Below are positions 1-64,000 of a stretch of DNA of 64,000 nucleotides, one piece after another. The first letter of the stretch is position 1; every line of letters starts with the position of its first letter. The notes under the pieces were generated by a model, which had not been told where the DNA came from, searched no databases, and saw only the letters and a list, made by a program, of their open reading frames with translations. The translations under genes and the position numbers were made by a program. Origin of the DNA: Candidatus Brocadia pituitae. GTDB lineage: Bacteria > Planctomycetota > Brocadiia > Brocadiales > Brocadiaceae. The DNA lies in NCBI GenBank assembly GCA_017347445.1, contig AP021856.1, positions 3,790,613-3,854,612 on the forward strand. Direction: 5' to 3'.

Positions 1-660
1 GATGGCAGTGAGGCGCAGATGTGCGGGAATGGCATCCGTTGTGTTGCGAAATATGTCTATGACCATAAAATCACGCAAAAAAATCCGCTTACCGTGGAAA
101 CCCTGGCGGGGATCAAGAAGATTCAGCTTTTTACCGAAAACGGATGCGTGTCTAAAGCTCGGGTCAATATGGGAAAACCAGGGCTTATGCGGTCAGAAAT
201 TCCCATGATTGGCAATGAAACACCGGTGGTTGATGAAATCCTGACCCTCAATAAGGATGTGTCCTACCGGATTACGTGTGTCTCTATGGGGAATCCCCAT
301 GGTGTTGTCTTTGTGGACGATCTCGACGGGGTTGATATTGAAAAATATGGCCCGGAAATCGAGCGTCATCAGGCATTTCCGGAGAGGATAAATGTCCACT
401 TTGTCCGGATCCACAACCAAAACGAGGTCACGATGAAGACGTGGGAACGTGGTTCCGGGATAACCATGGCCTGTGGAACAGGCGCCTCGGCTGTTTGTGT
501 TGCCGGCGTCCTCAACAAAAAGACCGGGCGCAAAGTCCTTGCACATTTACCGGGCGGAGACCTGGAATTAGAATGGGCAGAAGATAACAACGTTTATATG
601 ACAGGTCCTGCAGCAGAGGTATTTAAAGGCGAATGGTTCTTCACACAGAAGGGTTGTTAG
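1..660 (+). CDS. dapF: Diaminopimelate epimerase, C-terminal part (cut by window start)
   Basis: DapF interconverts LL- and meso-diaminopimelate for lysine and peptidoglycan synthesis in the cytoplasm. The frame is open from base 1 and begins DGSEAQMCGNGIRC, which carries the first catalytic cysteine of the family. The second catalytic cysteine is in TMACGTGASA near the C-terminal third. The two-cysteine arrangement is diagnostic of DapF. The first ATG in view (19) lies inside the conserved motif, so it is not the start; the real start lies upstream of the window. The gene ends at a TAG and faces the M48 protease gene tail to tail. Confidence 0.95.
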   Translation, partial: DGSEAQMCGNGIRCVAKYVYDHKITQKNPLTVETLAGIKKIQLFTENGCVSKARVNMGKPGLMRSEIPMIGNETPVVDEILTLNKDVSYRITCVSMGNPHGVVFVDDLDGVDIEKYGPEIERHQAFPERINVHFVRIHNQNEVTMKTWERGSGITMACGTGASAVCVAGVLNKKTGRKVLAHLPGGDLELEWAEDNNVYMTGPAAEVFKGEWFFTQKGC

Positions 661-713
661 GTATTATTCCCCATCGCTGCTATCTAATAGTGAAGGGCGT
701 AGCCATGTCGCCT

Positions 714-1517
714 TTACGGTTCTTTGTAATATTTTAGCGCTTCTGGAAGTTCATTTCGAATATCTTCTACCCTTTTTTCCGGCGCCGGATGCGTGGATAA
801 AAATTCAGGCGGCCTTTCTCCGCCCAGGTTCCCCATCCTTTGCCAGAACGGAATAGCCGTTCGTGGGTCATAACCAGCCCTGGCCATAAGGATAAGGCCA
901 ATGTGATCCGCTTCCGACTCATGGCGGCGGCTGTATGGCAGCAGGACTCCCACATTCGCGCCTACCCCATATGCCTGCATTATTAAGTCCTTGGCCAGCC
1001 CGGGCTGGCTGCTGAGCGCTACCGAGAGGGAGGTTGCTCCTAGTTGTGCAAGCATTACCTGGCTCATCCTTTCACCACCGTGGTTTGCCAGGGCATGCGC
1101 CACTTCGTGACCCATCACAACTGCCAGTCCGTTTTCATCTTGTGTAACCGGAAGTATGCCGGTATAGACCGCAATTTTTCCCCCAGGCATGCAGAAGGCG
1201 TTTACTGTTTTGTCATCCTCGATGAGGTTAAATTCCCAATGATACGTTTCAACTTCTTTTTCCATTCCGTTTTCACGCATGAACTGTTCTGCTGACGAGG
1301 CTATCTTTGCTCCGACTTCGGCCACCATCTGCTTCTTTGTGGAGTCGTTAGAAAGCTTTGATTGAGATAACAGTTGATTATACGCATCGATACTGGAGGT
1401 AATAAGCTGGTTTTGTGGTATAAAAGAAATCTGTTTTCTCCCTGTTATTGGCACGGTCGAGCAACTCACGAAAAGCATCATCGAAATAAGGAACGCCAGA
1501 AATCTCACTTTAAACAT
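714..1517 (-). CDS. M48-family metalloprotease lipoprotein
   Basis: Predicted zinc metalloprotease anchored to a membrane by lipidation, probably acting in envelope protein quality control like YcaL/LoiP/BepA-type proteins. From the ATG at 1517 the protein has 267 residues: a hydrophobic signal with lipobox FVSC (Cys19), then HEVAH at 137-141 with the third zinc-ligand region HESEAD at about 199-204. This start has a strong GGGAGG ribosome site just upstream. The frame is open further upstream, but that extension has no signal-peptide character, so I reject it. There are no TPR repeats, so it is a short family member. A probable promoter lies about 65 bp upstream. Confidence 0.85.
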   Translation of the reverse strand: MFKVRFLAFLISMMLFVSCSTVPITGRKQISFIPQNQLITSSIDAYNQLLSQSKLSNDSTKKQMVAEVGAKIASSAEQFMRENGMEKEVETYHWEFNLIEDDKTVNAFCMPGGKIAVYTGILPVTQDENGLAVVMGHEVAHALANHGGERMSQVMLAQLGATSLSVALSSQPGLAKDLIMQAYGVGANVGVLLPYSRRHESEADHIGLILMARAGYDPRTAIPFWQRMGNLGGERPPEFLSTHPAPEKRVEDIRNELPEALKYYKEP

Positions 1518-1585
1518 AAGACAACCTCCCCATGAATAAACCGCTACGGTAAAAGGACTAGATGGTAGATCTCCAAAATAATACT

Positions 1586-1616
1586 GACTATACAAAGAAA
1601 TTCTCGGTATAGTCAA
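1586..1616 (-). promoter_or_regulatory. Probable promoter of the M48 gene with inverted-repeat operator
   Basis: On the minus strand TTGACT (1611-1616) and TATAGT (1587-1592) are separated by 18 bp, a good sigma-70 match. A perfect 8-bp inverted repeat, GACTATAC (1586-1593) and GTATAGTC (1607-1614), overlaps both promoter boxes with a 13-bp spacer, as expected of a dimeric repressor site. The rest of the 1518-1888 gap holds no gene that I can support. Confidence 0.5.
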
Positions 1617-1888
1617 TAAATTTATAGAGATTTTTTTCAGGTAAGAAATAAAGGGACAAATCATCTTTCGTACGCATAGTTAATAGAAGAGATGCCTTTG
1701 TTTTTTTACGGGCCTGTGGTTCCTTTAATTTACAGGGAAGGCAAAGCGGCAGGCATCGTGAAGTTCCTGTTTTCTGTTGCAGCCTTTCCCTGTTATTACT
1801 AATTTCCTTGACTGAGAATTTTATAATGAGTAGAATCATTGATTCCGAATTATTAAGAAACTTCTATTTTCATAGAAAGGATGCTTTC

Positions 1889-2248
1889 GTGGAAAATATC
1901 ACCATTGTTGCAAGACATTTAGACATAACGGAAGCTATTAAAAATTACGCCTTGAGCAAGGCAAAAAAGATAAAAAAATTTTTTGAATGGATCTTACAAA
2001 TACAAATTACCTTGGATATTGGTGGTGACAATAGCCATATTGTGGAGATGATTGTTTCGGTTTCAAGAGGACCTACTCTGATTGCAGAGGTTTCGAATCC
2101 TGATATGTATCGGTCAATTGACCTTGTTGTGGACAAGATCGAGGCTCAACTGAAAAAACATAAGGGCAAAATCCAATCCAGGATCGTTCGCAGAAAAAAG
2201 CCTGCAACGCGGGAAACGGAAGGTTTTGAAGGTATACCAGAAGGATGA
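1889..2248 (+). CDS. hpf: Ribosome hibernation promoting factor (short form)
   Basis: HPF/YfiA-family protein that binds the 30S decoding centre and stabilises inactive ribosomes in stationary phase. The sequence ENITIVARHLDITEAIKNYA matches the family N-terminus, followed by the beta-alpha fold and a basic C-terminus. I choose GTG 1889 because the family starts at this point and GAAAGG lies 8 bases upstream. An in-frame ATG at 1826 would add 21 unconserved residues. At 119 residues it is a short form without the long C-terminal dimerisation domain. The PtsN-like gene follows after 33 bp, a common partnership in bacteria. Confidence 0.85.
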   Translation: MENITIVARHLDITEAIKNYALSKAKKIKKFFEWILQIQITLDIGGDNSHIVEMIVSVSRGPTLIAEVSNPDMYRSIDLVVDKIEAQLKKHKGKIQSRIVRRKKPATRETEGFEGIPEG

Positions 2249-2281
2249 TGAACAACAATTCTACGGGAGGAATTATATCAT

Positions 2282-2752
2282 ATGAAATTGACTGATTTTG
2301 TCGTAGAGGAAGCGATTATCACAGAAATTAAAGCTACGGAAAAAGAAGCTGTTATTCGCGAGATGGTGTGTTCGCTGAAAGATACCCAGAAAGTCAACAG
2401 TAAGGATGTTGAACACATTATTAAAGCCCTCATGAAACGGGAGGAACTGGGTAGTACAGGTATTGGGAAAGGGGTAGCGGTTCCTCATACAAAACATGAT
2501 TGCGTAAAAAAGATCATGGGGACCATTGCGCGGTCAACGAAGGGCGTTGACTTCAACGCACTTGACGGAGAACCGGTGTATCTTTTCTTTCTCCTGCTCT
2601 CTCCAAACGATTCTGCCGGAGCTCACCTTGCTGCATTAGAACGGATATCTACCGTTATACGGGATAGTGATTTTCGCCGATTTATGCGGGAGGCAAATGG
2701 TAAAGATGGGATGGTTGAAATATTACGCGAGGTTGACGGTATCCAGGTTTAA
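2282..2752 (+). CDS. ptsN: PTS IIA protein, PtsN/fructose type
   Basis: EIIA domain of the fructose/nitrogen PTS type, which takes phosphate from HPr on a histidine. The active-site motif VPHTK is present (His69), preceded by the family motif GSTGIGKGVA. At 156 residues it is a single-domain protein. A good ribosome site, GGGAGG, precedes the ATG. No EIIB or EIIC gene is near, so regulatory (nitrogen-PTS-like) work is more likely than sugar import. It lies between hpf and the HPr-EI gene, its probable phosphate donor. Confidence 0.85.
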   Translation: MKLTDFVVEEAIITEIKATEKEAVIREMVCSLKDTQKVNSKDVEHIIKALMKREELGSTGIGKGVAVPHTKHDCVKKIMGTIARSTKGVDFNALDGEPVYLFFLLLSPNDSAGAHLAALERISTVIRDSDFRRFMREANGKDGMVEILREVDGIQV

Positions 2753-2917
2753 TTCGGAAGCAGTCTTTCCTTAATCCCAACAAGAGAAGGCAGGGGAATT
2801 CATCTCTTACCGGGTAAAGCTAGCCCATGTAACCCCTTTTCTGATAGTAACGTAATTTTTGAATATCAGAGGATTGTGTATACAACAAAAAGCTCTGAGT
2901 AGCATTTTTATTATCTT

Positions 2918-4972
2918 ATGGATATTACCACCAAAAATTCTCAGTTATTAGAACGTAAAGCAAAAATCTCGAATTCGAATGGGATGCATGCGCGGCCTGC
3001 TACCAAATTCGCTGAGATTGCCAATAAATATACGTCAGAAATCCGTTTAAAAGCAAAAAATAAAGAGGTTGACGGAAAAAGCATTATTGAACTTTTGACG
3101 CTGGGTGCGGAAAACGGCACAGAGATTGTTATTTGTGCTAAAGGGACTGATGCGGCAGAGGCGTTGGATGCCCTGGAAGGCTTGGTAAAAAGCAAGTTCG
3201 AAGAAGAATTTATGGAAATTCGAAAAGGAATTGCTGTTTCTCCTGGCGTCGTCATCCGCAATGCCTTCATGTTTGAGAGTGAGGGATACCGCATCCCCCG
3301 TCATATCATAAGAAAAGACGAGGTGGAAGATGAAATCCACAGGCTTGAAAAGGCTATTGAAGATTCAAAAAAGGAAATTCATGATTTAGAGCAGAAGGTC
3401 TCCGAAAACATGAGTTCTGAAATTGGATCCATCTTTGGTACTCACCGCATGGTATTACAAGATGCACGTCTAAAAAATGAGATACTTGATAAAATAAGGA
3501 AAGCTAATTTTACGCCGGAATTTGCCGTCTCGCTTGCCTTGCGTGTTTACATTAGAAAATTTCAAGATATCCACGATTCGTATCTTGCAGAACGGGTAAG
3601 TGATATTTTTGATATTGAACGGCGACTGTTAAAAAATTTATTGGGCGAAAAGAGGGAAGAGCTGAAAAATCTTGCGGAAGAGGTAATTTTGGTAGCCCAT
3701 GACCTTACGCCTTCCCAAACAGCTTCGCTCGATACCGGGAAGGTTAAGGGGTTTGCTACTGACGTAGGGGGCAGGACATCTCATACCGCCATAGTTGCCA
3801 GGGCATTGGGCATACCTGCCGTGGTGGGGCTTGGAACAATTACGTCAGATGTTTTTGGGGGTGACACGGTCATTGTAGACGGCAATAGCGGCATTGTTAT
3901 TGTTAGGCCAGATAATGAAACCCTGGCGGCATACCAAACCAGGGTGAAAAGCATCCATGTCTTCGAAGAAAAACTGGCTACCGAGTTAAAAGACCAGCCT
4001 TCAACAACGGCAGATGGTAAACACATCTCTATTTTTGGTAATATCGAATTTCCAAAAGAAATCAATATAAATGTAAGATATGGTGCTGAGGGAATCGGTC
4101 TTTACAGAACAGAATTTCTTTACTTAGGCGCACCCAAGCCGCCGACAGAGGAGGAGCATTTAGAGGCATATACCACGGTTGTGCGGGAATTAAAAGACCG
4201 GCCTGTTATCATCAGAACTCTGGATCTCGGAGCCGATAAATTTGATTATTTGGATGATAGAAAAGAAGGGAACCCCTTTTTAGGGTGTCGCTCTATCCGG
4301 TACTGTTTTGAAAACCCTTCCATTTTTAAAATACAATTGAGGGCGATTTTACGGGCTTCTGCCCTGGGTAACGTAAAAATTTTATTTCCTCTGATCTCTT
4401 CCCTGCAAGAATTACAAAGGGCAAAACAGATGGTTTGGGAAACCATGGAAGAATTAGATAAGGAACGGGTCGTCTTTAACAAAAACATCGATATGGGAGT
4501 AATGCTGGAAGTCCCCTCTGCTGTGATCATTGCAGATATCCTGGCGAAAGAGTGTGATTTCTTCAGCATTGGTACGAACGACCTTATCCAGTATTCTCTG
4601 GCGGTTGATAGGAATAATGAGCGGGTAGCTTATTTATACTGTCCCGTACATCCTGCCATCTTAAGGCTTTTAAAGGTGGCAATCAAGGCCGCGACAGACA
4701 ATAATATCCCTATTGGGATATGCGGACAAATGGGAAGCGAGATTGAGTACACTGCTCCACTTATTGGTATGGGCCTTACTGAGTTTAGTGTAGCACCCGC
4801 AACGATTATACCGGAGATAAAAAAAATTGTGCGGTCAATTACCTTTCAAAAAGCAAAAGAGATAGCAGAAACAGCTTGTCAATTTGAAGATCCGGAGAAA
4901 ACTATCCGTTACCTTCGAAATATTGCGATTGATATCCTGCCGGAGGTATTTGAAGGGCAAAATTATCCTTGA
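2918..4972 (+). CDS. ptsI: HPr-enzyme I fusion of the phosphotransferase system
   Basis: Enzyme I takes phosphate from PEP and passes it to HPr; here both are one 684-residue chain. Residues about 13-97 are an HPr domain with the phosphorylatable His24 in GMHARPATKF and a Ser55 in DGKSII, equivalent to the regulatory Ser46 of HPr. Enzyme I follows from about residue 100 with the active histidine in GGRTSHTAIVARALGIPA (His289) and the PEP-site cysteine motif GICGQ near the C-terminus. The 165 bp upstream shows no strong ribosome site, so the start is less certain. Fusion order HPr-EI without IIA distinguishes it from FruB-like and PtsP-like proteins. Confidence 0.9.
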   Translation: MDITTKNSQLLERKAKISNSNGMHARPATKFAEIANKYTSEIRLKAKNKEVDGKSIIELLTLGAENGTEIVICAKGTDAAEALDALEGLVKSKFEEEFMEIRKGIAVSPGVVIRNAFMFESEGYRIPRHIIRKDEVEDEIHRLEKAIEDSKKEIHDLEQKVSENMSSEIGSIFGTHRMVLQDARLKNEILDKIRKANFTPEFAVSLALRVYIRKFQDIHDSYLAERVSDIFDIERRLLKNLLGEKREELKNLAEEVILVAHDLTPSQTASLDTGKVKGFATDVGGRTSHTAIVARALGIPAVVGLGTITSDVFGGDTVIVDGNSGIVIVRPDNETLAAYQTRVKSIHVFEEKLATELKDQPSTTADGKHISIFGNIEFPKEININVRYGAEGIGLYRTEFLYLGAPKPPTEEEHLEAYTTVVRELKDRPVIIRTLDLGADKFDYLDDRKEGNPFLGCRSIRYCFENPSIFKIQLRAILRASALGNVKILFPLISSLQELQRAKQMVWETMEELDKERVVFNKNIDMGVMLEVPSAVIIADILAKECDFFSIGTNDLIQYSLAVDRNNERVAYLYCPVHPAILRLLKVAIKAATDNNIPIGICGQMGSEIEYTAPLIGMGLTEFSVAPATIIPEIKKIVRSITFQKAKEIAETACQFEDPEKTIRYLRNIAIDILPEVFEGQNYP

Positions 4973-5050
4973 CACCGGAAAACATCCTTATTAGAATTCC
5001 CCATAACTCTTTTACTTTATTATAGTTGAAGTTTTTTATAAGGTTGACCC

Positions 5051-5680
5051 ATTATAGCAAGAATACGAATTCGGTTTAGTAAGTCAGGTGATATTCGCTT
5101 TATCTCTCATCACGATTTGATGAGGCTTTTTGAGAGGGCAATCAGAAGAGCTAACATTCCGATAGCGATGTCCAAAGGTTTTAATCCTCACCCGAAATTG
5201 TCCATTCCCCTTGCATTGAGTGTTGGAATACGCGGTAAAGATGAAGTCTTGGAAACGGAATTGCTGAGGGTAATGCCTTCTCATAGTTTCGTTGAACATT
5301 TATGTCTTCAATTGCCAAAAGAAATTGATATTCTTTCTGCAGAAGCGGTTGCTGATACAGAGAAGAGTTCGGTTCGTGATGTGCTCTATGAAGTGATTTT
5401 TAAAGATCCGGGGTTTTTGAATACCGTAAAGGTTGACGAATTTTTACAACAGCCGTCTATTGTTGTAAACCGCACCAAAGATGGACGCCAAAAGCCTTTT
5501 GATATTCGACCGTCTATTCAGGGAATCGTGGTAAAGCCGGATCGTTTAATTCTAACAATAAAAGTAGAAACCGAAGGCATGGCGCGACCAGAAGAGGTTG
5601 TCTGTGCCTTGCTGGGAAACGGAAAAAAGGCGATCTTTGAAATTACCAGGACAAAAATCAATTTGACTTCTTCTGCATAA
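5051..5680 (+). CDS. TIGR03936-type (radical-SAM-linked) protein, apparent ATT start
   Basis: Member of the TIGR03936/DUF2344 family, normally encoded beside or fused to a TIGR03960 radical SAM enzyme; the function is not established. The family core is clear: FSKSGDIRFISHHDLMRLFE and SKGFNPHPKLS. The conserved N-terminus runs in frame upstream of the first ATG (5120) and TTG (5117) to a TGA at 5045. No ATG, GTG or TTG lies in that stretch. ATT at 5051, with AAGG 7 bases upstream, gives Met-Ile-Ala-Arg-Ile-Arg, a sensible family start. The protein has about 209 residues. RNase G follows after 13 bp. The usual radical SAM partner is not adjacent. Confidence 0.75.
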   Translation: MIARIRIRFSKSGDIRFISHHDLMRLFERAIRRANIPIAMSKGFNPHPKLSIPLALSVGIRGKDEVLETELLRVMPSHSFVEHLCLQLPKEIDILSAEAVADTEKSSVRDVLYEVIFKDPGFLNTVKVDEFLQQPSIVVNRTKDGRQKPFDIRPSIQGIVVKPDRLILTIKVETEGMARPEEVVCALLGNGKKAIFEITRTKINLTSSA

Positions 5681-5693
5681 CTGAGGGAAAAAC

Positions 5694-7214
5694 ATGGACA
5701 AGAAGATGCTTATAAACGCAGTTGAACCTGAAGAATGCCGAATTGCTATTTTAGAAAACAATGTTTTAGAGGAACTTTACATTGAAAGAAGTTCCCGGGA
5801 ACAGATTGCGGGAAATATTTATAAGGGAAGGGTCGTGAACATTGAGCCCAGTATTGAAGCGGCATTTGTGGATATCGGACTCAAAAAAAACGGATTTCTT
5901 CACGCATCAGATGTTTTGATTCCTTCGGAGAATGGGAGTCAGGCATCTGACGTCGATGCCCATGGCAAACCGCATCGGGAATTCCGTAAAATACGGGATC
6001 TTCTGCATCCCGGTAAAGAGGTGCTGGTTCAGGTAACAAAAGTAAGTATCGGTACAAAAGGCCCCAGTTTGACAACGTTTATCAGCCTGCCGGGCAGGTT
6101 TCTGGTCTTGACGCCTGATGTTCCTCGTCACGGGGTTTCCAGGAAGATTGCAAGTGACGAGGAGCGACAAAGATTAAAAAAAATCCTTGCAGGATTAAAC
6201 CCCCCTGCAAATGTTGGTTTCATAATACGAACAGCGGGGGAACAGCAGACAAAAAAAGAGATTCACAAGGACTTTCATTATCTCTTAAAACTCTGGAAAA
6301 ATATAGAAAAACGGACAAAAGACGTCAAAGCCCCCGCAACGATTTATCAGGAAAGTGATCTGGTTATTCGTGCTATTCGGGATATCTTTTCGACAAACAT
6401 ACGAGAAATCATTGTAGATACGGAAGCCGTCTATGAAAGGACACGTGATTTTCTTCGTATGATTATGCCGAAATCTGAAAAACTCTTGACCCTCTATAGC
6501 GAGGATAAGCCGTTATTCCACAAATACAATATCGAGCAGGAGATTGAGGAGATAAACTGCAGAAAAATCCGTCTGCCGCGCGGCGGTTCGATCGTCATTG
6601 AACAGACCGAAGCGCTGGTGGCAATTGATGTTAATAGTGGTAAATTTAAGGAAGAGTGCGATCCGGAAGAAACAGCCTTTAAGACGAATCTCAAGGCGGC
6701 TAAAGAGATTGCACGCCAAATCCGGTTGCGCGACTTGGGTGGTGTAATTGTAATCGATTTTATTGATATGAGGACGGAATCTCATGTTCATGCTATTGAG
6801 AAGGTTATCACGGATGCTTTGAAAAGGGACAAAGCGAGAACCAAGATGCTCAAGATGTCAAAATTTGGTACCATAGAGCTTACCCGTCAACGGATACGGT
6901 CAAGCCTTCGGGATGTTCTTTTTGAAGAATGCAAGTTTTGCGGTGGTACGGGATACGCCAAGACTGTGGAAAGTCTTTGTTTAAACGCCATGAGGGATCT
7001 GAAGTTTGCTATCCATTCACCGCAAATTGCGAAAATCGAAGTCATCGCAAATCCAGCGGTTGCTAATTATCTGCAAAATCAAAAAAGAAAGCAGATGATA
7101 GAGATTGAAGAATCTTATAATAAAAAGATACACATTTTTAGCACATCGAATCACGAATATAGCAAGATCGATATCCGCTATTTGAACCAGAAAGATGAAC
7201 CTGTTGTGATCTAA
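5694..7214 (+). CDS. rng: Ribonuclease G / E family endoribonuclease
   Basis: Cuts single-stranded 5'-monophosphate RNA in rRNA maturation and mRNA decay. The 506-residue chain has an S1 domain (about 36-130), the RNase H-like catalytic core with metal-binding aspartates Asp312 (VAIDVNSGKF) and Asp355 (VIVIDFIDM), and the zinc link CKFCGGTG at Cys413/Cys416. There is no long C-terminal scaffold, so it is RNase G-like rather than RNase E. It sits directly upstream of rplU, rpmA and obgE, as in many bacteria. Confidence 0.93.
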   Translation: MDKKMLINAVEPEECRIAILENNVLEELYIERSSREQIAGNIYKGRVVNIEPSIEAAFVDIGLKKNGFLHASDVLIPSENGSQASDVDAHGKPHREFRKIRDLLHPGKEVLVQVTKVSIGTKGPSLTTFISLPGRFLVLTPDVPRHGVSRKIASDEERQRLKKILAGLNPPANVGFIIRTAGEQQTKKEIHKDFHYLLKLWKNIEKRTKDVKAPATIYQESDLVIRAIRDIFSTNIREIIVDTEAVYERTRDFLRMIMPKSEKLLTLYSEDKPLFHKYNIEQEIEEINCRKIRLPRGGSIVIEQTEALVAIDVNSGKFKEECDPEETAFKTNLKAAKEIARQIRLRDLGGVIVIDFIDMRTESHVHAIEKVITDALKRDKARTKMLKMSKFGTIELTRQRIRSSLRDVLFEECKFCGGTGYAKTVESLCLNAMRDLKFAIHSPQIAKIEVIANPAVANYLQNQKRKQMIEIEESYNKKIHIFSTSNHEYSKIDIRYLNQKDEPVVI

Positions 7215-7298
7215 CACACCTGTTGTGTTGAAAAGCAAATAATATTTTTTAATGAATACGTAGCATCGTATATAGATTAGGAAAGGAGAAGATAAATA

Positions 7299-7619
7299 AT
7301 GTATGCAATTGTAATAGACCGGGGTAAACAGTACAAGGTGAAGGCTGGAGAAATCTGTCTCATCGATCTGAAAGCCGATGCTCAGGCTGGACAAGTCCTG
7401 GAATTTCATGATGTGTTGGTGTGCTCAAATGGAGAAGGTAAAACAACTCTTGGGACTGAAAATAATAAAAATGTAAAGGTTGTTGCAGAGATCGAGGGTG
7501 TAAAAAAAAGCGCTAAATGTATGACGATAAAATTTCGCAGAAGAAAGGAATCTTTGACCAGAAGAGGGCATAGAGAAAAATATACCCGCATAAAAATTAA
7601 GGAAATTATTTGTGGCTAA
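7299..7619 (+). CDS. rplU: 50S ribosomal protein L21
   Basis: L21, a 23S rRNA-binding protein of the large subunit, 106 residues. It begins MYAIVIDRGKQYKVKAGE, the family N-terminus, and carries the basic segment KFRRRKESLTRRGHREKYTR typical of L21. The ribosome site GGAAAGGAG precedes the ATG. The 130 bp to rpmA hold no ORF; the cysteine-protease gene found between L21 and L27 in Firmicutes is absent. Confidence 0.96.
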   Translation: MYAIVIDRGKQYKVKAGEICLIDLKADAQAGQVLEFHDVLVCSNGEGKTTLGTENNKNVKVVAEIEGVKKSAKCMTIKFRRRKESLTRRGHREKYTRIKIKEIICG

Positions 7620-7749
7620 GCGTTCAATTACGACACAAAAATTCCATATGAAAGAGTAAAAAACCAACGGGGTTGTTTCGTAGCTAACGTGGCTGGTATC
7701 TCTAAGATGTTCAGTATAATTTTATTTTTTTGAAACGGAGGTTAGTAGC

Positions 7750-8001
7750 ATGGCACATAAAAAAGGACAAGGTTCATCAAAAAATGGAAGAGACAGTAAT
7801 CCGCAAAAGCGTGGAGTAAAACGATATGGTGGACAATTTGTAACTGCTGGCTCCATAATAGTCCGCCAATGTGGGACAAAATTCAAGCCCGGCAGAAACG
7901 TTGGAATTGGCAGGGATGATACCCTTTTTTCTATGATAGAAGGAACGGTAAAATTTGAAACGCAACGCCGGGTAAGTGTTTATGCAATCCCCAACTCCTA
8001 A
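7750..8001 (+). CDS. rpmA: 50S ribosomal protein L27
   Basis: L27 reaches the peptidyl transferase centre with its N-terminus. The 83-residue chain begins [16 protein letters not shown] and contains the family block [20 protein letters not shown]. Because the N-terminus starts directly at the functional A-H-K-K sequence, no cleavable Firmicutes-type extension is present. A CGGAGG ribosome site precedes it. Confidence 0.97.
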
Positions 8002-8063
8002 GATTTGGTTCTCTCTCTGATTTTCTGATGGGTTATTTAAAGCTGATTATGGCGGGCTAAACG

Positions 8064-9092
8064 GTGTTTGTCGACGAAGCGGTTATATTTGTTAAGGGTG
8101 GCGATGGAGGGAACGGTTGTGTAAGTTTCAGAAGGGAGAAATACGTCCCTCATGGCGGACCAGACGGGGGGAACGGTGGGAAGGGTGGAGATATTATCAT
8201 TCATGTCAGCGATAAAATAGATACCTTACTGGATCTCACTTCCCGGGTAAAATATATTGCAGAAAGCGGGGTGCATGGAAAAGGCTCTACGAAAAAAGGT
8301 AAAGACGGTAAAGACCTTCGTATCGATTTGCCGCGGGGGACGATAATCAAGGACAGAGAAAGCGGCCGAATCCTGAAAGACGTGAGCATCGTGGGGGAAA
8401 CGATTGTTATTGCGCGGGGAGGCAGAGGGGGAAGAGGGAACAAATGTTTTGCGACCTCCACGAATCAAGTTCCCCGTCAGGCGGAAAAGGGGAAACCTGG
8501 TGAAGCGCGATGGCTGATTCTTGAACTGAAATTACTTGCAGATGTCGGCCTCATCGGAATGCCGAATGCCGGAAAATCAACCTTGCTCTCCCGGATTTCT
8601 GCTGCCAGACCTAAAATCGCTGATTATCCGTTTACCACATTACAGCCACAACTAGGAATTGTAGAAATCGCAGATTACCGGAGATTTGTTGTTGCTGATA
8701 TCCCTGGGCTTATTGAAGGGGCGCATCGGGGGATTGGACTTGGAGACGAATTCCTTCGGCATATTGAAAGAACGCGATTGTTAGTCCATCTCTTAGATGT
8801 TTCGCCATTTGCTAAGGTTGCACCTGCTGATGCATATTTCATTATACGGAATGAATTAAAACAATATAACCCTGCCCTTGCTGAAAAGACGGAAATTGTT
8901 GTTGCAAATAAAATGGATCTTCTTGATATCCAGGATGGTATGAAGTCAATTCAAACCCTTGAAGAAAAAATATCCAAGCCGGTGTGTCCCGTTTCCATGA
9001 TTACGGGGAAGAATATTGACCAACTGATAGGTCTTATGGCAAACGCATTACACGAAGCGCCGTCCGCTCTCAATGAATCTGTATGCGGTTAG
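8064..9092 (+). CDS. obgE: GTPase Obg
   Basis: Obg GTPase, involved in late 50S assembly and stress control. The glycine-rich Obg fold occupies residues 1-158 (VKGGDGGNGCVSFRREKY), followed by the G domain with P-loop GMPNAGKST (165-173), DIPGLIEGAH and ANKMD. The start is GTG 8064, directly before the conserved FVDEA. The 342-residue chain lacks the long C-terminal extension of some Obg proteins. Its end overlaps the coaX start by 10 bp, indicating translational coupling. Confidence 0.95.
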   Translation: MFVDEAVIFVKGGDGGNGCVSFRREKYVPHGGPDGGNGGKGGDIIIHVSDKIDTLLDLTSRVKYIAESGVHGKGSTKKGKDGKDLRIDLPRGTIIKDRESGRILKDVSIVGETIVIARGGRGGRGNKCFATSTNQVPRQAEKGKPGEARWLILELKLLADVGLIGMPNAGKSTLLSRISAARPKIADYPFTTLQPQLGIVEIADYRRFVVADIPGLIEGAHRGIGLGDEFLRHIERTRLLVHLLDVSPFAKVAPADAYFIIRNELKQYNPALAEKTEIVVANKMDLLDIQDGMKSIQTLEEKISKPVCPVSMITGKNIDQLIGLMANALHEAPSALNESVCG

Positions 9093-9841
9093 CTATTGAT
9101 ATTGGCAATACCAACATCCATATTGGGGTATTCGAAGAAGACATCCTGCATTCTGCACATACCATAAGAAGTAGTTCTTTGCTTCAGACCAATTTTACAA
9201 AAATTTTTGATCCCGCCGCTTTTTCCAGAGTACAAGCTGTTATTCTCGCATCCGTCAATCCTCAGGTTGAGGTAGGCATTATCGGATATATCGGAAGACA
9301 TAGCCCCGTACAACCCTGTCGTATCGGGAAAGAGATTCCCATTCCCATCCCGGTTTTGACCGATTCTCCCGAAATGGTAGGTGTTGATCGGTTGGTAAAT
9401 GCAATCGCGGCATTTGAAAGGACGAGAAACTGGACGATTGTCGTTGACGCGGGTACTGCGATAACCATTGACGGAATAAACGAGAAAGGGGCTTTTTTGG
9501 GAGGAAGTATCGCACCAGGGATAGAAACATCAGTAAAGGCGCTGCACCATGCTACGGCGCTTTTGCCTCTGGTATCTGTCAACAAACCAAAAAATGTCCT
9601 GGGAAAAAACACGGAAGAAGCAATACAATCGGGGATTTATTGGGGAACCGTAGGTATGGTGCGCCATGTGATCGACCTGATAAGCGATGAAATGAACTGT
9701 CAGCCAACGGTACTTGCGACCGGAGGAAATGCGCCTCTGTTAGCGCAGGAAATTCCCGTCATTGCTGCAGTCTTACCGCATCTGACGTTGGAGGGGATTC
9801 ACATTGCGTATAAAATGCATCTTGCAGCATCGTTGCATTAG
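9083..9841 (+). CDS. coaX: Type III pantothenate kinase
   Basis: CoaX phosphorylates pantothenate in the first step of coenzyme A synthesis. The 252-residue chain has the N-terminal DIGNTN phosphate loop (residues 5-10), GVDRLVNAIA and DAGTAITIDGI, all typical of CoaX, an acetate-kinase/hsp70-fold enzyme. The ATG lies inside the end of obgE. The stop overlaps the stop of the convergent TPR gene by 4 bp. Confidence 0.93.
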   Translation: MRLAIDIGNTNIHIGVFEEDILHSAHTIRSSSLLQTNFTKIFDPAAFSRVQAVILASVNPQVEVGIIGYIGRHSPVQPCRIGKEIPIPIPVLTDSPEMVGVDRLVNAIAAFERTRNWTIVVDAGTAITIDGINEKGAFLGGSIAPGIETSVKALHHATALLPLVSVNKPKNVLGKNTEEAIQSGIYWGTVGMVRHVIDLISDEMNCQPTVLATGGNAPLLAQEIPVIAAVLPHLTLEGIHIAYKMHLAASLH

Positions 9842-10278
9842 TATAATTTTATTTTTTCAATCAATTGTTGATATCGGGCATCTTGTCTCAGATGCGACAA
9901 ATCTTCATCTCTCTCCAGATGGAAGATGTCTTTATAACCTAAAGCGATTGCCCTCTCCAGCGCTTCAAAAGCGGCATTACTATTTTTCAGCAGTGCATGA
10001 CTGCAGGCAAGATTATAATGTGCCAATGGATCCTCCGGTTTAAGACGGCACAACTTTTGATCTACCAGAAGCCCTTTTTCATACATACCCCGTGCAGTGT
10101 ACATATTACCCAAATACATAAGGCAATCGATATAATTTGGGTTTTGCTCAAGGATACCTTCAAAAAACCAGATCGTAAATTCCTCTCCTTCTTTTTTAAA
10201 TTCAGGGGCGTTAAGAACGAAATCGTAATTTGGCAAGGTAATCGAATTGAGAAATCTATTTTTCGTATCTGTTTTCAT
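9838..10278 (-). CDS. Small TPR-repeat protein
   Basis: A 146-residue protein with tetratricopeptide-type helices: NPNYIDCLMYLGNMYTARGM and EDPLAHYNLACSHALLKNS look like two successive repeats, followed by a C-terminal ALERAIALGY-type helix. It probably acts as a protein-interaction module in the cytoplasm; no signal peptide is seen. The partner is unknown. A near-consensus promoter lies upstream and the gene converges on coaX. Confidence 0.65.
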   Translation of the reverse strand: MKTDTKNRFLNSITLPNYDFVLNAPEFKKEGEEFTIWFFEGILEQNPNYIDCLMYLGNMYTARGMYEKGLLVDQKLCRLKPEDPLAHYNLACSHALLKNSNAAFEALERAIALGYKDIFHLERDEDLSHLRQDARYQQLIEKIKLY

Positions 10279-10325
10279 GTGGTTGCTTACTCTTTCATAT
10301 TACTGATAGTTGTTGCTCTTCTGTA

Positions 10326-10354
10326 AATATATTTATAAAATATGCGCTTGTCAA
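10326..10354 (-). promoter_or_regulatory. Sigma-70 type promoter for the TPR gene
   Basis: On the minus strand TTGACA (10349-10354) and TATATT (10326-10331) are separated by exactly 17 bp. The position, about 50 bp upstream of the TPR start codon at 10278, supports this as its promoter. Confidence 0.55.
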
Positions 10355-10401
10355 GTCTCATGATAAATATTTTTTTCACGAAAGCACCGGAGGAGCAAAA
10401 A

Positions 10402-10968
10402 ATGCCTATCGATAAAGAGGTCATAAAAAACAAAATCCACAGTAAGGAAGACATCTCACTGAAGACAATCACCGATATTATCGCATATAAAATCTATGAG
10501 AGTCCGGAAAACATGGGTCCGGAGGCAAATTTTCTTGCTGCCGCTGAGGCTGTCGCTCAATATGTATCCGAAAAATATAAGGATTTGGATGCATTCAAAA
10601 ACTATGTATCTCAGTCTGATAAGGGAACGAAATCAATTAATCAGGTTGCCGATACAATGTATAATTCCTACCAGGATAAACAACACTTGAGTTTTGATAT
10701 CGTCAAGAACATGATTTCCGCCGTAAAAGACGTCAACTTAAAAATGATCGCCAATATCGTGGCTTATAAAATTTATCAAAGCCCTGACGACAAAGGTCCG
10801 GAGCTCAATTTTATCTCGGCCGAAACATTTGTTGCTCAGTACCTGTCGGAAAATTTTAAAAATATCCGCGAATTCAGAAGATGTCTTTCAGACCTTGGCA
10901 ATGGCCCATACGCGCTGGAGGCATTTGCCGATTTAGTGTATAAATATTATTGCCAAAGGAAAAACTAA
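10402..10968 (+). CDS. Hypothetical protein made of two homologous repeats
   Basis: I do not recognise the family. From ATG 10402, preceded by GGAGGAG, the protein has 188 residues. It consists of two copies of a unit of about 77 residues: ISLKTITDIIAYKIYESPEN...GPEANF in the first half and VNLKMIANIVAYKIYQSPDD...GPELNF in the second, each ending in a helical VAQY.SE.. and A-D-.-.Y segment. It looks soluble and helical. It lies 5 bp upstream of the SNF2 helicase gene, so the two are probably cotranscribed and may work together. Confidence 0.6.
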   Translation: MPIDKEVIKNKIHSKEDISLKTITDIIAYKIYESPENMGPEANFLAAAEAVAQYVSEKYKDLDAFKNYVSQSDKGTKSINQVADTMYNSYQDKQHLSFDIVKNMISAVKDVNLKMIANIVAYKIYQSPDDKGPELNFISAETFVAQYLSENFKNIREFRRCLSDLGNGPYALEAFADLVYKYYCQRKN

Positions 10969-10973
10969 TTACC

Positions 10974-13391
10974 ATGAAAATATCCAGAACGCACAAACCG
11001 GAAGACCTTAGCCTTGAGGATTGGCAGCGAATTCTCAGAAAGCAGTATGGCGAACAGCAAAATTATCAGCTCGAAAATACCGGCAACCATCCCTTCTTCT
11101 CGGAATTTAAACTCACCAATCCTGAATCCGGGAAGGTGTATAAAATAGCCGTTCGGGGAGACGCCCCCGGAGATAATTACTGCTCCTGCCCTGATTACAG
11201 CATTAATAACCTTGGGACATGCAAGCATATCGAATTTACCCTCTCCTGGTTAATGAAAAGGAAAGGGGCAAAGAAAGCATTCATGGCGGGATATACTCCG
11301 TCATACTCTGAGATATATTTGCATTACGGGCTGAAGCGAGATGTCCGGTTTAAGGCAGGGAAAGATGCGCCACCTGAAGTGCTCTCCCTGGTAAACAAGT
11401 ATTTCGATCCAAACGGAATACTAAAAGAGGACCATGTTCTTCATTTTCACCAATTTTTTAACGACATACCAAAACAAAATGGCCACAAAATCCTATGTTA
11501 TGATGACGTAATGGCCTATATTGCTGAACATCAGGATACAGAACACCGGCGGAATATCATCAAGTCTCAGCTCAAAGGAGGAATTAATTGTCCAACGGTT
11601 AAAAATATTCTGAAAACGAAATTATACCCCTATCAGCGTGAAGGGGCATTGTTTGCAGCAAATGCAGGGCGATGCCTCATCGGTGATGATATGGGACTGG
11701 GGAAAACGATCCAGGCGCTCGCTGCGGCAGAATTAATGGCGAAACTATTTAATATACAGAAGGTGTTGATCGTTTCTCCGACCTCTCTGAAACATCAGTG
11801 GAAAACAGAAATAGTGAAATTTACCGACAGAGCGGTTCAAGTAATTGAGGGTCTTAACCATCTGAGGAGGCAATTCTACCGGAATGAGTCTTTTTACAAG
11901 CTTATCAATTATGAGTTGGTCTTCCGGGATTTCGATATGATCAAAGGTTGGGCGCCTGACCTGATCATCCTTGATGAGGCGCAAAGGATTAAAAACTGGA
12001 AGACGAGGACCGCACAATATGTAAAACAACTGGATTCTACCTTTGCCATCGTACTTACCGGGACCCCTATCGAGAACAGGATTGAAGAATTGCACTCTAT
12101 TATGGAGTTCATCGACCGCCGACATCTTGGCCCTTTATATCGGTTTGTTCATAACCACAGAATTGTAGATGAAGGGGGGAAGGTTATCGGATACCAAAAC
12201 CTGCAATCCGTCAGAGGTTCCCTGAAAAATGTCATGATGCGGAGGAAAAAAGAGGAGGTTTTAAAGCAGCTTCCGGAACGCATAGACAAAAACTTCTTCG
12301 TCCCCATGACAAAAGAACAACGGGTTATCCATGATGAAAATTACGATATTGTGGCAAAGCTGATTGCCAAATGGCGACGTTATAAATTCCTGTGCGAGGC
12401 AGATCAGAGGCGGTTACAAATAGCCTTAAATTACATGCGGATGGCAGCCGACAATACCTATCTCGTTGATAAGAAAACGATTCATGGCCCAAAGATTGAA
12501 GAGTTAGAAATAATCCTGAAAGAGATAATCATCGAGGGTGGAGAAAAGGTTGTTATCTTCAGCCAGTGGCTCAGAATGACGGAATTAGTGGAACATGTCC
12601 TGAAAAGGAACGGGATCGGATACGTCCACTTGAATGGCAATATCCCTTCTAAACAGAGGGCGGGGTTGATGTCGCAATTTAAGGAAAACCATGAATGCAA
12701 GGTATTTCTATCCACTGATGCGGGTGGGGTAGGATTGAACCTGCAAAGTGGATCGACAGTCATCAACATGGATATCCCCTGGAATCCCGCTGTTCTCGAA
12801 CAACGCATTGGCCGTGTGCATCGACTCGGTCAACAAAAAACGGTTCGCGTCATCAACTTTGTCACGACATCTTCAATTGAGGAAAGGATGCTTGATCTGC
12901 TTAAATTCAAAAAATCATTGTTTGCGGGGACACTCGACAGCGATGGAGAAAATGTCGTCATGGTTGGCGAGTCCCGGCTCAAACGATTCATGCAGTCTGT
13001 AGAGACATTGACAGATAATTTAGAGAAGGTAGACTCTGACTTGGAAAGGCAAGATCAAATAGAAACGGAAATGGATGAGAAAATGGCTGACATAAAAGAA
13101 CTCACCATGGAGGAAGGAGACCATGCCATAAGTGCGGCAGAAGGAGATAAAAAAGGATTGGATCATTTGCATAACCTCCTCAATAGTGGCGCTCAATTCC
13201 TGTTGAGTCTCAGCAAGGTTATAACACACCCTGATCAATCCATCGAAAAACACCTGGATACAGCCATCAGCAGAGATGAAAAAACAGGAAAGACTTATCT
13301 GAAAATACCCCTTCCTGAAACGGAGGTCGTGAAAACCCTCTTTTCAACGTTAGGTGAATTGATGTCGAAAACATTACAGATGAAAAATTGA
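10974..13391 (+). CDS. SNF2-family helicase with SWIM zinc finger
   Basis: DNA-dependent ATPase of the bacterial SNF2 type, about 805 residues. A SWIM zinc motif lies near the N-terminus (YCSCPDYSINNLGTCKH, CxCxnCxH). It is followed by the SNF2 ATPase with GDDMGLGKT (Walker A), LDEAQRIKNW (DEAQ box), LTGTPIENR, and the C-terminal lobe with STDAGGVGLNLQ and QRIGRVHRLGQ. The C-terminal 140 residues are acidic and helical, outside the helicase core. The role is probably DNA or protein-DNA remodelling; the substrate is unknown. ATG 10974 is preferred over TTG 10950, which would overlap the upstream gene. Confidence 0.88.
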   Translation: MKISRTHKPEDLSLEDWQRILRKQYGEQQNYQLENTGNHPFFSEFKLTNPESGKVYKIAVRGDAPGDNYCSCPDYSINNLGTCKHIEFTLSWLMKRKGAKKAFMAGYTPSYSEIYLHYGLKRDVRFKAGKDAPPEVLSLVNKYFDPNGILKEDHVLHFHQFFNDIPKQNGHKILCYDDVMAYIAEHQDTEHRRNIIKSQLKGGINCPTVKNILKTKLYPYQREGALFAANAGRCLIGDDMGLGKTIQALAAAELMAKLFNIQKVLIVSPTSLKHQWKTEIVKFTDRAVQVIEGLNHLRRQFYRNESFYKLINYELVFRDFDMIKGWAPDLIILDEAQRIKNWKTRTAQYVKQLDSTFAIVLTGTPIENRIEELHSIMEFIDRRHLGPLYRFVHNHRIVDEGGKVIGYQNLQSVRGSLKNVMMRRKKEEVLKQLPERIDKNFFVPMTKEQRVIHDENYDIVAKLIAKWRRYKFLCEADQRRLQIALNYMRMAADNTYLVDKKTIHGPKIEELEIILKEIIIEGGEKVVIFSQWLRMTELVEHVLKRNGIGYVHLNGNIPSKQRAGLMSQFKENHECKVFLSTDAGGVGLNLQSGSTVINMDIPWNPAVLEQRIGRVHRLGQQKTVRVINFVTTSSIEERMLDLLKFKKSLFAGTLDSDGENVVMVGESRLKRFMQSVETLTDNLEKVDSDLERQDQIETEMDEKMADIKELTMEEGDHAISAAEGDKKGLDHLHNLLNSGAQFLLSLSKVITHPDQSIEKHLDTAISRDEKTGKTYLKIPLPETEVVKTLFSTLGELMSKTLQMKN

Positions 13392-13591
13392 AAGGTTTCA
13401 CAAGCGCTGAATCGGTAGAGACGTCATTTAAATTGGTGCGTTACCATACAGGGCGTAATATAGTTGTTGCCTTTTATAATGACTTTCACGGCAGGACTAT
13501 GGGAGCGCTCTCCCTCACTGCCAGCAAGCTGAACCAGCGCAGGCATTTTCTTCCTCCCGTTCCTGAGGTTATCCAAAATTCCTTGCAGTAA
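13388..13591 (+). pseudogene. Fragment of a class III aminotransferase
   Basis: The frame FTSAESVETSFKLVRYHTGR and FHGRTMGALSLTASK matches the internal region of acetylornithine/4-aminobutyrate-type PLP aminotransferases, where SGAEAVE...FHGRT binds PLP phosphate. Both the N-terminal half and the PLP lysine region are missing, so only about 65 codons remain. It begins inside the end of the SNF2 gene, so a rearrangement joined the two. It is not functional. Confidence 0.7.
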
Positions 13592-14188
13592 ATATTCGTG
13601 TGATGCGCCTCGATTTCTCCGTGCTACTGTGTGAGTTACAACCGTAGTGCTTTTGCCGTATTAAAACTCCTGTGCCCAGCATCCTCGAAGCGGTCACTTC
13701 CCTCGTGATTGATTTAGAAATAGTCCGTGCCATAGTAAAAAGTCCAAAAAAGACATATGTCAACTTTACCCTGCTTGGGGACAAAGCATTCCTATTGAGC
13801 GAACATATGAATGTATTTATAATGTATGCAGTCAATAGTGTAGAAGTTGGGTGGCACTGGGTGATCCTGTCTGCCCGAAAAGTGAAATGCCTGAATTGAT
13901 ATGAAAATTCTGTGATATGTGCAACTGTCATAACGGATGGACAGTGGTGAAGTCGATCGGAGAAATCTCCATATTTATATTGACCTTGTGCTAATTTTGC
14001 TTAAACTTGAAGAAGAGGCTTGTGTTCCCTTAACAATTTTTCCTCTTGAAGGATCTGCCCGGAAGGGATTACGCCATACCGCTAATCGGATTGAGAAAGA
14101 GGGCTGTATCTTTGAGTGGTTAGATTGTTTGTCATTTTAATTATGTCCCGGCGAATATCTAATCTCTCCCTGTATTTGGGTGGAACGT
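13592..14188 (+). other. Gene-poor decayed stretch
   Basis: About 600 bp between the aminotransferase scrap and the membrane pseudogene. Two short open frames (13672-13899 and 13937-14140) lack ribosome sites and recognisable motifs. I see no RNA gene or repeat. It reads as degraded coding DNA. Confidence 0.4.
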
Positions 14189-14584
14189 ATGTTCACCATC
14201 GCAGCTATGGCATTTTTCTCCTTGCCGGTGTTGGTGTATATCAGGTATTTTTGGTACCCAAGAGGGAGAAACATAGAAATAGCTGCAATAATATATGGGA
14301 GTGGTATAGCATTAACATGTGATGATTTTGGAATGTGACTACATTTGGGATGCCCTTACTGGCAACGGGTAAGCCTGGGCGCAATAACGGTAATTTTCGC
14401 TGTGTTCGGCCTGATTGCTTTCGTCCCTTCATTGAAACGGTTTCACTTTCAGCATTGGACAGGAGCTTTTGTCGTCGTTGTAGCTGTGGGTATCTTTTTC
14501 TTTATGCTCCTGGAGTCATTTAAATACGTTGATAAAATCGTTATTCCGGCACGACAGGAGATTGAGATGCCGTTACCACCGTAA
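14189..14584 (+). pseudogene. Small membrane protein gene interrupted by one in-frame TGA
   Basis: One continuous frame runs from ATG 14189 (GGGTGGA upstream) to 14584, broken only by TGA at 14336-14338. The first half encodes a membrane helix FTIAAMAFFSLPVLVYIRYF and then ALTCDDFGM; after the stop it continues LHLGCPYWQRVSLGAITVIF and a second hydrophobic helix. The joined DxFGM-[stop]-LHLG segment reads as a conserved membrane-protein block in which the stop stands where tryptophan (TGG) would be expected. The function is unknown. A nonsense mutation is the simplest reading. Confidence 0.5.
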
Positions 14585-14609
14585 CCATCTTCACATGAAA
14601 GGCAAAACA

Positions 14610-15665
14610 ATGAAAATCTCAAAGAATATTTTCTATAGTCTTATCTTAGTGGTTCTTACCGTTATTGTAATCTGGGCAGAGTCAGAAGGAAAACAGATAA
14701 CTCCAGGAGAAGCCCAGTCTTCACCCATTTTCCCAAACAATCAACGCTCTTTCTCTTCTTCCCTTGTCTCAAATGAAAATGACGGCATGGAGGATGCTCG
14801 ATTGGAAAAACTCAAGCGCTGGTACGAAGCAACAACCCACAGTAGTTCTCACTTTACCGTGGGTTTTCAGCCATACGGTGTGGCGTTTGATGGCACTAAC
14901 ATTTGGGTGACGAATTCTGGTAGCGTCAGCATAACGAAGCTAAGGGCAAGTGATGGAACCGTTGTTGGTACTTATGCCGTGGGCTTTATCCCAAGAGGCG
15001 TGGCCTTCGATGGTTCTAATATTTGGGTGGCAAATTCTGGTGGTGATAGTGTAACGAAGCTGAGGGCAAGCGACGGGACAGTGCTTGGCACCTATGCCGT
15101 GGGCTTCTATCCTTATGGGGTGGCCTTTGATGGGGTAAATATCTGGGTAACAAATTCTGGCAGCGACAACATAACAAAATTGAGGGCAAGTGATGGGAAA
15201 GTGCTTGGCACGTATGCTGTGGGATTGAACCCAAGAGGAGTGATCTTTGACGGCACTAACGTGTGGGTGGCAAATTCCAACAGCAATAACGTAACAAAGC
15301 TAAGGGCAAGTGACGGGGTAGTGCTCAGCACCTATGCTGTAGGTTGGCTGCCTAAATGGGTAGCCTTTGACGGGGCAAATATTTGGATAACAAATTATGG
15401 CAGTAGCAATGTAATAAAGCTGAGGGCAAGTGATGGAACCATACTCGGGACCTATCCCGTGGGAATTTATCCATATGGGATAATCTTTGATGGTGTCAAT
15501 ATCTGGGTAACGAATGCTGGCAGTAACAATGTAATAAAAATAAGGACAAGTGATGGTACAGTACTTGGCGCTTATAATGTAGGCATCAATCCAAGGGGGG
15601 TGATCTTCGATGGTGCTAACGTTTGGGTGGTAAACTATGACAGTGGTACGATAACGAAGCTTTAA
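14610..15665 (+). CDS. Secreted seven-repeat beta-propeller protein
   Basis: About 351 residues from ATG 14610, which has AAAGG 7 bases upstream. An N-terminal hydrophobic signal or anchor (KNIFYSLILVVLTVIVIW) is followed by a linker of about 60 residues, then seven repeats of almost exactly 40 residues with consensus VGxxPxGVxFDGxNIWVTNS, then NVTKLRASDGTVLGTY. The last repeat stops after TKL, leaving the expected ring closure. This is a YVTN/YncE- or NHL-like seven-blade propeller, probably extracytoplasmic, binding a ligand or a surface. No catalytic residue is evident. Confidence 0.8.
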   Translation: MKISKNIFYSLILVVLTVIVIWAESEGKQITPGEAQSSPIFPNNQRSFSSSLVSNENDGMEDARLEKLKRWYEATTHSSSHFTVGFQPYGVAFDGTNIWVTNSGSVSITKLRASDGTVVGTYAVGFIPRGVAFDGSNIWVANSGGDSVTKLRASDGTVLGTYAVGFYPYGVAFDGVNIWVTNSGSDNITKLRASDGKVLGTYAVGLNPRGVIFDGTNVWVANSNSNNVTKLRASDGVVLSTYAVGWLPKWVAFDGANIWITNYGSSNVIKLRASDGTILGTYPVGIYPYGIIFDGVNIWVTNAGSNNVIKIRTSDGTVLGAYNVGINPRGVIFDGANVWVVNYDSGTITKL

Positions 15666-15773
15666 GACGAGAGCGGGGCGACCTTATTCTTTGCAGGAGG
15701 TTTGACATCTTCTACAGGAACCATGTCGGTATCGATCTATTTTGCCACACAGAAAGGAGAAATGGATAAGGCC

Positions 15774-15941
15774 ATCGCTTTTGCCAGTTCTTCCAACTTC
15801 AAGAACATGCGCGGCATTATAACCTCTGTTGCGTAACACTTCAGCTAAAAGAACTCTAATATCCTCATCAAGGTATAGTAATATGTCAGACATGTGCTAT
15901 ATTTGCCTTAAATCAGATTCTTTCATGGCTAATTTTTTAGT
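15774..15941 (-). pseudogene. Remnant of a DUF433-DUF5615 toxin-antitoxin pair
   Basis: The first 40 codons of a DUF5615 (PIN-like) protein, MSDILLYLDEDIRVLLAEVL to GRTGKSD, closely match the intact gene at 22506-22859, then homology stops. Just upstream on this strand the tail ATKKLAMKESDLRQI-stop matches the end of the DUF433 partner. The DUF433 body is lost where the older insertion sequence begins. Neither gene can be functional. Confidence 0.65.
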
Positions 15942-16725
15942 AGCGTTGTCAAGTGGAGACCTGACAAAAGCCTTCCAATGTATAGTTGTCAGGCATCAAA
16001 ACCGTTGTAGTAATAGGCAAGCCGAATCTTGGTAACGTTCAGCGCCCCGGCAATGCTCCATTTGCTTACATTCACCCGCATGTTAACCGTGCGCATGACT
16101 CGTTCTACTTTACTTGTTGTTTTGCCATGGAGCCTCTTTTCTATTGCCGTAAACATGTCGGGCTTTGCATTCTCAAGGTAGGAAACCGCATGAGCATATC
16201 CCTTCGACAAACAATACTGAATCACTGCATCCAATCGATTCCTCTTGGATTCAATCATCTTCTCGATGGTCTTCTGACATTCAACCAATGGCCGTATTGC
16301 ACAGATCTCCATGAGCTCCGACATCACCTGCAGCCATTCTTTCCCCTTGCGCTTGACCCCGTCCTGCCATACTACATACTTCGCCTGATACGGAATATGC
16401 CACAAACATCTCTGAATAAGTACATTGACCTTGTCTTTTACACTACCCAAAATAGAAGTGTCGCCATCGGTTATCAAAAGAAATTGCGAAAATCTCTTGA
16501 ATACCTCAATGCTCTTACGAAAAAGCTTATCCCAACTGCCGTTGTAATTTCCTATGTCAAGCCCTGCTACCCGTACTCCTCCACCTCTCCTCTATTGCAC
16601 AAATACCTTGAGTTCCTTTCCTCGTTTTGCTATCCCCTTAATTCCTACCTGGTTGCTATCATAACATCGTGAACTGATTTTTAATGCTCAGAAATATCAT
16701 AACATCGTGAACATAATCAGATAAA

Positions 16726-16784
16726 GGGCAGGCATGGTTAACGGAAGGAGTCCGTAGGACGACTGGAGTTAACCATGCCTGCCC
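16726..16784. repeat. Long hairpin inside IS481-like copy 1
   Basis: Perfect 17-bp arms, GGGCAGGCATGGTTAAC (16726-16742) and its complement (16768-16784), with a 25-base loop. It lies between the transposase stop and the left end. The same hairpin is at 26724-26782 in copy 2 and 32363-32421 in copy 3. It may terminate or block read-through transcription; no T-run follows. Confidence 0.7.
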
Positions 16785-16867
16785 GCCAAAAAAATTAAAC
16801 AATGTGTAACGAAAACAAACTCGTACTCTCTCTACAATAATCTGTTGTGTCCCCTGAGAAATAGGTT

Positions 16868-18157
16868 TTATAAGGTTTGTCGTTTCTTTTTGTCTTTCCG
16901 TAAGGAATCGATTATATGACCCTTTATGGGAAAAGAAAAAGTCTTGATCGTCTTACCCTCGTGTTTTACCACCAGTTTCTTGTGTTGCGTAAAAATGGTT
17001 GCAACAAGGTACTGCCCTTCAAGCTTCTTCCTGATAAAGTATTGATTACCGTTAATTTCAACTTTACCATGCGTGCCTACCTTCCTTATAAAGGAGATAT
17101 TCCCTTTTGCAACGGGAATATCCAAACAACCCCGTGCATCCAGGTAAGGTTCGAGATTGAACCCTATGGGTATCTGTTTCAGAGACTCCCACAAAGAGTC
17201 TCTCAGTACTCCAGGAAACCGCGTACCATGGTCTTTTTGAGTAAGTCCTCGGTGCGGTTTTTTATACTGATAGTACCTCAGAAACCGCTCATTAACTTTC
17301 TTCAATCGTGCAAGGGAGAGACACCTATGTCTTCTCAGTACCCTTTCCTGCCAAAGATCGTTAAAACTCTCAACCGTGGCATTTCTTCCCGGCTCGCCTT
17401 GTGGAATAAATACCACGTGAATACCCAAAAGCAGATGAAGGCGAATAACCTGAGAAATACTGTACGGATATCTCCCACCTCCCGTGGCAGCCATTTCATT
17501 GTCCATCTGCGATGCCTCTGGGATTCCAAGGTTTCTCCATGCCTCAAGCAGATGTTTGCACAGAGAAATCGACTGTTTGTCGGTAAACTGACTCGCCCAG
17601 ACAGTACGTCCTGCAACATCAACCGTATGAAACGTATAAAACCGGATAACCTTGTCAGTACCCCTGAGATATCTTGGCCCCACAAGATCAGTCTGGTGGA
17701 GTTCTCCCATCTTTTCAGCTTTAAAGTAAGGGTAGGGGTGTTTTTTCCCCTTTTCCTTACGTCCTTGTTTATTGCCTGTTTTCCCATATCGAGAAAGTAT
17801 TCGTGCAATAGTAGGTATCGATGGAATATCCCGTATCTTCTTCTGTTCGAGTTCCCAGTGGATAACTTCCGCTCCTATCCCAGAAAAAGCAGAACGGCGT
17901 GTCTTGTGAGTCTCCAGTTCTTCCCGAAGAGAAAGTATTTTCTTTATCAATCGCCCAGATATTTTTCTCCAAATTCGTCTCGGTGCACGACTGCGATCTT
18001 TGAGACCTTTATTCCCGTATTCTTTGTATCTTCTAAGCCATTTATGCAGCCATCCACGACTCCTTTGTACCAACTGAAGTATCTTATTGAATCCGTGCCC
18101 CTTTTTATACAACTGAATCGCTTGGTGCCGTTTCTCATATTCTCTATGATTCTCCAT
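16868..18157 (-). CDS. IS481-like DDE transposase, copy 1
   Basis: A 429-residue integrase-fold transposase. An N-terminal helix-turn-helix (IQLYKKGHGFNKILQLVQRS) is followed by the catalytic core with Asp in HQTDLVGPRY (157), Asp in QMDNEM (219) and Glu in NATVESFNDLW (263). I take ATG 18157 because GGAGGAGG lies immediately upstream; the in-frame TTG 15 bases earlier would include that ribosome site. It encodes the same protein as the other two copies. It differs from copy 3 by one silent T/C. Confidence 0.9.
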   Translation of the reverse strand: MENHREYEKRHQAIQLYKKGHGFNKILQLVQRSRGWLHKWLRRYKEYGNKGLKDRSRAPRRIWRKISGRLIKKILSLREELETHKTRRSAFSGIGAEVIHWELEQKKIRDIPSIPTIARILSRYGKTGNKQGRKEKGKKHPYPYFKAEKMGELHQTDLVGPRYLRGTDKVIRFYTFHTVDVAGRTVWASQFTDKQSISLCKHLLEAWRNLGIPEASQMDNEMAATGGGRYPYSISQVIRLHLLLGIHVVFIPQGEPGRNATVESFNDLWQERVLRRHRCLSLARLKKVNERFLRYYQYKKPHRGLTQKDHGTRFPGVLRDSLWESLKQIPIGFNLEPYLDARGCLDIPVAKGNISFIRKVGTHGKVEINGNQYFIRKKLEGQYLVATIFTQHKKLVVKHEGKTIKTFSFPIKGHIIDSLRKDKKKRQTL

Positions 18158-19024
18158 CGTCTCCTCCTCCAAAAATGTTTTTGGAGAAAGTTTAGACGAT
18201 CTTCTACAAAGTTCACGATGTTATGATATTTTTTAAGTTCACGATGTTATGATATAAACCCCCTACCCCTGTCCCATCCGCCTCTCCCAAGGGAAGTTCC
18301 TTCTCGTCTAGCGGAAAAGCTATTTCTGATGCCGTCTTTTGCACGGATCTCCATATTGTCATCTTGTCTACTGTCCACCCAAACATCGACACGATCTTCT
18401 TCGCTACCCGGTAGGTTGTTAACGACCCTACCAGCCCAAGCTTCCGGTACGTCTCTCGTGGTATTCGCTTCATCGGCTCTATCCCAAGAAGCTTACGCGT
18501 TATATACCTCTTATGGCCACACCTCTTGCACTGTACCTGCAACTGCTCCAGGCTCACCCACTGAAATACCGTCAGTATCTTCGTCTCCTTCCCATGCCTT
18601 GTCTTCCAAATAAACTCCTTGTCATTCCCACATTCCTCGCAGCAGAACGGCTTCCGGGAATGCACCATGACACTTTCACCAAAACCAACAAGCACCTTCT
18701 GAATAAAATCCCTCAATAGTTCTGGCAGTAACTTGCAAAATGCCTTTAGTATCCCCTCTAAACTGCCGTCCGTTAATTCAACTCTAAATTGACAACCAAA
18801 TTCTATTGTGATACTATCTGTGCATGGGGTTGCTCCCATATCGCCCTCCTTTTCTTTATGGTTTAGTTTTTCTCCAAAACTATTTCTACCATAATTGGAG
18901 GGCTTTTTCTTTAGCCAAGTCTCTCTTTTTCTACTCTACCAATGGTTTGATCACGTATTCCTTTTCAATGGTTGCCTGCTTACTAATTCTTATAAAGGAT
19001 TCCACAAGAACAATTTCATCAAAG

Positions 19025-19192
19025 TTATAGGTTGTCATATATGGCATCCTTTTCCAAGTAACCTTTCAGGAACTGTGACATCACAAAGTTATTACGCACT
19101 GTTTCCGCATCATCAAGCAAAATCATGATTCTTGCCTTTGAGTCAGGTTTCAGTTTATCCTTTAGATCTTTTGGAATTTGTCTACGCTTCAT
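19025..19192 (-). CDS. Small ORF overlapping the DUF1016 gene end
   Basis: 55 codons, starting MKRRQIPKDLKDKLKPDSKA and containing MILLDDAETVRNNFVMSQFL. The ATG overlaps the TGA of the DUF1016 gene (ATGA), so it would be translationally coupled. The composition is protein-like, but I do not recognise a family. A second short frame (36 codons, MTTYNFDEIVLVESF) overlaps its end, so both may be pieces of a decayed gene. The rest of 18850-19025 holds nothing I can support. Confidence 0.35.
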   Translation of the reverse strand: MKRRQIPKDLKDKLKPDSKARIMILLDDAETVRNNFVMSQFLKGYLEKDAIYDNL

Positions 19193-20256
19193 ATCTCCGC
19201 CTTCTTGCGCTCAAGATCGATGGAAAGATGAGACTCTAGTTCTTCGATCGACGGCAGGCATGTGTCGAGGGATTTGGGCAAAGACCGGACCAACTGGTAT
19301 TCAGCCACACCCATAGGTTTGTCAATGCCCGATAAAGCGTACTCTGCCACCATTTTCTTTTTGGTCTTGCAAAGCAAAAGGCCGATAGTCGGCTTATCAT
19401 CGGCATCTTTGACCCTGGCATCCACCGCCGATAGATAAAAATTCAGTTGTCCGGCATGCTCTGGTTTAAAGGCAACCGACTTAAGCTCCACCACCACATA
19501 ACACTTGAGCCGGGTGTGGTAAAACAACAGGTCAATAAAAAATTCATCGCCTTCAACTTCCAGACGGAATTGCCGTCCCACAAAGGCAAAACCTTGTCCC
19601 AGCTCCAACAGAAAGTGTGTAATGTGGCGAATAAGGGCATTTTCAATATCCAGTTCATGAGCTTCATTCCCTAATCCAAGAAAATCAAGGCGGTAAGGGT
19701 CCTTAAGCAGGGCTTGGGCACGATCAGCATAAGCAGGCTCAAGGCGTCTTTTAAAATTTGTAACTGCCGCACCCTGACGCAAGTGGAGTTGATGCTTGAT
19801 ATGTTGTTCAAGTGTTTCGCGCGACCAGGATTGATGAATTGCTTCCCGAGCGTAAAATTCGCGGATTGCAGGATCGGTGATTTTTGTAATCAGAATGACA
19901 ACATGAAACCATGGCAATTGGTCAGCAGACTGCTGACCAATTGTGCGATCAGGGCATTCCTGCGCAAAAAACCGCATATATTTAAGATTCGAAGCGGATA
20001 AACCTTTCATATCCGGAAATGCCTCCCGCAAATCCGCCGAGAGCCGATCGATCACCTTGGTGCCCCACCCCTGCCGGTTCTGACGGTCCAATATCTCACG
20101 GCCGATCTCATGGTACAGTTTGATCTGTTCAGCGTTTGCGGAAAGCAGGGCTTTCTGTCGAGCTCCGGCGATTCTCTTTTTCAGAGAAACAACCCATGCG
20201 GCATAATCTTTCGGCAAGACCACCGGTTTTTTGCGTATAGATTTTTTTTTGCTCAT
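19189..20256 (-). CDS. DUF1016 (YhcG-type) PD-(D/E)XK nuclease
   Basis: A 355-residue protein of the YhcG/DUF1016 family, found in defence and mobile regions. The N-terminal helical DUF1016_N domain occupies about 15-180 (LYHEIGREILDRQNRQGWG, LSASNLKYMRFF). The C-terminal nuclease fold has Asp242 (FFIDLLFY) and Glu257-x-Lys259 (VVVELKS). The motifs are intact and the length is normal, so it is probably active. The target is unknown. It contrasts with the broken paralogue at 23189-24060. Confidence 0.85.
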   Translation of the reverse strand: MSKKKSIRKKPVVLPKDYAAWVVSLKKRIAGARQKALLSANAEQIKLYHEIGREILDRQNRQGWGTKVIDRLSADLREAFPDMKGLSASNLKYMRFFAQECPDRTIGQQSADQLPWFHVVILITKITDPAIREFYAREAIHQSWSRETLEQHIKHQLHLRQGAAVTNFKRRLEPAYADRAQALLKDPYRLDFLGLGNEAHELDIENALIRHITHFLLELGQGFAFVGRQFRLEVEGDEFFIDLLFYHTRLKCYVVVELKSVAFKPEHAGQLNFYLSAVDARVKDADDKPTIGLLLCKTKKKMVAEYALSGIDKPMGVAEYQLVRSLPKSLDTCLPSIEELESHLSIDLERKKAEI

Positions 20257-20508
20257 ATCTTAAACCCCATCTGAGTTAATGCCTGTAACCCAGTGCTTTT
20301 CTGAGACGTAAAATGCAAAATGTTCAAAAAGGTATATAAACAGGTCTGCCAAACCTAACCCGACTTTCGCAATTCGCACCCAAAAATGATTATTTTTGGG
20401 CATGTATAGTTGGGAAACCCTTGATATTAAAGGGGTAAATTTTCAAAACGGCTTGTAGTGCCGACCTACCCTATTGACGCATTCGCGGGGAAGTGCGAAA
20501 ATGCTTGC

Positions 20509-22248
20509 ATGTTTCTCCGGGAAAAATCACGGACGAAGGATGGAAAAACACACCGGTATTGGAGCGTTGTAGAGAACCGCCGGGTCAGCGGAAGAAGAGT
20601 GGTGCAGCGGCAAGTTCTCTATTTGGGAGAACTCAATGATAACCAACGGGCAGGATGGATTCGGACGATAGAGGCGATTTCGGGAGAAAAGCCCAAGGCA
20701 AAACAACTGGCGCTATTTCCGGATGACCGGGAAGAATTGCCCATACTGGCCTGCGAAACCATCCGGGTGAGGTTGGACAGCATTGAATTGCGCCGTCCGC
20801 GTGAATGGGGTACGAGCTGGTTGGGATTGTATGTGTGGAATCTTTTGGAACTGGACACCTTTTGGAGAGGACGTTTGCCGTCAAGCCGTAAGGGGACAAG
20901 CTGGCTGAATATGCTGAAGGCGTTGGTCTGTTACCGATTGATCGATCCGGGAAGCGAATTTCGTTTTCACCGTGAGTGGTATGTGCGTAGTGCTCTGGGT
21001 GATCTGCTGGGAGAGGATTATGCGCTGGCACAAAAGGATAAGCCGTATCGTTGTTTGGATTTGTTGCTTGAGCATCGCGACGAGCTGTTTGGTTTTTTAA
21101 AAGGGCAATGGGGCAAGCTGTTTAGCGCGAAGTATGATGTGCTGCTGTATGATTTGACGAGTACGTATTTTGAAAGTGATCCGCCACCGACGGGATCTGG
21201 GGGTAAGAAACGTTTTGGATATAGCCGGGACAAACGTTCGGATTGCGTTCAAGTGGTAGTGGCATTGGTATTAACGCCGGAAGGATTTCCCGTGGCCTAC
21301 GAAGTATATCCCGGGAATACAAGAGATACCGCGACATTGGAGGAATTTCTGGATCGGATCGAAAAGCAGTATGGGAAATTTCGGCGTACCTGGCTTATGG
21401 ATCGCGGTATTCCAACGGAGGATCTGTTAGAAAAGATGCGTTCCCGAGGGATTGATTATTTGGTTGGCACCCCGAAGGGACATTTGACCCGTATTGAAAA
21501 ACCGTTGCTCGAACAGCCCTGGATGCAGGCGCGTGAAAGTGTCAACGTTAAAATTCTTCAGCAAGAATCGGAGTTTTATATTTATGTGGAAAGCCACGAC
21601 CGTGTAGCCAAGGAACGGTCCATGCGTCGCCGGAGACTCAAACGGCTGTGGGCAAGCCTGCACGAACTTCGTAATCGAAAGAAGATCACTCGTGACGATC
21701 TGCTGATGCATATCGGGGCATTAAAGAAAGAGGCCGGACGAGACTTTGGGCTGGTTCGCATCTCTATCCCAAATCCGCAAGAACCGGTGAATGAGAACAC
21801 TTTCCATTTCAGCTTGGATCGTGAACGCCTGCGGCGAACGTTGCGGCGTGAGGGACGCTATCTGCTTCGTTCAAATATACAGGCCACCTCGCCTGAAACC
21901 GTCTGGGAATCTTATCTGCTTTTAACGCGCATTGAGCAGGCATTTAAGGATTTGAAGGGATCGCTTTGCATCCGTCCCATCTGGCACCAATTGGAAAAGA
22001 GAATTGAAGCCCATATTTTTGTCTCCTTTTTGGCTTTTTGTCTCCACACGACGTTGCGAAATCTTGCGCGGGGACGAGCCGCAGGGCTGACATCCGAAGC
22101 GATTTTGGAAAAACTATCGACCATGCAAATGATTGATGTTCATTTACCAACCACGGATGGTCGTCACATTGTCATGAGCCGCTATACACAGCCAGAAAAG
22201 GATGTTTCACTCCTTTTGGCACAATTGGGATTGACGCTTCCTGAATAA
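20509..22248 (+). CDS. IS1634-family transposase
   Basis: A 579-residue DDE transposase of the IS4 superfamily, IS1634 type. It begins MFLREKSRTKDGKTHRYWSV, the family start; an upstream in-frame GTG adds 17 unlikely residues. Core motifs: LLYDLTSTYFES (first Asp region), FGYSRDKRSDCVQVVVAL, GNTRDTATLEEF, WLMDRGIPTEDLL and the late YLLLTRIEQAFKDLKG with the catalytic-Glu region. No disruption is visible, so the element may still be active. Confidence 0.9.
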   Translation: MFLREKSRTKDGKTHRYWSVVENRRVSGRRVVQRQVLYLGELNDNQRAGWIRTIEAISGEKPKAKQLALFPDDREELPILACETIRVRLDSIELRRPREWGTSWLGLYVWNLLELDTFWRGRLPSSRKGTSWLNMLKALVCYRLIDPGSEFRFHREWYVRSALGDLLGEDYALAQKDKPYRCLDLLLEHRDELFGFLKGQWGKLFSAKYDVLLYDLTSTYFESDPPPTGSGGKKRFGYSRDKRSDCVQVVVALVLTPEGFPVAYEVYPGNTRDTATLEEFLDRIEKQYGKFRRTWLMDRGIPTEDLLEKMRSRGIDYLVGTPKGHLTRIEKPLLEQPWMQARESVNVKILQQESEFYIYVESHDRVAKERSMRRRRLKRLWASLHELRNRKKITRDDLLMHIGALKKEAGRDFGLVRISIPNPQEPVNENTFHFSLDRERLRRTLRREGRYLLRSNIQATSPETVWESYLLLTRIEQAFKDLKGSLCIRPIWHQLEKRIEAHIFVSFLAFCLHTTLRNLARGRAAGLTSEAILEKLSTMQMIDVHLPTTDGRHIVMSRYTQPEKDVSLLLAQLGLTLPE

Positions 22249-22276
22249 CCACCACCCAAGGTTTATGCCTCAGGAC

Positions 22277-22303
22277 AGGTCGGCCTGTAGTGCCGACCTT
22301 TTT
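22277..22303 (+). terminator. Rho-independent terminator of the IS1634-like transposase
   Basis: Perfect 8-bp stem AGGTCGGC / GCCGACCT with a 7-base loop, followed by TTTTT, 28 bp after the transposase stop. The downstream arm with its loop (TGTAGTGCCGACCT) also occurs at 20454-20467 upstream of the transposase. Confidence 0.8.
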
Positions 22304-22505
22304 ACATGATCCCTTGAATTTACTGGCTTAGCGGCTTGCCTACCCCTCGAATTGCGAAGGTCGGGCTAAACCACTACGCCAGTTCCATGCCCTACCCTGC
22401 TCCTTATGCCCACAGAAGCGATCATTTCTGATTGGGCGATTTCAAGCTTCTCTAATCCACTTTTCTTATCGGTCTGGTATCGTCCCAGAAAAAAATCATG
22501 TTGAT

Positions 22506-22859
22506 TTACTTATAGTCATGGAGCCAGATCATAGTATTCTTGATAGAATCCTTGGTATTAGAAGATAAAAATCTTAGTGTTCTTCTCAAAATCTCTCGAA
22601 AAGGCACCTGTTCAGAAACAATGATACCAGAGTGTTTCTCTCCTTTTTCTGCATAGGCTTTTGACAATATAGCATAATCTCGAATATTATGAGTTAATAT
22701 TGCCATGTTGTGTCTTACGGCATATGCAAGTTGCTCATGATCACTTTTGCCAGTTCTTCCAACTTCAAGAACATGAGATACCGTATAGCCTCTATTGCGT
22801 AATACTTCTGCCAACAATATTCTCACATCCTCATCAAGATATAATGTTATATCAGACAT
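22506..22859 (-). CDS. DUF5615 PIN-like protein (probable toxin)
   Basis: A 117-residue protein of the DUF5615 family, a PIN-like fold usually paired with DUF433. The N-terminal acidic motif LYLDEDVRILLAEVLRNRGY and the central TGKSDHEQLAYAVRHNMAIL match the family, with the usual acidic residues. It is predicted to be an RNase toxin. Its start lies 6 bp from the stop of the DUF433 gene, so the two form an operon. A truncated paralogue is at 15774-15893. Confidence 0.75.
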   Translation of the reverse strand: MSDITLYLDEDVRILLAEVLRNRGYTVSHVLEVGRTGKSDHEQLAYAVRHNMAILTHNIRDYAILSKAYAEKGEKHSGIIVSEQVPFREILRRTLRFLSSNTKDSIKNTMIWLHDYK

Positions 22860-22865
22860 TTGATG

Positions 22866-23138
22866 TTATTTGCCCCTTAAATCAGACTCTTTAATAGATA
22901 GTTCTTTATCGATTTCCTTCTTGTTTTCATAATAATAGGAAAGCGCATCGTAGATTTGTTGGAGTGTAAGGTGTGGAAACTCTTTGGTGAGTTCTTCGGG
23001 CGTCATACCTTGTTTCAGTATATAAAAAACAACAGAACGTACAGGAAATTTGGTACCAATGATTATGGGGCTTCCACCACAATGAGTTTTGCGAGAAACA
23101 ATGTAGGGATGTTTTTTTGTTTTTTGTGCTAGAGGCAT
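22866..23138 (-). CDS. DUF433 protein (probable antitoxin)
   Basis: A 90-residue DUF433 (VapB-type) protein: GGSPIIIGTKFPVRSVVFYI followed by TPEELTKEFPHLTLQQIYDA, the winged-helix-like DNA-binding core. It lies directly upstream of the DUF5615 gene and probably neutralises it and represses the pair. Confidence 0.8.
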   Translation of the reverse strand: MPLAQKTKKHPYIVSRKTHCGGSPIIIGTKFPVRSVVFYILKQGMTPEELTKEFPHLTLQQIYDALSYYYENKKEIDKELSIKESDLRGK

Positions 23139-23188
23139 AATGATTTTCCTTCCATAATTGAACGTGAAATATTTTACACAATCACCAT

Positions 23189-24060
23189 CTAATTATTAAA
23201 CATATTTACAAGATAAAATGGATTCTCATCTTTCATCTTTACCTGTTCATCCAAAAGATGCAGATAAAAATCCATCTTCCCCGCGTATTCTGGTTTAAAC
23301 CGGCCAGTTTTAAGCTCAAGACCCACAAGACATTTAAGTTTTTGGTTATAAAACAAGAGATCAATAAAATATTCATTATTACCCAATGTCAGGCGGTACT
23401 GATTGCTGATAAACGAAAATCCAAACCCAAGGTCTAAGATGAATTGCTTTAGTTTCTCCACAAGCCTCTCTTCCAGTTCTCGTTCCAAAACAGTTTTGTG
23501 ATGCCGAGAAAACCCAAGCAGTAAGCGCTCTTTATGGTTTCGTCTGCCTGCTCAGCAAGATGCACGGGCAGGGTTTTCGGAAAATTGTGTATTTTATGTT
23601 TCAGGCTAAGTGGGTAAGCACCGGCTTTTATCTGGTTGAGAAGTACATTCCTTGACCAACCAAAATCACGAGACGATCTGATATAATATTCCCGTTCTTT
23701 ATCATTGGTCAATTTCTCCATAATCAATAGATTGTGTTCCCAGGGTATTTCTGCAACAAGCCGTTGCAGAAATGGCTTATCTTTGTATTTCTCGTAAAAT
23801 CTGCGCATATTCCAGAGGTTTCTTCCTGAAAAACCAAATGATTCCGGAAATGCCTCTCTCAGATCACGGGCAAGAGCTTCAACAATATTGTCGCCCCACG
23901 TATATTTTTTCTGCCTCTCTACAATTGCTTTGCCGATATCCCAGTATAATTTTATCAGCTTCTTATTAACCGACCGAACGGTCTGTATCCGCGCCGTAAC
24001 GATACGCGTTTTGATCTCGTTCAAGAAATTGAGATACTCTTTGCTTATAACGGGTTTCAT
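23189..24060 (-). pseudogene. Second DUF1016 nuclease gene, frameshifted and truncated
   Basis: The N-terminal part (23449-24060, MKPVISKEYLNFLNEIKTRI) and the nuclease part (23189-23488, NNEYFIDLLFYNQKLKCLVG and LELK) belong to one DUF1016 protein. The reading frame changes at a run of four T (23494-23497); one extra base there would give GITK-TVLERELEERLV. The C-terminus ends early after DEQVKMKDENP and lacks about 60 residues seen in the 19189-20256 paralogue. Because of that truncation it is likely dead even if the frameshift is a sequencing error. Confidence 0.75.
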
Positions 24061-24272
24061 TCTAATCCCCCAATCTTTTCAGCTTTAATCTTTTGAGTAA
24101 CGACTCTGCGGAATTCTCGCTGGATATTAAATAATTGTGCTCTTTGCGGTGCAGCTCAGTCAGCTTGCCTCAAAAGCCTCAAGACTTCCAATGCTTCGAT
24201 TTCTTTATCAAGTTTGGCAACATTTTTTGCAAAAGAGTCGCTGAGGCTATTTATTGCTTTAGCATATAGTAA
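24057..24272 (-). pseudogene. HsdS C-terminal remnant
   Basis: The frame NVAKLDKEIEALEVLRLLRQ matches the C-terminal coiled-coil helix of the HsdS part at 34091-36910 (EIVAKLDREMEALEGVRLLR). A TGA at 24156-24158 interrupts it, and the frame then runs on to a TGA overlapping the DUF1016 ATG (ATGA). It marks an earlier type I restriction locus at this place. Confidence 0.55.
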
Positions 24273-24293
24273 AAAAATCGGCTAAAAAATACC

Positions 24294-24321
24294 TTGACAA
24301 AAATGTCAGCATGGCTATAAA
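24294..24321 (+). promoter_or_regulatory. Consensus-like promoter ahead of a short structured transcript
   Basis: TTGACA at 24294-24299 and TATAAA at 24316-24321 with a 16-bp spacer. It points at the hairpin and terminator at 24341-24398, not at any plus-strand gene. Confidence 0.5.
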
Positions 24322-24327
24322 CTATGA

Positions 24328-24398
24328 TTAATAGTTAGGGGATCGGGGTGTCACCCGGTCGGTAAAGGGCCTCCAGAAATGGGGGCTTTTTACTTTTT
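24328..24398 (+). ncRNA. Candidate small RNA with terminator
   Basis: About 70 nt from the predicted start near 24328. The first hairpin is GATCGGGGTGTCACCCGGTC (24341-24360). The second is an 11-bp stem with some G-U pairs, AAAGGGCCTCC / GGGGGCTTTTT (24364-24391), followed by a T-rich tail, a typical intrinsic terminator. No ORF is inside. It runs into the 3' end of the convergent DUF3800 gene, so it could act as an antisense or shared terminator. I do not recognise an RNA family. Confidence 0.4.
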
Positions 24399-25138
24399 AT
24401 GGAAACCTTTTTAAACCCCATCCTTCATATTCCCCTTTTTCATTGCAATAAATCTTTTCCTTTATGACCTGAAATGGAATATACGGCACATTAGGGTTAA
24501 TTATGTATCTTGCCAACGGGTAGGCACACAAATCTGCTATTTGCAACCCAATGATATTCTCTTGCTTCGAGTAAAATCCGAACTTTAAAATCTTTCGTTT
24601 CAGCCTGTCAGAAGAAACATAATATGTCCCTCTATCCATGATTGAATTGAAATGGGCGAGTAACATATGGTCCTCTTTCCTGCCTCGTTCCTCTACCAAT
24701 ACCTCAATGGTTGAGTTTTTGTCCATTTTATCAATGGCAGAATATCAATCTTTCGAGGATGAACGAAAGTGAGAGGGCATAGGGATCTTTTGCCCCTTTT
24801 CCGTATCTCTTCATATGCTCCTCTTTGTCAACAGATGAGCCTATGATTAGGTATTCTCCTTCCTTAAAGATCGAATTAATGTCATCATAAAAACTGGCCT
24901 TCAATTTCAGATCAAACAATACCTGAAAAGCTCCTTCGCATTTTCTTATATTCCTTGAATGAAGGATGACGCTATTTGTCTTGAAATACCTCTGCTTGAA
25001 AGCATTAACTTTCCCTTCCATATCCTTTAGATAATTTTCCCTTATCAGGCATCCGCATAACAAAAATAGAGGGAAGTTTTTATCCACATAGTTCAAGCCA
25101 TGATCACCTGTTTCATCAAGAAAAAAGTAATACCTCAT
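24397..25138 (-). pseudogene. DUF3800 protein gene with a one-base frameshift
   Basis: The DUF3800 family has a metal-nuclease-like DExG motif; here FFLDETGDHGLNYVD at the N-terminus (start 25138) and IIGLQIADLCAYPLARYI in the C-terminal part. The frame breaks at about 24736-24740: dropping one base of the CC would join LERLIFC with IDKMDKNSTIEVLVEERG. Total length would be about 246 residues, normal for the family, so either a recent mutation or an assembly error is possible. Confidence 0.7.
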
Positions 25139-25141
25139 ATC

Positions 25142-25265
25142 CTAAACCACATCCTCCCCCCTGATAACTGCCTCTGTACTTACAATAAGGTCTTTAAGCA
25201 GGTCTCTATGTTCTTGTTATACGCCGCATCATCTCCCTTTGCCATTGCTTCTATCGCCTTAAAAA
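25142..25265 (-). pseudogene. Truncated C-terminus of an unknown gene upstream of DUF3800
   Basis: Coding-like peptide FKAIEAMAKGDDAAYN, then after a one-base shift EHRDLLKDLIVSTEAVIRGE, ending 3 bp before the DUF3800 ATG. IS copy 2 cuts off its beginning. I do not recognise the family. Confidence 0.3.
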
Positions 25266-25272
25266 CCTTATG

Positions 25273-26858
25273 GGGTTTATATCATAACATCGTGAACTTT
25301 GTAGAAGATCGTCTAAACTTTCTCCAAAAACATTTTTGGAGGAGGAGACGATGGAGAATCATAGAGAATATGAGAAACGGCACCAAGCGATTCAGTTGTA
25401 TAAAAAGGGGCACGGATTCAATAAGATACTTCAGTTGGTACAAAGGAGTCGTGGATGGCTGCATAAATGGCTTAGAAGATACAAAGAATACGGGAATAAA
25501 GGTCTCAAAGATCGCAGTCGTGCACCGAGACGAATTTGGAGAAAAATATCTGGGCGATTGATAAAGAAAATACTTTCTCTTCGGGAAGAACTGGAGACTC
25601 ACAAGACACGCCGTTCTGCTTTTTCTGGGATAGGAGCGGAAGTTATCCACTGGGAACTCGAACAGAAGAAGATACGGGATATTCCATCGATACCTACTAT
25701 TGCACGAATACTTTCTCGATATGGGAAAACAGGCAATAAACAAGGACGTAAGGAAAAGGGGAAAAAACACCCCTACCCTTACTTTAAAGCTGAAAAGATG
25801 GGAGAACTCCACCAGACTGATCTTGTGGGGCCAAGATATCTCAGGGGTACTGACAAGGTTATCCGGTTTTATACGTTTCATACGGTTGATGTTGCAGGAC
25901 GTACTGTCTGGGCGAGTCAGTTTACCGACAAACAGTCGATTTCTCTGTGCAAACATCTGCTTGAGGCATGGAGAAACCTTGGAATCCCAGAGGCATCGCA
26001 GATGGACAATGAAATGGCTGCCACGGGAGGTGGGAGATATCCGTACAGTATTTCTCAGGTTATTCGCCTTCATCTGCTTTTGGGTATTCACGTGGTATTT
26101 ATTCCACAAGGCGAGCCGGGAAGAAATGCCACGGTTGAGAGTTTTAACGATCTTTGGCAGGAAAGGGTACTGAGAAGACATAGGTGTCTCTCCCTTGCAC
26201 GATTGAAGAAAGTCAATGAGCGGTTTCTGAGGTACTATCAGTATAAAAAACCGCACCGAGGACTTACTCAAAAAGACCATGGTACGCGGTTTCCTGGAGT
26301 ACTGAGAGACTCTTTGTGGGAGTCTCTGAAACAGATACCCATAGGGTTCAATCTCGAACCTTACCTGGATGCACGGGGTTGTTTGGATATTCCCGTTGCA
26401 AAAGGGAATATCTCCTTTATAAGGAAGGTAGGCACGCATGGTAAAGTTGAAATTAACGGTAATCAATACTTTATCAGGAAGAAGCTTGAAGGGCAGTACC
26501 TTGTTGCAACCATTTTTACGCAACACAAGAAACTGGTGGTAAAACACGAGGGTAAGACGATCAAGACTTTTTCTTTTCCCATAAAGGGTCATATAATCGA
26601 TTCCTTACGGAAAGACAAAAAGAAACGACAAACCTTATAAAACCTATTTCTCAGGGGACACAACAGATTATTGTAGAGAGAGTACGAGTTTGTTTTCGTT
26701 ACACATTGTTTAATTTTTTTGGCGGGCAGGCATGGTTAACTCCAGTCGTCCTACGGACTCCTTCCGTTAACCATGCCTGCCCTTTATCTGATTATGTTCA
26801 CGATGTTATGATATTTCTGAGCATTAAAAATCAGTTCACGATGTTATGATAGCAACCA
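25273..26858 (+). mobile_element. IS481-like element, copy 2 (1586 bp)
   Basis: Opposite orientation to copies 1 and 3. The direct repeat CCTTATG flanks it (25266-25272 and 26859-26865). The end at 25273 carries only one copy of the 18-bp terminal sequence, while copies 1 and 3 carry two, which explains the exact 26-bp length difference. It lies within HsdS-derived remnant sequence. Confidence 0.9.
25351..26640 (+). CDS. IS481-like DDE transposase, copy 2
   Basis: Identical in protein sequence to copies 1 and 3 (429 residues, D157-D219-E263). ATG 25351 follows GGAGGAGGAGACG. The frame is intact. The complementary strand also carries a 436-codon open frame in each copy, which I treat as a shadow. 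Confidence 0.9.
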   Translation: MENHREYEKRHQAIQLYKKGHGFNKILQLVQRSRGWLHKWLRRYKEYGNKGLKDRSRAPRRIWRKISGRLIKKILSLREELETHKTRRSAFSGIGAEVIHWELEQKKIRDIPSIPTIARILSRYGKTGNKQGRKEKGKKHPYPYFKAEKMGELHQTDLVGPRYLRGTDKVIRFYTFHTVDVAGRTVWASQFTDKQSISLCKHLLEAWRNLGIPEASQMDNEMAATGGGRYPYSISQVIRLHLLLGIHVVFIPQGEPGRNATVESFNDLWQERVLRRHRCLSLARLKKVNERFLRYYQYKKPHRGLTQKDHGTRFPGVLRDSLWESLKQIPIGFNLEPYLDARGCLDIPVAKGNISFIRKVGTHGKVEINGNQYFIRKKLEGQYLVATIFTQHKKLVVKHEGKTIKTFSFPIKGHIIDSLRKDKKKRQTL

Positions 26859-26860
26859 CC

Positions 26861-26945
26861 TTATGTCTCCAATGCCTCCATTTTTTTATCAAGTTTGACA
26901 ATGATTTTTTGTAAAAGAGTCGCTGACCCCTCTAAATCTAAACTA
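26861..26945 (-). pseudogene. Second HsdS C-terminal remnant
   Basis: The peptide DLEGSATLLQKIIVKLDKKM and EALET matches the HsdS C-terminal helix (EIVAKLDREMEALE). The stop lies in the IS copy 2 target duplication. Beyond the IS the next codons in a shifted frame read IRFLRR, as in the family (VRLLRQ), so IS copy 2 landed in an already decaying hsdS. Confidence 0.45.
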
Positions 26946-26952
26946 AATAAGT

Positions 26953-27116
26953 CAATTGCCTGTAACCCTGTACTTTCTTGGGACGTAAGATGCAAAATCT
27001 TAAAAAAGGGATATAAACAGTATGCAAAACCTAAACCACTACGCCAGTTCCATGCCCCACCCTGCTCCTTACGCCCACAGAAGCGACCCTCCTTCGGATT
27101 GGATGATTTCTATTTT
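26953..27116. repeat. Dispersed repeat copy B (empty site for the IS1634-like element)
   Basis: Matches 20275-20358 plus 22366-22456. The single CTAA at 27031-27034 is the uninterrupted target. No intact ORF is present. The remaining bases up to 27196 show nothing clear. Confidence 0.6.
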
Positions 27117-27196
27117 TTCGTCCCGCTTTTTGAAGGACTTATAGTTTCACGCTGTTTGGTGGCAAATTCTTTTTGATTTTTCAATGTTCTGTTCCA

Positions 27197-29623
27197 TTAT
27201 TTTTTCCAGCTAGATTTAATTTTGCCGCAAGAACATTTTACTGTATTTTCAACAGAGTCATAGTGCTTTTTGGACATAAGATTGTTACACTGATCACATC
27301 TGAAAAGCCCTTCCAACTCCAAAACGTCACCGTAAAACATTTTCAGATCGTCAATGTTTTCAGTAAATGTACTATCATGAGACGTCCTGTTGCCGAGAAA
27401 CATTGAGGCATTAAGCCTTCCAAAGACAGCCTGATCTTTTAACACACATTTTCTGTCTTTAAGCTTGCTCTTTAATTCTGACAGCAATTCATTTGACATT
27501 CTATTTTCATTTTGTTCATTAAAACGAAACTCTACCTTCACTTTCAGTTCATGACATATATCCTTTAGTATATGTTCAAGGTATTTTCGAATCATATTTC
27601 CTAATTCCGACGGATCTAAATTTTTCATCTTAGCTTCAATTCTTGCTTTAAGATCCATTAAGGGTTCTTCAATGCTTGCACCGCTGTCGTAATCCCAGCA
27701 CATCATCTTAATCAGCCAGTTTTTCCCTTTAACTATATTCGAGACAATCTCGAACCAGTCTTTTTCGTGAGTAAAAAGGAATATCTGGTAGTCGTTGAAT
27801 TTTTCTACCAAAAGCCTTGCAAAGCGAGCACGATGATTTGTATCAAAGCTGGATATTACATCATCGAGGACAATAAATTTATTGAGCTTATTAAAGGCTT
27901 TTACAGACGCTAAGAACAAGCATATCCCAAGACAATTCAAATGGGATTCACTGAGATACTTATGGGGCGGCGATTCCGGTTTGCCGTGAAATTTAAATTG
28001 CAGGGTAATTCCTACAAACTCTTCATCCTCGTCCAGCGGAATAAGTTCGATTTCGCTTACATTTTCAGAGGCATTCATAAATAGATAGAGGTCGTTGATA
28101 TCCTTTGATATAGATTCTAAAAAAGAGCAAAGCCCTTCTCTTTGCCTTCTCACAAACTCATTATAAATAAGCTCCATAGATTGTTGCTGTTGTGTAAGAA
28201 TTTTTAAAGCCTTTTGATAAGATTTAATCTCACTGTACGACTGCCTGACAGATATTATCTTGCTATAAACCGTGAATATGATGTCGTCTTTCTTTCCTGT
28301 AATTATTTTTCCTTTTTTTGAGGTAAGAGCAGAAATTGAGTTTTGAAGAGCGGTTATATCTAAACTAATAAAATCCTCTGGCTTATTGATTAGTTCAACT
28401 TCTGAAAGAGATGCCTTTTTGATTTTTTCTAAAGCTTTTAAAATTGTCCCTTTTATCTGTTCAATTTCTCTCCTTAAGGCAGAATTTTCCTCTAAAAGTA
28501 AACTTTTCTCTTTTAAGATATTTTCTATCTCTGTTAAGCCTCCTTGAATAAGTCGTTGTATTACATTTTTTTCCTCTTCTGCTGCATCTTTTTCCTTTTT
28601 AAAGATGGATAATTCCTCAATCCTCTTTCTTAACTCATCAATTAATTCATCTCTGCTTTTATCCTGTAAACATAGCGGGCACTTATCATCTTCGAATAAC
28701 CTTTTATCGAGAATCGAAAGTCCCTGTGACAATAATGGTTCAAGACTTATTTTTTTGAACTTTTCTTGATCTTCTGCAATCTGCTGACACTTTTCGTAGA
28801 ATGCTTTATACGATGTGCATATACTGTTGAAAGAAACCTTAAAGCTACTTAAATTCTCAATAACTTTTTCATAGGATAGTTGCAGTGCAATCGCTTCTTT
28901 ATCCTCTGGTTTCTTGAGAAGCCCTAAAATAGTATCTATGCTTGAATTGTCCTTAACTTCAATAGGGAGATTCAGAGGTATGACTAATTCTCTTATAGCA
29001 CCTAGATATTGTTCATCATCCGTAATATTTTGACCGATTTGCTCTATTATATGGGCTTGCTTGGCATTTATATGATAGTCAAAATTTTTCAGCTTGAGTT
29101 CTTTCTTTAGATCATTGACAGCCTTTTTTAGAACACCTTTTATCTTTGAAACCTCTGAAAAACCTATTATTTGTGAAATTTCCTCAAGCTTCTCCGCCTT
29201 AGTAGATAAAATAAACCTCAATAGATCCTTGTATCTGAGAATAAGATTTTCTTTTAAAGACATGTTTAGATAATCATTAATATTTTGTGAAACGTTTGAA
29301 TACTCACTGGTTAATTTTGATTTTTTATAAAATAATCTCTTTCTGGAATCACATTTTGAATCAGAGTAGTTTAATTCAACGTAAGCATCCTCATTATCCG
29401 ATAGGAAAATGTTTCTTAAAGCAGAAACTCCTTTAGTTCCTATTTCTTCTGATGAAAGATGCTCTATTTTGTCGTAATAGAACCATTCAAAGGCATCGGC
29501 GATAGAACTCTTTCCGCTGCCATTATCCCCATAAATAAGGATTGACTTGGATAAATCAAGATCAATACAAATGTCTTTTCTGATTCCTCTAAATCCGTTT
29601 ATTTCAAGGCTTTTAAGTTTCAT
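27197..29623 (-). CDS. Rad50-like zinc-hook ATPase, candidate RloC-type anticodon nuclease
   Basis: 808 residues. ABC-ATPase parts: Walker A GDNGSGKSS (32-40), signature-like LSESH (557-561), Walker B FIVLDDV (583-589), H-loop His619. Two long coiled coils flank a zinc hook CPLC (315-318). The C-terminal domain has Arg679-x3-Glu683 (IRKYLE) and NRTSH (His749), the order of residues described for PrrC/RloC tRNA nucleases, then a zinc ribbon (Cys776/779 and 797/799). RloC is known near type I restriction genes and has this size and hook position. A simple SbcC/RecF-type repair ATPase is the alternative. The start overlaps the upstream small gene by 11 bp. Confidence 0.6.
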   Translation of the reverse strand: MKLKSLEINGFRGIRKDICIDLDLSKSILIYGDNGSGKSSIADAFEWFYYDKIEHLSSEEIGTKGVSALRNIFLSDNEDAYVELNYSDSKCDSRKRLFYKKSKLTSEYSNVSQNINDYLNMSLKENLILRYKDLLRFILSTKAEKLEEISQIIGFSEVSKIKGVLKKAVNDLKKELKLKNFDYHINAKQAHIIEQIGQNITDDEQYLGAIRELVIPLNLPIEVKDNSSIDTILGLLKKPEDKEAIALQLSYEKVIENLSSFKVSFNSICTSYKAFYEKCQQIAEDQEKFKKISLEPLLSQGLSILDKRLFEDDKCPLCLQDKSRDELIDELRKRIEELSIFKKEKDAAEEEKNVIQRLIQGGLTEIENILKEKSLLLEENSALRREIEQIKGTILKALEKIKKASLSEVELINKPEDFISLDITALQNSISALTSKKGKIITGKKDDIIFTVYSKIISVRQSYSEIKSYQKALKILTQQQQSMELIYNEFVRRQREGLCSFLESISKDINDLYLFMNASENVSEIELIPLDEDEEFVGITLQFKFHGKPESPPHKYLSESHLNCLGICLFLASVKAFNKLNKFIVLDDVISSFDTNHRARFARLLVEKFNDYQIFLFTHEKDWFEIVSNIVKGKNWLIKMMCWDYDSGASIEEPLMDLKARIEAKMKNLDPSELGNMIRKYLEHILKDICHELKVKVEFRFNEQNENRMSNELLSELKSKLKDRKCVLKDQAVFGRLNASMFLGNRTSHDSTFTENIDDLKMFYGDVLELEGLFRCDQCNNLMSKKHYDSVENTVKCSCGKIKSSWKK

Positions 29624-29801
29624 ATTCTTTCTTTTCCCTTATTGTGCTCAAATCATTTGATAGATTTGTATTTGTCAGCTTGCCTTCCTGATATAACCTC
29701 AAAACAGTTTGGGCAACATTTTTATCCACACCCTCGATATTTCCTATTTGAGAGAAGAATTCATCAAGTATTTCCTGACCACTCTTGATTTGTTCCACCA
29801 T
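29613..29801 (-). CDS. Small protein coupled to the zinc-hook ATPase
   Basis: 62 residues, MVEQIKSGQEILDEFFSQIG then GVDKNVAQTVLRLYQEGKLT. Soluble and helical; no family recognised. It sits 3 bp after the GIY-YIG gene and overlaps the ATPase start by 11 bp, so production is probably coupled. It could regulate the ATPase. Confidence 0.6.
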   Translation of the reverse strand: MVEQIKSGQEILDEFFSQIGNIEGVDKNVAQTVLRLYQEGKLTNTNLSNDLSTIREKKEYET

Positions 29802-29804
29802 ATT

Positions 29805-30266
29805 CTATACTCCCTTTTCAAAGTACTTCCAGTTTATCTCAAGAACTATTGATACATCATGCTTTTTAATCTCAAAACCGCTTTTATTGTTGCAGATGGG
29901 ATAAACGCCGTATTTATCAAGAAAATCAAGGATAAAATAACTCTCTAAATCCTCTATACGGTGTTTCCATATCTGCTTCAGCATTTCAAAATTCAGATAG
30001 GTAAAATAAAGCCCTTCTGTATTCTTGTAATTAACAATGCCTTCGTTTCCAGATGTGCCCTCAAAATGGTCTGAAAGCCTCTTGCCGATGCTATTGGTCT
30101 TCTTCTCGCTCATACCAATATAAATTAGCCGTGACCTTTTGAAAGGATAGGGGATTTCTGTCTCTCTCAAAAAAATAAAATAAAGCCCACATATCCCCAT
30201 TAACGGCTTGATATTCCGCAATTCAAATTCCTGCGGTTTGTCAAAGTTGATCTTAAAAGTTTGCAT
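29805..30266 (-). CDS. GIY-YIG-like domain protein
   Basis: 153 residues. The N-terminal ICGLYFIF and RSRLIYIGMSEKK correspond to the GIY and YIG strands, followed by KRLSDHF with the expected basic residue. A glutamate in the RIEDLESYFILDF helix may be the metal ligand. Probably a nuclease domain without an attached binding domain. It is packed between KTSC and the small coupled gene in the defence island. Confidence 0.6.
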   Translation of the reverse strand: MQTFKINFDKPQEFELRNIKPLMGICGLYFIFLRETEIPYPFKRSRLIYIGMSEKKTNSIGKRLSDHFEGTSGNEGIVNYKNTEGLYFTYLNFEMLKQIWKHRIEDLESYFILDFLDKYGVYPICNNKSGFEIKKHDVSIVLEINWKYFEKGV

Positions 30267-30267
30267 G

Positions 30268-30483
30268 TTATCTAATTTTCTTGAAGCTATAACCGCCTTT
30301 CTTTATATAGGTATCAAAGTATTTGCCGTGAGAATCAGCACTCATCAGACCGTTATACACCGATTCCGGAATATTTAAGTATTGATAGATTCCTCCGTTA
30401 TGGAACTCAATTTCTAAAATCATGTTTTCTGGGTCATAACCTACTGATGCAAGATTGGATGATGAGACAGAAGTTCTATTCAT
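30268..30483 (-). CDS. KTSC-domain protein
   Basis: 71 residues covering one KTSC domain: RTSVSSSNLASVGYDPENMI, EFHNGGIYQYLNIPESVYNG and the GKYFDTYIKKGGY end. KTSC domains occur in phage and defence contexts and are thought to bind nucleic acid; the role is not settled. It starts 3 bp after the OLD gene stop. Confidence 0.75.
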   Translation of the reverse strand: MNRTSVSSSNLASVGYDPENMILEIEFHNGGIYQYLNIPESVYNGLMSADSHGKYFDTYIKKGGYSFKKIR

Positions 30484-32286
30484 TTTTTACCTCCTCAAAA
30501 GATTTGTTATTTGATTTATGAGATTCTCCAAAAAAGGAAGTTTTCCTCCATCAGAGTAAATCTTTTGGATAAATCTTTCAGAGCCATCCAGATTTTTCAA
30601 TACCTGCGATGGCCTATCATAGCCAAGCTCTTTGGCTATTTCTTCTCTAATAGAATTAAAACTATCCTCACCGATCTCTGATTTTAAATAGCTTTCCATT
30701 TCATCTTCAAAACATGCCCATGTTTCATGAACTTGTGTCGTTGGAAAGTCTTCTTCCTTGGCATCTGCCAATTTAAGGTATCTCTTGTTTCTCTCTACCG
30801 TCTCTTTCTCTTCCTTTTTCCCTTTATAACGCCGATCAGCATCAAAAATAAAATATGTTGGAATTTGAAATCCCCTAAAAATTACTACCGGTCGATCAAT
30901 GTTGTTTTTTCCTCTTGCTGGTATTATAGCTATACCTAATGAATGCCAATCTTTTTTCATAATATCTTGCATCGCCCATAAAACGCCCATATCGCCAAAC
31001 CCTTCAACAACCACAACAGCATCTGCAAAAAAACCCTCATTAGCAATAGTGTCCATTAAAGGCAATGCATGGGCACGAAACGATTCCTTAGTAAACAATT
31101 TTTCATCAAGAGTTGTAATCTGGGACAAAGCTTTTGCTGCTTGTTCAAGCGAATATTGTGTTGCAATACTATTAGCACATTCGCATTCTGGTGATTTTTG
31201 CTTGCGTATGAATCTAATTTGGTCAAATTTATATAGATCAACAAAGAATGGGGAATGAGTAGCGTAAAGAATTTGATTTCTGCCAGTATTTGTTTCCTTT
31301 ATGGATAACTCACTTAATAATTTTGAAAGATATCTACATCGCAAAGGATGCAAATAGAGTTCTGGTTCCTCAATTGCAAGTATTAAATCTGGCTCAATTA
31401 TGGTGATATTTTCTTCGGTGGAGCTTTCTGGTTGATGTGTTTCTGATGCATTCTTAATGGTGGTGGTTAATGCAAGCTGCTGAAGGAGTGTAATAATTAG
31501 CGCTCTTTGTAATCCATGTCCCTTTCTGCTTATATCTCCTTCGAAATCATCATCTATAAGTGTTGGAATAGCTTTGGGTAAAGACAATTCTGGTGGTTTA
31601 ATATCCTCCCAGTTGAGATTTAATTTTGCACCTGGCGAAAATTTACTAAGCGTCTCGCTGATAGATTCTCCAAGCTTAGGGAGTTCCTTCAAGTTTTCAG
31701 AATTATAAAGACTTCTCAATTCTGACTCAAATTTTTCTTTAAATGCTCGTATATCATCTCTGGCGTTAACTCGCCTATACACTATTATATCTAATAATTG
31801 ATATAGACTCGTGCCTTTTTTGTCAGAAATTTCATCTTCAACCTCTCGTACTGCTGGCACAAGAACAAATTTTGTATATTTATCAAGTTTGCCACCGCCG
31901 ATATTTTTAGGGCCAAAGAATTGCTCTTCTTTTTCTATGGGTTGTTTTAATTCAGAATGCTCCGCTTCATATGAGGTCATGATTTCTTCGACTTCATCCG
32001 CGCTTTTTACATTTCCTGATAGTCCAGAAAACTTACCTGAATCAATTAATTCTTTGAATTTTGCTGTTTTGTCTCTTTTAGCAGTAATCGCTCTGATTTC
32101 AGCAAATTCAGGTATTTGCATTGCTGCAGCGTAATATTTTTGACCAAACCTTCCATCAACCATGCTGATTTTTTTGGTCACAATTAATTTATTCTCTCTT
32201 AAGTACGTTTGGAACTCACTAATTTCAGCATCTTTTAACTGCGTATATGTAACCCTTAATATCATTTCTTGGTTTGTATCCTTATT

Positions 32287-33898
32287 TGGTTGCTATCATA
32301 ACATCGTGAACTGATTTTTAATGCTCAGAAATATCATAACATCGTGAACATAATCAGATAAAGGGCAGGCATGGTTAACGGAAGGAGTCCGTAGGACGAC
32401 TGGAGTTAACCATGCCTGCCCGCCAAAAAAATTAAACAATGTGTAACGAAAACAAACTCGTACTCTCTCTACAATAATCTGTTGTGTCCCCTGAGAAATA
32501 GGTTTTATAAGGTTTGTCGTTTCTTTTTGTCTTTCCGTAAGGAATCGATTATATGACCCTTTATGGGAAAAGAAAAAGTCTTGATCGTCTTACCCTCGTG
32601 TTTTACCACCAGTTTCTTGTGTTGCGTAAAAATGGTTGCAACAAGGTACTGCCCTTCAAGCTTCTTCCTGATAAAGTATTGATTACCGTTAATTTCAACT
32701 TTACCATGCGTGCCTACCTTCCTTATAAAGGAGATATTCCCTTTTGCAACGGGAATATCCAAACAACCCCGTGCATCCAGGTAAGGTTCGAGATTGAACC
32801 CTATGGGTATCTGTTTCAGAGACTCCCACAAAGAGTCTCTCAGTACTCCAGGAAACCGCGTACCATGGTCTTTTTGAGTAAGTCCTCGGTGCGGTTTTTT
32901 ATACTGATAGTACCTCAGAAACCGCTCATTGACTTTCTTCAATCGTGCAAGGGAGAGACACCTATGTCTTCTCAGTACCCTTTCCTGCCAAAGATCGTTA
33001 AAACTCTCAACCGTGGCATTTCTTCCCGGCTCGCCTTGTGGAATAAATACCACGTGAATACCCAAAAGCAGATGAAGGCGAATAACCTGAGAAATACTGT
33101 ACGGATATCTCCCACCTCCCGTGGCAGCCATTTCATTGTCCATCTGCGATGCCTCTGGGATTCCAAGGTTTCTCCATGCCTCAAGCAGATGTTTGCACAG
33201 AGAAATCGACTGTTTGTCGGTAAACTGACTCGCCCAGACAGTACGTCCTGCAACATCAACCGTATGAAACGTATAAAACCGGATAACCTTGTCAGTACCC
33301 CTGAGATATCTTGGCCCCACAAGATCAGTCTGGTGGAGTTCTCCCATCTTTTCAGCTTTAAAGTAAGGGTAGGGGTGTTTTTTCCCCTTTTCCTTACGTC
33401 CTTGTTTATTGCCTGTTTTCCCATATCGAGAAAGTATTCGTGCAATAGTAGGTATCGATGGAATATCCCGTATCTTCTTCTGTTCGAGTTCCCAGTGGAT
33501 AACTTCCGCTCCTATCCCAGAAAAAGCAGAACGGCGTGTCTTGTGAGTCTCCAGTTCTTCCCGAAGAGAAAGTATTTTCTTTATCAATCGCCCAGATATT
33601 TTTCTCCAAATTCGTCTCGGTGCACGACTGCGATCTTTGAGACCTTTATTCCCGTATTCTTTGTATCTTCTAAGCCATTTATGCAGCCATCCACGACTCC
33701 TTTGTACCAACTGAAGTATCTTATTGAATCCGTGCCCCTTTTTATACAACTGAATCGCTTGGTGCCGTTTCTCATATTCTCTATGATTCTCCATCGTCTC
33801 CTCCTCCAAAAATGTTTTTGGAGAAAGTTTAGACGATCTTCTACAAAGTTCACGATGTTATGATATTTTTTAAGTTCACGATGTTATGATATAAACCC
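32287..33898 (-). mobile_element. IS481-like element, copy 3 (1612 bp)
   Basis: Flanked by CTTATT (32281-32286 and 33899-33904). Same structure as copy 1, including two terminal 18-bp repeats at each end. It is inserted in codon 60 or so of the OLD-family gene, in the same orientation as the gene. Confidence 0.9.
32505..33794 (-). CDS. IS481-like DDE transposase, copy 3
   Basis: Same 429-residue protein as copies 1 and 2 with D157, D219, E263. ATG 33794 follows GGAGGAGG. Intact. Confidence 0.9.
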   Translation of the reverse strand: MENHREYEKRHQAIQLYKKGHGFNKILQLVQRSRGWLHKWLRRYKEYGNKGLKDRSRAPRRIWRKISGRLIKKILSLREELETHKTRRSAFSGIGAEVIHWELEQKKIRDIPSIPTIARILSRYGKTGNKQGRKEKGKKHPYPYFKAEKMGELHQTDLVGPRYLRGTDKVIRFYTFHTVDVAGRTVWASQFTDKQSISLCKHLLEAWRNLGIPEASQMDNEMAATGGGRYPYSISQVIRLHLLLGIHVVFIPQGEPGRNATVESFNDLWQERVLRRHRCLSLARLKKVNERFLRYYQYKKPHRGLTQKDHGTRFPGVLRDSLWESLKQIPIGFNLEPYLDARGCLDIPVAKGNISFIRKVGTHGKVEINGNQYFIRKKLEGQYLVATIFTQHKKLVVKHEGKTIKTFSFPIKGHIIDSLRKDKKKRQTL

Positions 33899-34090
33899 CT
33901 TATTAAATAAATCCTCAACAGTAATAGAAGCATTCACATCATAAAAAATATCAATAGCTTTAAGAAATGATGACTTCCCGCTGCCATTCCTGCCTATAAT
34001 GACCGTCAACTCATCACAGTTAAGCTGTGTCTTTTTGATACAGCGAAAATTTTCAATATATATTGATTCGATTATCATCTTAACTGTTAT

Positions 34091-36910
34091 TTACCCCTCT
34101 CCCCACACATCCGAAATAATCATTTCAATACGCCGTTCTGCCGCCTGCCGCAAGAGCCGCACACCTTCCAATGCCTCCATTTCTCTATCAAGTTTGGCAA
34201 CGATTTCTTGTTGGACAGGAAGAGGCGCGAGAGGATATGGAAATTCCATCAAGAACTTTTCTGGTACCCTTTTATGCCCTGATGCTCCAGTCATACTTTC
34301 TCTTGCCCGATCTCTAAAATATTTAGTTCTTAATAAATAAAAAATATACCTCGGAAGTACTTTGTTAGACTTTGCTCTAAGAACATGTAATTCAGTAGTA
34401 CCAAAACCAATTCCATTACATAAATTTTTAGCAATTACAATTTTTCCATTTTCCATACATGGAGTTATCTTAGCAAACAAAACGTCATTCTCTGCAAAAA
34501 AGGTGTATCCTTTTTTAACATCTTTTAATGGTTTTGTAACATAGTTTTTAATTTTACCAGAAATTTCGTCAATAGCATCCATTGGAATAAAACTAACTAA
34601 TGTGCCATCATCTAATTCAAGATAGTCTCGAACTGGATTAAGTTCTGCAAAATCACTTATATGCATTGTTTGAAAATCTTTAAAAATATCGAAAGTGACT
34701 TCCCAACTTTCCTCAATCCTCTTCGCAGCCTCTATGAGTGTCTTTTGACTTTCGATTTTTTCGACAATTTCGTTTTGAACTTCTAATGGCGGGAGGGGGA
34801 TTTTGATATTCAAAAAATCAGTAGACCGTATTGCTGCGTAACTGGTAGTTCCTCTCACATAAGTGCGAACCTGATCTTCAATAACTTTACTTGTGAGGAC
34901 AACGCTTAAATATGCAGGCAATAACTCGCTTTGATTAATAGAGTAAATATAGTAATGCGAACTGACTATTGCCCCGTCACATTCGGAGGGGATTATTCCG
35001 TAACCACCATTTTTAGCATCAATTTCAGCTACGAGTAGTTGGTTTGCCTTGACGATCTGCTGTTTCTTTGTCTTTATGTCCCGTCCAAAAATGGATTCTC
35101 TGAAAACAATCCCTTGTCCATGTAATTTGCAAGTGACAAGCTTATATTCTTGATCATCCTCTATTTCAACAAAGCCGTTCTGTAAGGTTAACAATCTACC
35201 AAGTTCTTGTTTTGGGTATTGATGATCGCTTTTTAATATGGTGTTAAGGGCATTTAGTAGTTCATTGCTTTTCAAAGTTTCTTCCGGCTGTTTATGCAGA
35301 TACTCCTTGGCAATATCCATCTGTAAGGCATTTTGCGGGTCAAATGAAGCAAGGATTTTCAGAGCGGTTTTGGGATCGGCGGTTTTGAGTTCCTGATATC
35401 TTTTCTCTATGCTTAAGCCTTGAGATTCTTCGCTTCGCTCAGAATGACAATGTGGGAGTTGCTCAGAATGCGCGGCTTGGTCGGAATGTGAGATTTGCTC
35501 AGGGTGTGGAATTTGCTTGGAATGAGAAATGGTGAAAGAATGACATACAGATTTCCATTCTTTTATCTGTTCTTCACTTAGATTACTGCGGTAGTTTTGC
35601 AGGTTGAAATGATACGAATTGGCCTTTTCGATGGCCTTGGCAATTTCGTTGTCAACCTGCGATTCTACCACATTATCAAACTGCCAGAGTTTTTCGTCAT
35701 ACATCGCCTTGCTCAATTTGCCTTTGGCAAGTTTTTCATCAAGACCGGCAAGGAGCCTTTCGCGTTTTGCCTTGTTTTTTTCTGTAAATCTTTCATTAAC
35801 TTCTTTTTTAATACGCTCCGCAAGGCGCGGATCAAGCGTTTCAATCCATGCTTTGGGAATACAAAAACTATGCCTTGTGTCTTTTGGTCTTTTACCCTGC
35901 TTAATCTCCTTGAAAATCTCCAAGAGTTGAGGAATCTGGCTCCCCTCAATCGGTTTGCGGTTCGTTCCCATCGAGAAGCCGTCGTTTTCTATTTTGTAAT
36001 ACCAGACAAATCTTGTCCCGGCAGGCTGTAAGCCGGGATCGGTAGATGAACCTTTTTCAAAATACAAGATTGAGGTCTTGGCGCCCTGGCCGCCCTTCGA
36101 CACAAACACACCTTGCGGAAGGCTGATGACAGCCCGCAAGTTCGCCTCGTTTAACAATAGTTTTCTCAGGGCGCAGGCGCTGTTCTGCCCCCATGTTAAA
36201 AACCCTTCTGACACAACCACAGCGCATCGTCCACCTTGCCTCAAGAGATCAAACATGAGTTTAACAAAGAGGATCGTGGTTTCAGATTCTTTGGAGTAAT
36301 CTTCCCATACATTTGGATACGCCGGCTGGTCGCGTTCCGCGCCAAAGGGGGGATTAGCAATTACTACGCTTTTACTACCGACATCGCTTGAGGGGTCATA
36401 CATTTTCAGGCTGTCGCCCTGGACGATATTGTGCGGATTGAGTCCGCGGATATACATATTCACCGCCGCCATCTTTCTGATACGGCCCTGATATTCAATA
36501 CCACCAATGCCCGCGCGGTAAAATTGATTTGCAATATGCTCAGGCGGGAATCGTCTTGTTTTTCTTGCCTTCTCAATAACGTATTCGTAGGCGTTAAAAA
36601 GAAATCCGGACGTGCCGCAGGCAGGGTCAAAGATAATATCGGTAAAATCGGGGTCAACCATCTCCACCATCATTTTGCGGATGTGGTCTGGTGTCCTATA
36701 CAGCCCTAAATCTTTTGTGCCCCCGGTTTCCGACAGCGCCGATTCGATAGCGTCGCCCAGGAGATCGGTTTTTAAAACCCATTGTTCGTCAATCTCGTTC
36801 ACCAGTCCGATAACTTCTGCAATCACGCCGCCTTTGACGTTGTTGGTAAAGTTTGAGTTGGCAAATACTTCCTCCATGAGGACAAGCTGATCCTGCATCT
36901 TGGTTGGCAT
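34091..36910 (-). CDS. hsdM: Type I restriction: HsdM methylase fused to HsdS specificity subunit
   Basis: 939 residues. The N6-adenine methylase has FDPACGTSGF (94-103, AdoMet motif I) and NPPFG (186-190, motif IV). A linker of about residues 425-560 leads to an HsdS region with two target-recognition domains, each followed by a conserved helix (PLPPLEVQNEIVEKIESQ and PLPVQQEIVAKLDREM). Fusion of M and S in one chain is uncommon. The methylase N-terminal helical domain is in another frame at 36922-37236. ATG 36910 lies inside the conserved methylase, so alone it would give an N-truncated enzyme. HsdR is upstream in the same operon. Confidence 0.85.
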   Translation of the reverse strand: MPTKMQDQLVLMEEVFANSNFTNNVKGGVIAEVIGLVNEIDEQWVLKTDLLGDAIESALSETGGTKDLGLYRTPDHIRKMMVEMVDPDFTDIIFDPACGTSGFLFNAYEYVIEKARKTRRFPPEHIANQFYRAGIGGIEYQGRIRKMAAVNMYIRGLNPHNIVQGDSLKMYDPSSDVGSKSVVIANPPFGAERDQPAYPNVWEDYSKESETTILFVKLMFDLLRQGGRCAVVVSEGFLTWGQNSACALRKLLLNEANLRAVISLPQGVFVSKGGQGAKTSILYFEKGSSTDPGLQPAGTRFVWYYKIENDGFSMGTNRKPIEGSQIPQLLEIFKEIKQGKRPKDTRHSFCIPKAWIETLDPRLAERIKKEVNERFTEKNKAKRERLLAGLDEKLAKGKLSKAMYDEKLWQFDNVVESQVDNEIAKAIEKANSYHFNLQNYRSNLSEEQIKEWKSVCHSFTISHSKQIPHPEQISHSDQAAHSEQLPHCHSERSEESQGLSIEKRYQELKTADPKTALKILASFDPQNALQMDIAKEYLHKQPEETLKSNELLNALNTILKSDHQYPKQELGRLLTLQNGFVEIEDDQEYKLVTCKLHGQGIVFRESIFGRDIKTKKQQIVKANQLLVAEIDAKNGGYGIIPSECDGAIVSSHYYIYSINQSELLPAYLSVVLTSKVIEDQVRTYVRGTTSYAAIRSTDFLNIKIPLPPLEVQNEIVEKIESQKTLIEAAKRIEESWEVTFDIFKDFQTMHISDFAELNPVRDYLELDDGTLVSFIPMDAIDEISGKIKNYVTKPLKDVKKGYTFFAENDVLFAKITPCMENGKIVIAKNLCNGIGFGTTELHVLRAKSNKVLPRYIFYLLRTKYFRDRARESMTGASGHKRVPEKFLMEFPYPLAPLPVQQEIVAKLDREMEALEGVRLLRQAAERRIEMIISDVWGEG
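35417..35542 (-). repeat. In-frame repeat insertion in the HsdMS linker
   Basis: Residues 457-498 read as degenerate short repeats (ISHSKQIPHPEQISHSDQ, then CHSERSEES). CHSERSEES is the translation of a widespread palindromic intergenic repeat (GATTCTTCGCTTCGCTCAGA on the plus strand). The insertion keeps the frame and lies between the methylase and specificity parts. Confidence 0.6.
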
Positions 36911-36921
36911 ATTGCCGCTTA

Positions 36922-37236
36922 TTACCTGTCTGGCTTTGGTAAGGATGGAGGCGTAAAACGGAAAATGTTTTTGTTAAGTTCTGATAATACCTGATCGCCC
37001 GTGAGAGAAAGGAGGTGAGAAAACAGGAGGCGATAGTTTTCACCTTCAAAAAGCCTTCGCAAGGGAGTAAATGTTTCATCCTGCTTGAGTTTGGCTTCAA
37101 AGATACGAAGCAGGAGAAGTTCAATAATATACTCCACGCGTTCAATCGGAGTGCCGGCAGGACGCAGCTTATTATGCAGGCGTTTGAGGATGTTATTTGT
37201 TTCGCTGTCTGCGTAATGAACGGTTGATCTTCCCAT
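36922..37236 (-). CDS. HsdM N-terminal domain, separated by a frameshift
   Basis: 104 residues: MGRSTVHYADSETNNILKRL and ERVEYIIELLLLRIFEAKLK are the HsdM N-terminal helical domain. After LNKN the frame goes off. One extra A in the run of five A (T run at 36968-36972) would continue as HFPFYASILTKARQVISGN straight into MPTKMQDQ of the methylase. So 34091-37236 is probably one gene of about 1050 codons in the parent or in the true sequence. Confidence 0.7.
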   Translation of the reverse strand: MGRSTVHYADSETNNILKRLHNKLRPAGTPIERVEYIIELLLLRIFEAKLKQDETFTPLRRLFEGENYRLLFSHLLSLTGDQVLSELNKNIFRFTPPSLPKPDR

Positions 37237-37239
37237 ATA

Positions 37240-38070
37240 TTATTCGCTATCCAATAGCCTTTTATTCTCAGGATTTTTCAGATAATTTTCTTTAGTTGAA
37301 ATGGATCTGCCAAGCTTTTTCTCAAGCTCTTTTTTTGCATTTCCAGCTATCTTTCCACCGACTTCTGCATCTTCCTTCAATTTTTTCATTCCTTTTGAAT
37401 CCTCGTTTCTATGAATTTCCGTTGTTGATCTTTCACCAAGCATAGTAAAAATAATCTCAAGATCGTTCATGTGATCTCGTAAATTTTCTCGTTTTAAGCT
37501 TTTGAATTTTTTATATTCGCCGGGCGTCATTCCAAAAGTCGCTTTAGAAATTTCCGCCGTTAATATTTCATAGTCCTTTTGCTCTTTCGCTCCTCGTTTT
37601 TGCCATTCATCAGTCAGTTCTTCCCGAATAGCAATACCCCGCATCCGTTTTTCAATCCAGTCATCGGAATAGCCTTTGAGTTTATAAAGCATTCTGGTTC
37701 TTTTTGTGGCGAGTTCCGGATTTTCTATTTCCTGCACTCTTTCATAACCAACTTTGGCGAGCCAGCGTTTGAATGGCTCGGCTTTTGGAGAGGGGATGGA
37801 CTGGATGATGCGGAAAATGCCCTCTGTGTTGGCGCAGTCAGTCTCGTATTTTTTGCCGTCGGCGGCAGCCAATTTCAGTCCGTGACAAAATGTCACGACC
37901 TCACTTTTTTCTTCCTTCAGCCTTTGTTTCAATTTTCTCCAATATGCTCCAGCATCAGTACTGTCCGTAAGAACCTCACATATATCCACAACCGAAAACC
38001 ACCACTCATTTTGATAAATAGTTTTCCTGATTTTTTTGCCTTTAAATAAGGCGATTTTTGTAGTTTCCAT
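37240..38070 (-). CDS. DinD/BRO-N family protein in the restriction operon
   Basis: 276 residues. The N-terminal BRO domain (KKIRKTIYQNEWWFSVVDIC, GIFRIIQSIPSPKAEPFKRW) is followed by a DinD-type C-terminal part (EILTAEISKATFGMTPGEYK, GGKIAGNAKKELEKKLGRSI). DinD-like proteins occur between hsd genes and are linked to DNA damage and RecA control in E. coli; the role here is inferred. It starts 3 bp after hsdR and ends 3 bp before the HsdM N-terminal piece. Confidence 0.75.
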   Translation of the reverse strand: METTKIALFKGKKIRKTIYQNEWWFSVVDICEVLTDSTDAGAYWRKLKQRLKEEKSEVVTFCHGLKLAAADGKKYETDCANTEGIFRIIQSIPSPKAEPFKRWLAKVGYERVQEIENPELATKRTRMLYKLKGYSDDWIEKRMRGIAIREELTDEWQKRGAKEQKDYEILTAEISKATFGMTPGEYKKFKSLKRENLRDHMNDLEIIFTMLGERSTTEIHRNEDSKGMKKLKEDAEVGGKIAGNAKKELEKKLGRSISTKENYLKNPENKRLLDSE

Positions 38071-38073
38071 TTT

Positions 38074-40440
38074 TTATACCCTAAAAGTAGTTTGTAGTTC
38101 CTCAAAAACTTGAGGCAATCGGTTATCAAACTTTTGATTGACTTCCTGGTAATCTGCCCCGATTATGCGCATATAAACGGGATTATCAAATATTTCCTGT
38201 GCAGTGATCCGCCTTTTTTGCGTAATGTTTTCTGCGAAAATGTCTTTTATATCCTGCAGAATATGTATTTGATCATCGTTAAAGCTGTACGTCTTCAAAT
38301 ACGAATCAAATCCGTGCTCGATCCTCTCTTTCGGAGTGGGGATTTTCTTAATCTTTAAGGCGTGAAGGAAGAAATCCCAAATTGAGCCCTGTTTAAAATC
38401 ATACATTTTCTGGAGTTGTCCTTCATCAAGATATACTTCAGGCTTTTTGGCCCAGTCCTTAATCGTTTCCACATCATCCGCGCTTGGTTCATACTCTTTG
38501 TCTCTCTCAGCCTTTTTCTTTATTTCAACAATCTCCGGCTTATCTGCCTTTTCCAGTTCTTCTTCAAACAAAGACCGGGCCTTTTCAATGGGGATATTGT
38601 CAATTACCTGGATTTTATCGCCGTGCAGATACACGCGCTGGATAAGATGGGCGGGGTCTGGATTATCAATGATAAACCATTCACCTTTTGGTTCATGTAC
38701 TCCACCATCCCCACCGCCTTTTCCATGAACGACCTTTATATTTGGTTTTGGCGTTCCCTTCCCATTATCCTCCATAGCGGCACATAGACCAACGAAATCA
38801 AGGACTTTAAAACTGAATTTGCCTGATTTTGGATCAAGACGGGTACCGCGGCCAAGCATTTGAACATATTTGCCAACGGATTTAGTCAGCGCGGCAAAGG
38901 AAATATACCGAACGCAGGGGATATCCACGCCAGTACCCATGATGTCAACCGAAACTGCTATAAAAGGCTTGTGATGAATGTCCTTAAACCACTTTTTGAA
39001 GGTTGCATTGAGGTCATTATTGTCGGAGATAATTGCCTCGGCATAGCGCGGGCTGGCTTCATCTTCAGGTGTGGCAAAAACCTTGTTGAGCGCTTTGGTG
39101 AGCATGATACAGTGAGCTTGGCTAACGCCAAACAAAAGAACCTTTTCGCCGTATTCGGTATGGGCTTTTATCTCTTCGGCGATGCGCAGGCATCTGTCTT
39201 CAGAAATGTATTTGCGCTCCAACTGTTCAATCATCAGCTTTTTCTGTTGATCCAGTTCAATTCTTCTTCTTTCGTCGGGATCAAGGACATAACTAAACTC
39301 AACGCCCTTTTCGCGTGCTAACTTGGTAAGTTCAGTTTCAATTGATAAAACCCGATAGGGCGCTAAAAATTCTTCGTCAATGCCGCGCGTCAGATCAAAC
39401 TGATAGTCCGGCTCGCCGGTTTCGCACCCAAAGAGCTTATAGGTATCCAAGATGGCAAGATCTTCTTCTGAAATGTCTTTTCCTTTTGCTGCGATTGCCT
39501 TCCGTGGAGTGGCGGTTAGCCCGATACGCGGGCAAAGAAAATGATCAAAGATGAGCTTTCTGTTGATATTGATAGACCTGTGGCATTCGTCCACAATGAC
39601 CAGGTCATAAAAAGAGCTTGGAATATTTTGGTAGATATTTTCCAGGGTGTCTATGACGACTATGTGAATTTGTGCATTCTTGTATTGGCGATAATTTGAC
39701 GAAGTGATTCGCACGGACGAAAACTCTTTGCTAATGAGAGAAAAACCATCATGAAGCGCCTGGTCTGCAAGCATAATGCGGTCAACCACGAAAAGCACTC
39801 GTCTAGCCATATTGTATTCAAGGATGGCTTTAACGAAGGCAACCATTGTCCGGGTTTTTCCAAGACCCGTGGCCATGTGCACCAGCATTTTTTGTTTGCC
39901 TTCCCTGAATTTACGCAAGAGTGTTTCAATGCACTCGACTTGATAGTATGTTTCTTTCCCGCAACTTGGATTAATACCTCCGGCAATTGTTTTGTCAATA
40001 CATACTTCCCGATTAAGGTTTATTTTTTTGGCTTGCTCGATTTTTAACCGCATTTCTTCAAGCGACATGAAACTATTGACTTGCCGAAACTCGCCTGCAT
40101 TAAGACCCTTCCATTCGGTATCATAAAACAGAGTTCTTTCGGGCGAACAGGCATATAAAAAGCGGGGTTTTAAAACTGCTGCGTAAAGCGTGCGGAGTTT
40201 GGTAAGCGCCTTTTTCTCGTCTTCAAACTTGTTCTCAAATACGGCCAGGATGTTGCTGTTGAGGTCCGTCAGGGTAATATCCGGCTTGATGCTCTTTTTA
40301 CCTTCAAATATTTTCTGTTGTTCCGGGGTTAAACTGTACTCTTGCTGATACAGCAAGGTATCTCCCGGCTTCCAATGGAGTTTTTCCAAATCTTTAATGA
40401 CTTTTAGATCGGTATCTGTTGCTTCGTTGATTCCTGGCAT
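38074..40440 (-). CDS. hsdR: Type I restriction endonuclease subunit R
   Basis: 788 residues, EcoEI-like. PD-(D/E)XK nuclease at the N-terminus with Asp54 (KPDITL) and Glu69-x-Lys71 (AVFENK). The motor has MATGLGKTRT (Walker A), IVDECHRSI (DECH box), GLTATPRKAI and the second lobe with VDIMGTGVDIPC and QMLGRGTRLD. The C-terminal helical region binds the methylase. The frame is intact. First gene of the operon; the 236 bp upstream contain a dispersed repeat and a palindrome but no clear promoter. Confidence 0.92.
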   Translation of the reverse strand: MPGINEATDTDLKVIKDLEKLHWKPGDTLLYQQEYSLTPEQQKIFEGKKSIKPDITLTDLNSNILAVFENKFEDEKKALTKLRTLYAAVLKPRFLYACSPERTLFYDTEWKGLNAGEFRQVNSFMSLEEMRLKIEQAKKINLNREVCIDKTIAGGINPSCGKETYYQVECIETLLRKFREGKQKMLVHMATGLGKTRTMVAFVKAILEYNMARRVLFVVDRIMLADQALHDGFSLISKEFSSVRITSSNYRQYKNAQIHIVVIDTLENIYQNIPSSFYDLVIVDECHRSININRKLIFDHFLCPRIGLTATPRKAIAAKGKDISEEDLAILDTYKLFGCETGEPDYQFDLTRGIDEEFLAPYRVLSIETELTKLAREKGVEFSYVLDPDERRRIELDQQKKLMIEQLERKYISEDRCLRIAEEIKAHTEYGEKVLLFGVSQAHCIMLTKALNKVFATPEDEASPRYAEAIISDNNDLNATFKKWFKDIHHKPFIAVSVDIMGTGVDIPCVRYISFAALTKSVGKYVQMLGRGTRLDPKSGKFSFKVLDFVGLCAAMEDNGKGTPKPNIKVVHGKGGGDGGVHEPKGEWFIIDNPDPAHLIQRVYLHGDKIQVIDNIPIEKARSLFEEELEKADKPEIVEIKKKAERDKEYEPSADDVETIKDWAKKPEVYLDEGQLQKMYDFKQGSIWDFFLHALKIKKIPTPKERIEHGFDSYLKTYSFNDDQIHILQDIKDIFAENITQKRRITAQEIFDNPVYMRIIGADYQEVNQKFDNRLPQVFEELQTTFRV

Positions 40441-40511
40441 ATTAACAAGCAGTAACTATTATCCCAATTCAATCTCAGGTGGCAAGGACGGCAATAGCGG
40501 TTTGATTAAAG

Positions 40512-40590
40512 TAACAATTTAGTTTTTTGAAAAGCAATATCCATGTATCATCGACATTACGGTAGGGGCAGGTTTCAAACCTGCCCCTAC
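40512..40590. repeat. Half MITE-like repeat with perfect palindrome
   Basis: TAACAATTTAGTTTTTTGAA (40512-40531) is the terminal arm of the element at 42864-43011. It is followed by a perfect palindrome with 14-bp arms (GTAGGGGCAGGTTT, 40562-40590). The other arm is missing. Confidence 0.55.
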
Positions 40591-40676
40591 ATAACGACTC
40601 AACATTATTTGTAAAAAAGTAATGAACGAATAGTATGACTGAACATTAAATTCAGTCTATTACAATAATCGATACT

Positions 40677-41573
40677 TTATGTCTTACACCACTGGGTTAC
40701 ATCCCGCTTTAACAGTCCGCTTAATCGTTCCACCTCTGGTGCAAATTCTGCCTGGAGCTTGCTCCTGAGCCCTGCATCCATCGGTGGCCGGGACTCATAT
40801 TTTCTGTTGAACGACGTAAGGTTTTTAACCAATTTCTGGTGGAGCGGAACAGACACAAACAACCTGCCGAACGACTTGACAATCTGGGGGGGATTTTGCA
40901 AAAAATTCCGCAATGCATTACTCCGCACACGCTTATTGGGATTAATGGCTTTAAACTCCGGGCGAAAATCCTCAGTTACGCCTAAGAATCGAAGACATTC
41001 CCGGTAGGCGCCGGCGACATTGCTTTTAAAATCATCGTAAATAATGACATGTACATTCTCCCTTCCAAAAACATCGAAATACCTCCGTACTTGATCAGTA
41101 TATTTCGCGGTTTCTTTGTAAAAGAGACTTTCAACAAAATGGACATAGGGCGGTATGCGGAATCCCCGCTTTCTGTCCTCTTCGGCATTGATGGCTTCTT
41201 CAAAACATGCGATATCTTCATTGCCATTATAGAGAAATTGGCTGTGTTGGGAATAAAGCATATCCACGGGGTTTCTTAGCATAATGATAATGCCCGCAGA
41301 AGGTGAGAATTCTTTAATCTCGGCAGCCGCCTTTTTCGAATAAAGATACCAGACAGAGGATTCACCTATGCGCCTCTCATCTTTTGCTTCTGAAAATAAA
41401 GCAAGATATAGTTCTCTGTCTCTGATGAACTTTGGAGAATTAAAATCGGTGCCAAAAAAGTGGGATTCCTTTTTCTCCGGCATAAAAATCTCCGGATGTT
41501 GTTTGAGATATATGTACATGGCGGTTGTCCCGCTTTTGGGTGCGCCGACAATGAAGAAGTCTGGTATTCTCAT
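40677..41573 (-). CDS. PAPS-dependent sulfotransferase
   Basis: 298 residues. The PAPS 5'-phosphosulfate loop GAPKSGTT (10-17) and the 3'-phosphate motif region LRNPVDMLYSQ identify a heparan/chondroitin-type sulfotransferase fold. It probably sulfates a glycan or lipid sugar; no signal peptide, so it acts in the cytoplasm. A close paralogue is at 43021-43920. Confidence 0.85.
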   Translation of the reverse strand: MRIPDFFIVGAPKSGTTAMYIYLKQHPEIFMPEKKESHFFGTDFNSPKFIRDRELYLALFSEAKDERRIGESSVWYLYSKKAAAEIKEFSPSAGIIIMLRNPVDMLYSQHSQFLYNGNEDIACFEEAINAEEDRKRGFRIPPYVHFVESLFYKETAKYTDQVRRYFDVFGRENVHVIIYDDFKSNVAGAYRECLRFLGVTEDFRPEFKAINPNKRVRSNALRNFLQNPPQIVKSFGRLFVSVPLHQKLVKNLTSFNRKYESRPPMDAGLRSKLQAEFAPEVERLSGLLKRDVTQWCKT

Positions 41574-41668
41574 ATGATTTCATTCTGCCGTATAAATACG
41601 TAACACAAATTTCACTGGCGGAATCATCTGTTATCGGTTCCATAACTATTCAACTTATTCCGTTTAAG

Positions 41669-41698
41669 TCCCCATTAATAAAGGGGGATTCAGGGGGT
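41669..41698. repeat. Intergenic G/C-run repeat
   Basis: CCCCATTAATAAAGGGGG followed by ATTCAGGGGG. Related motifs lie at 48735-48752 (CCCCCCGTAAACTGGGGG) and 50598-50630 (CCCCCTTTACTAAGGGGG). All sit between genes and can form hairpins. Confidence 0.45.
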
Positions 41699-41761
41699 TG
41701 TGTTTTTTTCTGGATATTTTTGTGAATCCTCTCGCCAAAACACGATGTTAACCCACTGCAC

Positions 41762-42658
41762 CTAAATATCGACAACAAACCCTAATGCCCTTACTGCCTC
41801 AATTTCGTCTTTCGTAAATACAGACATATCGTAACTTTTATAACGCCCTGCTGATGGGGGAAATTGAGGCAATTTCTCTAGTTTATCCATATTTACGCCG
41901 TGAGTATTCAGCCCAAGAAAATTCATGATCGATTCTATTTCACGCCTTGGATGTAAGCATAACGTATCAAAATTGACAACGAAAAATCTCTTACCGAGGA
42001 GTTTTTGACCAAGGGTAATCACCCTTCTATTTGCTTCAATCCAGTACTTTAGTGACCGCCTGGGAAGCGGGATTGATGTATCATATACAGGGATTCCAAG
42101 CATGGCGCCCCAGTTGTACAGCTGGGATTGGTTCCTGCTGTATGCCATATCTATTCCGTGCCGTATAAGATGTATATACTTTAGATGGTGAAAATGTTTG
42201 ATAAGATATTCAAGATAAATATGGGTATTGGGTTCTTTCCAACCCCAGCCATGGTATTTGGAACAGTCGATGTTTTTTGGGCGGAACATAGTTATAGCCC
42301 TCTTTATGGGCCAGAAACCACGACCGGAACCCAGATAATCATGTCCTGTGAACATTGTGTCAACCATTGCTCGTGCTATAAAACCGGATTCTGCATAGGG
42401 CGGTTTTAAGCCCGTCATCATGATCTTTTCAAAGATGCTCAGGCCTTTGAAGATGTGCGATTCCTTCCTTCCTCTATTTTTTAAAAACCACCGTGGCCTT
42501 TTCAGCAGCAGGGTAAACCATAAATTATCGTGGGCGGAGTTTAAATCCCTTCCCAGATAAAAACCGAGTTGTAATAAAATCTCCGCAGCGACCCTCGTGC
42601 CACTGCCACCAACGCCCCCAATTGTAATTGGCCCCGGCCAGTTTAGTTCATAACTCAT
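41762..42658 (-). CDS. Sulfotransferase-family protein, divergent
   Basis: 298 residues. A glycine-rich loop GGVGGSGTR (14-22) stands where the PAPS loop occurs, and IHLIRHGIDMAYSRNQSQL resembles the 3'-phosphate motif. It differs clearly from the paralogous pair on either side. Substrate unknown; the glycan locus suggests sugar sulfation. Confidence 0.7.
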   Translation of the reverse strand: MSYELNWPGPITIGGVGGSGTRVAAEILLQLGFYLGRDLNSAHDNLWFTLLLKRPRWFLKNRGRKESHIFKGLSIFEKIMMTGLKPPYAESGFIARAMVDTMFTGHDYLGSGRGFWPIKRAITMFRPKNIDCSKYHGWGWKEPNTHIYLEYLIKHFHHLKYIHLIRHGIDMAYSRNQSQLYNWGAMLGIPVYDTSIPLPRRSLKYWIEANRRVITLGQKLLGKRFFVVNFDTLCLHPRREIESIMNFLGLNTHGVNMDKLEKLPQFPPSAGRYKSYDMSVFTKDEIEAVRALGFVVDI

Positions 42659-42863
42659 ACCACATTGTGCATCATAAAAATAGTGCTATAAAGCATTGTT
42701 ACCGTGTAAAATCTTTCTTTTTTCAGAAGTTTTTTACAATCCCATTTACCCCCGCGGTAGGTCAACCGCCTCGGTTGACATCATAATGACAAGCGGGGAC
42801 GCTTGTCCTGCCGTTAGAAGGGATTTAGCTGAGGCTTTGCTGCTCTATGGAATTAAAAAAGCA

Positions 42864-43011
42864 TAACAATTTAGTTTTTTGAAAATTTTCAATAATTGCA
42901 ATATTTGTCGTACAGGGTAGGGGCGAAGCATTTGCCCGTTTTGACATAAATGCGTTCATGACAATTATAGCAAATGCTTCGCCCCTACTTTTTCAAAAAA
43001 CTAAATTGTTA
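42864..43011. repeat. MITE-like element with nested inverted repeats
   Basis: About 148 bp in a gap of 361 bp. The outer arms TAACAATTTAGTTTTTTGAA (42864-42883) are matched by their complement at 42992-43011. The inner perfect 19-bp arms are GTAGGGGCGAAGCATTTGC (42917-42935) and its complement (42970-42988). No ORF. The rest of the gap (42659-42863) shows a further GC-rich imperfect inverted stretch but no gene. Confidence 0.7.
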
Positions 43012-43020
43012 CAAAAAAGC

Positions 43021-43920
43021 TTAGTCTGTACACCAATGGGTTAAATCCCTTCCCATGAGTTCACTCAAATTCTTTATTTCCGGTGTAAACTCTTCTTGCA
43101 AACGTCTTCTCAGATCAGGAGACATCGGTTGCCGGGGAACATATTGTGTGTTTAATTTTTTTAGCCCATTCAGCAACAGATTGCGACAGGATTGAGGGAT
43201 GAGCAATTTACCGATCGTATGTACCAATGAGGGTGGCGTCTTCAACACATGCTGAAGGGTACGGGTACGGACGCGTTTGTTTGGATTAATAACTTTAAAA
43301 TCCGGCTGAAAACTAACGTCCACATCCAGAAATCTAAGCGTTTCCCGATATACTTTTGCCGTATCCTTTCTCAGGTCGTCATAGATGATTACATGAACAT
43401 GATCTCTGCCAAAAATATCAAAATATCTTGTTACCTGTTCGGTAAATTTAACAACTTCGCGATGCAGGAGTTTTTTCTCTATCCGTATATTTTTAGGAAT
43501 CAGTTCGCCGTTCCGCCGTTTCTCTTCCGCCGCAAGAGATGCCTCAAAATCTAAAATATCCTCAGCGCCATTATAAACAAGTTGGGCATGACGTGAATAG
43601 AGCATATCCACGGGATTCCTCAGCATGATAATGATTTTTGCATTTGGGCAAAAGGAATTGATATTGCGTGCTGCATTTTGGGAGAATAAATGGTAAACTG
43701 AGGCCTCCCCAATAAGTTGATGCTCATGTGCCCCAGCAAACAGGGAAAGATACCGATCTCTGTTAAGAAAAGGGTCATCATGTTTTAGCAAATCGTCGGC
43801 AAAGTGATGTATCTCCTTCATGTCTGGCATAAAGATATCGGGATGTTGTCTCAAATATTCCTGCATCGCGGTGGTTCCGCATTTAGGCGCACCTACGATG
43901 AAGAACTCCGGGCCTTTCAT
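43021..43920 (-). CDS. PAPS-dependent sulfotransferase, paralogue
   Basis: 299 residues with GAPKCGTT (10-17) and LRNPVDMLYSRH. It is colinear with the 40677-41573 protein through the C-terminus (DLTHWCTD against DVTQWCKT), so the two arose by duplication. Its ATG overlaps the flippase stop by 4 bp, indicating coupling with lipid-linked glycan export. Confidence 0.85.
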   Translation of the reverse strand: MKGPEFFIVGAPKCGTTAMQEYLRQHPDIFMPDMKEIHHFADDLLKHDDPFLNRDRYLSLFAGAHEHQLIGEASVYHLFSQNAARNINSFCPNAKIIIMLRNPVDMLYSRHAQLVYNGAEDILDFEASLAAEEKRRNGELIPKNIRIEKKLLHREVVKFTEQVTRYFDIFGRDHVHVIIYDDLRKDTAKVYRETLRFLDVDVSFQPDFKVINPNKRVRTRTLQHVLKTPPSLVHTIGKLLIPQSCRNLLLNGLKKLNTQYVPRQPMSPDLRRRLQEEFTPEIKNLSELMGRDLTHWCTD

Positions 43921-45299
43921 CCTTTCCTCCGCAGATGAAACGCACCAAGCGCCGTGGAATGGATCCCAATGGTTCTATATACCCAGACAGCCAGTAAAAT
44001 ATTCCACGTAATCATGCTGCTTGCTGTTGCGATTGCCGCCCCGGCGATACTCCACTGAGGGATCAGGAGGGCATTCAAGAGAACATTCAACGCAGCACTG
44101 ATGCCTACACCAATAGCTACGTTCCGTTCGTGTCCAGTCATAACAAGCAGAGGGCCAACAGAACCCATCGTAGCATTCACAAGTTGGGCGGCAGATAAGA
44201 TGGAGAGGGTGGTGCGGCCTTGTGTAAAGGCCTCTCCAAAGAGGAGCAAAAACCAATGGCCGAATATGATAAGGGCTAGACCGATCGGTAAAGAAAATGC
44301 CAGAATTATGCGCGTGCTCTTAGTAACGACCCGCTGCAATTTCTCCCTATCTCCTTCGGCATGGAGACTTGCCACCATGGGGCCAAGCGTCGTATTGACT
44401 GCAAGGAGAATAAAGGTGACGAATTCCGCCCCGCGGTTGGCAACGGCATAAACACCAGCCTCCTGTGGTCCCTTCATTGACCCAAGCATGATAATATCTG
44501 TCCGGGCATTTATGATCTGCATGCCCGTAATTAACATCAGGGGTAAGGCACTCCGTATCCATTCCCGTATTTTATAGGCAGGGGATGTCTCTCTGACCTT
44601 TATAGGAAGAGTTTTCAGCAACACCATCGCCCCGACGCCAAAGGCAACTCCTGTCGCAGCAAGGTTCATTCCTAATGCCCAGGGGGCAGTTAAACCCTTT
44701 CCCAAAACCACGTATGCACCCCCAATAAAAAAGATAAAAATAACGGGTTGAATAAGCATTTCCGGCACTTGCCCGGCTATTACCCGGTTAAAACCCCTCA
44801 ACACTGCCTGTCTCAGCCTGATAAGGGTAATCAGGGGGAGAGACACCATGGCAACCCAGAAGGAAACTAACATCAAAGAATCATGATGACTTCCAAAAAC
44901 ATAACCTATGAAAGCAGCCAACAATGCCAGCCCTCCCGAGGCGATAAGTACCATCTGATTTGCCCACCGGAGGAGACCATTCATCAAACGCCATTCTGAT
45001 TTGGTTTTGTATATGGCAACTTCCCGAACAAGCAATTTATCCAGTCCCAATGCCCCCGGAACGGCAAGCAATGCTGCCCAGGTCATCGCATAGGTATAGG
45101 TGCCGTAACCAGCCGTGCCCAATAACCGGGCAAGCAATAAGCCTATCGCAAACGATAGTCCGGTCGAGACTATTCTGAGTCCGAAAGTACCTGATGCACC
45201 TCTGGCAAGGTTACCTTTTAAATGGTCGATTATTTTTTTGCCGGAAAGGATTCGAGATAAGGGCTTTATGCCTTGGCTTATTTTGGCGGTGATATTCAT
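43917..45299 (-). CDS. Polysaccharide flippase (Wzx/MATE-like)
   Basis: About 460 residues with 12-14 hydrophobic segments and the polysaccharide-biosynthesis pattern (GTFGLRIVSTGLSFAIGLLL, LLARLLGTAGYGTYTYAMTW). It probably flips lipid-linked oligosaccharide across the inner membrane. I use ATG 45299; TTG 45311 would add four residues. It is followed by the overlapping sulfotransferase gene. Confidence 0.85.
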   Translation of the reverse strand: MNITAKISQGIKPLSRILSGKKIIDHLKGNLARGASGTFGLRIVSTGLSFAIGLLLARLLGTAGYGTYTYAMTWAALLAVPGALGLDKLLVREVAIYKTKSEWRLMNGLLRWANQMVLIASGGLALLAAFIGYVFGSHHDSLMLVSFWVAMVSLPLITLIRLRQAVLRGFNRVIAGQVPEMLIQPVIFIFFIGGAYVVLGKGLTAPWALGMNLAATGVAFGVGAMVLLKTLPIKVRETSPAYKIREWIRSALPLMLITGMQIINARTDIIMLGSMKGPQEAGVYAVANRGAEFVTFILLAVNTTLGPMVASLHAEGDREKLQRVVTKSTRIILAFSLPIGLALIIFGHWFLLLFGEAFTQGRTTLSILSAAQLVNATMGSVGPLLVMTGHERNVAIGVGISAALNVLLNALLIPQWSIAGAAIATASSMITWNILLAVWVYRTIGIHSTALGAFHLRRKG

Positions 45300-45372
45300 T
45301 ATGGAAAACAAGAATCAAAGAAGGTTTTACGGAGAGAGCACGGGTAATATCGGCTGTATCAGTACAATCCAT

Positions 45373-46683
45373 TTATCTCGATGAGCTGATTGGTTTAAGG
45401 TATGTGTAATATCCATATCCAGAGAAAATACAGATAAAGGGTATTATGGGGTATCGGTATATGAGCGCATCATCGACACCGACTGCCGAGTGTAATACGG
45501 TATAATACAAAATGACCGTGATCAGAAGGGTAGGGGCAGGTTTAAAACCTGACCTTTCATTTGCCCACCATTTCGATTTATAAAATCCATAAAAGGCCAT
45601 GGGGAAGACAACGATATAAATAATAGTATCCAGGAATTTTTTTATAAAAGAGGGTTTTTTTGTTATTGGTCCCCAGAAAACAAAAAATCTCTTGATGCAT
45701 AATTTTATATATTTTACGGGATATTTTTTTACAAATGCTATGCTTTCTTCTTTTAATCCTTTTGATAATGCCAAAGCAGCTTTTTCCTCATCATATTTTA
45801 TTTCGTACAAATCAAAAAAAGGTAAATCTGCCGACGTTACGTTACAGCCATAGAAGGTAGCCCATGCATCGCTAGAGGTAATGGTAAACTGGTTGTATAG
45901 AGTGTAATTTCTATATGCCCAGGGTGCAAGCGACAGGTAAAATGATAGCAAGAAAACAGGGATACCGTACAGAAGTCTTTTTTTATCTTTCCTGAAAAAG
46001 ACTATGATAAAATAAAAGACAATGAATATGGGGAGATAAAGTACAACCGTCCTGCATAAGCAGGTAACAGCTAAAATAACACCAGCTATGACAGTGTTTT
46101 TTATATCAAGATTGTTTTTGACGGCCTTTAAGAGAAAAAGAATGGATAATAGCAGTAAAAATATAAATAAGGTTTCTGCTCGTATGTAAGAGGTCCACCA
46201 TACCAATGGATGGTACACAGATAAAAGAAAACCGGCCATTAATGCCGCTTTTGAGGAAAAGATCTCCTTCGCGATAACAAACGTGAGGTAGCAGCTCACC
46301 GTTCCCAGAATTATTTGCGGTATAGCGTACGCCAGGATGCTTGCACCAAAAAAATAATACCATAACCCTAAAAATGACGAATAGACGGGAGGATAAAAGT
46401 TTTGGTAATAGGTGTGAGAAAAAGGGGCCGGCCGAAAATATTCCGGTAATTCCCGGGGTACCTCTGTGGTTGAATAGCTATACCCCTTCCCCTCAGCAAG
46501 ATTTTTGGCGGTACCGTGGTACAGTTGAGAATCATCAATGTGAGGATATGCAGTTATCCCACTTTCATGGATAGGGATATTATTCTTATCCATAAATGCC
46601 ATGAGTGAAATAAACCGCGCAAAAAAAGCGATACAGAGGATAACTATTAAGATATTTTTTTCTGATATCAATTTACATTTCAT
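45373..46683 (-). CDS. GT39/ArnT-like membrane glycosyltransferase
   Basis: About 436 residues with many hydrophobic helices. The first periplasmic loop carries an acidic region (YPHIDDSQLYHGTAKNLAEG) and YPPVYSSFLG, typical of dolichyl- or undecaprenyl-phosphate-sugar transferases. It would move a sugar from a lipid carrier onto an acceptor outside the membrane; the neighbouring GT2 could make the lipid-sugar. ATG 46683 avoids overlap with the GT2 end. Near the C-terminus RSGFKPAPT is encoded by an inserted repeat. Confidence 0.8.
   Translation of the reverse strand: MKCKLISEKNILIVILCIAFFARFISLMAFMDKNNIPIHESGITAYPHIDDSQLYHGTAKNLAEGKGYSYSTTEVPRELPEYFRPAPFSHTYYQNFYPPVYSSFLGLWYYFFGASILAYAIPQIILGTVSCYLTFVIAKEIFSSKAALMAGFLLSVYHPLVWWTSYIRAETLFIFLLLLSILFLLKAVKNNLDIKNTVIAGVILAVTCLCRTVVLYLPIFIVFYFIIVFFRKDKKRLLYGIPVFLLSFYLSLAPWAYRNYTLYNQFTITSSDAWATFYGCNVTSADLPFFDLYEIKYDEEKAALALSKGLKEESIAFVKKYPVKYIKLCIKRFFVFWGPITKKPSFIKKFLDTIIYIVVFPMAFYGFYKSKWWANERSGFKPAPTLLITVILYYTVLHSAVGVDDALIYRYPIIPFICIFSGYGYYTYLKPISSSR
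45529..45554. repeat. Palindromic repeat inside the GT39-like gene
   Basis: GTAGGGGCAGGTTT plus AAACCTG matches the palindrome at 40562-40590, here within coding sequence and translated as RSGFKPAPT. The inner 15 bp CAGGTTTAAAACCTG are a perfect palindrome. Confidence 0.65.
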
Positions 46684-46697
46684 AAAGATGCAACGCG

Positions 46698-47483
46698 TTA
46701 CCTTTTGGACGAACAAATGAGAAATTCTTCAAACTGTCTATGCCGCAAGGCCGTCACAGAATCTGGTACAATGAGTTTGTTTTTTCTATCAAATACGTAG
46801 ATAGTCGCTACGGTAACAAGATAATCAAAGATGACACTGGATAACGTTTTGGGCGTAAGGGCCTTTGATTTTCCGCTTAATCGCTGATGGAGGGCGCAGG
46901 ATACCTCTGCATACAAATAGCCACGTTTTAAACACTTGATTAATAACTCCGTCTGATAAAAAAATCCGGTACTCCTCAGATGAATGTCGTCTAATACACA
47001 TTTGCGATACATCACGGGCCCATTCATGTAATTCAATAGTATACCAAAGGTCAGATTAATAATCCCTTTGTACGTCTTGGATATCATCCTGCGGCTCCAC
47101 GACCGCACATTTCTGTTGTAAAAGAATGGAATTACGATATCGACGTGGTCCAAGAGCGGCAGATATCGCATGATCTCGTAGGCATCATTTTCGCCGTCAC
47201 CGGGGACATACATTACGACCTCTCCCTGTGCATTCTGAACGCCGTTCCAATAAGAAGCGCCAAGTCCTTTTGGTTTGTCATGACAGAGCATTCGAATAAA
47301 CGGGTATTTCTCAATGAGGTCATTTACAAGCTGCCCTGTTTTATCTGTGCTGCCGTCATTCACTACGATAATTTCAGTGGAACACCCTACCTTCTGAAAG
47401 GATGCTATGATGTTTTCCACAGCCCAGACGATATTGCCTTCCTCGTTCAAAGCGGGCACAATTACACTCAGTTTATATTTCAT
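46698..47483 (-). CDS. GT2 family glycosyltransferase (polyprenyl-phosphate sugar synthase-like)
   Basis: 261 residues. GT-A fold with SVIVPALNEEGNIVWAVENI, VVNDGSTDKTGQL (nucleotide site) and the YVPGDGENDAYE acidic motif replacing the usual DADLQ. Resembles DPM1/undecaprenyl-phosphate sugar synthases but has no C-terminal membrane helices. It probably feeds the adjacent GT39-like enzyme. Confidence 0.8.
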   Translation of the reverse strand: MKYKLSVIVPALNEEGNIVWAVENIIASFQKVGCSTEIIVVNDGSTDKTGQLVNDLIEKYPFIRMLCHDKPKGLGASYWNGVQNAQGEVVMYVPGDGENDAYEIMRYLPLLDHVDIVIPFFYNRNVRSWSRRMISKTYKGIINLTFGILLNYMNGPVMYRKCVLDDIHLRSTGFFYQTELLIKCLKRGYLYAEVSCALHQRLSGKSKALTPKTLSSVIFDYLVTVATIYVFDRKNKLIVPDSVTALRHRQFEEFLICSSKR

Positions 47484-47529
47484 AATAATCTTTCTTGCTC
47501 GAATCCTTAAGACATCACCTATCGGGCCT

Positions 47530-48672
47530 TTATTTCAAGACAACTTCACCCGCGCTTTCAATCTTCATTTTTTCGTAATTCCTGGTATGGAAAGAGGGGT
47601 GATTTCTTTCTCTGAGATAACAGCAGCCTGCACATCCAGGGAAAAGTCCGGCGGCACGGAGTTGCTTTCTGAACCCCCTGAATTTAGCCGAATTCCATAG
47701 GGACATGAGACCCGATTCCCTTACATTCCCAATCTTGTATGCTATACAGGGATACGCATCCCCTGTGGGAGAAATCTGCAGACCAGACCAGGGTATAAGG
47801 CATGGTTTATATCGCTCAATGAGTTTCTTTGTATTATCAAAGTGGGTTTGCATACCTTCAGCACCACGGGTCGTGGGATACAAACGAATCTTGATTTTCC
47901 TTTTTCGGCTCTTTTCCATAATATTTGATATCTTCTGAACCAAAGTATTTGGGTCAATATAAGGTTCTACTGATGGAGGCGACCAGAGCCTGCTATCTTT
48001 CAAATCCTCAATAAAATTCGTCTGAAACTGTATATTCGTTACCTTGAGGGGAGATACGGTAAAAAAATCGGCGCCTGTATCGAGTGCACCCTGATAGATA
48101 TCTTCCAGCATATCAATATTTTCCTGCGTTACCACCGTCTTTATATCGAGCAAAGGGTATCTTGTTTTTTTTCTGTTTTTATATTCTCGCAGTAATCGCA
48201 GGTTACCCATAATCTTGTCGTACGCACCCTTCATTCCTCTCAGTTCGTCGTGATATTGACCGATCCCGTCAATGGAAACCCCCAGTAGTAATAATCTTTT
48301 ATCAACAAAGGTTTGGATATGTTCCTCTGTTAACATGACTCCATTGGTTATGATATTGCAGCCATGTTTTTCTAAGGCATATTTTACGATTGCCAGCGCA
48401 TCCTTCTTTACAAAAGGCTCTCCACCGGTGAACGTTATGATCGTAGTCCTGGGAATGTGGGAGATAAGCGCAATAAATTCATCAGCAGATAATTCATTGT
48501 CTGCCTTTTTCCCTTTTTGCTCTTTCTGAAAACAGAACACACATCTCAAATTGCACTGATAGGTTAATTCCAACCCCACTTTTAACAAAGGCAAGGCGAA
48601 CCCATTCCCTAATTTATAAGGCAGGAGGGCATGTGCCATTAATACGGTGTCAAACAAGCGATCAATACGCAA
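47530..48672 (-). CDS. Radical SAM protein with SPASM-like C-terminus (1 of 7)
   Basis: 380 residues. The [4Fe-4S] motif is CNLRCVFC (Cys40, Cys44, Cys47), followed by FTGGEPF, the SAM-binding GGE motif. C-terminal cysteines (CLIPWSGLQISPTGDAYPC, CAGCC) suggest an auxiliary cluster. In RiPP systems such enzymes modify peptides, but no precursor gene is near; the position between glycosyltransferases suggests sugar or lipid modification. Confidence 0.8.
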   Translation of the reverse strand: MRIDRLFDTVLMAHALLPYKLGNGFALPLLKVGLELTYQCNLRCVFCFQKEQKGKKADNELSADEFIALISHIPRTTIITFTGGEPFVKKDALAIVKYALEKHGCNIITNGVMLTEEHIQTFVDKRLLLLGVSIDGIGQYHDELRGMKGAYDKIMGNLRLLREYKNRKKTRYPLLDIKTVVTQENIDMLEDIYQGALDTGADFFTVSPLKVTNIQFQTNFIEDLKDSRLWSPPSVEPYIDPNTLVQKISNIMEKSRKRKIKIRLYPTTRGAEGMQTHFDNTKKLIERYKPCLIPWSGLQISPTGDAYPCIAYKIGNVRESGLMSLWNSAKFRGFRKQLRAAGLFPGCAGCCYLRERNHPSFHTRNYEKMKIESAGEVVLK

Positions 48673-48789
48673 GTGAAATTCCTCAGGTATCTTTGTTATG
48701 AATTAGGCCTTCGGCGACCTTCTCCCCCCTGTTTCCCCCCGTAAACTGGGGGATTATGGGGGGGGTAATTGAAATTCCTGTACATTAAA

Positions 48790-50151
48790 TTACGTTTTTA
48801 CTACTTCTTCATAAAACTGGAGAAGCCTGTTAATGTGGGTTTCCATAGAAAGCTTATTTCTCGCAGACAAGACATTATTTCTTAATTTTTTGTAATCATA
48901 CGTGGGAATAATTGTAGAAAGGTTATAGATATCATTTTGACTTACGACAATACCGATTTCATATTCTCTCACGAGTTTTGATACATACTCGAACTCTTCG
49001 CTGATTATTACAGGAATGCCCGCCTCAAGGAACAGAAAGAATTTCGCCGGTATCCTGGTTGCGTTAGATTCATCAGAGAAAGTTCCCTGATTAAACAGAT
49101 ACGCAATTATGCCAAAATCATACTTCGAAAATGCATGAGAAGCTTCATCAAGAAAGAGACCTTTTATAAACTTGAAAAGGTTATTTTTCTTAGAAAAACT
49201 AATATAATCTGAATATAGCAACTCAAACTTTATTGGACTTGTATGGGGTGTTGTATAGATATCAAAGCAAATACCTTGGTTTGTAATTTCCTTTACCACG
49301 TCGAGAAATTCATAACCAAATATCTTCTTAGGAAGGATGGCTGTCGTTACCGTTCCACCATACACCAAATGGATTTTCCCATCTCCCTGTGAGTATTTGA
49401 TGTTATTTCCGTTTGCTAAAAACTCATTACAAACATAACTATGAAATTCCAATAGCGGAGATTTTATGTTATATCTATTTTTTAGTTTGTCTGCGGCTAT
49501 ATGAGAATAACCAAAAATTATACCATCTGCATTTTCACAGACAAACTGCTCAGAAAAAAAACCAAGCTCTGAATTTTTTTCCCCCCAGGCATTTATACTG
49601 TCCTCTTTGCTAGCACAAAGGCTTGGAACATCATAAAACTCGAAAATAGTCTTTGTTTCACTTAAAAGTTTTGCGAATATGCATAAAAAGTCGGAACCCA
49701 GCATAGATCCTTGCACATGGACTAAGTAGGGTTTTGCTTCTTTGAGGATATTCGCTAGCTCATAGTACGTATCATAAATATATACTGCATCGAAGTGTCG
49801 TTTCATGAGCTTTAGTAACCAGGGACTTTCCATAAGAAGAATTGTTTCGTAGTTTCCATTCTTTCGGATATAGATACTTTGACGGAGTAAGTTAAAGGAT
49901 GGGGTAATTGTGATGTAAAGTATCTTTTTTTTACTGGAAGGGGTGTTTATTCTGTTAATTATCTGCTTAAGGCTGGGGTTATGAAAAACAGTCTTTAATC
50001 CCCCAACGTTATACCTTCTCAATGATTGTTTTATGCCTTTTTTGAACCGTGTGAGGCGACCGAATTCGAGTTTATCCTGAATAAGAATATTATAAACTTC
50101 CTCATTAAGTTCTTTAATCGGTAAAAATTTTTCTTTGATTGTATCTGACAT
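48790..50151 (-). CDS. Glycosyltransferase, GT4-like (GT-B fold)
   Basis: 453 residues. The C-terminal half has KIHLVYGGTVTTAILPKKIF, NATRIPAKFFLFLEAGIPVI and YEIGIVVSQNDI, the usual GT-B donor-site layout. The N-terminal domain is divergent. Probably a cytoplasmic sugar transferase of the glycan locus. Confidence 0.7.
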   Translation of the reverse strand: MSDTIKEKFLPIKELNEEVYNILIQDKLEFGRLTRFKKGIKQSLRRYNVGGLKTVFHNPSLKQIINRINTPSSKKKILYITITPSFNLLRQSIYIRKNGNYETILLMESPWLLKLMKRHFDAVYIYDTYYELANILKEAKPYLVHVQGSMLGSDFLCIFAKLLSETKTIFEFYDVPSLCASKEDSINAWGEKNSELGFFSEQFVCENADGIIFGYSHIAADKLKNRYNIKSPLLEFHSYVCNEFLANGNNIKYSQGDGKIHLVYGGTVTTAILPKKIFGYEFLDVVKEITNQGICFDIYTTPHTSPIKFELLYSDYISFSKKNNLFKFIKGLFLDEASHAFSKYDFGIIAYLFNQGTFSDESNATRIPAKFFLFLEAGIPVIISEEFEYVSKLVREYEIGIVVSQNDIYNLSTIIPTYDYKKLRNNVLSARNKLSMETHINRLLQFYEEVVKT

Positions 50152-50246
50152 TATTTAGCCACGAATACGCCCCGGCGAAGTAACTTCAGTTTTTTACGGG
50201 GCAAACACGAATTTACATGAATAAAGAATAGCATGACAAACAGGAT

Positions 50247-50534
50247 TTATATGGTTTTTACTTTATTAGTTGTCTTTCTATGGATTGATTCCAATTCTAT
50301 TTTCTCTATTCTTGATAAAGTTTTAGGACGAATATCTTTGATCGTCACATAAACCACCCTGTCGCCGTGGACTTCTATATCCTTTCCCAATTCAAGATTA
50401 AATTCTTTTAATTCTTGATCAAATTCAGGCAGGAGTATAATTTCCGCATCAATTGGAATTTTTTCTTCAATTTCCGGATGCTCAAATAAATAACGACTAA
50501 ATTCTGCGCTGAGCTCGACATTGCGTTCTGTCAT
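50247..50534 (-). CDS. Short hypothetical protein (DUF5647-like)
   Basis: 95 residues, starting MTERNVELSAEFSRYLFEHP with PIDAEIILLPEFDQELKEFN. It resembles the DUF5647 type seen in toxin-antitoxin-rich genomes; low certainty. No partner gene is adjacent, only an intergenic repeat downstream. Confidence 0.5.
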   Translation of the reverse strand: MTERNVELSAEFSRYLFEHPEIEEKIPIDAEIILLPEFDQELKEFNLELGKDIEVHGDRVVYVTIKDIRPKTLSRIEKIELESIHRKTTNKVKTI

Positions 50535-50719
50535 TTTTTTCTTTGGTCATTTGTTCTCCCCTATAAATCTTTCTTTTTTTGCAGGTTTTTTTAACAACCC
50601 CCTACACCCCCTTTACTAAGGGGGATTTGGTTGCGACCTGCTGCGTTATTGGATTTATGGTAACAATTTATGTTTAGCTTCAATTCCAACTTTTAATAGC
50701 CTTACCACTTCTAATATTT

Positions 50720-51049
50720 CTATAAAAACTCTACATGGTTTACCATGTCTTTTTGTTCTGCGATATCCCACAGCAATTTTAACCCTCTTATTATACCTCC
50801 CACGCTATACTTTTGCTGATGTACATACACAATCCCTTTATGTTCAAATTTCATTGCCATTGATAGAAAATCGTCGTCATGCGTTACAATAATAAAATTC
50901 TTTCTTGTTGCATAATCTAGTTGCTCTTTATCCGAAAATCCCAAGTTGCCGGCATCCCTGGCAGATACAACCTTGACACCTCTTCTTTTCAGGCCTTCTG
51001 TGACTGCAACATTAACGCTCTCGTTTGTATAAAATACCAACTTAGCCAA
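50720..51049 (-). CDS. DUF5615 PIN-like protein (probable toxin)
   Basis: About 109 residues from TTG 51049: LAKLVFYTNESVNVAVTEGL then LGFSDKEQLDYATRKNFIIV and THDDDFL, the DUF5615/PIN-like pattern. The start lies inside the end of the DUF433 gene (8-bp overlap). Upstream in-frame codons are just the other frame of DUF433, so the shorter form is preferred. Confidence 0.7.
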   Translation of the reverse strand: MAKLVFYTNESVNVAVTEGLKRRGVKVVSARDAGNLGFSDKEQLDYATRKNFIIVTHDDDFLSMAMKFEHKGIVYVHQQKYSVGGIIRGLKLLWDIAEQKDMVNHVEFL

Positions 51050-51365
51050 GGATTTTTTCCGAAATTGATAGTTTTTTTCTGGCAATTTTTTCAATAGCTT
51101 TTATTTTTTTCTTGATTTCCTCATCAAAAAAATCTCTTTTTTCATAATAGTATGAAAGGGCATCATGCACAGCTTCAAGTGTTAAATGTGGATGGGCATC
51201 TATAATTTGATCTGGGGTAAGACCGAGCCTATCATATTCTATTGCTATATCTATCACCCGTATTCTCGTGCCAGAAATTACGGGGCTTCCTTTTGCTATC
51301 TTAGAATCAATCGCAATATAAGGGTGTTCCGCTTTTCTATGCGATGTCGTTCGTTGGGTAGACAT
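51042..51365 (-). CDS. DUF433 protein (probable antitoxin)
   Basis: 107 residues with GSPVISGTRIRVIDIAIEYD and TPDQIIDAHPHLTLEAVHDA, the DUF433 core, and a charged C-terminal tail that would contact the toxin. Overlaps the DUF5615 gene. Confidence 0.8.
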   Translation of the reverse strand: MSTQRTTSHRKAEHPYIAIDSKIAKGSPVISGTRIRVIDIAIEYDRLGLTPDQIIDAHPHLTLEAVHDALSYYYEKRDFFDEEIKKKIKAIEKIARKKLSISEKILG

Positions 51366-51383
51366 GCTTCTATAACCTCCTTC

Positions 51384-51593
51384 TTATTCCATTATTCCAG
51401 CTAATCTAAATACTTCCTCAAATCTCTTTTCCCTTGTGTGGTCTCTTAGCGTCCGTTTTCTGCCAGCTACTCGGATTTTTGTGGCTTCTTTTGGACTTGC
51501 CAGAAGCCACTTGATCTTTTTAGCGCAATCTACCTTATTCTTATAGGGTACAATTTCCTTGCCTACCTCATATACCAGAGAAGGCTCGGGATT
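51384..51593 (-). pseudogene. C-terminal fragment of a CgeB-like glycosyltransferase
   Basis: About 69 codons ending at TAA 51384-51386: YEVGKEIVPYKNKVDCAKKI, ASPKEATKIRVAGRKRTLRD, HTREKRFEEVF. This is the typical end of CgeB/GT1-type spore-coat glycosyltransferases. The catalytic body is missing. Confidence 0.55.
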
Positions 51594-51622
51594 ATTCAGT
51601 GTTCAGATTTATTGCTAACCAA

Positions 51623-52474
51623 TTACAAAAACTTAATCTCCACCGACGTATGGCCAAATTGTTGAAACCGGTTTGTCTTCAGCTTTACATCACAGGGATT
51701 ACAATGACCAAAGACATCACATTCGCGGTATCTATCTTCTATCTCAAAATTTTCATCAAGGAGATTTCCTATGGGCTTTCTGCCTTCATAAAGGTCACTG
51801 TGACACCGGTAAATATCACCACCACTTCCGATAATCAGCTCTGTCGTCTTGCATAATACCTCTTTCGTAAATTTTTTATCACACGCACCTTCGTAGCGGT
51901 ACGTGCCGTACATCTTCCCGTTATGTTCGCCAAGAAACTCTTTTGTACGGAAGTCTATTCCCAGCGATATGCAATACTCCTTTGCCCTCATTATTTCGGC
52001 CTCTTGAGCGGGATGCGTTACTCCCCAAATCCCGATACTAAATCCGTTGTTTTGTAATTTGAGGACTTTTTTAACTAAGGGAGCAAGCTTCATCGTTGCC
52101 GGGTGATAACTAACCCTTATCGATGCATAAGGTGATTTTCTTTTAATTCTGTTGGGGTCTACATTACGGATAAACTCTTCCTCATCAAACTGTAAATTTG
52201 TCAGGACGTCAATATTTAACTCTGGTTTTATATGGTTCAGTATATAGATAAAATCCTTGTGAAGGCTTGGTTCTCCCCCCTGAAGCGAGATGGGGAGGTC
52301 TTCCCTGGAAACAATCCTGTTTAATCCCAGAACCCATTCTTTTCCGGAGATATGTTTTTTACTAAAATTGCCTTCCTCGAAATGATTGATGCAGTAACTG
52401 CAACGGAGATTGCAGGCGAGGGACAAAAAAGTGGCAATATAATTATATGTTTGCGGAATAACAATCGGCTTCAT
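51623..52474 (-). CDS. Radical SAM protein (2 of 7)
   Basis: 283 residues. CNLRCSYC (Cys21, Cys25, Cys28) and SLQGGEPSL. Several C-terminal cysteines (CDKK, CKTTELI, CHSD, CDVFGHCNPC) suggest an auxiliary cluster. The stop codon region of the gene overlaps no neighbour, but its ATG overlaps the MNT gene end by 4 bp. Confidence 0.78.
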   Translation of the reverse strand: MKPIVIPQTYNYIATFLSLACNLRCSYCINHFEEGNFSKKHISGKEWVLGLNRIVSREDLPISLQGGEPSLHKDFIYILNHIKPELNIDVLTNLQFDEEEFIRNVDPNRIKRKSPYASIRVSYHPATMKLAPLVKKVLKLQNNGFSIGIWGVTHPAQEAEIMRAKEYCISLGIDFRTKEFLGEHNGKMYGTYRYEGACDKKFTKEVLCKTTELIIGSGGDIYRCHSDLYEGRKPIGNLLDENFEIEDRYRECDVFGHCNPCDVKLKTNRFQQFGHTSVEIKFL

Positions 52475-52863
52475 GATTTTTCTGCCAATATCTGTCTCTT
52501 CAGGAAATACTGCCAGTCGTAATAATACCTCAATGTCCTGTTTTCAAAATCCATTCTCATGTCCGCGTTTTTGTCTAAAAGTAAAATTCCCTCACTCACT
52601 ATTTTGAAACCAAAGACAGGGGGCAAATGATTATTGAGGACTGCAATCTGTACTGTCGAACCAACTGCCCTTGATAATTTTGCCTCAAGCTCAAATGCAG
52701 GCCAAAGCCCAAGATTTTCCAGTGGTTCAGAAAAATATACTGCTATATCCCAATCACTCTGCTGATTTGCATATTCTTTAGCCCTTGAACCAAAAAGATA
52801 CGCAAAGGATATTGATGATTGTTTACTCAAAATTTCTTTCAAGCGCTGAATATTATCTATCAT
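52471..52863 (-). CDS. MNT-type nucleotidyltransferase (MntA-like antitoxin)
   Basis: 130 residues. GSRAKEYANQQSDWDIAV with Gly25-Ser26 and Asp37/Asp39 is the minimal nucleotidyltransferase motif. MntA-type proteins AMPylate and silence HepT toxins. Overlaps the HEPN gene upstream by 4 bp. Confidence 0.85.
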   Translation of the reverse strand: MIDNIQRLKEILSKQSSISFAYLFGSRAKEYANQQSDWDIAVYFSEPLENLGLWPAFELEAKLSRAVGSTVQIAVLNNHLPPVFGFKIVSEGILLLDKNADMRMDFENRTLRYYYDWQYFLKRQILAEKS

Positions 52864-53267
52864 AAATAATTCTTTATAACGGCAATAAAATATTCGATAT
52901 CTTTAATGCCTGAGTTCAAAAATTTTTCCAACTCCGGTATTGTATCCTTTTGATAATCATGGGCAAGAAAGTTCCGTAATCCCGCAATATACACAAATTT
53001 ACTTGCAAACTCTTCTGAAATAATATGGTAGTCCCCAAGTTTATATATCGAATCGCTATAAGAGGACGCCTTTGGATAACCCTTTTTTATAATAAGGAGG
53101 TCTGCAATATCCAGGATAATTTCAGCACAGAGATATACAGAGCGTTCAACAATCTTTTTTGTTGCCAGGGAAGTTTTTAACGTACTCAGAAAATCAACTT
53201 TATTATCGATTAAATATTTACCCTCTTCCTTTAGCCTCTGAATTTTATTAAACAGGACACCATCCAT
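52860..53267 (-). CDS. HEPN-domain RNase (HepT-like toxin)
   Basis: 135 residues, DUF86 type. RNFLAHDY carries the HEPN catalytic pattern Arg98-x4-His103 followed by Tyr105, the residue AMPylated in HepT. Forms a pair with the adjacent MNT gene. Confidence 0.85.
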   Translation of the reverse strand: MDGVLFNKIQRLKEEGKYLIDNKVDFLSTLKTSLATKKIVERSVYLCAEIILDIADLLIIKKGYPKASSYSDSIYKLGDYHIISEEFASKFVYIAGLRNFLAHDYQKDTIPELEKFLNSGIKDIEYFIAVIKNYL

Positions 53268-53314
53268 TTATATTTTTTTCCTCTGCGTCCTTTGCGGTGA
53301 ACCAATTACGTATA

Positions 53315-53779
53315 TCAAATTAATTTAAGATACTTCCAAAGCTTTCGTATGGTATCACCAAGATACGGTGTTTCAATAACAGGAAACGACTTTCCCATCT
53401 TGTGTGAATACAATTCCTTTGCCATGACCTCTTTGAGAGAAAAAAGATCAAGGTCAAGCCCTTCCGTTAATTTTATTTCTTCAATTGGGATTGTCAAAGG
53501 ACAACAGAAAGCATGAGCATGAAGATTTTCCAGATCGGGAATTATGCTAAAACCCAGATTATACATTTCTGCTGGCCTGTAACCAATTTCTTCAAACAAC
53601 TCTCTTCTAAATGCCTCTTCCGGAGTCTCTCCTTCATCGATGGAACCGCCAAAAAATCCCCAACAACCGGGGAAATTTATCCCTTCTTTCATGTCCCGTA
53701 ATTGCATGAGTACTTTACCATGGATGTAAGGAAGAATGACTACCACTTCTTTAGGACTACTGTGTTTATCAGTGTTCAT
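53315..53779 (-). CDS. NUDIX hydrolase
   Basis: 154 residues. The Nudix box lies at residues 45-67 (GSIDEGETPEEAFRRELFEE). It hydrolyses a nucleoside diphosphate derivative, perhaps a sugar nucleotide given the locus. It stands alone between the HEPN gene and a radical SAM gene. Confidence 0.85.
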   Translation of the reverse strand: MNTDKHSSPKEVVVILPYIHGKVLMQLRDMKEGINFPGCWGFFGGSIDEGETPEEAFRRELFEEIGYRPAEMYNLGFSIIPDLENLHAHAFCCPLTIPIEEIKLTEGLDLDLFSLKEVMAKELYSHKMGKSFPVIETPYLGDTIRKLWKYLKLI

Positions 53780-53803
53780 CTGTGTCCCAATGCAGGATTT
53801 AAC

Positions 53804-54874
53804 TCAAACGAAATTTATATGTTTCACAGACGGATTTTTTATTTCCCACAAAAAACCATTAATCGCATTGGGTCGGCAATTTGGCGGACAGAGTTCTGGC
53901 GCATCCAATTCATTTTCTAAATATTTTTTTATTTTTTTCCTTCTGTCGCTAAACCATATCTCTTGAAACGTGTTTTCATGAATATTCCCAAAAACAAATT
54001 CTTTCTTGTCCCAATAAGGAAGACAGCTTGCAACGTCTCCCGATGAATTTAGAACGGAAATAAATGCCGTTCCATAGCAATGCTTGTATTTCCTCTTGCC
54101 GTAGTTTTCAAAAGACGCCCTCCTTGCTATTACGGAAAAATTTTCACCGGAGAGGCTTTCTGCCTGGTTCAGGGTATCTTCTATCTTATTCAGGTTGAAT
54201 TGCTCTTTCATGTGATATGATTGCAAATGGCTCTGCTGTACAAATGGTTTGATAACAAAATAATTAATCCCGGTTTCTCTTATTCTTTTTATGGCATCCA
54301 TTAAATAGTTGATATTTTCTGGTAATAATACATACTGAAGACCGATATCGGTTTCTAAATTGCCTTTCTTTTTTATTTTTGCAGCCATCTCCATATTCTT
54401 GACAACGGTATCAAAGACCTCTGGTTTAACATTGTGAATGGCGGCGTAATTTTCCCTTGAACCGCCATTAAAACTAATGCGTATAAAAGTAAGGGAAGGG
54501 AGAATCCTCGCTAACAGTTCTTCTTTTAAAAAGTGTGCATTCGTAAACAACCCAACGTCAATTCCTTTCATTTTAGAATGGACGATAAACTTGCCGATAT
54601 CCGGATGAAGTAATGGTTCCCCTTCTCCTGCATACAGCAGACTCTTTATTCCACAGGTTGCAATTTCATCGATAAATTTTATTAACCGGTTTGTTTCTAA
54701 TCTTTTATTAGGATGACCAATGTAATCATAAGCACAAAATATACACCTGTGGTTGCAATTCCCAATAGGACTTATCTCCATATATAAAGGGAAACAATCC
54801 CCTTCATAAATATAGCTGCGTACTCTATCAATATGGTAAATAAGCTTATGGTCATCAAAGAAATAGTTTTTCAT
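53804..54874 (-). CDS. Radical SAM/SPASM protein (3 of 7)
   Basis: About 356 residues from ATG 54874. CNHRCIFC (Cys40, 44, 47), AGEGEPLLHPD. SPASM-like end: CYGTAFISVLNSSGDVASC and CPPNCRPN. In-frame upstream codons overlap the previous gene, so I use the first ATG after its stop. Confidence 0.8.
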   Translation of the reverse strand: MKNYFFDDHKLIYHIDRVRSYIYEGDCFPLYMEISPIGNCNHRCIFCAYDYIGHPNKRLETNRLIKFIDEIATCGIKSLLYAGEGEPLLHPDIGKFIVHSKMKGIDVGLFTNAHFLKEELLARILPSLTFIRISFNGGSRENYAAIHNVKPEVFDTVVKNMEMAAKIKKKGNLETDIGLQYVLLPENINYLMDAIKRIRETGINYFVIKPFVQQSHLQSYHMKEQFNLNKIEDTLNQAESLSGENFSVIARRASFENYGKRKYKHCYGTAFISVLNSSGDVASCLPYWDKKEFVFGNIHENTFQEIWFSDRRKKIKKYLENELDAPELCPPNCRPNAINGFLWEIKNPSVKHINFV

Positions 54875-54896
54875 AATAAAATATGTTGCAACGTAT

Positions 54897-56486
54897 CTAT
54901 TTTTTGTTTCCTTGAGATGCGGATTTAGGAATATTGTTGAGAATTGTAAAACCAGCCCTTTCATAATCACGCACATCGGTAAATTGTCGCAGGCGGTCGC
55001 CGGCGATACTTTTCATTTTCTTTCTTTTTTCATTAAAAACTTCTTGCCAGACATCCCGACGTATTTGCTCCAATTCATCGGGGGTAGTATCAGGCAGTTT
55101 AATTTTTGCGGAAGAATACCGGTGTTTATTAACATCAAAACCATCCACAAATAAACCTTTCTGTATACACTCATCATAAACCGGCGTGCCGGGTAAAGGA
55201 GTAACAATTGATATGTAAAAATCGTCCACATCAAGGCTCTTTGCCAGATCAATCGTTTTTTGAATCTGCGCCCTGGTTTCTCCGGGGAAACCAATCATAA
55301 ATAATGCCCGTGTCTCAATACCCCTGCTTTTTAAGTATTCAATGGTTTTCGGGACCTGATCTACTTTTACTTTCTTGTCAATGAGAGAATTTTGAACACC
55401 CTGATCTGCCGCTTCAATAGCAATCTGAACCTTATAAAAATTAGCTTCTGCCATGAGGTCTACCATTTCACGATCGAGCGCATTTACTTCTGTTCCGCCC
55501 GGAACATGAAAGTAGATATCAGGGAATTCTTTCGCTATCATTTTTAAGAGTCTTTTCACCCGCGGCTTACTCACAAAAAAATTGTCATCCAGAAAAGCGA
55601 TTTCTCCCACTCCGTATTGAGAAACTAACCACCTGATTTCTCGAAGTACCTCTTCATTCTTCCGCATGCGATAACCACGGTAACCACTCATGAGAGGTGA
55701 AGTGCAAAAGTAACATGCGTGAGGGCATCCACGGGTGCTGATCATCACAGCGTGTCTTTTCCGCACAACATCTCCGCCTCCGATGCGTACGTCCGAGTTC
55801 CAATAATCCTCCAAAGGAAAGATGTTCCACGCCGGAAATGGTAATTTGTCTAAATCATCAGGAATGCCTGCGTTTTTAAGAGTATAATAATTCCATCCCA
55901 TACCTTGCGTAACCGGTGTGTGCCTTAAAAGGGTGTCTTTTATCTCTCCACTTTCCCGATAGTATAAATTAGGGACTTTCTTGCGAGGGAGACGACCATT
56001 CAAGCTCTCTAAAAAAAAGACCATAGATTGGTCTGACTCTGCAACGATCACATAATCCACGTATTCACATTTCATGACGTCCTCCGGCGCTCCACTCGGA
56101 TGTTGTCCGCCAAGCACAATGGGGATATGCGGAAAATGTCTCTTTATTATTTCACAGAGTTCGAAGACCTCTAAAATTAAGAAGGAAAATAACACGCTGA
56201 TTCCTATGATATCCGGCTTTGCCTTTTCAATCCGCGCAAGAATATCTTCCGTACTCAAACCATACAGAATAGATTGATTTTTGAAAATCTCATTTTTATA
56301 ACCTTCAGCAAGGATGTCCATAACCTGCACCTCGTATCCGTTCTGCAAAAGATTTGCAGCAATATATGCCAATCCTAACGGCGGCGTGCAATGTTTTCGG
56401 TGCGCTGGAGTACCATCCGGAAGTACATACACTTTTCCGGGGGGATTGATCAGTAATACCTTATGAATCGGACCATGTGTTGCCAT
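54897..56486 (-). CDS. B12-binding radical SAM protein (4 of 7)
   Basis: 529 residues. An N-terminal cobalamin-binding-like domain (VLLINPPG, PPLGLAYIAANLLQNGYEVQ) is followed by the radical SAM core with CPHACYFC (Cys254, 258, 261) and FLDDNFF. Class B methyltransferases and hopanoid/bacteriochlorophyll enzymes share this build. It may methylate or rearrange a sugar or lipid. It starts 3 bp after the FkbM gene stop. Confidence 0.82.
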   Translation of the reverse strand: MATHGPIHKVLLINPPGKVYVLPDGTPAHRKHCTPPLGLAYIAANLLQNGYEVQVMDILAEGYKNEIFKNQSILYGLSTEDILARIEKAKPDIIGISVLFSFLILEVFELCEIIKRHFPHIPIVLGGQHPSGAPEDVMKCEYVDYVIVAESDQSMVFFLESLNGRLPRKKVPNLYYRESGEIKDTLLRHTPVTQGMGWNYYTLKNAGIPDDLDKLPFPAWNIFPLEDYWNSDVRIGGGDVVRKRHAVMISTRGCPHACYFCTSPLMSGYRGYRMRKNEEVLREIRWLVSQYGVGEIAFLDDNFFVSKPRVKRLLKMIAKEFPDIYFHVPGGTEVNALDREMVDLMAEANFYKVQIAIEAADQGVQNSLIDKKVKVDQVPKTIEYLKSRGIETRALFMIGFPGETRAQIQKTIDLAKSLDVDDFYISIVTPLPGTPVYDECIQKGLFVDGFDVNKHRYSSAKIKLPDTTPDELEQIRRDVWQEVFNEKRKKMKSIAGDRLRQFTDVRDYERAGFTILNNIPKSASQGNKK

Positions 56487-56489
56487 CCT

Positions 56490-57392
56490 TTATCCTCTCG
56501 TGAAGATATAATTTATGGTGTCTTCAAATTTCTTTGGCGCTTTTGCCTTTGTGGCTTTGTAAACGGAAAATCCCTTTTGCTCTAAGATATTCATCACCCT
56601 TTTATGCTCATCAAAGTGAGCAAACAATTCTATATAGATTTCCTTTATGTGATTCAGCGTCTTATCCATTCCCTCTATTACATTCAATTCATTGGTATCA
56701 ACATCAATTTTTACTTTTGTGGGTAAAGGTATGCGAAAAAGTTCTATGCTATCGTCTACCCTCATACAGAGGGTATCCTGAATAAACATATTCTTATCAT
56801 CTTCAAGAAAGATCGATCTTCTGCCAATACTATTGATAGCCCCACCTTTCGTAAACTCCCGGATATAAAATGGTTTTATCTTCGTTTCTCTGTCACAGGC
56901 CAGGGGCAAGGGAACACACTGCTGACTTAACCCATTTTTGTAAAGATTTGCATAAAGCAATTGAACGTTATTTATTTCTGGTTCAAAGGCATATACCTTA
57001 ATACCTTTCGTTTTTGCTGCATAGAGTGAATAATTACCCACGTTAGCGCCAATATCATAAAAAATATCATCTTTCTTAAAACTGTCTATCCAGGTAATAA
57101 TTTCTGATTCTTCGGTTAATAAGGTTTTTGCCCTCCATACGAGCCTGCCGTGACCCGTACAAAAAATCAAATCCTCGCCGTTGGGAAGCTTTATACGTAT
57201 TGTCGGATCGAGCATTTGTTGCATTTCAACCATAAAACGACGGTTGCTGTTCAGCCCCAGTACGGAGACCGCAATTTTCGCGAGATATCTCAAGGTCTTT
57301 ATAAAAAGATTTGGTTGATACCCAAATTGGCCGCTTTTATGCGCATCGGGTGATGGATAAAGAAATTTGTCGATTTTTTCTTTTATGCTCAT
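56490..57392 (-). CDS. FkbM-family methyltransferase
   Basis: 300 residues. AdoMet motif YDIGANVGNYSLYAAKTKGI, then VYAFEPEINNVQLL and the acidic KVKIDVDTNELNVIEGMD, all typical of FkbM sugar O-methyltransferases. It is 3 bp from the B12 radical SAM gene, suggesting that one glycan is methylated twice or that the two act in sequence. Confidence 0.8.
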   Translation of the reverse strand: MSIKEKIDKFLYPSPDAHKSGQFGYQPNLFIKTLRYLAKIAVSVLGLNSNRRFMVEMQQMLDPTIRIKLPNGEDLIFCTGHGRLVWRAKTLLTEESEIITWIDSFKKDDIFYDIGANVGNYSLYAAKTKGIKVYAFEPEINNVQLLYANLYKNGLSQQCVPLPLACDRETKIKPFYIREFTKGGAINSIGRRSIFLEDDKNMFIQDTLCMRVDDSIELFRIPLPTKVKIDVDTNELNVIEGMDKTLNHIKEIYIELFAHFDEHKRVMNILEQKGFSVYKATKAKAPKKFEDTINYIFTRG

Positions 57393-57422
57393 AGATTCAG
57401 GTACATAAGGGACTAGGATATC

Positions 57423-58529
57423 CTACAGCTGTTCAAAAAGTCTGATACAATTTTTTATCACGACATCCATATTGTCATAGTGATAATTCCCCATTCTGCC
57501 TATCGAAAATACCTGGTCGGGCAATTCATCTTTATATCTCTTTGCCTTGTTTATCTCCGACATGATTGGGTACGGATATAATTTGTTATGAAATGAAGGC
57601 GTTTCAATAAGAATCAGGGTATGCGGTGATTGGTATCCGGTAAGCAGTTTGTATTCGAAAATTCTGGTATATGGTTCATCATTGGCATAGTGTATGAAAT
57701 AGTAGGGTTCTGGAGTGATACGTTCGATAGGGAGTATCACTTTCAAAAAGTCGCGACCGATATAAGGTAATTCACCGTATTGATAATCAAAAAGCATATC
57801 CGGTGAAATCGTTGATACAATGACATCTCCTGTCATCCACTCATTCTTTACCCACACCTTTTTCTTTTGTATATCAAACTTTTCAACGGCGGTATGAAAA
57901 ATAACCGTGCATCCCTCTACGCATTTTTCAAAATAGCTATTGTATCCATCAGGTTCCGTAGGATACGCCACGATTTTTTTCCCTTCAAAACATGCCTTTG
58001 AGCCTGTTTTCAGCGCCACCCCTTTGGGTGAAAAGGTGAACTCATCAAGTATCTTGTTATTTTTTATCTTCCACATCTTCTTTGAGTACGTGTTGATAAA
58101 TTTATGGTAAAGGGTTTTACCAACGGAATATGTCCAATACTCCTCAAAATCTCTTGCAGTCGAGACGTCGGGCCGGTTCTGTAATTCTTCATGTATCTTT
58201 TCTTTGTCAGGCATGAACTCGATTTCATCTTTATGAATCGGATACGTATAAAATGCATTATCCCCTCCGACAAAGGTCATATTATAGTGCTTCAGCTCCC
58301 TTAATTTTAAATAGTTGCTCATATAGTCCCACACATGTGTATCGCCAACATCCACCAGCAAATGGTGAGGGCCATAGGTATAAGGGTGTCCGTAATAAAA
58401 AAACGTTCGGCATCCTCCGCCCAATACATCGCTCTTTTCAAAGATGGTAACGCTGAATCCTTTTTGTTTTAACATGTTTGCGGCGGTACAGCCGGCAAAT
58501 CCGCCACCAATGATTAAGGCCTTTTTCAT
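57423..58529 (-). CDS. glf: UDP-galactopyranose mutase-like flavoprotein
   Basis: 368 residues. The FAD loop IIGGGFAGCTAANMLKQKGF (GGGFAG at 8-13), GPHHLLVDVGDTHVWDYMSN and INTYSKKMWKI follow the UGM layout. It converts UDP-galactopyranose to UDP-galactofuranose for surface glycans. It could also act on a related sugar, as the active-site residues cannot be checked here. Confidence 0.78.
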   Translation of the reverse strand: MKKALIIGGGFAGCTAANMLKQKGFSVTIFEKSDVLGGGCRTFFYYGHPYTYGPHHLLVDVGDTHVWDYMSNYLKLRELKHYNMTFVGGDNAFYTYPIHKDEIEFMPDKEKIHEELQNRPDVSTARDFEEYWTYSVGKTLYHKFINTYSKKMWKIKNNKILDEFTFSPKGVALKTGSKACFEGKKIVAYPTEPDGYNSYFEKCVEGCTVIFHTAVEKFDIQKKKVWVKNEWMTGDVIVSTISPDMLFDYQYGELPYIGRDFLKVILPIERITPEPYYFIHYANDEPYTRIFEYKLLTGYQSPHTLILIETPSFHNKLYPYPIMSEINKAKRYKDELPDQVFSIGRMGNYHYDNMDVVIKNCIRLFEQL

Positions 58530-58590
58530 AAGTCAGAAACCTTTGCTAGAACTTGTCGGAAAAGAATAGGAATATTTTTTAAAGATATCA

Positions 58591-59649
58591 TTATCTATAG
58601 CAATATCTGCATACTTGTGGTATTTCGCCACTCAAATGCGCCTCTCTGAACTGAACGTACCGTTGTGAATTCCAAATATCTTCAAAGGTATTATTTAAGA
58701 TTCCAAAATGAAACGTGTCGGGGTTTGCTATCATGCAACACGGAACAACCTTCTTGTCTGAAGATATATACGCCCTCTCAAACGGCCAGGGGCACAGATT
58801 TGTTTGTGAATATTTGTCGCTGATATCCCAGAAGGTTACGTTAACGCCTAAATTGCGGGCATTGTCAAGCAGTTTTTCCACGTCATCTTCCCGGAAATAT
58901 CCGATCTTTTTACGGGTGTTTTTATCCGTCAACCGGCTATTGCCCCAGCCATGCACATCCAGGATAATAGCGACCCTTTTAAACCCAAGCTCTCTGGCGA
59001 ATGCCGGAAAGCGATGCAGCTCTTTTTCGTTGTCTTTTTGAAGCAAGACCCACATCCTGGTTTTATCAATCCCCAGGCTGTCACAATAGTCGTTGATACG
59101 TTTAGAGTTTTTCATCATAACTTCAAAATTTGCGTTAATCCGTATCCTTTCATAGGTATCCTTTGTTGTCCCGTCAACCGAGATCTGAACTTCGTCTATA
59201 CCCGCGTCAATGATCCTTTTATAATTTTCTTTTTTATCAAGCACCGTTGCGTTGGTTGATGTGCGCACCCATATCTCTTTCCTGCTGGCATATTCTACCA
59301 TCCTGATAAAATCTTTTCCCAAAAATGGCTCACCCATCCCCTGAATTTTCAGCTCAATAAGGCCAAATTGTTCATCGAGTATGCGTTTAAAATCTTCAAA
59401 CGTCATGTCCTCACCTCTTTTCAGGGATTCCCATGAGCTTACCTGGCACATATCACATTTGAGATTACACCTGCTCACATTTTCAATGTCCAGTTTTATC
59501 GGCATGTAATCTACATCTGGCCTTTTCAGACTCTTTTTATACTTTAAAAAGTTTTCATGTCTCTCAGGATATTTTTGAAACCCTGCTTGTAATTTCTTGT
59601 TATATGCCTCCAAATCCGGAGCAGGTTTTGGAAATTCAACGGTTTTCAT
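58591..59649 (-). CDS. Radical SAM/SPASM protein (5 of 7)
   Basis: About 352 residues from ATG 59649 (GAGGGA upstream; GTG 59664 is also possible). CNLKCDMC cluster, then GMGEPFLGKDF. SPASM C-terminus: CPWPFERAYISSDKKVVPCC and CRYC. The 5' end overlaps the epimerase gene by about 14 bp, so they are cotranscribed. Confidence 0.8.
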   Translation of the reverse strand: MKTVEFPKPAPDLEAYNKKLQAGFQKYPERHENFLKYKKSLKRPDVDYMPIKLDIENVSRCNLKCDMCQVSSWESLKRGEDMTFEDFKRILDEQFGLIELKIQGMGEPFLGKDFIRMVEYASRKEIWVRTSTNATVLDKKENYKRIIDAGIDEVQISVDGTTKDTYERIRINANFEVMMKNSKRINDYCDSLGIDKTRMWVLLQKDNEKELHRFPAFARELGFKRVAIILDVHGWGNSRLTDKNTRKKIGYFREDDVEKLLDNARNLGVNVTFWDISDKYSQTNLCPWPFERAYISSDKKVVPCCMIANPDTFHFGILNNTFEDIWNSQRYVQFREAHLSGEIPQVCRYCYR

Positions 59650-60505
59650 CTTTTCCCTCGCCACCTGATAACATCTCTTTTAGATATAATGCCAGAGAAT
59701 CTTTCACATCCATCGGATGATACATATTCAAAAGTTTTTTGTTTGAAATCACGTGGGCAACTGTATTTCTCTGCTCTTTTATTTCCAGAGAGGACCGGGA
59801 AAAAAGCTTGTTTTTCATGAATTCAACAATGTCCTGAGACGTGGTAATCCCACTTGCGCATACGTTAAAGGCATCATTTTTGTAATATCTGGTTGTAGAA
59901 ATCTGTCTGATTATCCCGTAAACATCGCAGGCATGAACGACGTGGTTATAAGGTGCATTATATATTACCAGAGGGTCATTTTTTTTTAATTTCGTGTAAA
60001 TATTATCAATCCACCCGTGGGAACCAACGGCAATAACACCCGGCATTCTGAGCGAAATTGTGGGTATGGTTTCCTGTAAAAGTTTTTCCCCGAAATATTT
60101 GGTTTGTCCATATAATTCAGGATTGATTATATCCGTATTTTCCGTTGCTACTTCTTCCCGTATTTCACCATAGACCTTCATGGAAGAAGCATAAACAACA
60201 ACTCCTGGCTGTAATTCTGCTGCCATTTTACTGACGTGGTAGGTCAGCAAAATATTGGAGTGTAAATACTCTGCAGCCGGTTTGTTTAATAAAGACTGCG
60301 CAGCCATATGGATGATGATGTCCACAGGTGTTATATCCAGTTTATAAGGGTTTTTGCTTAAATCGTGAGCTAACCAGGAAAAGTTGTAATGAACGATATT
60401 GGGGTTAGTTCTTGAAATGCCGATAACCTTATGCCCGTCTGCCAGAAGTTTCTTGATAAGGTATTTTGCTATATAACTACTACATCCCGTAACTAAAAAA
60501 ATCAT
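59636..60505 (-). CDS. NAD-dependent epimerase/dehydratase (SDR)
   Basis: 289 residues. VTGCSSYIAKYLIKKLLADG is the NAD-binding glycine motif (slightly unusual, GxxxxIA). YGQTKYFGEKLL holds the catalytic Tyr-x3-Lys. It modifies a nucleotide-sugar. Overlaps the upstream WbuC-like gene by 4 bp. Confidence 0.82.
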   Translation of the reverse strand: MIFLVTGCSSYIAKYLIKKLLADGHKVIGISRTNPNIVHYNFSWLAHDLSKNPYKLDITPVDIIIHMAAQSLLNKPAAEYLHSNILLTYHVSKMAAELQPGVVVYASSMKVYGEIREEVATENTDIINPELYGQTKYFGEKLLQETIPTISLRMPGVIAVGSHGWIDNIYTKLKKNDPLVIYNAPYNHVVHACDVYGIIRQISTTRYYKNDAFNVCASGITTSQDIVEFMKNKLFSRSSLEIKEQRNTVAHVISNKKLLNMYHPMDVKDSLALYLKEMLSGGEGKDENR

Positions 60506-61044
60506 ATCCCCAGTTTCGTTCTCAGCAGATTATCCAAAAACATTTTTACCAACTCTTTATTATCACCTGATGGTGCCCATGGAGCGAAAATACTATCTCC
60601 TTCACGAATGAAGGGACCTATTTTACTCTCGTGAAAGATAACAAGATCACTGGTTGGAATAGACATATGGTAATAGTTTTTTTCAAATCTATACAAAAAA
60701 TTCCTTTCCAGAGACATATCGCATCGCCTTATGACCTTTCCCGCTTCATCAAAAATAAAAACTGCCTGTGTCCCTTCTATTAGTTGATAAGCTTCGGCTT
60801 TTATCAGGTGTTTGTGAGGTCTTACATACGCGCCTTTATGCTGTAAAATAATCATATTATGCAGGTCTGATGCCGGTGATTGGTGCATTGAGATGCGCAC
60901 ATCTCTTTTTTCACTCCGGGCGATCTTCTTTAACTCATTCGTAATATCTTTGGTTAAAGAAACAGCTTCATCTTTACAAAAGAAAGACAAGGATTTTGCA
61001 TTTTTGTCCTGTACGATAAAAGGATATTGAGAAAAGTATTCCAT
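60502..61044 (-). CDS. WbuC-like cupin metalloprotein
   Basis: 180 residues. Cupin strands with RPHKHLIKAEAYQLIEGTQA carrying the His-x-His...Glu metal ligands, and an MSIPTSDLVIFHESKIGPF segment typical of the WbuC family found in O-antigen loci. The role is unknown, perhaps sugar isomerisation. It is 3 bp downstream of a radical SAM gene. Confidence 0.75.
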   Translation of the reverse strand: MEYFSQYPFIVQDKNAKSLSFFCKDEAVSLTKDITNELKKIARSEKRDVRISMHQSPASDLHNMIILQHKGAYVRPHKHLIKAEAYQLIEGTQAVFIFDEAGKVIRRCDMSLERNFLYRFEKNYYHMSIPTSDLVIFHESKIGPFIREGDSIFAPWAPSGDNKELVKMFLDNLLRTKLGI

Positions 61045-61046
61045 GT

Positions 61047-61988
61047 TTAATTAAAACTCCGTTTCGATTCTTCCGTATCCCACAACCTGCATCCTTTGCA
61101 AAAACCAAACTCATCCCGTAATCCCTGCAGATGCAATTCTCTAAAATTCCTGAAGTGAATCCCATTCTGCCAGACGTTTTTGATGTCTTGTTCGTTAATA
61201 TTGCCATTGACGAATTTAAAATCATAGTCCAGGGGACATATCGTGACATCACCGTTATGCCGTATAATCATGGTTGAAAAGGTTGATGTACAGGGCGTAC
61301 TGAGCTTATTCATTTCTTTTACCGCTGTATAATTTTCTAAGGTATTTGCCCAGCTATGGACATTTTTTGCATGAACACTATCCTGCCTTTGCAAAACGCT
61401 TCTCCAATATCTACCCCATTCTTCTACTTCCGCCAGATTTTCCTGTTGGATAACCATACGGACTCTGATTTTTACCTTCGATACTGCGCTATCTCTTAAC
61501 TTAATAAACTGAAGTACATTGTCAACGATCTTTTCAAATTTCAGTCCTTCCCGTATCTTCTCAAAGGTTTCCTTTTTCAGTCCATCTATGGAAAACATAA
61601 TCTCATCCAATCCACACTCGAGAAGAGACACTGCCCTTTTTTTCGTCAAAAGCGCCGCATTTGTTGAAAAGGTGATATGTCTGATGCCGCCTTTTTTTAA
61701 ATAGGCTATTTTCTCCTCTAACTTCTTATCCATCAAAGGCTCACCGTCCCTGCATAGATTTACCGTTCTCACCATATCCTTGTACTGAATGAGTTCATCT
61801 GCCATTTTTTTAAACAAGGTATCGCTCATAAATGGATCGCCGTTCCTATGCCAATTATTAACCGTACACATCCTGCAAGACGCATTGCATGCATTTATCG
61901 TCTCAATTTCGTAGTACATAGGAAATCGCAGGTAGTCTTCAAACGTATCCAGTTTGAGTTTTTGTTTTAAAAATGTGATGTTATCCAT
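61047..61988 (-). CDS. Radical SAM/SPASM protein (6 of 7)
   Basis: 313 residues. CNASCRMC (Cys34, 38, 41), then CRDGEPLMDKKLE. SPASM-like end CTSTFSTMIIRHNGDVTICP and CKGC. It forms a tight unit with the WbuC-like, epimerase and next radical SAM genes. Confidence 0.8.
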   Translation of the reverse strand: MDNITFLKQKLKLDTFEDYLRFPMYYEIETINACNASCRMCTVNNWHRNGDPFMSDTLFKKMADELIQYKDMVRTVNLCRDGEPLMDKKLEEKIAYLKKGGIRHITFSTNAALLTKKRAVSLLECGLDEIMFSIDGLKKETFEKIREGLKFEKIVDNVLQFIKLRDSAVSKVKIRVRMVIQQENLAEVEEWGRYWRSVLQRQDSVHAKNVHSWANTLENYTAVKEMNKLSTPCTSTFSTMIIRHNGDVTICPLDYDFKFVNGNINEQDIKNVWQNGIHFRNFRELHLQGLRDEFGFCKGCRLWDTEESKRSFN

Positions 61989-62052
61989 TTTCTTTCAGAC
62001 AAACACAAATGATTCTCTAACGTTTTTTATGCAAATCCTAATTAATTTCCCA

Positions 62053-62967
62053 TCACTTTTCAGGAAACCAAAATACAAGGAACTCCCTTGTTGACGAAAG
62101 AACCTTTTCGGCATTTTCTAATGCCTTACTGGCATCTTCTTCCTCATACTCTTCAAATGGCAACCATAAACAATCGCCTATTATCCCAGGATACCTGCTA
62201 AGACTGACTTCTGGCTCTATGCCTTCTGCTATCTCTGCTATTGAAATAAGCTTTCTTTTCCACGTCTCTGGTATATTTTGTTCATATAATGCCTTCCTGA
62301 GTATCTCGCCAACAAAATGTGTTTTCTGGAAAAAGCCAAAGCCAATAAGAACAGCCTTTACGCATTTCTCAACCGACTGCTGAGAGTGATATACGGACTT
62401 ATCATAAAAACCCTCCTCAAGTAACCTTTTACTAATCAGATAATCCCTCTCACCGTCTTTAAACATGGCCATGGCAAAGTCTTTATTGCTTACTCGTGAA
62501 AGATACGTAACAACACCATATTCTGAAGGGAATTTCCAGCCATCTTCTAGTCGCTCAATACCTCTCATTCTTATATAATGCTTTGTTTTATCAATCAAAT
62601 TTTTTAAAAAATCGTTTCTATCCAGAAGAACTACTCCATCCTCTGCTATGTCAAGAAATAGCGGATTATGATTCATAAAGTTTGAGATCGTCTCTTCTGG
62701 TGTCAATAAAAGTATGTCCATTGGCAAAGCAGGAAGACCTTGTTTTATTTGCACTATCTCATTTCCTCTCCTGTGCCTTTTTGGATTAATCCCTTCTGCG
62801 ACAATAAGGATATCAACGTCTGAATGCAGCGTATCACTGCCCTTTGCCCTGGAACCAAACACAATCGCCCCGTATACATCAAAAGATGCCCTGGTATTTT
62901 CAAGAGCTATTTTAATTTGTGCAAACTTATTTCTTTCCATGTTATTTTGTATGATTGTCTCTATCAA
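62053..62967 (-). CDS. Fused nucleotidyltransferase-HEPN protein
   Basis: 304 residues. N-terminal MNT domain: GSRAKGSDTLHSDVDILI with Gly38-Ser39, Asp50/Asp52. C-terminal HEPN domain from about residue 165 (YHSQQSVEKCVKAVLIGFGF, KTHFVGEIL). Here toxin- and antitoxin-type domains are in one chain; such fusions may act in antibiotic or nucleotide modification rather than as toxins. Overlaps the radical SAM gene upstream by 4 bp. Confidence 0.75.
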   Translation of the reverse strand: MIETIIQNNMERNKFAQIKIALENTRASFDVYGAIVFGSRAKGSDTLHSDVDILIVAEGINPKRHRRGNEIVQIKQGLPALPMDILLLTPEETISNFMNHNPLFLDIAEDGVVLLDRNDFLKNLIDKTKHYIRMRGIERLEDGWKFPSEYGVVTYLSRVSNKDFAMAMFKDGERDYLISKRLLEEGFYDKSVYHSQQSVEKCVKAVLIGFGFFQKTHFVGEILRKALYEQNIPETWKRKLISIAEIAEGIEPEVSLSRYPGIIGDCLWLPFEEYEEEDASKALENAEKVLSSTREFLVFWFPEK

Positions 62968-64000
62968 ACAAATCTCAAATGTTCGCTATCTGCATTTAAA
63001 TACTCTAGAATAAGCCGGTTTTTTTCGTTTGCCACACAGTGGTGGTTACAAACTTTGGCAGGATTCACCTTAAAAAATTTGGCTTTGTCAGTCAACCAGA
63101 AATCTCTAAACCTTTGCTCCTTTATAGAACCGATGAGTGCCTCTTCAAGATTATAGGCCTTGTCCTGGCATGGATAAATATTAAGATCGGCGCCGATGAC
63201 GGGAAGTATCTGGAGATACGGACACCAGGTATAATCCTTTTTAAATTTTACATCCAGTTCATGATAGGCATCAAATATTTCAAATATCTCATCTTCAAAA
63301 TCTTCTTTCGCCCTTTCTGCTTGTTTCTTAACCAGATCAAAAAAAGGTCTATGGTATGCATTATTCTCTGCGCCATCGTTGCTCACGATGCAGGGGGACA
63401 CCTTTACATTGTTGACGCCAGTATCTTTGAGTTTCTTGATAAATGGGTAGACATGTCCGGCATTATGTTTATCAATGACAAAACTTACGCCCAAATAACA
63501 TTTCCCGCCCAATTTCTTGAAATTTTCCATATTCTTCATTACTTTTGTGAATTCGCCCTTTGCGACTCCCCGATAAAAGGCATAACTTTCATCATCCCAT
63601 CCATCGATAGAAATGCGCAACCAGGTACCGCGGTGGGCAAAAATCTCAGCAACTTCTCCCTGCAACCGTGCCCCATTGGTTAAGGATGCAAATTTTATCG
63701 GTGTCTGTGCTAGCTTCTTTACCGCGTCCGGCAGGTAAGGATAGTAAAACGGGTCTCCGCCCCCGCTAAAAGTGACCGCCTTTACCCCTATTTCCACAAG
63801 GTCATCAATAATTTCAGACATCTTTTCTTTGGGGATAAAATCCCTCTTATTCATATCCTTACCGAGTTGTAAATTATCCGCCTTATATGCGCAATACCAG
63901 CAGTTGTGACCACAGGCATTGGTAGGCTTAATCCTTATGTGGATTGGCGGAAGTATCTCCTCTTTCTGGACTGGCAAGGAGTCGATCTTCTTTTGATAAT
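62964..64000 (-). CDS. Radical SAM/SPASM protein (7 of 7), cut by window end
   Basis: Open through base 64000 on this strand, so the start probably lies beyond the window; the first in-frame start codon in view is TTG 63977. CGHNCWYC cluster after IHIRIKPTNA, then TFSGGGDPFYYP (SAM motif). SPASM-like end CPYLQILPVIGADLNIYPC and CNHHC. At least 337 residues. Confidence 0.8.
   Translation of the reverse strand, partial: YQKKIDSLPVQKEEILPPIHIRIKPTNACGHNCWYCAYKADNLQLGKDMNKRDFIPKEKMSEIIDDLVEIGVKAVTFSGGGDPFYYPYLPDAVKKLAQTPIKFASLTNGARLQGEVAEIFAHRGTWLRISIDGWDDESYAFYRGVAKGEFTKVMKNMENFKKLGGKCYLGVSFVIDKHNAGHVYPFIKKLKDTGVNNVKVSPCIVSNDGAENNAYHRPFFDLVKKQAERAKEDFEDEIFEIFDAYHELDVKFKKDYTWCPYLQILPVIGADLNIYPCQDKAYNLEEALIGSIKEQRFRDFWLTDKAKFFKVNPAKVCNHHCVANEKNRLILEYLNADSEHLRFV

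Follow-up and report, generated by a model that had tools for sequence, protein, structure and literature searches.

In RloC a Rad50-like ABC ATPase, interrupted by a coiled coil that bears a CxxC zinc hook, is joined to a C-terminal HEPN nuclease whose Arg692, Glu696 and His737 were identified as catalytic by mutation and lie in the motif R-x3-E-x36-52-H, often with a Ser preceding the His (PMC2610378). Its trigger and silencing are unclear, and a cognate silencing partner has merely been speculated upon (PMC2610378). PrrC, which accompanies the type I restriction-modification (R-M) system EcoprrI, shares the combination of an ABC ATPase with a HEPN nuclease and an Arg-Glu-His triad, and is half the size of RloC and without the hook insert (PMC2610378). 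In Lamassu (LmuB/LmuC/LmuA, ABC-3C, DdmABC), an SMC/Rad50-like sensor ATPase is found in a defence setting with a small middle component and a separate effector, LmuA, and many of the proteins carry a zinc hook of the form CPxC (PMC10586767). Two further ABC-HEPN groups, APECO1_4465 and ERFG_01251, are described as ABC ATPases with a C-terminal HEPN domain in mobile or defence contexts; we compared them by description only, and the sections describing them mention neither a small partner nor a C-terminal zinc ribbon (PMC3710099).

The window analysed here, 64,000 nucleotides of the anammox planctomycete Candidatus Brocadia pituitae (3790613-3854612 in a genome of 4.08 Mb assembled as one contig), contains a locus for which computation gave the gene structure and a predicted fold, the conserved residues and the relation to RloC, as well as a constant partner gene and a defence-island setting. 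We consider it likely that this locus is a two- to three-gene abortive-infection cassette, in which an SMC-like DNA sensor with a built-in HEPN RNase would act together with a small partner. The broader proposal, that such cassettes form a separate pan-prokaryotic ABC-HEPN class, sister to RloC, with an obligatory coupled control subunit of 58-83 aa and a GIY-YIG add-on in one clade, seems to us evenly balanced. A sister family of RloC with a constant small partner would offer a way to probe how ABC-HEPN suicide nucleases are restrained and released, and the model suggests that one polypeptide unites a DNA sensor of the SMC type with an effector that cuts RNA. Novelty was gauged against Pfam, NCBIfam, PADLOC and open-access papers only; we found no description of the cassette in the open-access literature searched, and an earlier mention is possible.

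Architecture and conserved residues of the ATPase-HEPN protein

A first-pass annotation, made from the DNA alone, had described the 808-aa protein (Table 1) as an RloC-like anticodon nuclease candidate with a Rad50-type ATPase, a zinc hook, an Arg-Glu-His triad in the residue order of PrrC and RloC, and an extra C-terminal zinc ribbon. The ATPase part of that description holds: the head matches SMC_N in a Pfam scan (E=1.7e-16) and, among the Rad50 and SMC structures recovered in a structure comparison, aligns with Rad50 5da9 over 342 residues (Z 20.2, rmsd 4.9). Scans of the whole protein with Pfam, NCBIfam and PADLOC returned generic head matches only, a Pfam scan of 31 C-termini from the family gave no consistent family, and we found no family-level model in PADLOC 2023, NCBIfam 2026 or Pfam.

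Table 1. Features of the cassette and of the apparently interrupted gene nearby, in window coordinates
Feature	Position	Strand	Remarks
808-aa ATPase-HEPN protein	27197..29623	-	Rad50/SMC-type head, coiled coil with zinc hook, predicted HEPN domain, zinc ribbon
Walker A GDNGSGKS, residues 32-39	29507..29530	-	G32, G37 and K38 invariant
Zinc hook CPLC, residues 315-318	28670..28681	-	C315, P316 and C318 invariant in 19 relatives
HEPN domain (predicted), residues ~655-775	27299..27661	-	model pLDDT 79, pTM 0.78; HEPN domains are the nearest solved structures
R679-x3-E683 (R679-K-Y-L-E683)	27575..27589	-	invariant; equivalent to RloC Arg692/Glu696; colinear with RloC R-x3-E
N745-R-T-S-H749	27377..27391	-	H749 equivalent to RloC His737; aligned to RloC N-x2-S-H by eye
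C-terminal zinc ribbon C776-x2-C779...C797-x-C799	27227..27298	-	C776, C779 and C797 invariant, C799 nearly so
62-aa partner gene	29613..29801	-	11-bp overlap with ATPase start
153-aa GIY-YIG nuclease-like gene	29805..30266	-	directly upstream of the 62-aa gene; cassette member in close clade
OLD-like gene, AAA_15 N-terminus	33884..34078	-
OLD-like gene, remainder with TOPRIM	30487..32265	-

Conservation was judged in an alignment of 19 sequences sharing 18-79% identity and including members from Alphaproteobacteria, Bacteroidota and one haloarchaeon. Invariant columns fall mainly in Walker A, the signature, Walker B, the D-loop, the H-loop and the CPxC of the hook, and those of the C-terminal part are G648, R679, E683, N745, H749, C776, C779 and C797. 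By this alignment the motifs exceed what chance would produce, since invariance holds down to 18% identity. The hook and the ribbon cysteines of the first description were thus borne out, and conservation of R679, E683 and H749 among homologues, which had been set beforehand as a test, proved complete across the alignment.

The C-terminal 175 residues, which carry the triad, were modelled alone. The first 19 ranks of the structure comparison were nearly all HEPN or HEPN-containing proteins, among them sacsin, the SO_3166 and MntA-HepT toxins and Csm6', with a best match at Z 7.9 (3.6 A over 118 residues); unrelated folds began at Z 4.4, two nucleotidyltransferase entries (4ebk and 4ebj) aside. 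Scores of Z 7-8 are middling, and chance matches among helical bundles are possible. Such scores would count for little singly, but HEPN proteins fill the list with strong consistency, and the model argues that the C-terminal domain adopts a HEPN fold; the refuting outcome named beforehand, a match to a non-nuclease domain, did not arise. A Foldseek search also ranked HEPN entries at the top, none of them significant (E at least 0.2), and a search of the domain sequence against the PDB gave no meaningful match. Its match to DUF4145 (PF13643) was weak (E=0.08), and its score against that profile, 23.2, equalled the best shuffle, 23.1. DUF4145-type HEPN domains share with the family an Arg-bearing helix and a GN-x3-H motif, but their fusion partners are unlike those seen here.

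The putative active site departs from the general HEPN motif Rx4-6H (PMC3710099) in that the family keeps the Asn and His and lacks the Arg. The acidic Ex3[KR] motif of the upstream helix is present as E683-x3-K687, also in the close clade; E683 is invariant, and K687 is lost in some distant members. One further relative, outside the 19-sequence alignment (L037, 7992-10415), has Tyr at the position of H749 (NLLSYDN) and is possibly inactivated, to judge from this substitution. The same Tyr would suit a reading in which the HEPN domain has no catalytic role and serves to bind RNA or protein, the effector being the GIY-YIG protein or another neighbour. We think this unlikely: exactly the catalytic residues of RloC are invariant across deep divergence, no GIY-YIG gene was detected next to the family's most divergent members, and no other neighbour is constant.

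Relation to RloC, PrrC and Lamassu

Compared with seven RloC-type sequences profile to profile, the family gave 99.2% probability and a score of 168 over 614 colinear columns that span the P-loop, hook, Walker B, H-loop and R-x3-E, with the hooks aligned. A RecN profile of similar diversity scored 50.5 over 48 columns, and the comparisons with SbcC (one sequence) and LmuB (two sequences) are weak controls. With the C-terminus alone the RloC profile scored 27.7, whereas 100 column shuffles reached at most 18.7; the match is limited to 29 columns around R-x3-E. Fetched RloC-type proteins (PF13166) carry R-x3-E and S-H, most of them with an Asn four residues before the His, and the arginine of Rx4-6H is missing from the RloC-type proteins examined too. 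To these likenesses can be added the split Rad50-like ATPase with a hook, a DD Walker B, the C-terminal placement of the HEPN domain and a similar size, the last of which the first-pass annotation had also pointed out.

Other measures set the family apart. The 808-aa protein scored 27.9 bits with partial coverage against PF13166 (AAA_13), for which the curated cut-off is 36, and the model was absent from the hmmscan listing; six of the 19 family members match it at E<=1, the best at 1.1e-12. The RloC-type family is represented in PADLOC by candidate PDC-S06, which gives 543 bits with the RloC-type L050, and some PDC-S06 models match the 808-aa protein weakly, at 39 bits. The hook is of the CPxC form, the spacing from E683 to H749 is x65 (x60-83 across the family) and lies outside the x36-52 of RloC, and a C-terminal zinc ribbon, a constant upstream partner of 58-83 aa and an optional GIY-YIG gene are added. 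Because colinear profile similarity comes with a sub-cut-off AAA_13 score, sequence comparison places the family as a distant sister of RloC, on a separate branch, and not as canonical RloC. The earlier identification as RloC-like therefore stands for the triad, the predicted fold and the colinear architecture and falls short for the AAA_13 cut-off, the spacing, the ribbon and the partner.

Whether kinship with RloC extends to the substrate bears on a narrower form of our preferred explanation, in which the protein is a true anticodon nuclease, activated as RloC and PrrC are, that stops translation by cleaving tRNA in the anticodon loop. The RloC triad and colinear architecture are common to the family, and a Ser precedes the His in the close clade, as is frequent in RloC; by this analogy anticodon cleavage is plausible. 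Against it, the longer spacing from Glu to His and different surroundings of the active site separate the family from RloC, and the targets of other HEPN enzymes include mRNA and further kinds of RNA (PMC3710099). We hold the anticodon reading only tentatively.

That the cassette is instead a Lamassu (ABC-3C) variant, with a LmuB-like SMC protein, a small middle component and the effector fused to the SMC protein, is suggested by the best PADLOC matches, which are LmuB models at 69 bits, and by the small component and CPxC hooks that Lamassu also has (PMC10586767). Several features make such a variant improbable. Walker B reads DD in the family, as in RloC, and DQ in two fetched LmuB proteins, Glu to Gln being a Lamassu criterion; LmuB scored 33 as a profile (built from only two sequences) against 197 for RloC; and no separate effector gene of the LmuA type is constant, the effector apparently being built into the ATPase-HEPN protein. 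Only the small gene is constant, and a GIY-YIG gene accompanies part of the family.

The small partner and a candidate mechanism

The first-pass annotation had also placed a 62-residue gene across the ATPase start, and the ORF is located there with the overlap it had given. An ORF of 58-83 codons lies directly upstream of the ATPase in all 32 non-redundant relatives with sufficient upstream sequence, its end falling anywhere from 7 bp short of the ATPase start to 35 bp within the ATPase gene, whereas a comparable ORF occurs at about 11% of random positions in the same loci; the 32 loci are related, so these counts are not independent. Values of dN/dS between 0.10 and 0.16 against close relatives indicate purifying selection and hence that the 62-aa ORF is translated and selected. 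No convincing relative of the small protein was found in Pfam or PDB. An identity as a GMT-wHTH protein, matched by 3 of 17 members with a best E of 0.0016, was judged too weak. The earlier suggestion of a new small partner in a planctomycete thus survives in that the protein is new to the databases searched; it is family-wide rather than specific to planctomycetes.

The 153-aa gene matches Pfam GIY_YIG_2 weakly and below the cut-off (E 0.005), and G27-x-Y29, Y49-I50-G51, R63, E108 and N126 are conserved in 10 relatives. It is found beside ATPases of the close clade, in divergent orientation in two relatives (L040 and L009). The first-pass annotation had named neither this gene nor the strand of the locus.

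For the abortive-infection cassette that we favour, we infer the trigger, the RNA target, the direction of the partner's effect and the death of the infected cell as follows. The Rad50/SMC-like head and zinc-hooked coiled coil would probably detect aberrant DNA structure or damage inflicted by an invader, and an ATP-driven change would free the C-terminal HEPN domain. This domain would then cut cellular RNA through an RloC-like active site formed by R679, E683, N745 and H749, with tRNA, by analogy, the likeliest target. For the small protein, whose translation is coupled to that of the ATPase, a subunit role is probable, either structural or inhibitory, that would keep the enzyme inactive until a trigger arrives. 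Nucleic acid is the probable ligand of the zinc ribbon, and the GIY-YIG gene may supply an optional second nuclease.

Distribution and neighbouring genes

Members of the family occur patchily, in 10 of 392 planctomycete genomes, and there are also plasmid occurrences and one on a viral contig; phage records gave no match, and viral contigs yielded this single relative. Their neighbours are varied defence genes. One relative adjoins the paired DNA methylase and ResIII helicase genes of a type III R-M system (L031), others adjoin SIR2 and HerA (L035), KwaB (L032), or an N6-methylase R-M gene and Shedu (L039), and in Halorhabdus tiamatea (L043, 5805-8469) the small gene and the ATPase sit between pglX and pglZ in a BREX-5 island. 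Two sister genomes (G028, locus L023; G009, locus L018) retain only the zinc-ribbon tail from the 3' end of the ATPase gene, with 66-81% identity, and these tails, read from their sequence, are scars of cassette loss. Patchy occurrence, varied defence neighbours and 3'-end remnants in sister genomes together indicate the behaviour of a mobile defence gene.

These observations also bear on a housekeeping role. A DNA repair protein unconnected with defence could well have a Rad50/SMC-like head, but the very patchy distribution, the plasmid and viral-contig occurrences, the varied defence neighbours and the decayed remnants in sister genomes make that reading highly improbable.

Type I genes do lie next to the cassette in the window, as the first-pass annotation had remarked, but they are not conserved neighbours of the family. 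PrrC is linked to a type I system, whose enzyme silences it, and the present cassette lies downstream of type I R-M genes, a linkage that the family does not conserve; for that reason a second line of defence tied to the type I enzyme, as with PrrC, is not indicated. The type I R-M locus itself (34091-40440, minus strand) is unusual: HsdM and HsdS are fused in one 939-aa protein, and between this fusion and HsdR lie a Bro-N gene, which matches candidate PDC-S13 at 396 bits, and an HsdM_N-like ORF of 104 aa.

Several other genes of the window deserve mention. A KTSC-domain gene (30268-30483, minus strand) lies just upstream of the GIY-YIG gene, and similar KTSC genes are found near the relatives in L039 and L035. 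The OLD-family ATPase-TOPRIM gene at 30487-34078 (minus strand; parts in Table 1) is apparently split by an insertion sequence (IS) copy, for which a boundary search gave no clean ends. Three protein-identical copies of an rve/HTH transposase lie within 17 kb, at 16871-18172 (minus), 25336-26637 (plus) and 32508-33809 (minus), and one of them follows the cassette at a distance of about 560 bp on its downstream side. The region 18213-25138 contains two DUF1016/YhcG nuclease genes, one of them broken into two ORFs, a DUF3800 gene present as two ORFs, and a possible toxin-antitoxin module formed by a DUF433-DUF5615 pair.
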